Assembly: GCA_004293505.1 (NCBI GenBank)
Contig: RDYY01000137.1
Location: 1-19,770 of the forward strand
Reading direction: 5' to 3'
Source: Sphingobacteriia bacterium
GTDB lineage: Bacteria > Bacteroidota > Bacteroidia > Chitinophagales > Chitinophagaceae
Length of the DNA stretch: 19,770 nt
Position numbers and translations under genes: made by a program. How positions within the stretch are numbered: position 1 is the stretch's first letter; each line of letters opens with the position of its first letter. Under the pieces are notes generated by a model. That model made no database searches and had not been told where the DNA came from. It was given only the letters and a program-made list of their open reading frames with translations. This document shows, in pieces, positions 1-19,770 of the stretch.

Positions 1-222
1 CCCATTGCCTTGATTGGTTTTACCGTCATTACCGATGAGGAAGAAGTTTTGGGCCCAGTAGAAGAAGTGATTGAGCAGCCCCACCAAGTGTTGTTGCGCA
101 TCAATTGGGAGGGTCGAGAAGCCTTGATTCCCTTGCATGCAGAAACCTTGGACACCATTGACCAAGCTGCCAAAGAAATTCATGTGGTCTTGCCCGATGG
201 CTTATTGGACATCTATCGCTAA
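1..222 (+). CDS. rimM: 16S rRNA processing protein RimM, C-terminal part (5' end outside window)
   Basis: The reading frame is open from base 1 and ends with TAA at 220-222, so only the last 73 residues are present and the true start lies to the left. RimM assists maturation of the 30S subunit by binding ribosomal protein S19 and the 16S rRNA head. What is visible is the C-terminal PRC-barrel half: a G-x-x-V-x-x-E-E/D-x-x-x-G-P-V-E-E-V pattern near the start, a strand containing R-E-A-L-I-P-L, an I-D-x-x-x-K-x-I-x-V step, and the typical ending L-P-x-G-L-L-D-I-Y. That order is characteristic of RimM. The next gene, dinB, begins 38 bases later on the same strand and is functionally unrelated. 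Confidence 0.9.
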   Translation, partial: PIALIGFTVITDEEEVLGPVEEVIEQPHQVLLRINWEGREALIPLHAETLDTIDQAAKEIHVVLPDGLLDIYR

Positions 223-260
223 GCCAAAGAAAAGCCGTAGATTTCCTTTCCTCATTTTTC

Positions 261-1418
261 ATGTCTGCCCCCCAACGATATGTTGCCCACTTAGACCTGG
301 ACTCTTTTTTTGTCTCAGTGGCCCTGCTCAACAATCCCGACCTCAAGGGTTTACCCGTGATTGTGGGCGGCAGCAAAGAGCGGGGAGTGGTCACCACTTG
401 TAGTTACGAAGCCAGGGCTTTTGGGGTGCGCAGCGCCATGCCCATGCAAAAAGCCATGCAATTGTGTCCCCAGGCCATTTTGGTGCAAGGCACGCGGGGT
501 GAATACAGCCGCTATTCTCGTTGGGTGACCGATATCATTGCCGCCCAAGCCCCTTTGTTTGAAAAAGCATCCATTGACGAATTTTACATTGACTTGACAG
601 GGATGGACAAATTTTTTGATCCCTTGCAATGGACCATGAACTTGCGCAGTCGCATCCAAACCGAAACAGGTTTGCCCATTTCCTTTGGAATGGCCAGCAA
701 CAAATTGGTGGCCAAGATTGCTACCGACCAAGCCAAGCCCAATGGATATTTATATGTTCCGCCCGGACAAGAAAAATCTTTTTTGGCACCCCTGTCGGTC
801 AAGACATTTGGGGGTGTGGGGGAACAGACTTTTTTGAAGTTGCAAGCCATGGGCATTCAAACCATTCAGCAAGTGAGCGATACCCCCCTGGCCATTTTAG
901 AAAAACATTTGGGCAAACAAGGTCCTGAACTTTGGCGCAAAGCCCAAGGCATCAGCGAATCACCTGTTGCACCCTATCATGTGGCCAAGTCGGTCTCAGC
1001 AGAAACCACTTTTGAGCAAGCCAGCGCCGATCCCCTTTTCTTGCAAGAACAATTGGTGCGCCTTTTGGAAAAAGCCGCTTTTGAATTGCGCAAAGACAAA
1101 CAATTGGCGGGCTGTGTGGCCGTTAAAATTCGCTATACCAATTTTGATACCCAAACCAAGCAGGTCAGCATGGATTATACCCGGCGGGATGATGAGATAC
1201 TGCCGCTGGCCCAGGATTTGTTACACAGTTTGCACCAACCCGGAAAGCCTTTGCGCCTCTTGGGCATTCGATTGAGCGAACTGACCCACCACGTGGTGCA
1301 AGCCAGTTTATTTGATGAAGGCAAGAAAAAAGATGCTTTGTATGCCGCCGTGGATGCGGTCAAAAACAAATACGGCAAACAAGCCCTGCAAAAGGCAAGA
1401 ACCCTGCCCAAAAAATAG
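261..1418 (+). CDS. dinB: DNA polymerase IV (Y-family translesion polymerase)
   Basis: This 385-residue protein has the length and layout of DinB, which copies past damaged bases with low fidelity and no proofreading exonuclease. The N-terminal palm motif H-L-D-L-D-S-F-F (10-17) supplies the metal-binding Asp12, with Phe17 at the steric-gate position that excludes ribonucleotides. S-I-D-E-F (104-108) supplies the other acidic catalytic residues, Asp106 and Glu107. A Y-E-A-R-x-F-G-V-R-S-x-M-P finger motif lies at 49-61. The thumb and little-finger domains follow. Near the C-terminus, Q-A-S-L-F (347-351) fits the beta-clamp-binding consensus QxxLF, so the protein is probably recruited to the replication clamp. 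The ATG at 261 is chosen because the motif spacing from Met1 is normal. There is no clear Shine-Dalgarno sequence. I see no obvious LexA box in the 38 bases upstream, and no imuB/dnaE2-type partner is adjacent. Confidence 0.97.
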   Translation: MSAPQRYVAHLDLDSFFVSVALLNNPDLKGLPVIVGGSKERGVVTTCSYEARAFGVRSAMPMQKAMQLCPQAILVQGTRGEYSRYSRWVTDIIAAQAPLFEKASIDEFYIDLTGMDKFFDPLQWTMNLRSRIQTETGLPISFGMASNKLVAKIATDQAKPNGYLYVPPGQEKSFLAPLSVKTFGGVGEQTFLKLQAMGIQTIQQVSDTPLAILEKHLGKQGPELWRKAQGISESPVAPYHVAKSVSAETTFEQASADPLFLQEQLVRLLEKAAFELRKDKQLAGCVAVKIRYTNFDTQTKQVSMDYTRRDDEILPLAQDLLHSLHQPGKPLRLLGIRLSELTHHVVQASLFDEGKKKDALYAAVDAVKNKYGKQALQKARTLPKK

Positions 1419-1419
1419 T

Positions 1420-1434
1420 CTACTAATTTAGTAG
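1420..1434. repeat. Small inverted repeat before the peroxiredoxin gene
   Basis: CTACTA and TAGTAG flank the three bases ATT, giving a perfect 6-bp dyad directly after the dinB stop codon and 34 bases before the peroxiredoxin ATG. It has no T-run after it, so it is a poor terminator candidate. It lies just upstream of a -7-like octamer, where an operator could sit. A short AT-rich dyad can arise by chance. Confidence 0.3.
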
Positions 1435-1442
1435 GAAATACA

Positions 1443-1450
1443 TATCTTCG
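1443..1450 (+). promoter_or_regulatory. Possible Bacteroidota -7 promoter element for the peroxiredoxin gene
   Basis: TATCTTCG differs at one base from the Bacteroidota -7 consensus TAnnTTTG. It ends 18 bases before the ATG at 1469, which would leave a short leader of about 14 bases. I see no convincing -33 TTTG at the expected distance. Confidence 0.4.
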
Positions 1451-1468
1451 TCCTCAAAATAAGTAAAA

Positions 1469-2110
1469 ATGGGATTGAGACTAGGAGATACCGCGCCAGA
1501 TTTTGCAGCAGAGACTACCCAGGGCCCCATTCAATTTCACGAATGGTTGGGGAAGGGCTGGGGCATTTTGTTTTCGCACCCAGCCGATTTTACACCCGTG
1601 TGCACCACTGAATTGGGTAAAACCGCCGCTTTAAAAGCCGAGTTTGACCAAAGAGGGGTAAAAGTATTGGCCTTGAGTGTTGATGCGTTGGACAGCCACC
1701 AAAAATGGGTAGGAGACATCAATGAAACCCAAGGGGTAGAAGTGGATTTTCCCATTGTGGCAGATCCCACCCGGGCCATTGCCTTGGCTTATGACATGAT
1801 TCACCCTGAAGCTTCTGAAAAATTCACCGTGCGGTCTTTGTTCATCATTGGTCCGGACAAAAAAATAAAATTGACCCTCACTTATCCTGCTTCAACTGGG
1901 AGAAATTTCCAAGAAGTCTTGCGGGTGATAGATTCCTTGCAATTGACGGCCCAATACAGTGTGGCCACGCCGGCTGATTGGAAAAATGGAGAGGACGTGA
2001 TAGTCGTGCCGGCCATTACAACAGAGGAAGCGCGGGAAAAATTTCCCAAAGGACTCCAGGTTGTAAAACCCTATTTGCGTTATACCCCCCAACCCAATTT
2101 GGCAGATTAA
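1469..2110 (+). CDS. 1-Cys peroxiredoxin, Prx6 type
   Basis: This thiol peroxidase reduces hydrogen peroxide and organic hydroperoxides, and probably acts in the cytoplasm since no signal peptide is visible. The 213-residue length matches the Prx6 subfamily. The active-site motif P-x-x-x-T-x-x-C spans Pro38, Thr42 and Cys45 in the context D-F-T-P-V-C-T-T-E, which is typical of Prx6. Arg122 in T-V-R-S-L-F fits the conserved active-site arginine. Cys45 is the only cysteine in the protein, so no resolving cysteine exists within the chain and an external thiol must reduce the sulfenic acid. The long C-terminal extension (about 165-213) is the Prx6 dimer arm, with the conserved G-E-D-V-I-V motif. 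The start at 1469 puts the G-D-x-A-P-D-F motif at the normal distance from the N-terminus. The gene has its own terminator, so it is probably transcribed alone. Confidence 0.95.
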   Translation: MGLRLGDTAPDFAAETTQGPIQFHEWLGKGWGILFSHPADFTPVCTTELGKTAALKAEFDQRGVKVLALSVDALDSHQKWVGDINETQGVEVDFPIVADPTRAIALAYDMIHPEASEKFTVRSLFIIGPDKKIKLTLTYPASTGRNFQEVLRVIDSLQLTAQYSVATPADWKNGEDVIVVPAITTEEAREKFPKGLQVVKPYLRYTPQPNLAD

Positions 2111-2140
2111 GCAAACAAGAGAAACTTGGTTTTTGGTGGT

Positions 2141-2169
2141 AGGATCCCGTGTGGCACGGGGTCCTTTTT
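2141..2169 (+). terminator. Rho-independent terminator after the peroxiredoxin gene
   Basis: An 11-bp stem (2141-2151 paired with 2155-2165, with one G-T wobble) and a TGG loop are followed by a run of Ts. It lies 30 bases after the peroxiredoxin stop codon. Two bases of the T-run belong to the stop codon of the convergent lipoprotein gene on the other strand. Read from that strand the hairpin is still formed but lacks a good U-tract, so it serves mainly the + strand transcript. Confidence 0.85.
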
Positions 2170-3079
2170 ATTTGGGCAAAATGTTCCAAAACAAGAGCAC
2201 CACTCTTCTGCGTTCGTCGTCTGTTTTGTAATCGGTGATTTTTTTACTGGGGTATTCTTCACCCTTTCCCAATTCAATGAAGACAAAATCTATGTCTTTG
2301 ATGGATTTGAATTGTGGAATTTTCTGGTCCAAGGAAAATTCCATGAGGTCCCCTATGTTGATGGCACGCAGCTCGGAGAGCTTTTGGTTCATTTTTTCTT
2401 TGGGCGCATTGGGGTCTTTCAGCAATTGTACCAATGTAGTCGCAATTTCACTTTCAGGTGAAAAGCCAGAGCCATCGGCAAAACCCAAAATGACCAAAGT
2501 GGCTTTTTTGTCTACATCGGCATAACGGTTGTAAAATTTAACCAAGGAGTCAATCAGCGGGGCAAAAGCTTCTTGGGCAATGCTTTTTTTGTCTTCTGGA
2601 ATTTCATATTTGCCTGGACCAAAAAAAGCTGCCAAGTCAAACATGTGTTGTTGGTTCACAATCACATCCAGTGCTTCATTGATCATGGTAAAACGTCGCA
2701 AGCGATAATTTTGCCCCGTTTTATACCTTTCCATGAAAGCAATGGATGAATCAAGTTGTGTTTTGTTGCGGCGATAGTCCTTGCCAGATGCTGTTCCTTT
2801 GTCGTCCACAAATTGCACAGCTTTGTTGAAGCTGTCCAAATCGGCAGCGTAACGGGCAATTTTGTTGTTGATGGAATCGGCAATGTTTTGGTCAATGACT
2901 TCGGCTTTGAGGCGATCATCTACTTTTTGCCGCGTATCGTTTACTGTTTTTTGGTCGGCTGCCTGAATGGTTTTGGCAGCCTCTACTTGTTGTTGAAACT
3001 GGGCTCTTTTACCACTGTAACAAGCAGTCAAGAGCAGCATACAAGCCATCCCATACCAAGTTGTGATCGATATTTTCAT
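2168..3079 (-). CDS. Lipoprotein with helical arm and OmpA-like peptidoglycan-binding domain
   Basis: The 303-residue protein starts with a lipoprotein signal: a hydrophobic stretch ending in L-T-A-C, with Cys20 as the lipidation site, so it is probably anchored in the outer membrane. Residues about 24-120 are rich in Q, K, D and A and look helical or coiled-coil. Residues about 155-300 follow the OmpA C-terminal fold: Y-E-I-P at 158-161, G-F-A-D-G at 199-203 (Asp202), L-S-E-L-R-A at 234-239 (Arg238), G-K-G-E-E-Y-P at 271-277 and D-E-R-R-R-V at 288-293. Asp202 and Arg238 occupy the places that bind diaminopimelate in OmpA/Pal. The domain is divergent: the usual N-R-R-V is R-R-R-V and the G-H-T-D motif is G-F-A-D. 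The gene begins one base after the stop of the small TM protein, so it belongs to the histidine kinase operon. The OmpA assignment rests on motif order and was not tested by profile search. Confidence 0.8.
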   Translation of the reverse strand: MKISITTWYGMACMLLLTACYSGKRAQFQQQVEAAKTIQAADQKTVNDTRQKVDDRLKAEVIDQNIADSINNKIARYAADLDSFNKAVQFVDDKGTASGKDYRRNKTQLDSSIAFMERYKTGQNYRLRRFTMINEALDVIVNQQHMFDLAAFFGPGKYEIPEDKKSIAQEAFAPLIDSLVKFYNRYADVDKKATLVILGFADGSGFSPESEIATTLVQLLKDPNAPKEKMNQKLSELRAINIGDLMEFSLDQKIPQFKSIKDIDFVFIELGKGEEYPSKKITDYKTDDERRRVVLLFWNILPK

Positions 3080-3080
3080 G

Positions 3081-3431
3081 TTAGTTTAATTTAGGGGAAG
3101 CACCAATGGCAAAATCGGTGGTTTTTTGATTTGGTTTTTTGGGCCGCGTCCTGCCCAACAAGATAATTTTTTTCTCCGTTCCCAATGGTTTCAAGGCAAG
3201 CTTACCTGGGTTGGTATTGTCTGGTTGTTGACCAGCAAAGACGGTCAAGAATTGTTTTTTCTCTCCTGTTGAAAAGTTCATGCGCAGGTTGGGGGATTCG
3301 GTCATTCCCCATGTTCGCCAATAGACCCCAGATTGGGGTTGAAAAAATGGCCAAACCAAATACAATAAAATAATGGCACCCATTAGCCAAAGCCAATGCA
3401 AAGGATCTCCTGTATGGCGCTTCAGCTTCAT
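3081..3431 (-). CDS. Small one-TM protein, unknown function, coupled to the histidine kinase gene
   Basis: I do not recognise the family. The 116-residue protein has a short basic N-terminus (K-L-K-R-H), one hydrophobic segment at about residues 11-30, and a basic, polar 85-residue tail with no cysteines, which by the positive-inside rule should face the periplasm. A longer in-frame reading back to 3521 exists, but it would lie entirely inside the kinase gene. The ATG at 3429-3431 is preferred because it overlaps the kinase stop codon as ATGA, a standard arrangement for translational coupling, and because it puts the TM segment near the N-terminus. The stop is one base from the next gene, the OmpA-like lipoprotein. 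The position between a membrane kinase and an outer-membrane lipoprotein suggests a signalling or bridging role, but this is inference from context only. Confidence 0.7.
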   Translation of the reverse strand: MKLKRHTGDPLHWLWLMGAIILLYLVWPFFQPQSGVYWRTWGMTESPNLRMNFSTGEKKQFLTVFAGQQPDNTNPGKLALKPLGTEKKIILLGRTRPKKPNQKTTDFAIGASPKLN

Positions 3432-5617
3432 AATCCCTTCTCCCGGATGGCCGTTAATTCTGCCATGATTTTTTCTTTGGCGCTGGTGACCCTTTGGCCC
3501 CATGCCATTATTTCTTCCCATTGGGGAGGAGATTGCCTAAACTTTTCCATGTTGCGAAGCGGTTCAATCAAAGGGGAGCTGGCATGGATGGTACCCACGG
3601 TTGTTTTTAAATTGTGGGCCAATGACAACACTTGTGTTAAGTTTTTTTCTGCCAACGCTTTTTCAAATTTTTCCAATTCAAGGGGGAACTGGGTTTGGAA
3701 TTCCTGTAAGAAAGCCAAGATGATCTCGGGTTCGTCCCCAAACATTTTTTTCAAGCTGTTGACGTCAACATAGATGGGTGTTGTCATGGTAGTGGGGGTA
3801 TTGGGGGCTGGAACAAATTCGTTGAAGACGGCCAGAAGTTCTTGCTCGCGAAGGGGTTTGGAGAGGTATCCATTCATGCCATGGACAAAGCATTTGTCCT
3901 TTTCAATGGGTAATGTGTGTGCTGTCATGGCCACAATGGGGACTTGGCTACCCAATTTTTTCCGGATGTGATCAGCTACACCATAACCATCCAAGAGGGG
4001 CATTTGAATGTCAATCAATACCAAATCATAAGGCTGGTTTTGGAACCTTGAAATGGCTTCTTGTCCATCTTTGGCCACATCAAATTGCAACCCTAATTTC
4101 TGAAACAAATAAGTGACAAACATTTGGTTCATGCGGTTGTCTTCCGCTACCAAAATCCTGGCCTTTCGGTTATAGCTTCCCCCATGCTGTGACACCATTT
4201 TGTGGGTTTCCTGGTTGGCATCAACCTGGTAAATGGTATAGGGAAGGATGACCGAAAATTGGGAGCCTTGGTTAACAGTACTCTCAACTTGAACATAACC
4301 GTTTTGCAAAGCAGCCAATTGTTTAACGATGGCCAAACCCAGGCCGGTGCCGCCAAATTTTCTGGTGGTGGCGGCATCTGCTTGTTCAAAGCGTTCAAAA
4401 ATGGATTCTAATTTATGGGCTGGGATACCAATGCCACTGTCTTTTACCTCAAACCGAACATAGACCTCGTCTTCACTGGATTTTTCTTTTTTTACCCGCA
4501 AGGAAATTCGCCCACCCGCTTCTGTAAATTTGATGGCATTCGAAACCAAATTGGTCAGGATCTGTTTCAAGCGGTTGTCATCGCCAGTTAAGTTTTGGGG
4601 CAGGTCTTCGTCTACCGTTACGGTAAAATGAAGGTCCTTTTCCTTGATTTGGACTTGGAACATCAATTCAATGAAGTGGACCACGTTGGACAATACAAAA
4701 GGCACTTTGGAAATGGGCATTTTGCCCGCTTCTAATTTGGAAAAATCCAAGATGTCGTTGATGATATAGAGCAGGTTTTCTCCCGAGGTTCTGATGAAGC
4801 GGACGTATTCTTCTTGTTCTGCATTCAGTGGGGTTTCTGCTGCCAATTGACTGAATCCAATGATGGAGTTTAAGGGTGTCCGGATTTCATGGCTCATGTT
4901 GGCCAAGAACTGTTCTTTGATTCTTCCTGCGTGGTCGGCTTTTTGCCGGGCTTGCTCCAAGTCAACAATCAGTTCATGGTTGCGCCGCAAAAATTGTAAA
5001 CCAAAACTAGCAGCCAACAAAATAACCACCAAGGCAAAAATGGTCAACAAACGACTGATCAACAAAACCTGGCTGGAAACAGCGGTGTTCTGAACAATGG
5101 TTTCTCGCAAAGTAAATTCAGCTGCAGACTGAAGGTCCGAAGCTGCCCCATAAATGCTGTCAATCAATTCCCTTGACTGTTGTCCTTCTAAAAGGGCCAA
5201 ACCACTGGGGTTGTTGGGGTTTAAAGTGGTTTTGGACAAAGTGATTTTTCGGCTCACCAATTGGTTCAGTTGGGTGGCCAGGTTTTTGTTGTTCAGTCCA
5301 GCAATCAATTGCCGCAAAGCAGCATTTTGTTTTTCCAAAACCTGCACCGTATCCAAGATTCTTCTTTGTTCTTTGGGGTCATTGGAGAGCAAGGCTTTTT
5401 TGCTTTCTGATTCAATGAAATAAACATTGTTGATGATTTCTTGCAAACCATTGTTGACTTGAAAAGTCTTGACGGCCAACTCGTTGCCACTCTGTAAGGC
5501 ACGGATGCTCTTGTCTGAACGGGATTGAACAAAAAACAAGACCACCATCAAGACCACCGATAAAATCAAGATAAAAAAAGTAGGCTTGTTGTGGGTACTG
5601 CTAACCTGCGCTGACAT
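3428..5617 (-). CDS. Hybrid sensor histidine kinase (CHASE3-like sensor, HisKA, HATPase, REC, HPt)
   Basis: This 729-residue inner-membrane phosphorelay protein has TM1 at about 12-31, a helical periplasmic region at 32-185 resembling CHASE3/four-helix-bundle sensors, and TM2 at about 187-210. The kinase core has the H-box M-S-H-E-I-R-T-P-L-N (phospho-accepting His243), the N-box around Asn356/Asn360, the G1 box D-S-G-I-G-I-P (393-399), the F-box F-E-R-F-E-Q (407-412) and the G2 box G-G-T-G-L-G-L (422-428). A receiver domain (about 486-602) keeps Glu492/Asp493, the phospho-acceptor Asp536, Thr565 and Lys587. A C-terminal HPt domain carries His668 in A-H-N-L-K. All residues needed for a His-Asp-His relay are present. 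It lacks PAS and HAMP domains. It is followed by a small TM protein (ATGA overlap) and an OmpA-like lipoprotein. No DNA-binding response regulator lies in the window, so the final acceptor is encoded elsewhere. Its ATG is 12 bases from the upstream pseudouridine synthase stop. Confidence 0.95.
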   Translation of the reverse strand: MSAQVSSTHNKPTFFILILSVVLMVVLFFVQSRSDKSIRALQSGNELAVKTFQVNNGLQEIINNVYFIESESKKALLSNDPKEQRRILDTVQVLEKQNAALRQLIAGLNNKNLATQLNQLVSRKITLSKTTLNPNNPSGLALLEGQQSRELIDSIYGAASDLQSAAEFTLRETIVQNTAVSSQVLLISRLLTIFALVVILLAASFGLQFLRRNHELIVDLEQARQKADHAGRIKEQFLANMSHEIRTPLNSIIGFSQLAAETPLNAEQEEYVRFIRTSGENLLYIINDILDFSKLEAGKMPISKVPFVLSNVVHFIELMFQVQIKEKDLHFTVTVDEDLPQNLTGDDNRLKQILTNLVSNAIKFTEAGGRISLRVKKEKSSEDEVYVRFEVKDSGIGIPAHKLESIFERFEQADAATTRKFGGTGLGLAIVKQLAALQNGYVQVESTVNQGSQFSVILPYTIYQVDANQETHKMVSQHGGSYNRKARILVAEDNRMNQMFVTYLFQKLGLQFDVAKDGQEAISRFQNQPYDLVLIDIQMPLLDGYGVADHIRKKLGSQVPIVAMTAHTLPIEKDKCFVHGMNGYLSKPLREQELLAVFNEFVPAPNTPTTMTTPIYVDVNSLKKMFGDEPEIILAFLQEFQTQFPLELEKFEKALAEKNLTQVLSLAHNLKTTVGTIHASSPLIEPLRNMEKFRQSPPQWEEIMAWGQRVTSAKEKIMAELTAIREKGL

Positions 5618-5621
5618 GCAA

Positions 5622-5629
5622 CGAAGATA
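5622..5629 (-). promoter_or_regulatory. Possible -7 element directly before the histidine kinase gene
   Basis: On the - strand, TATCTTCG (one mismatch to TAnnTTTG) lies between the stop codon of the pseudouridine synthase and the kinase ATG, with only four bases before the ATG. If used, transcription would begin at or next to the ATG, giving a leaderless kinase mRNA separate from the RNA-modification operon. No -33 element is obvious. Confidence 0.4.
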
Positions 5630-6343
5630 CTAAGGCTTGGCCCATTTTTCCAGCTGTTGTAGACTGGCCCGCAAGTCTTTGGGCAAAGGGGCTTCCACAA
5701 CAAAGGATTCGCCTTGATAGCTAAAACAAAGCCGATGGGCATGCAAGGCCAGTCGGTTCAACAAGGGGGTTTCGGCTTCGGCTGAATGGTTGAGTTTGAA
5801 ATTCTTTTTGAGGCTGGACAAGAGCAGGGGTTGCCCATCGCCATACAAAGGGTCAGCCACAATGGGGTGGCCCAAATACTGCAGGTGCACGCGGATTTGG
5901 TGCATGCGTCCGGTATGGATTTGTAGGGCCAGCCAACTGTACTGGGAGAAAGTTTTCAATGTGGTGTATTCGGTCAGCGAGGCCTTGCCTTGTGCATGGG
6001 TCATCATTTTGGTGACCTTGCCAGGGTGTTCTTTCAAGGGAACATCAATTTGCCCAGTTGGGTGCAAGATTTTCCCTTTCACCAAGCCCAAATAATGTTT
6101 CTCTATGTCGCGGCTTTCCCACAAAGCACACAAAGCTTGGTGGGCTGCTGGGTGGCGGGCAAACACCAGTACCCCACTGGTGTCTTTGTCCAAGCGGTGA
6201 ACCGTGAATACTTTGCCCAAAGCTTGGTCCAACAATGATTTCATAGAGGGCGCATTGCCTTCGCGGTCAGGAATGCTCAACAGCCCAGAGGGTTTGTTCA
6301 CGGCCAACCAATCATCACATTGGTACAACACATCAATCGCCAT
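5630..6343 (-). CDS. RluA-family RNA pseudouridine synthase
   Basis: The protein isomerises uridine to pseudouridine in rRNA or tRNA. The 237-residue form begins at the ATG at 6341-6343. A further in-frame TTG at 6373 would add ten residues but overlap the upstream gene by 41 bases, so the ATG with an 11-base overlap is preferred. The catalytic motif H-R-L-D-K-D-T-S-G has its aspartate at residue 52. An N-K-P-S-G-L motif (about 16-21) precedes it, and H-T-G-R-M-H-Q-I-R-V-H (about 144-154) follows, both typical of the RluA/RluC/RluD/TruC group. There is no S4 domain at the N-terminus, in contrast to the upstream gene. The target uridine cannot be read from the sequence. Overlap with the rluB-like gene and the same orientation as rlmN make it the last member of an RNA-modification operon. 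Confidence 0.9.
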   Translation of the reverse strand: MAIDVLYQCDDWLAVNKPSGLLSIPDREGNAPSMKSLLDQALGKVFTVHRLDKDTSGVLVFARHPAAHQALCALWESRDIEKHYLGLVKGKILHPTGQIDVPLKEHPGKVTKMMTHAQGKASLTEYTTLKTFSQYSWLALQIHTGRMHQIRVHLQYLGHPIVADPLYGDGQPLLLSSLKKNFKLNHSAEAETPLLNRLALHAHRLCFSYQGESFVVEAPLPKDLRASLQQLEKWAKP

Positions 6344-7478
6344 GGTGGGGGCTTTGGGGTTTTTTGCGGACAAATCCCTTGTTCATGTGTTTGAGCAGGC
6401 GCACTTCTTTTTCTTGCAGAAAGCGCCACTTGCCCCTTTCCACATTTTTTTTGGTGAGGTTGGCAAACAACACCCGGTCCAAGGCTTTTACTTCGTAGCC
6501 AAAATGTTCAAAAATGCGGCGCACAATGCGGTTTTTGCCGCTGTGGATTTCAATGCCAATCACATTTTTGCTTTGGCCATCTACATAGCCCACGGCATCG
6601 GCTTTCACAAATCCATCTTCTAAGGTGATGCCTGCCAGGATCTGTTCCAAATGGTTTTTGGACACAGCAGTTTCCAAAGTAATCTCATACACTTTGCGCA
6701 CTTCGTAGGAGGGGTGAGACAATTGCTGGGTCAATTCACCATCATTGGTTAAAATAAGCACCCCTGTTGTGTTGCGATCCAATCGGCCAATGGGAAAAAC
6801 CCTTTCAGGTGTAGCAGCCCGTACCAAGTCCACCACGGTTTTGCGGCCTTGGGGGTCGGAAGCGGTAGTGATGAAATCCTTGGGTTTGTTCAATAAAATG
6901 TATACCGCATTTCTTTGCAAGAAAACGGCTTTGCCTTTTACTTTCACTTTGTCTTTGGCCGATACTTTATAGCCTGGCTCATACACAATGTCTCCGTTAA
7001 CGGTAACCTTTCCAGTCTTGACCAATTCGGCCGCTTCGCGTCGGGCACAGACCCCTGCATGGGCAATGAATTTGTTCAAGGGCATTTGTTCGGCCAATGC
7101 TTTTTCGGCCTTGGGCGCCGTCATTTCTCCAGCGGCTGTTGTTGTGGACCGGCCATTGGGTTTTCCCGTAAATTTTTTTTCTTTTCCAGCAAAAGCTTTC
7201 TCTTTTGCACCAGCAGGAGCTGTGGTTTTTTTGTCGGAGAATTTGTTTTTTTCAGTCGCAGATGGGGGGGGCAATTTTCCCTTGCCAACAGGGGCGGGGC
7301 GAGTGGGTTCCAAGGGCACCAAACCCCGGGCTTTGTCTTTTTTCAATTGGCGCATGGCTTCTCCCGCAGCGCGGGCCTCGGCCTTGACTTTGCGCTTCTC
7401 TTGGCGCATGGCTTCCTTGATGGCTGCCCCCTTTTTCTTGTTGGCAAACTGTTGGAAATTGTCTGTTCTTTTTTTCAT
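6333..7478 (-). CDS. rluB: S4-domain pseudouridine synthase, RluB/RsuA family, with long basic N-terminal tail
   Basis: This 381-residue enzyme belongs to the RsuA/RluB/RluE/RluF group, of which RluB modifies a uridine in 23S rRNA near the peptidyl-transferase region. Residues about 132-162 form the S4 RNA-binding domain (P-L-N-K-F-I-A-H-A-G-V-C-A-R-R-E-A). The catalytic motif G-R-L-D-R-N-T-T-G has the aspartate at 234, and K-N-R-I-V-R-R-I-F-E-H-F-G-Y near 320-332 is the family's C-terminal motif. The first about 130 residues are low complexity, rich in K, A, G, T and P with repeated E-K-x-K-like patches, and are probably disordered and RNA-binding. Basic tails of this sort occur in Bacteroidota homologues, though this one is long. 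The ATG at 7478 lies nine bases after the rlmN stop. The 3' end overlaps the RluA-family gene. The choice of RluB over other family members is by general resemblance. Confidence 0.88.
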   Translation of the reverse strand: MKKRTDNFQQFANKKKGAAIKEAMRQEKRKVKAEARAAGEAMRQLKKDKARGLVPLEPTRPAPVGKGKLPPPSATEKNKFSDKKTTAPAGAKEKAFAGKEKKFTGKPNGRSTTTAAGEMTAPKAEKALAEQMPLNKFIAHAGVCARREAAELVKTGKVTVNGDIVYEPGYKVSAKDKVKVKGKAVFLQRNAVYILLNKPKDFITTASDPQGRKTVVDLVRAATPERVFPIGRLDRNTTGVLILTNDGELTQQLSHPSYEVRKVYEITLETAVSKNHLEQILAGITLEDGFVKADAVGYVDGQSKNVIGIEIHSGKNRIVRRIFEHFGYEVKALDRVLFANLTKKNVERGKWRFLQEKEVRLLKHMNKGFVRKKPQSPHHGD

Positions 7479-7487
7479 GGTTGGGGG

Positions 7488-8543
7488 TTAAAGGGCGGCG
7501 CCCGCTTTGTTGGCCAATTGGCCACAAGCAGCATCAATGTCTTTGCCCCGGCTGCGGCGCAAACGGGCATTTACTTTGTTGGCCGCCAAGATGTCCATGA
7601 AGCGTTGTACCTCGGCTTCATCGGGCTTGGTGAATTGAAAGGCATCAATGCTGTTGTATTCAATGATGTTGACCAGGTCGGCTGGCACTTGCCTGAATAC
7701 CCGGGTCAATTCTTCGGCATCTTTGGCCGAGTCGTTCAGGTTCTTGAACAAGATGTATTCCAACGTGATTTCATTGCCCGTTTTTTGGTAGAAATAATTC
7801 AGGGCTTCTACCAAGACCTTGATGTTGTTGGTTTCGTTGATGGGCATGATGGTATTGCGCTTGGCGTCATTGGCTGCGTGCAAAGACAGGGCCAATTTAA
7901 AGCGCACCTGGTCTTCGCCCAATTTGCGAATTTGTTTGGCCACACCAGCAGTGGAAACCGTGATGCGGCGGGGACTCATGTGCAAACCTTCAGGAGAAGA
8001 AATTTTTTCAATGGCTTTCAACACATTGCTGTAATTCAACAGAGGCTCTCCCATGCCCATGAAAACAATATTGGTCAGCTTTTGCTCAAAACTGGCTTCG
8101 CTTTGTTGATTGATCAAGACCACTTGGTCCACGATCTCATCAAAATGCAGATTGCGTTTGCGCTCCATGTAGCCGGTTGCACAAAACTTACAGCTCAAGC
8201 TGCAACCAATTTGAGAAGAAACGCAAGCGGTTTTACGGTCTTCGGTGGGGATCAAGACCCCCTCGATCAAATGTCCTTCAACTGTTTTAAACCGGCTTTT
8301 GACCGTGCCATCGGCACTGAACTGAGTAGCATCGGTGGTGAGGGCAGGCAGGCTGAATTGACTGGCCAAGGTTTCCCGCAGGGATTTGGGCAGGTTGCTC
8401 ATGTCTTCAAAACGATGGGCATGTTTTTGCCACAGCCATTCTTGCACCTGTTGCGCCCGAAAGGCTTTTTCTCCCAGTTGGGAAAAAAACGACCGCAGGT
8501 CTTCTGGGGACTGGTGGCGAATGTTGGGAAGCGGGGTCTGCAT
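7488..8543 (-). CDS. rlmN: Dual-specificity 23S rRNA/tRNA adenine-C2 methyltransferase RlmN (radical SAM)
   Basis: RlmN methylates A2503 of 23S rRNA and A37 of some tRNAs at carbon 2, using two SAM molecules and a [4Fe-4S] cluster. The cluster-binding C-x3-C-x2-C motif is C-S-L-S-C-K-F-C, with cysteines at 114, 118 and 121, followed by A-T-G-Y. G-M-G-E-P-L (163-168) is the SAM-binding motif. Cys340 in D-A-A-C-G-Q-L, near the C-terminus, matches the mono-methylated cysteine that carries the methylene in E. coli RlmN. The N-terminal region with F-R-A-Q-Q-V-Q-E-W-L-W is the usual RlmN accessory domain. The 351-residue length is normal. The ATG at 8541-8543 is preferred over an in-frame TTG 18 bases upstream, which would extend past the usual N-terminus and through the putative promoter. 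It is the first gene of the rlmN-rluB-rluA unit and is divergent from the thiolase gene. Confidence 0.96.
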   Translation of the reverse strand: MQTPLPNIRHQSPEDLRSFFSQLGEKAFRAQQVQEWLWQKHAHRFEDMSNLPKSLRETLASQFSLPALTTDATQFSADGTVKSRFKTVEGHLIEGVLIPTEDRKTACVSSQIGCSLSCKFCATGYMERKRNLHFDEIVDQVVLINQQSEASFEQKLTNIVFMGMGEPLLNYSNVLKAIEKISSPEGLHMSPRRITVSTAGVAKQIRKLGEDQVRFKLALSLHAANDAKRNTIMPINETNNIKVLVEALNYFYQKTGNEITLEYILFKNLNDSAKDAEELTRVFRQVPADLVNIIEYNSIDAFQFTKPDEAEVQRFMDILAANKVNARLRRSRGKDIDAACGQLANKAGAAL

Positions 8544-8547
8544 CCAG

Positions 8548-8555
8548 CAAAGATA
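8548..8555 (-). promoter_or_regulatory. Likely -7 promoter element for the rlmN operon
   Basis: On the - strand TATCTTTG matches the Bacteroidota -7 consensus TAnnTTTG exactly. Only CTGG separates it from the rlmN ATG, so the predicted transcription start would fall at or within a base or two of the ATG. No -33 TTTG was found at 19-21 bases upstream. Confidence 0.5.
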
Positions 8556-8572
8556 GCCCAAAGTGCTATCTT
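8550..8572. repeat. Perfect 8-bp inverted repeat in the divergent rlmN/thiolase intergenic region
   Basis: AAGATAGC (8550-8557) and GCTATCTT (8565-8572) flank seven bases in the middle of the 50-base region between two divergent genes. Each arm contains TATCTT reading outward, so the symmetry may come from two back-to-back -7 elements: an exact one for rlmN, and a weaker TATCTTGC at 8567-8574 for the thiolase gene. It could also be an operator for a dimeric regulator acting on both genes. Confidence 0.5.
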
Positions 8573-8593
8573 GCGGCCCTTCAAGCCTTTTCT

Positions 8594-9790
8594 ATGTCTT
8601 CAGCCTGTTATGTGATTGATGCCGTGCGTACCCCCATTGGGCGATATGGCGGCCGGCTCAGCAGTATTCGCCCCGACGATTTGCTGGCCCATGTGTTTCG
8701 TTCCTTGTTGCTGCGCAACCCCCAAATAGACCCGGCCGCCATTGAAGACGTGGTGGCGGGTGCGGCCAACCAAGCAGGAGAGGACAACCGCAACGTGGCC
8801 CGCATGGCCGCTTTGCTGGCTGGTTTGCCCGTAACGGTCGGGGGTAATACCGTCAATCGCTTGTGTGCCAGTGGCCTCCAAGCCATCATGGATGCGGCCC
8901 GCGCCATTCAGTGCGGAGAAGGTTTGTTCTATCTGGCCGGCGGCGTAGAGAGCATGACCCGGGCCCCTTTTGTTACGGCCAAACCCGAAGGCGCTTGGCA
9001 GCGCAAACAAGAAACCTTTGATACCACCATCGGTTGGCGCTTTACCAATCCAGCTCTGGCGGCCCTTTACCATCCTTACAGCATGGGCGAAACTGCAGAA
9101 AACGTGGCCCGTCAATGGAAGATCAGCAGAGAAGCCCAAGACCAATTTGCTTTTCAGTCCCAACAGAAATACCAAGCCGCCCTGGCCCAAAACAAATGGG
9201 AAGACGAAATAGTGGCCATTGAAATGATCCAAGACCGCCTCATTACTTGGTTCAACCAAGACGAACATCCCCGGGCCAGCAGCTTGGAAAAACTGGCTGC
9301 CCTGAAACCTGCTTTTGCCAAAGACGGAACGGTGACCGCAGGCAATTCTTCTGGCATCAACGATGGGGCTGCTGCGCTCTTGTTGGCCAGTGAAGAAGCC
9401 GTGCAACAGTTTGGCCTTAACCCCTTGGCGCGCATCGTTTCCATGGGTGTGGCCGGCGTTGACCCTGCCATCATGGGCATCGGCCCCGTCCCTGCTTCCC
9501 AAAAAGCCTTGCAGCGAGCGGGTTGGCAGGCCCAAGACCTATCGGCCATTGAATTGAACGAAGCATTTGCGGCCCAGAGCCTGGCTTGTGTGCAAGACCT
9601 GGCTTTGGATTCCAACAAAGTAAACGTCAATGGTGGCGCCATTGCATTGGGGCATCCCTTGGGTTGCAGTGGGGCACGCATTTCGGCTACGCTTTTACAT
9701 GAATTGCACCGCCAAGGTGGTGGCAAGGGATTGGCCACCATGTGCGTGGGCGTTGGACAAGGGGCTGCCATGGCGTATGAAGTGTTCTAA
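8594..9790 (+). CDS. pcaF: Thiolase, 3-oxoadipyl-CoA/acetyl-CoA acyltransferase (PcaF/PaaJ type)
   Basis: The enzyme cleaves a 3-ketoacyl-CoA with CoA to release acetyl-CoA, or runs the condensation in reverse. The 398-residue length and the motif set are those of thiolases: nucleophilic Cys91 in N-R-L-C-A-S-G, G-G-V-E-S-M-T-R-A-P-F near 115-125, G-H-P-L-G with His354, and the second active-site Cys384 in C-V-G-V-G-Q-G. Several stretches (N-Q-A-G-E-D-N-R-N-V-A-R-M and D-T-T-I-G-W-R-F) are typical of the beta-ketoadipyl-CoA thiolase subgroup of aromatic and phenylacetate degradation. However, no pca or paa genes flank it, so in this organism it may serve general fatty-acid or amino-acid breakdown. 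It is divergent from rlmN and shares a 50-base intergenic region with it. The ATG at 8594 gives a normal N-terminus. Confidence 0.9.
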   Translation: MSSACYVIDAVRTPIGRYGGRLSSIRPDDLLAHVFRSLLLRNPQIDPAAIEDVVAGAANQAGEDNRNVARMAALLAGLPVTVGGNTVNRLCASGLQAIMDAARAIQCGEGLFYLAGGVESMTRAPFVTAKPEGAWQRKQETFDTTIGWRFTNPALAALYHPYSMGETAENVARQWKISREAQDQFAFQSQQKYQAALAQNKWEDEIVAIEMIQDRLITWFNQDEHPRASSLEKLAALKPAFAKDGTVTAGNSSGINDGAAALLLASEEAVQQFGLNPLARIVSMGVAGVDPAIMGIGPVPASQKALQRAGWQAQDLSAIELNEAFAAQSLACVQDLALDSNKVNVNGGAIALGHPLGCSGARISATLLHELHRQGGGKGLATMCVGVGQGAAMAYEVF

Positions 9791-9841
9791 ATTTTTTGCT
9801 TCCTGCTTTGGCCTTGTTGATTTTCGCAGTAATTTAACCAC

Positions 9842-10210
9842 ATGAAAAAAATCCTCTTCTTTTTTGCTCTGGCCATTGGCCTTTCCCTGGGCGCAGCTGC
9901 CCAAGCCGATACCACTTTGAACGCTTACTTGGGCAAGTACAAATTCCCTGAAGGATCTGTGGTTTCCGAAGTAGTGGTTGCCTTGGAAGCAGGGGGGCTG
10001 ACGATGGGTTCCTCCGCAGGCACCTCCACTTTGGTAAAAGTAGAAACCGACGTGTTCACCATTACCCAATTCCAGGGAACGGCAACCTTTAAAAGAGACG
10101 AGAACAAAAAAGTAGTAGGCGTAACCATCAATGCCATGGGCTATTTGCTGGAAGGCACCCGTTCGGAAGGCTTAGCGGGATGGGTTTTCCGCCCGCTGTT
10201 GAAAAAATAA
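9842..10210 (+). CDS. Small secreted protein of unknown function
   Basis: I do not firmly recognise this 122-residue protein. It starts with a clear Sec signal peptide: M-K-K, a hydrophobic stretch, then S-L-G-A-A-A-Q-A, with cleavage likely near residue 20-22. There is no lipobox cysteine, and the mature part has no cysteine at all. The mature region is short, beta-rich and of the form L-x-x-Y-x-G-K-Y-x-F followed by alternating strands, resembling the small C-terminal beta domains (DUF3471-like) attached to serine hydrolases in Bacteroidota. That resemblance is by eye and weak. It lies 51 bases after the thiolase gene on the same strand, with no terminator seen between them, so they may be co-transcribed. 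Its last 39 bases overlap the end of hisS on the other strand. Confidence 0.8.
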   Translation: MKKILFFFALAIGLSLGAAAQADTTLNAYLGKYKFPEGSVVSEVVVALEAGGLTMGSSAGTSTLVKVETDVFTITQFQGTATFKRDENKKVVGVTINAMGYLLEGTRSEGLAGWVFRPLLKK

Positions 10211-11563
10211 CAAGAGGTCTTCCAGTCCCATGTTGGACTGGCTTCCTTGTGAAAGGTTTTTCAACACAATTTTTCCTGCAGCCAATTCATCCGAGCCCAA
10301 GATGGCCACAAAAGGAATCTGTTTTTTCTCGGCGTAGCGGAATTGTTTGTCAAATTTTTGCTGCTCGTGAAAGAGCTCGGTGGCAATGCCCGCTGCCCGC
10401 AAAGTTTGCATCCAACGAAAAGCTTCCGCCGCTTCTTTTTGGCCCAGGTGAAAGAACAACAATTGGGTGGTCTCTGCCAAAGTGGTGGGAAACAGCGCCA
10501 ATTCTTCCATCACGTCGTATATGCGGTCCACGCCAAAGCTAATGCCCACGCCCGGTAAATTGGGTACGCCAAACAGACCCGTCAGGTCATCGTATCGGCC
10601 CCCGCCCCCAATGCTGCCCATTTGTACCCCCTGGGCCTTCACTTCAAAGATGGTTCCGGTATAATAATTCAGTCCTCGGGCCAACGTAAAATCCAATTCC
10701 ACTGTGGTGTTTCCCCAAAAGGGTTGGGCTTGGGCCAAAATGGTTTCCAATTCGGCCAAACCCGTTTCTGCTTGGGCCTCGCTGCCCAAGAGGGCCCGCA
10801 TGGCCGTTGCTTTTTGGGCATTGTTGCCCGAGATGGACAAATAAGTCTTGATTTTTTCAATGGCGGCAGCGGGTAGTCCTTTGTTCTCTAATTCCGCCGC
10901 TACTTTTTCCCAACCTATTTTGTCTAATTTGTCAATGGCCACGCTAATGGGCACCATCCATTCTGGGCCACCACAGGTTTGGGCCAAAGCGGCCAAAACC
11001 TTTCTGTTGTTGAGTTTCAGGGTAATGGGCAATTGCAGGGCTTGGAACACAGCCGCGTACAACAACACCAACTCGGTTTCATTTTGCAAGGAAGAACTGC
11101 CTACAATGTCGGCATCACATTGGTAAAATTCGCGGTAGCGTCCTTTTTGGGGCCGATCGGCGCGCCAAACGGGTTGCACCTGGTAGCGCTTAAAGGGAAA
11201 GGTCAATTGGCCATGGTTCATGGCCACATAGCGGGCAAAGGGGATGGTGAGGTCATAGCGCAAAGCCCTTTCGGTTAGGTCCTTGCTGCTCTTGCCAGCC
11301 AAGACGTTTTCCAAAGCTGCTCGGCTGCGATCGGCCTTGTCGGGGTTGGCCAAACCATTGTTGAGGATTTTGAAAATCAATTGATCGCCTTCTTCGCCGT
11401 ACTTGCCCATCAGGGTCTCCAGGTTTTCCATGGCAGGGGTTTCTAAGGGTTGGAACCCATAGGTTTCAAAGACACGGCGTATGGTTTGAAAAATATATTG
11501 TCTGCGTTGGACCACAGTGGCCGAAAAATCGCGGGTGCCTTGTGGTAAACCGGGTTTGGACAT
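10172..11563 (-). CDS. hisS: Histidine--tRNA ligase
   Basis: This class II aminoacyl-tRNA synthetase charges tRNA-His. With the start at the ATG at 11561-11563 it is 463 residues long and begins M-S-K-P-G-L-P-Q-G-T-R-D-F, the standard HisS N-terminus. A second in-frame ATG at 11587 would add eight residues and lies only five bases after a -7-like octamer. Motif 1 is around E-T-P-A-M-E-N (about 41-47). Motif 2 runs from F-K-R-Y-Q-V to F-Y-Q-C-D (124-150) with the R-x-D-R-P-Q-K-G-R core. The histidine-A motif is R-G-L-N-Y-Y-T-G (296-303), with Asn where many bacteria have Asp, followed by G-G-G-G-R-Y-D-D-L (319-327). Motif 3 is G-I-S-F-G-V-D-R-I (340-348). The C-terminal anticodon-binding domain follows. 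The 3' end overlaps the small secreted protein gene tail to tail by 39 bases. Confidence 0.96.
   Translation of the reverse strand: MSKPGLPQGTRDFSATVVQRRQYIFQTIRRVFETYGFQPLETPAMENLETLMGKYGEEGDQLIFKILNNGLANPDKADRSRAALENVLAGKSSKDLTERALRYDLTIPFARYVAMNHGQLTFPFKRYQVQPVWRADRPQKGRYREFYQCDADIVGSSSLQNETELVLLYAAVFQALQLPITLKLNNRKVLAALAQTCGGPEWMVPISVAIDKLDKIGWEKVAAELENKGLPAAAIEKIKTYLSISGNNAQKATAMRALLGSEAQAETGLAELETILAQAQPFWGNTTVELDFTLARGLNYYTGTIFEVKAQGVQMGSIGGGGRYDDLTGLFGVPNLPGVGISFGVDRIYDVMEELALFPTTLAETTQLLFFHLGQKEAAEAFRWMQTLRAAGIATELFHEQQKFDKQFRYAEKKQIPFVAILGSDELAAGKIVLKNLSQGSQSNMGLEDLLLFFQQRAENPSR
10222..10241. repeat. Inverted repeat near the convergent hisS / secreted-protein ends
   Basis: CCAGTCC and GGACTGG flank six bases, giving a perfect 7-bp stem 11 bases after the stop codon of the secreted-protein gene and inside the last part of hisS. 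A T-run (GTTTTTC) appears only about 15 bases further on, so it is at best a weak + strand terminator. It may be chance symmetry in coding sequence. Confidence 0.3.
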
Positions 11564-11592
11564 GGGAAAAATTTTGGCGTCAAGCATGCGGG

Positions 11593-11600
11593 CAAAGATA
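11593..11600 (-). promoter_or_regulatory. Likely -7 promoter element for hisS
   Basis: On the - strand TATCTTTG matches the Bacteroidota -7 consensus TAnnTTTG exactly. It is five bases from the upstream candidate ATG (11587) and 29 bases from the preferred hisS ATG (11563). With the preferred start it would give a normal short leader of about 25 bases. With the other start the mRNA would be leaderless. Confidence 0.5.
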
Positions 11601-11677
11601 GTTGTTCGCAGCGGGAGAGACAGCAGCGGGGAGATGGCTTATGGAATTTTGTTTGGGCTGGCATCTCAGATAAAAAA

Positions 11678-11944
11678 ATGGCTACATTGCGTTTCCTCAC
11701 CCCCGAAGAAATGGAGAATCCCTACCGACAGAGAAGCCAAGAGAAATTCCTCACCCTGCGCCGGGTTTATGACCTGACCATGGCGATCTTGATCCTGGCG
11801 GTGGCCTTGGCGCTGGTTTTTTTGGACCGCATTGCCGCCAACCTGACGTTTACGGCCGAACCCCTGTACCGCTACGGTTTTGCCGGTGTGTGTTTTATGT
11901 ATGGCTTGTTTCGGTTGTACCGGGGCATCAAGAATCCTTATTGA
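11678..11944 (+). CDS. Small two-TM membrane protein, unknown function
   Basis: I do not recognise the family with certainty. The 88-residue protein has a charged, probably cytoplasmic N-terminus of about 30 residues, TM1 at about 33-49 and TM2 at about 66-81, and ends in a short basic tail. Both ends are therefore predicted inside. The TGA stop is two bases from the ATG of the PstS-like lipoprotein gene, so the two are almost certainly co-transcribed, with the TPR gene next. In Bacteroidota a PstS-like protein and a TPR protein often follow ExbB/ExbD/TonB genes. Those are absent from this window, and this protein lacks the ExbD or TonB pattern (one N-terminal TM and a periplasmic domain). 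The ATG is preceded by an A-run rather than a Shine-Dalgarno sequence. Confidence 0.75.
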   Translation: MATLRFLTPEEMENPYRQRSQEKFLTLRRVYDLTMAILILAVALALVFLDRIAANLTFTAEPLYRYGFAGVCFMYGLFRLYRGIKNPY

Positions 11945-11946
11945 GC

Positions 11947-12864
11947 ATGAAGGCAGTGAAGCAAGCTTTTTTGTGGGCAATGTGTTGCGGTGCTTGGTCT
12001 TGTACCAGTCCTGTGGATCCGGCATCCCTGCCCGACAGTCCCACACAAGGCAAAATCCACATCAGTGTAGACGAAACGTATAAACCCGTAATCGAGGAGC
12101 AATTGGCCGTGCACCATGCCAGTTTTCCGCAAACCACCATTGTGGCGGAATACAAACCGGAGGCCGATTGTTTTCGGGACTTGCAACAAGACAGCACCCG
12201 GATGATCATCGTTGGTAGAGGTTTAACGGAAAAAGAAGCGGATTTTTACAAAAGCTCTTTATCTTACAAGCCCCAATATGGCGTGCTGGCCTACGATGCA
12301 GTGGCCCTGGTGGTCAACAAAGAAGCACCAGACAGCATATTTACTTTTGATAGGGTGCGCGATATATTGAGTGGAAAAGACAAGACAACAGCTGTCATGG
12401 ATGGGCGCAGTGCCACCAGTACGGTGCGCTTTTTACAGGACAGTGTCTTGAAAGGAAGTTCTTTCGGGAAAAATGTAGTAGCAGTAGACAACAGCGAAGC
12501 GGTATTGGATGTGGTGTCTCGCCGCAAAGACCTGATTGGTTTTGTGGGATTCAGTTGGATTGGAGACGCCTATGATCCTGGGCAAAGGGCTTTGCTGAAC
12601 AAGCTGCGCCTGGCCATGGTAGAATGCACGGCCTGCTTGGAAAATGGGGTTTTTGCCAAACCTTCACAGGCCACGGTTACCCGCGGTGAATACCCTTTTC
12701 GCCGGCCCATCTACTACATTTTAAAAGAGAACACCAACCAACTCGGCACGGGCTTCATGAATTTCATGAGCTTGGAAAGGGGACAGTTGATATTCAGGCG
12801 AGCGTTTTTGGCCCCGGCCAAAATGGCTTTCCACCGCAGAAACGGAAGCATCAAAGAAGAATAA
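11947..12864 (+). CDS. PstS-like periplasmic substrate-binding lipoprotein
   Basis: The 305-residue protein looks like a divergent member of the phosphate-type solute-binding family. After a short hydrophobic signal, Cys19 in A-W-S-C-T-S is a plausible lipidation site, although tryptophan at the -2 position is not canonical. The mature part has the order expected of PstS: an opening strand K-I-H-I-S-V-D at 36-42, A-Y-D-A-V-A-L-V-V-N at 115-124, an anion-binding-like loop G-R-S-A-T-S-T-V-R-F-L at 153-163, I-G-F-V-G-F-S at 197-203 and Y-P-F-R-R-P at 249-254. No pstABC permease genes accompany it, so a role in ATP-driven phosphate uptake is not supported. The ATG at 11947 is chosen over one at 11890 because it begins the signal sequence two bases after the previous stop. 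The TPR gene follows after 21 bases. Confidence 0.82.
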   Translation: MKAVKQAFLWAMCCGAWSCTSPVDPASLPDSPTQGKIHISVDETYKPVIEEQLAVHHASFPQTTIVAEYKPEADCFRDLQQDSTRMIIVGRGLTEKEADFYKSSLSYKPQYGVLAYDAVALVVNKEAPDSIFTFDRVRDILSGKDKTTAVMDGRSATSTVRFLQDSVLKGSSFGKNVVAVDNSEAVLDVVSRRKDLIGFVGFSWIGDAYDPGQRALLNKLRLAMVECTACLENGVFAKPSQATVTRGEYPFRRPIYYILKENTNQLGTGFMNFMSLERGQLIFRRAFLAPAKMAFHRRNGSIKEE

Positions 12865-12885
12865 ATCTTTATTAAAAAGCGAGCA

Positions 12886-14688
12886 ATGAAGAAAACGGTT
12901 TTATTGTTGTGGGCTGGATTGGCAGCCGCTCAGGTCTTGACCGCACAGTTAGCAGAAGGGATCAAGTTCCTGAACTATGAAAAGAACAAATCGGCCAAAA
13001 CGGCTTTGCAAAAAGCCTATGACACCAACCCCAAAGATGGACAAAACATTTATTGGCTGGGCCAGGCTTTGATGGCAGGCGATGGTTTTGTGTCTACGAC
13101 ACAGGACTTGGCCGATGCCAAAGCCCTTTACCAGAAAGGATTACAAGAAATTGGTTCCGATCCCTGGCTGCTGGTGGGCATGGGCCATGTAGAAATTTTG
13201 GAAGGGGGCGATTTGAACGCCGCCAAACAAAAATTTGAGCAAGCCATCACCGCTACCACTGAAACCAAGGGCAAGAACAAAGGCAATGCCAACCCAGGCA
13301 TCTTGAATGCCATTGGACGCGCCAATGCCGATGGCAGCAGCAAATTGGGGGATCCCATTTATGGCATCGAGAAATTGAAAAAAGCAGGAGCCATTGACTT
13401 GACCAACCCCGATATTTTCGTGAACATGGGCATCAACTACCAAAAATTGGGTGGTGAAAATGGGGGAGAAGCCGTTAAAGCCTACCAGGAAGCCTTGGCC
13501 CGCGATCCCAAAAATGCCCTGGCCCTCTACCGCACAGGACGCATTTACCAGAGCCAGAACAACAAAGAGTTGTTCGAAGAATTTTACGACAAAACCATTG
13601 CCGCTGACCCTGCTTTTCCCCGGGTGTACTACGCTTATTACAACTACTATTCTAACCGTGACGTGAGCAAGGCCAAGGATTATTTGGACAAATACGTGGC
13701 CACAGCTGATTCGGATCCCCGCAACGATATTTTCTTAGCCGATTATCTTTTCCGTGCTGGTCGTTATACCGAGTCTTTGGAAAAAACAACGGCGTTGGAC
13801 AAAGCTTATGGCTTGGAAAAATTGCCCCGCTTGGGCGTTTTGTATGCTTACAACAACGACCGCTTGGGTGATTCCCTCAAAGCCCGTCAATACATTGATG
13901 GTTTCTTGAGCAAAGCCCCCGAAGCCGAAAAATTGGCCAGTGATTATGAATTGGGTGCGGCCATCAATGCCAAATTTCCCGATGGCCTCAACAATGCCAG
14001 CCAGTATGTAGAAAAAGCCTTGGTCTTGGACACCATCAAAGCCAACCAAATTGCCCTCATGGGAAAAGTGGCCGAGTATTTTGGTAAGAACAAAGCTTAT
14101 GGCGAGCAATTGAAATGGATGAAGCGCCAGGTAGAAGCCCGCGGCACACCTCCTTCTGAAGCCGATTTTTACCGAATGACCAATGCCGCTTTTACCGCTA
14201 AGGACTATGCCCAAACCATGGAATTGGCCAAGCCCTATATGCAAGCCTTCCCCGACAAGCCCCAACCTTTTAGCTTTTTCCGCCGGGCGGCTTTGGCCAC
14301 CGATCCTGACTCTACCAAAGGATCAGCGCTGGAAGCCTTGGAATACCAGAACACCCTCTATGCCAATGATTTGGCCAAGAACAAAACCAAGATTTACCAG
14401 AACCAGATTTATGCTTTGGTATTCTACATCAACAAATACAATGCCCTCCAAAAAGACCCCGATTTCAAGGTTAAAAGTGATGGCAGCCGCACACCCGTAG
14501 TGGACCAGTGCATTGCAGCCGCCCAAAAAGCCGTGGAAACCTGCGATAAAATGCTGCAATTGTACCCTGAACCCACCGATGAAGTCAACAAATTGGCCAC
14601 CGATCAAAAAGCCAAGGCCCAAAAAGTCATTGACTATTATTCCAAAGCGGGGAACAAGACCGCTGGACCTGCCAAGTCGCATCCATAG
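12886..14688 (+). CDS. Secreted tetratricopeptide-repeat protein
   Basis: The 600-residue protein begins with a Sec signal peptide (M-K-K, then a leucine/alanine-rich stretch, with cleavage probably near A-Q at about 20-21), so it is periplasmic or surface-associated. The rest is helical with degenerate TPR units; the clearest lie at about 40-60, 85-130 and 185-240, where A-x-x-x-Y-Q-x-A-L-x-x-D-P-x-N-x-x-A-L patterns are visible, and others follow to about 590. TPR arrays bind partner proteins, and no catalytic motif is seen. The last 25 residues are lysine/alanine rich. It follows the PstS-like gene after 21 bases and ends 25 bases before a terminator, so it is the last gene of a three-gene unit. 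Linked PstS-like and TPR genes are common near TonB-system genes in Bacteroidota, but its own partner is unknown. Confidence 0.9.
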   Translation: MKKTVLLLWAGLAAAQVLTAQLAEGIKFLNYEKNKSAKTALQKAYDTNPKDGQNIYWLGQALMAGDGFVSTTQDLADAKALYQKGLQEIGSDPWLLVGMGHVEILEGGDLNAAKQKFEQAITATTETKGKNKGNANPGILNAIGRANADGSSKLGDPIYGIEKLKKAGAIDLTNPDIFVNMGINYQKLGGENGGEAVKAYQEALARDPKNALALYRTGRIYQSQNNKELFEEFYDKTIAADPAFPRVYYAYYNYYSNRDVSKAKDYLDKYVATADSDPRNDIFLADYLFRAGRYTESLEKTTALDKAYGLEKLPRLGVLYAYNNDRLGDSLKARQYIDGFLSKAPEAEKLASDYELGAAINAKFPDGLNNASQYVEKALVLDTIKANQIALMGKVAEYFGKNKAYGEQLKWMKRQVEARGTPPSEADFYRMTNAAFTAKDYAQTMELAKPYMQAFPDKPQPFSFFRRAALATDPDSTKGSALEALEYQNTLYANDLAKNKTKIYQNQIYALVFYINKYNALQKDPDFKVKSDGSRTPVVDQCIAAAQKAVETCDKMLQLYPEPTDEVNKLATDQKAKAQKVIDYYSKAGNKTAGPAKSHP

Positions 14689-14713
14689 CCAATGGTTTTG
14701 GAAACCGAATAAT

Positions 14714-14748
14714 AAAAACTCCTCCAAAGCGGGGAGTTTTTCTTTTTT
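14714..14748 (+). terminator. Rho-independent terminator after the TPR gene
   Basis: AAAAACTCC (14714-14722) pairs with GGAGTTTTT (14733-14741) across a 10-base loop, followed by CTTTTTT. It separates the PstS-like/TPR unit from the nuo operon. The left arm starts with an A-run, so it could also stop transcription from the other strand. Confidence 0.85.
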
Positions 14749-14762
14749 ACCCCCCTTGGCCT

Positions 14763-14770
14763 TATTTTTG
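14763..14770 (+). promoter_or_regulatory. Likely -7 promoter element for the nuo operon
   Basis: TATTTTTG fits TAnnTTTG exactly and lies between the TPR terminator and nuoA, 17 bases before the nuoA ATG. That leaves a leader of roughly 13 bases. A clear -33 TTTG is not seen; the expected region falls in the T-rich tail of the terminator. Confidence 0.5.
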
Positions 14771-14787
14771 CAGCCTTAAACACCCGT

Positions 14788-15189
14788 ATGGAGTTAACCC
14801 ATTTTTTCCTAGACGCCAGCGCTGGCAGTTCGGCCGCCAATTATTTTCCCATCGGCATCCAATTGATTTTTGCGGCTGGTTTTGTGGCCACCATGATTGG
14901 TCTTTCGGCCTGGGTGGGCCCCAAGCGCCGTACCAGGGACAAATTGGAGAATTTTGCCTCGGGCATTGAGACCCATGGCAATGCCCGTCAGCCCATGGCC
15001 ATCAAGTATTTTTTGGTTGCTATTCTTTTTGTGTTGTTTGATGTAGAAGTGATTTTTTTCTATCCTTATGCCGTGAATTTCCGCGAATTGGGTTGGTCAG
15101 GTTTTTTGGCCGTCCTGATGTTTGTGGGCTTTTTCTTGGTGGGCTTTACCTATATCATCAAAAAAGGGGCTTTGAAATGGGAAGACTAA
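14788..15189 (+). CDS. nuoA: NADH-quinone oxidoreductase subunit A
   Basis: NuoA is a small membrane subunit at the junction of the peripheral and membrane arms of complex I. The 133-residue protein has three TM segments at about 20-42, 71-92 and 103-124. The conserved loop and TM2 are present: G-I-E-T-H-G-N-A-R-Q-P-M (59-70), then K-Y-F-L-V-A-I-L-F-V-L-F-D-V-E-V (73-88), including the conserved acidic residues Asp85 and Glu87, then F-Y-P-Y-A. The usual G-C-x-P loop cysteine is absent, with Ser58-Gly59-Ile60-Glu61 in its place. The first gene of the operon, it is preceded by a promoter-like octamer and a terminator that isolates it from the TPR gene. nuoB begins 59 bases later. Confidence 0.95.
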   Translation: MELTHFFLDASAGSSAANYFPIGIQLIFAAGFVATMIGLSAWVGPKRRTRDKLENFASGIETHGNARQPMAIKYFLVAILFVLFDVEVIFFYPYAVNFRELGWSGFLAVLMFVGFFLVGFTYIIKKGALKWED

Positions 15190-15248
15190 AGCCAGTGCTG
15201 AACTTAAATGTTCATGGTGCGTTTTAGGAAACCAGTAAAAAAACAATT

Positions 15249-15839
15249 ATGTCACGTCCGGTAAGATTCAATGTTCACCCCATCGAAGCCAAAATAGGCG
15301 ATGCAGTTGCTATGGTGGATGCTCCTCCAGGCCACCAAGGCGAAGGTTTTTTCACCGCCAAGCTGAGTGATGTAGTGGGTTTGGCCCGCAAAAATTCCCT
15401 CTGGCCCCTGCCTTTTGCCACCTCCTGTTGTGGCATCGAGTTCATGGCCACCATGGGCTCCCACTATGATTTGGCCCGTTTTGGGTCGGAGCGCGTAGGC
15501 TTCTCGCCCCGCCAGTGTGACCTCCTCATGGTCATGGGCACCATTGCCAAAAAAATGGGACCTGTTTTGCGCCAAGTGTACTTGCAAATGGCCGAGCCCC
15601 GTTGGGTGATAGCCGTGGGCGCTTGCGCTTCCTCTGGGGGTATTTTTGATACCTATTCTGTGTTGCAAGGCATTGACCAAGTGATTCCCGTTGACGTATA
15701 CGTGCCCGGTTGTCCTCCCCGGCCCGAAGCCATTTTGGATGGTTTCATGAAAATCCAAGACTTGGTGGGACAAGAAAGCATTCGGCGCCGCAACAGCGAC
15801 CGCTACAAAGCATTGTTGAACAGCTACGGCATTGAATAA
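15249..15839 (+). CDS. nuoB: NADH-quinone oxidoreductase subunit B
   Basis: NuoB carries iron-sulfur cluster N2, the last cluster before quinone, in the connecting module of complex I. The 196-residue protein has the tandem cysteines Cys60-Cys61 in T-S-C-C-G-I-E-F, Cys126 in V-G-A-C-A-S-S-G-G and Cys155 in V-P-G-C-P-P-R-P-E, all the N2 ligands in the standard spacing. The first about 40 residues are a variable extension, and the C-terminal about 25 are basic. The ATG at 15249 follows an A-rich stretch. nuoC starts seven bases after its TAA. Confidence 0.97.
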   Translation: MSRPVRFNVHPIEAKIGDAVAMVDAPPGHQGEGFFTAKLSDVVGLARKNSLWPLPFATSCCGIEFMATMGSHYDLARFGSERVGFSPRQCDLLMVMGTIAKKMGPVLRQVYLQMAEPRWVIAVGACASSGGIFDTYSVLQGIDQVIPVDVYVPGCPPRPEAILDGFMKIQDLVGQESIRRRNSDRYKALLNSYGIE

Positions 15840-15846
15840 ACCAAAC

Positions 15847-16353
15847 ATGGCACTCACCAACGAAACCATTACCAGCCGCTTACAAGAAAAATTTGGCGCC
15901 GAGATCAGCGGCATCGAAGAAACCTATGGCATGCTCAGTTTTGAAGCGCCCAAGGCCCTCAACTTGAAAGTGCTGCAATTTTTGTACGACGATCCCCAAT
16001 TGGGTTTTCAATTTTTGACCGATCTCTGTGCCGTGCATTATCCCGACCAAGTGGGCCGCGAATTGGCCGTGGTTTATCACTTGCACAACTTGGCCGACAA
16101 TGTGCGCATCCGCTTCAAAGTCTTTACCAGCGTGCAAGAACCCGATGTGTTCACCGCCACCCAACTTTTTTCCAGTGCCAACTGGATGGAAAGAGAAACC
16201 TATGATTTTTATGGCGTGAATTTCGTGGGCCACCCCAACTTGAAAAGGATCTTGAACGTAGACGAAATGGATTATTTCCCCCTGCGCAAAGAGTTCCCTT
16301 TAGAAGACCAGACCCGTGTAGACAAGGACGACCAAATGTTTGGAAGAGGATAA
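15847..16353 (+). CDS. nuoC: NADH-quinone oxidoreductase subunit C (30 kDa subunit)
   Basis: NuoC is a peripheral-arm subunit that packs against NuoD. The ATG at 15847, seven bases after the nuoB stop, gives 168 residues. An in-frame TTG at 15832 inside nuoB is less likely. The family signature E-R-E-T-Y-D-F-Y-G-V-N-F and G-H-P-N-L-K-R-I-L lies at 115-136, followed by P-L-R-K-E-F-P-L. It is a stand-alone nuoC, not fused to nuoD as in E. coli. nuoD follows 25 bases later. Confidence 0.95.
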   Translation: MALTNETITSRLQEKFGAEISGIEETYGMLSFEAPKALNLKVLQFLYDDPQLGFQFLTDLCAVHYPDQVGRELAVVYHLHNLADNVRIRFKVFTSVQEPDVFTATQLFSSANWMERETYDFYGVNFVGHPNLKRILNVDEMDYFPLRKEFPLEDQTRVDKDDQMFGRG

Positions 16354-16378
16354 CCGGTACAACCGCAAAAGCAACAAA

Positions 16379-17602
16379 ATGGCTGAACAAAACATCATAC
16401 TGCCTGCTGGCTCTTTGGAGACCAAAACCACTACCCTCAACGTAGGGCCTACCCACCCTGCTACCCACGGTGTTTTCCAAAACATCATGGAATTAGATGG
16501 TGAGCGCGTGGTGTCTACCGAACAAACCGTGGGGTATATCCACCGGGCTTTTGAGAAATTGGCCGAGCGCAGACCCCTTTACCAAGTAACCCCCATTACC
16601 GATCGCTTGAACTATTGCAGCAGCCCCATCAACAACATGGGCTGGCACCTGACTTGCGAAAAAATGCTGGGCGTTAAAACCCCCAAGCGGGTAGATTATT
16701 TGCGCATCATCATCATGGAATTGGCGCGCATTTCTGATCACTTGATTTGTAATTCCATTGTGGGTGTTGACACGGGCGCTTATACCGGATTCTTGTATGT
16801 GATGCAGTACCGCGAACTGATTTATGAAATCTACGAAGAAGTTTGCGGCTCTCGCCTCACCACCAACATTGGCCGCATTGGCGGATTTGAAAGAGATTTT
16901 ACGCCCACGGCTTTTGAGAAGTTGGAAAAATTCTTGGTCGAGTATCCCAAAGTGTTGAAAGAATTTGAAAACCTTTTTGCCCGCAACCGCATCTTCATGG
17001 AGCGTACCATAGGGGGCGGTGCCATTTCTGCTGCGCGGGCCCTCAACTATGGTTTTACCGGCCCCAATTTGCGGGCTGCTGGCGTAGACTATGACGTGCG
17101 GGTGCACAGTCCTTATTCCAGCTACGAAGATTTTGAATTTGATGTGCCCGTGGGCAGCACGGGAGACAATTACGATCGCTTCTTGGTGCGCAACCAAGAA
17201 ATGTACCAGAGCTTGCGCATCATAGAACAAGCTTACCAAAAAGTACAGGCTTTCAAAGGCACGGAAAACGATGTTTTCCACGCCGATGTGCCCGAATATT
17301 ATTTGCCCGAAAAGCAAGACGTCTACACCAAGATGGAAGCTTTGATCTGGCACTTTAAAATTGTGATGGGCGAGATTGACATGCCCAAGGCCGAAGTGTA
17401 CCAAGCCGTAGAAGGGGGCAACGGAGAATTGGGCTTTTACCTGATCAGTGACGGTGGCCGAACGCCTTATCGCCTCCACTTCCGCCGCCCTTGCTTTATC
17501 TATTACCAGGCTTATGAAGAATTGATCAAAGGGGGCATGCTCAGCGATGCCATCGTGACCATGAGTAGCCTTAACCTGATTGCTGGAGAACTAGACGCCT
17601 AA
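16379..17602 (+). CDS. nuoD: NADH-quinone oxidoreductase subunit D (49 kDa subunit)
   Basis: NuoD forms much of the quinone-binding pocket with NuoB and is related to the large subunit of NiFe hydrogenases. The 407-residue protein has G-P-T-H-P-A-T-H-G at 23-31 (the loop with the quinone-site histidine), Q-T-V-G-Y-I-H-R near 49-56, the R-x-x-G-G motif in I-G-R-I-G-G-F, and G-G-G-A-I-S-A. The C-terminus reads G-E-L-D-A rather than the more usual E-x-D-R. The ATG at 16379 is chosen over an in-frame TTG at 16340, which lies inside nuoC. nuoE starts 21 bases after the stop. Confidence 0.97.
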   Translation: MAEQNIILPAGSLETKTTTLNVGPTHPATHGVFQNIMELDGERVVSTEQTVGYIHRAFEKLAERRPLYQVTPITDRLNYCSSPINNMGWHLTCEKMLGVKTPKRVDYLRIIIMELARISDHLICNSIVGVDTGAYTGFLYVMQYRELIYEIYEEVCGSRLTTNIGRIGGFERDFTPTAFEKLEKFLVEYPKVLKEFENLFARNRIFMERTIGGGAISAARALNYGFTGPNLRAAGVDYDVRVHSPYSSYEDFEFDVPVGSTGDNYDRFLVRNQEMYQSLRIIEQAYQKVQAFKGTENDVFHADVPEYYLPEKQDVYTKMEALIWHFKIVMGEIDMPKAEVYQAVEGGNGELGFYLISDGGRTPYRLHFRRPCFIYYQAYEELIKGGMLSDAIVTMSSLNLIAGELDA

Positions 17603-17623
17603 ACAAGAATTCAAACCTAAGAT

Positions 17624-18124
17624 ATGCCCGCATTTTCACCCGATCAGCTCACCGAATTCCAACGCTTGGTGAGCCATTATCCGGAAGGCAAACAAAAATC
17701 GGCCCTCTTGCCGGTCCTCCACCTGGCCCAAAACAGTTTTGGGGGATGGTTGAGTGCCGAGACCATGGACTATGTGGCCGATCTCTTGCAGATTCAGCCC
17801 ATTGAAGTGTACGAAGTGGCGACCTTTTATTCCATGTACAACCTGAAGCCAGTGGGACGCTACATGTTTGAAGTGTGCCAAACTGGGCCTTGCATGATCA
17901 ATGGCAGTGACGACATCCTGGCTTATATTGGTGAGCAGTTGAACATTCGACCCGGTGAAACCACGGCCGATGGCATGTTTACTTTGAAGACAGTGGAGTG
18001 CTTGGGTGCTTGTGGTTATGCCCCCATGATGCAAATGGGAAAGACCTATCGCGAACACCTGACCAAAGAGAAAGTAGACGCCATCATAGCAGAGTGCCGC
18101 GCCAACGCCGCCACCAACAATTAA
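17624..18124 (+). CDS. nuoE: NADH-quinone oxidoreductase subunit E (24 kDa subunit)
   Basis: NuoE is part of the NADH dehydrogenase module and carries [2Fe-2S] cluster N1a in a thioredoxin-like fold. The 166-residue protein has the four ligands in normal spacing: Cys85 and Cys90 in V-C-Q-T-G-P-C, and Cys126 and Cys130 in E-C-L-G-A-C-G. The helical N-terminal half (E-V-Y-E-V-A-T-F-Y-S-M-Y at 61-72) is typical. It precedes nuoF, its partner in the NADH module, by 34 bases that contain a short hairpin. Confidence 0.97.
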   Translation: MPAFSPDQLTEFQRLVSHYPEGKQKSALLPVLHLAQNSFGGWLSAETMDYVADLLQIQPIEVYEVATFYSMYNLKPVGRYMFEVCQTGPCMINGSDDILAYIGEQLNIRPGETTADGMFTLKTVECLGACGYAPMMQMGKTYREHLTKEKVDAIIAECRANAATNN

Positions 18125-18130
18125 ATTCAA

Positions 18131-18145
18131 GCCAACTGGGTTGGC
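18131..18145 (+). other. Short hairpin between nuoE and nuoF
   Basis: GCCAAC and GTTGGC flank TGG, a perfect 6-bp stem with a tight loop, 14 bases before the nuoF ATG and followed by an A-rich stretch, not a T-run. It is therefore not a terminator. It could mark an mRNA processing or stability point inside the nuo transcript, or be chance. Confidence 0.35.
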
Positions 18146-18158
18146 CAAAAAATAAAAT

Positions 18159-19511
18159 ATGGGTGTAAAATTATTACTCGACAAAGCGCATGTGGCGGGC
18201 ATCCGCCATTTTGATGTGTACCGCCGCGAAGGCGGATACCGCAGCGCAGAGAAAGCCCTTCAATCCATGACCCCTGAAGCCATTGTGGAAGAGGTCAAAA
18301 AAAGTGGTTTGCGGGGCCGAGGCGGGGCAGGATTTCCAGCCGGTATGAAATGGAGTTTCATTGCCAAGCCCGAAGGTGTTCCCCGTCACTTGGTGTGCAA
18401 TGCCGATGAATCCGAGCCCGGTACTTTCAAAGACCGCTACCTGATGGAATTCATCCCCCACTTGCTTTTGGAGGGATTGCTGGTCTCTTCTTTTGCCTTG
18501 GGCAGCAACGACACGTATATCTATATCCGGGGCGAATATGCTTGGATTGTGGACATTTTAGAAACCGCCATTGAAGAAGCCAAAGCCAATGGTTTCTTGG
18601 GCAAGAATATTTTGGGAACCGGTTTTGATTGCAACATTTATGTGCACCGCGGTGCGGGCGCCTATATCTGTGGGGAAGAAACCGCCTTGATTGAATCCCT
18701 GGAAGGCAAGCGCGGCAACCCGCGCATCAAACCACCCTTCCCTGCCATCCAAGGGGTGTGGAACCGTCCTACGGTAGTAAACAATGTAGAGACCTTGGCT
18801 GCTGTGGTGCCCATCATCAACATGGGCGGTGATGCCTACGCACAAATTGGCGTGGGCCGCTCTACGGGTACCAAACTGATCTCGGCTTGCGGCAACATCA
18901 ACAAGCCCGGTGTGTATGAAATTGAAATGAATTTGTCGGTAGAAGAATTCATTTATTCCGATGAATACTGTGGGGGCATTGCCAATGGCAAACGTTTGAA
19001 AGCCTGTATCCCCGGCGGATCTTCGGTGCCCATCTTGCCGGCCAACCTGATGCTGACCACCGCCAAAGGAGAGAAGCGCTTGATGAATTATGAAAGCCTC
19101 AGCGATGGTGGATTTGCCAGTGGTTCCATGTTGGGATCGGGCGGATTCATTGTCTTGGACGAAGACCAAAGCATTGTCAAGAATACTTATACCCTGGCCC
19201 GGTTTTACCGCCACGAAAGTTGTGGCCAATGTTCTCCTTGTAGAGAAGGAACGGGTTGGATGGAAAAAATCCTGATCAATATCTTAAAAGGAAAAGGCCA
19301 AGCCAGTGACATTGATTTGCTCTGGGACATCCAGCGCAAAATTGAAGGCAATACCATTTGTCCCTTGGGCGATGCCGCTGCATGGCCCGTGGCTGCAGCC
19401 ATTCGCCATTTCCGCGATGAATTTGAATGGTATGTTAACCACCCACAAGAAGCGCAAACCCGCAATTACGGATTGGCCCACTATGCCGACCCCATTCATG
19501 TACCCGCATAA
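18159..19511 (+). CDS. nuoF: NADH-quinone oxidoreductase subunit F (51 kDa, NADH- and FMN-binding)
   Basis: NuoF is the electron entry point of complex I: it oxidises NADH, holds FMN and carries [4Fe-4S] cluster N3. The 450-residue protein has G-L-R-G-R-G-G-A-G-F-P-A-G (50-62) for nucleotide binding, N-A-D-E-S-E-P-G-T-F-K-D-R at 81-93 for FMN binding, G-A-G-A-Y-I-C-G-E-E-T-A at 165-176, and the SLBB domain around 240-330. The N3 ligands are Cys355, Cys358 and Cys361 in S-C-G-Q-C-S-P-C-R-E-G, plus Cys401 in I-C-P-L-G-D. Its presence with nuoE and nuoG shows that this organism has the NADH-accepting form of complex I, not the 11-subunit form lacking the NADH module. Confidence 0.97.
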   Translation: MGVKLLLDKAHVAGIRHFDVYRREGGYRSAEKALQSMTPEAIVEEVKKSGLRGRGGAGFPAGMKWSFIAKPEGVPRHLVCNADESEPGTFKDRYLMEFIPHLLLEGLLVSSFALGSNDTYIYIRGEYAWIVDILETAIEEAKANGFLGKNILGTGFDCNIYVHRGAGAYICGEETALIESLEGKRGNPRIKPPFPAIQGVWNRPTVVNNVETLAAVVPIINMGGDAYAQIGVGRSTGTKLISACGNINKPGVYEIEMNLSVEEFIYSDEYCGGIANGKRLKACIPGGSSVPILPANLMLTTAKGEKRLMNYESLSDGGFASGSMLGSGGFIVLDEDQSIVKNTYTLARFYRHESCGQCSPCREGTGWMEKILINILKGKGQASDIDLLWDIQRKIEGNTICPLGDAAAWPVAAAIRHFRDEFEWYVNHPQEAQTRNYGLAHYADPIHVPA

Positions 19512-19518
19512 CTGAACC

Positions 19519-19770
19519 ATGGCAGAACAGCAATTGATGAAAGTAACGATAGACAACATCACCCTGGAAGTACCTGCTGGTACCACCATCTTGCAAGCCG
19601 CCCGCAAAATTGGGGGCGAAGTGGCCCCTCCGGCCATGTGCTATTACAGCAAGCTAGAAGGCAGTGGGGGTAAGTGCCGCACTTGTTTGGTAGAAGTAAG
19701 CAAGGGTTCTGAGAAAGACCCTCGGCCCATGCCCAAATTGGTGGCTTCTTGTCGCACCACCGTCATGGAT
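19519..19770 (+). CDS. nuoG: NADH-quinone oxidoreductase subunit G, N-terminal part (3' end outside window)
   Basis: The frame opens at an ATG seven bases after the nuoF stop and runs to the window edge, giving 84 residues. They form a plant-ferredoxin-like [2Fe-2S] domain with Cys41, Cys53, Cys56 and Cys78 in M-C-Y-Y, K-C-R-T-C-L-V-E-V and A-S-C-R, which matches cluster N1b of NuoG. The 21-residue gap between the third and fourth cysteines is slightly longer than in many bacteria owing to a K/D/P-rich insert. The molybdopterin-oxidoreductase-like body of NuoG would follow outside the window. The position after nuoF is standard. Confidence 0.92.
   Translation, partial: MAEQQLMKVTIDNITLEVPAGTTILQAARKIGGEVAPPAMCYYSKLEGSGGKCRTCLVEVSKGSEKDPRPMPKLVASCRTTVMD

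Follow-up and report, generated by a model that had tools for sequence, protein, structure and literature searches.

Background

To our knowledge, the relays in which a lipoprotein conveys information on the outer membrane or the cell wall, namely, Rcs and YfiBNR, have been worked out in Gammaproteobacteria. The Rcs system combines an outer-membrane lipoprotein, an inner-membrane partner and a kinase phosphorelay. In YfiBNR of Pseudomonas aeruginosa, signalling is carried out by YfiN, a diguanylate cyclase whose periplasmic part is a PAS domain, with YfiR as the bridge. The OmpA-like fold and the Asp/Arg pair are common to the peptidoglycan-binding proteins of the Pal/OmpA type and to the lipoprotein described here. 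As for small membrane proteins, MgrB, with 47 residues, is reported to be an inhibitor of the kinase PhoQ (PMC8404706). A literature search, with most subscription journals outside its reach, found no paper on a system that consists of a kinase, a small protein and a lipoprotein such as the one analysed below, the likeliest reading of which is an envelope-sensing phosphorelay with a layout like that of YfiBNR or Rcs and homologous to neither as a system.

Organization of the locus

The window, that is, the whole stretch of 19,770 nucleotides that was analysed, contains a trio of minus-strand genes and, upstream of these, a further open reading frame:

3428..5617, minus strand: hybrid histidine kinase, 729 aa (TM1, periplasmic sensor of ~150 residues, TM2, HisKA, HATPase, REC, HPt)
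5060..5518, minus strand: predicted periplasmic sensor region of the kinase (~residues 34-186), helical, weakly CHASE3-like
4889..4891, minus strand: His243 of the HisKA domain
3827..4156, minus strand: receiver domain of the kinase (Pfam Response_reg), Asp536 at 4010-4012
3503..3712, minus strand: C-terminal HPt-like domain, His668 at 3614-3616
3081..3431, minus strand: small protein, 116 aa, one predicted TM segment, tail of ~85 residues taken as periplasmic
3093..3113, minus strand: motif FAIGASP in the C-terminal tail of the small protein
2168..3079, minus strand: OmpA-like lipoprotein, 303 aa
3020..3079, minus strand: lipoprotein signal peptide and Cys20
2654..3019, minus strand: helical arm of the lipoprotein, three-helix-bundle-like
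2171..2650, minus strand: OmpA-like domain, Asp202 (2474-2476), Arg238 (2366-2368)
5630..6373, minus strand: putative pseudouridine-synthase-like ORF

The preliminary description of this DNA reported a tightly coupled operon, and this arrangement is confirmed in the sequence: the kinase and small-protein genes are joined by an ATGA overlap, and the small-protein and lipoprotein genes are separated by a one-base gap. The fourth ORF ends 12 bases upstream of the kinase gene, with which it is perhaps co-transcribed, and keeps the same order with the trio in the relatives L002-L004. Further neighbours, too, stay around the trio in this branch.

The complete set of His-Asp-His relay residues that had been read from the kinase sequence was recovered on comparison with other kinases, with His243, Asp536 and His668 each invariant in 26/26 sequences of an alignment (A5), in which the window kinase was joined by 25 homologues out of 34 found. 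The protein thus possesses the four domains HisKA, HATPase, REC and HPt with their catalytic residues, the HPt-like domain scoring under the Pfam Hpt cut-off (19.3 against 24.6 bits). The sensor region is conserved among the trio loci (profile A3), shows helices in the predicted kinase model and matches Pfam CHASE3 below the cut-off (E 0.052); we claim no fold for it because the model has a low pTM (0.32) and the fold search yielded only kinase cores among the matches listed.

The lipoprotein had been described as an outer-membrane protein with a helical arm and a peptidoglycan-binding fold, and the analysis agrees with this description as far as the fold is concerned. An alignment (A4) of the window protein with 70 sequences chosen among the best 120 of 192 homologues shows that Cys20 and the Asp202/Arg238 pair that is characteristic of peptidoglycan-binding OmpA domains are invariant in all 71 sequences. 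The pair is also invariant in 36/36 linked and unlinked copies, a count from which, as from the lipoprotein tree, the weaker unlinked copies L052, L053, L055 and L056 were left out; in L157, which is a linked copy, no cysteine aligns with Cys20. The OmpA-type fold together with the pair identifies a PF00691-like domain, even though the score against the Pfam family itself (16.3 bits) is under the gathering score of 27.2, Foldseek by itself found nothing at E <= 0.001, and the lipoprotein profile had no match by sequence among solved structures. The protein would reside in the outer membrane and bind peptidoglycan, and it differs from the Pal/OmpA-type proteins in its long helical arm, in its score under the Pfam OmpA cut-off and in being encoded with a kinase.

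The small protein matched 0 families in the Pfam scan, and weak profile matches to Zuotin (E 0.009, 0.034) and to a GPCR were taken as chance and rejected as relatives. In 18/18 trio loci, the small protein combines a hydrophobic stretch with a conserved tail, whose motif, a pattern picked after viewing the sequences, reads F-x-I-K-P-x-P-Q in many relatives. At one locus (L158), the small protein was assigned from its position and tail because the small-protein profile had no match there. With a mean column identity of 33%, against 50% for the lipoprotein and 46% for the sensor, the small protein evolves faster than both its partners.

Comparison with Rcs and YfiBNR

The preliminary description saw no visible homology to RcsF or IgaA, which is borne out at the level of the genome: the window genome, which is 88% complete, yielded 0 matches each for RcsF (PF16358) and IgaA (PF07095), the E. 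coli controls were matched in both cases, and none of the three proteins was hit by the RcsF model. The kinase scored below the cut-offs of all three NCBIfam models compared, BarA (388.4 bits, cut-off 890), LuxQ (358.4, cut-off 1200) and RcsC (271.7, cut-off 920). Membership in the Rcs system was therefore rejected, given the lack of RcsF and IgaA matches and the RcsC score. The organization differs as well, in that the HPt domain is fused to the kinase and the regulator in the relatives of the trio is of the LytTR type, whereas RcsB is of the LuxR type. With regard to YfiBNR, the signalling protein here is a hybrid histidine kinase in which no GGDEF domain was matched. The protein encoded between kinase and lipoprotein is anchored in the membrane and matched no family in the Pfam scan, the level at which it was compared with YfiR.

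Conservation of the trio and co-occurrence of lipoprotein and sensor

The proposed conservation of the gene order in Bacteroidota holds: the trio recurs in 15/394 genomes of the family, representing six genera, and in three named relatives, for a total of 18 loci, the carriers matching named Niabella and Panacibacter records. The 18 kinases form one clade (SH-aLRT 99) in a quick tree that leaves out L126, whose frame is in pieces, and L132, whose kinase runs to the contig end. The 18 linked lipoproteins cluster with one unlinked copy, L036, with a support of 93, also in a quick tree. It is very unlikely that the trio is merely a stable neighbourhood without functional interaction, as the persistence of other genes around it in the window's branch (L002-L004) might suggest, since the order is kept over six genera despite otherwise differing flanks, the kinases are monophyletic, and the lipoprotein accompanies the sensor even where the two are unlinked.

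This last point comes from the genome searches, made with profiles (A1 and A3) built from 11 trio loci. At E <= 1e-18, the lipoprotein is present in 24/24 genomes with the sensor and in 23/370 of the others (at the genus level, in 8/8 sensor genera against 11/93), although Fisher tests of this co-occurrence ignore kinship among genomes. Because 9 of the 24 genomes carry both genes without adjacency, a link to the sensor is favoured over shared transcription alone. On the negative side, ten genomes of the same genus had no sensor match, and in the nine that were also searched for the lipoprotein none was found; the searches scored part of the candidates (e.g. 7/26, 5/32), and absences hold at that depth.

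The association weakens with distance, which speaks in part against the preliminary reading. At the looser cut-off of E <= 1e-4, the lipoprotein is present in only 13/33 sensor genomes, and neither it nor the small protein appears among the neighbours shown at 19/19 third-tier loci (L087-L089 and L125-L140; G205, G051, G190, G006, G185 and G194 were left out) or at 5/5 second-tier loci, from 5 of 9 genomes. These distant loci encode pairs of a hybrid kinase with a homologous sensor region and an upstream regulator that matches the trio-type regulator profile; in many loci of the third tier, a short ORF of another kind separates the two genes, and at least two second-tier kinases contain a PAS-like insert.

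The absence of both partners near the related kinases at all 19 third-tier loci is what would be expected if the lipoprotein and the small protein were outputs or structural envelope parts under the control of a kinase that senses something else via its own helical domain, and so is the lack of a sensor match at 1e-18 in 23/47 lipoprotein genomes. We consider this alternative unlikely in view of the co-occurrence in 24/24 genomes at 1e-18, nine of them without adjacency. Less probable still is that regulation of the kinase falls to the small protein by itself, in the manner of single-TM modulators such as MgrB, with the lipoprotein as a passive peptidoglycan anchor encoded in the same operon. 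The hydrophobic stretch and conserved tail at 18/18 loci and the precedent of a membrane protein reported to inhibit PhoQ (PMC8404706) speak for such a role, but the co-occurrence, including the unlinked cases, concerns the lipoprotein and the sensor, and the small protein is the fastest evolving of the three. The notion of a coupled envelope-sensing unit is partly supported, in that the trio recurs together and the lipoprotein goes with the sensor even when not adjacent, and is weakened by the distant sensor homologues without partners and by the lipoprotein genomes without the sensor.

Apparent loss of the LytTR regulator

A co-occurring response regulator, anticipated in the preliminary description to be of the LytTR, AraC or NtrC type, was found in part of the family. 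A LytTR regulator is encoded directly upstream of the trio in 9/18 loci (the type was verified in Pfam for five of these nine), and in five of five Niabella genomes with the trio elsewhere, it is kept beside an atpA-like gene. At the window locus, by contrast, no LytTR regulator lies beside the kinase, and neither the window genome nor those of its three nearest relatives contained a close copy, which makes it look, from the sequences, as if the unit in this branch was derived by regulator loss. The window genome has two regulator matches at E <= 1e-8 (3e-31, 1e-26), but each adjoins another kinase-like gene, which we take to be LytS-type from its NPHF-type motif, so an orphan LytTR regulator was rejected for the window genome at this cut-off; the three near relatives have 5, 11 and 2 weaker matches. 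If LytTR was lost in this branch, the kinase probably signals via a regulator encoded elsewhere. The 16 receiver-domain loci of the window genome, one of which is the trio kinase, possibly include substitute regulators, none of which was singled out.

A possible envelope-sensing phosphorelay

The retention of all three genes together in some related bacteria suggests that the trio may be a cell-envelope sensor, and we see about an even chance that it makes up the side of a phosphorelay that faces the envelope and reports the state or spacing of the outer membrane and the cell wall. The outer membrane would hold the lipoprotein, whose OmpA-like domain would rest on peptidoglycan, and the inner membrane would hold the small protein, whose tail would extend into the periplasm. 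By way of the periplasmic helical sensor, the two might control how active the hybrid kinase is, and its relay His243, Asp536, His668 would report on the envelope. The output in the wider clade would be the LytTR regulator encoded just upstream, and in the window's branch, where this regulator was seemingly lost, one encoded elsewhere. A bolder version, to which we assign a modest chance, envisages a hitherto undescribed family of trans-envelope phosphorelays in which the conserved tail of the small protein is a tethered ligand of the sensor. The lipoprotein, bound to peptidoglycan, would catch this tail or let it go whenever the outer membrane moves closer to or farther from the cell wall, and the window's branch would have been rewired off LytTR.

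Should the layout in Chitinophagaceae prove independent, this would suggest that the combination of a peptidoglycan-bound lipoprotein, a membrane bridge and a kinase arose more than once, and envelope sensing in Bacteroidota would become testable. The apparent loss of LytTR in the window's branch would, in addition, represent a natural case of a phosphorelay with a changed output.

The three genes and their surroundings

The three-gene arrangement claimed in the preliminary description was confirmed and extended, with the following open reading frames (ORFs) placed on the minus strand as first described:

3428-5617, minus strand: hybrid kinase, 729 aa
3081-3431, minus strand: small protein with one transmembrane segment, 116 aa
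2168-3079, minus strand: OmpA-like lipoprotein, 303 aa

In the kinase, HisKA, HATPase_c and Response_reg exceed their Pfam cut-offs and the Hpt match falls below its own, and H243, N360, D536 and H668 are invariant in all 26 aligned homologues. The small protein matched no NCBIfam or Pfam family, and the lipoprotein matched no NCBIfam family and, in Pfam, nothing besides a weak OmpA match.

The window is one complete contig of a 1.85-Mb genome that is 88% complete. Two opposite-strand genes beyond the lipoprotein (261-2110), which we take to be DinB-like and peroxiredoxin-like, also lie near the trio in the three near relatives (L002-L004); the remaining stretch, 10172-19511, carries genes of ordinary look, presumably including one like hisS and, starting at 14788, a nuo-like cluster. 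The relatives, found by a named-genome search (a Sediminibacterium sp., a Sphingobacteriia bacterium and a Chitinophagaceae bacterium), have lipoproteins 63-64% identical to that of the window, and all three retain a pseudouridine-synthase-like ORF followed, in this order, by kinase, small protein and lipoprotein.

Co-occurrence, gene order and origin

Among 394 genomes of the family, the profile of the kinase periplasmic sensor region matched 24 (E <= 1e-18) and the lipoprotein profile 47; the lipoprotein is present in 24/24 sensor genomes versus 23/370 others (Fisher by genome ~1e-25, kinship ignored) and in 8/8 genera with the sensor versus 11/93 (4e-7, kinship again ignored). This co-occurrence is sensitive to the cut-off: when 244 genomes were searched with the sensor at 1e-4, 13 of 33 sensor genomes had a lipoprotein match, against 27/244 overall. 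At 1e-18, 23 of the 47 lipoprotein genomes of the family lack a sensor match. Ten same-genus genomes likewise gave no sensor match, and nine of these were also searched for the lipoprotein, with none found. In a 298-genome sample of the order, six genomes matched the sensor, all from the window's family; in a 296-genome sample of the phylum, the lipoprotein matched seven, three belonging to a single genus of another family.

In 15 of the 24 sensor genomes a one-transmembrane ORF separates the kinase from the lipoprotein downstream of it; eight genomes of genus g72 carry the lipoprotein ~14-20 kb away, and G029 carries it on a separate contig. With the three named relatives, the trio order holds at 18 loci, all same-strand, with 316-948 bases between the kinase stop and the lipoprotein ORF. 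Related kinases have neither partner nearby. In G295, the lipoprotein homologue (L157:9830-11161) is a 443-aa ORF, perhaps a fusion, whose N-terminus differs and which lacks an aligned Cys.

The 18 trio kinases form one clade (SH-aLRT 99) in a 40-kinase tree, in which L158 has a long branch, and stand separate from the more distant kinases of the second and third tiers, which have homologous sensor regions. The lipoprotein tree, built from 36 sequences, places all 18 linked copies in a group with an unlinked one from G026 (support 93). Both trees fit a single, jointly inherited association. The G026 lipoprotein (L036:8924-9832) is of the trio type, with a 612-aa ORF directly upstream and no kinase match within the fetched stretch.

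The upstream regulator

A response regulator is encoded immediately 5' of the kinase in 9/18 trio loci (L031-L035, L038, L157, L158, L161), and the five tested contain LytTR and Response_reg domains, but the window's branch yielded no close match. Best matches in the window genome and its three near relatives have E-values of 2e-39 to 4e-26, compared with 5e-66 to 2e-59 in the six other searched genomes with the regulator. Those six also contain paralogous regulators, belonging to third-tier pairs, that match at 1e-52 to 3e-59; the window's branch has no such paralog at these E-values either. The simplest account of these matches is that this branch lost the regulator, with the caveat that the window genome is incomplete (88%) and the relatives' completeness is not given.

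Five trios of genus g23 (taken as Niabella) have no regulator directly upstream, and in all five genomes the regulator adjoins an atpA-like gene instead, the other four being 82-83% identical to that of G237. Next to it is an ORF of 129-177 residues; that of G237 (133 aa) matches no Pfam family and shares 33-47% identity, over 63-103 residues, with the HPt ends of 12 trio kinases. The regulator and lone HPt-like ORF (L090:9028-10204, L169-L172) may be what is left of a kinase copy.

A same-strand regulator also precedes the kinase in 19/19 third-tier and 5/5 second-tier loci inspected, sometimes with a short ORF between. Such an ORF is frequent in third-tier loci (L087, L089, L126, L127, L130, L131, L136-L139), where it is ~62-77 aa, hydrophobic-looking and unlike the trio small protein; that of L087 has no Pfam match. 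The second-tier kinases L121, L122, L124 and L166 are 876-901 aa long, and L121 and L122 have an insert between TM2 and HisKA, presumably PAS-like.

Proposed envelope sensing

Related kinases with neither partner nearby, co-occurrence that fades at a loose cut-off, lipoprotein genomes without the sensor and same-genus absences all count against envelope sensing. The likeness to Rcs drawn in the preliminary description holds as analogy and nothing beyond. YfiBNR exemplifies that a lipoprotein-bridge-enzyme design is workable: according to passages of PMC4655355, its OmpA-like lipoprotein sequesters a bridging repressor, so that the inner-membrane enzyme is derepressed, and is fully active only when it is anchored in the membrane and can bind peptidoglycan. 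The best-supported reading of the trio, for which we infer contact, direction and signal, is that a peptidoglycan-bound lipoprotein and a tethered small protein would set kinase activity according to the state of the envelope.
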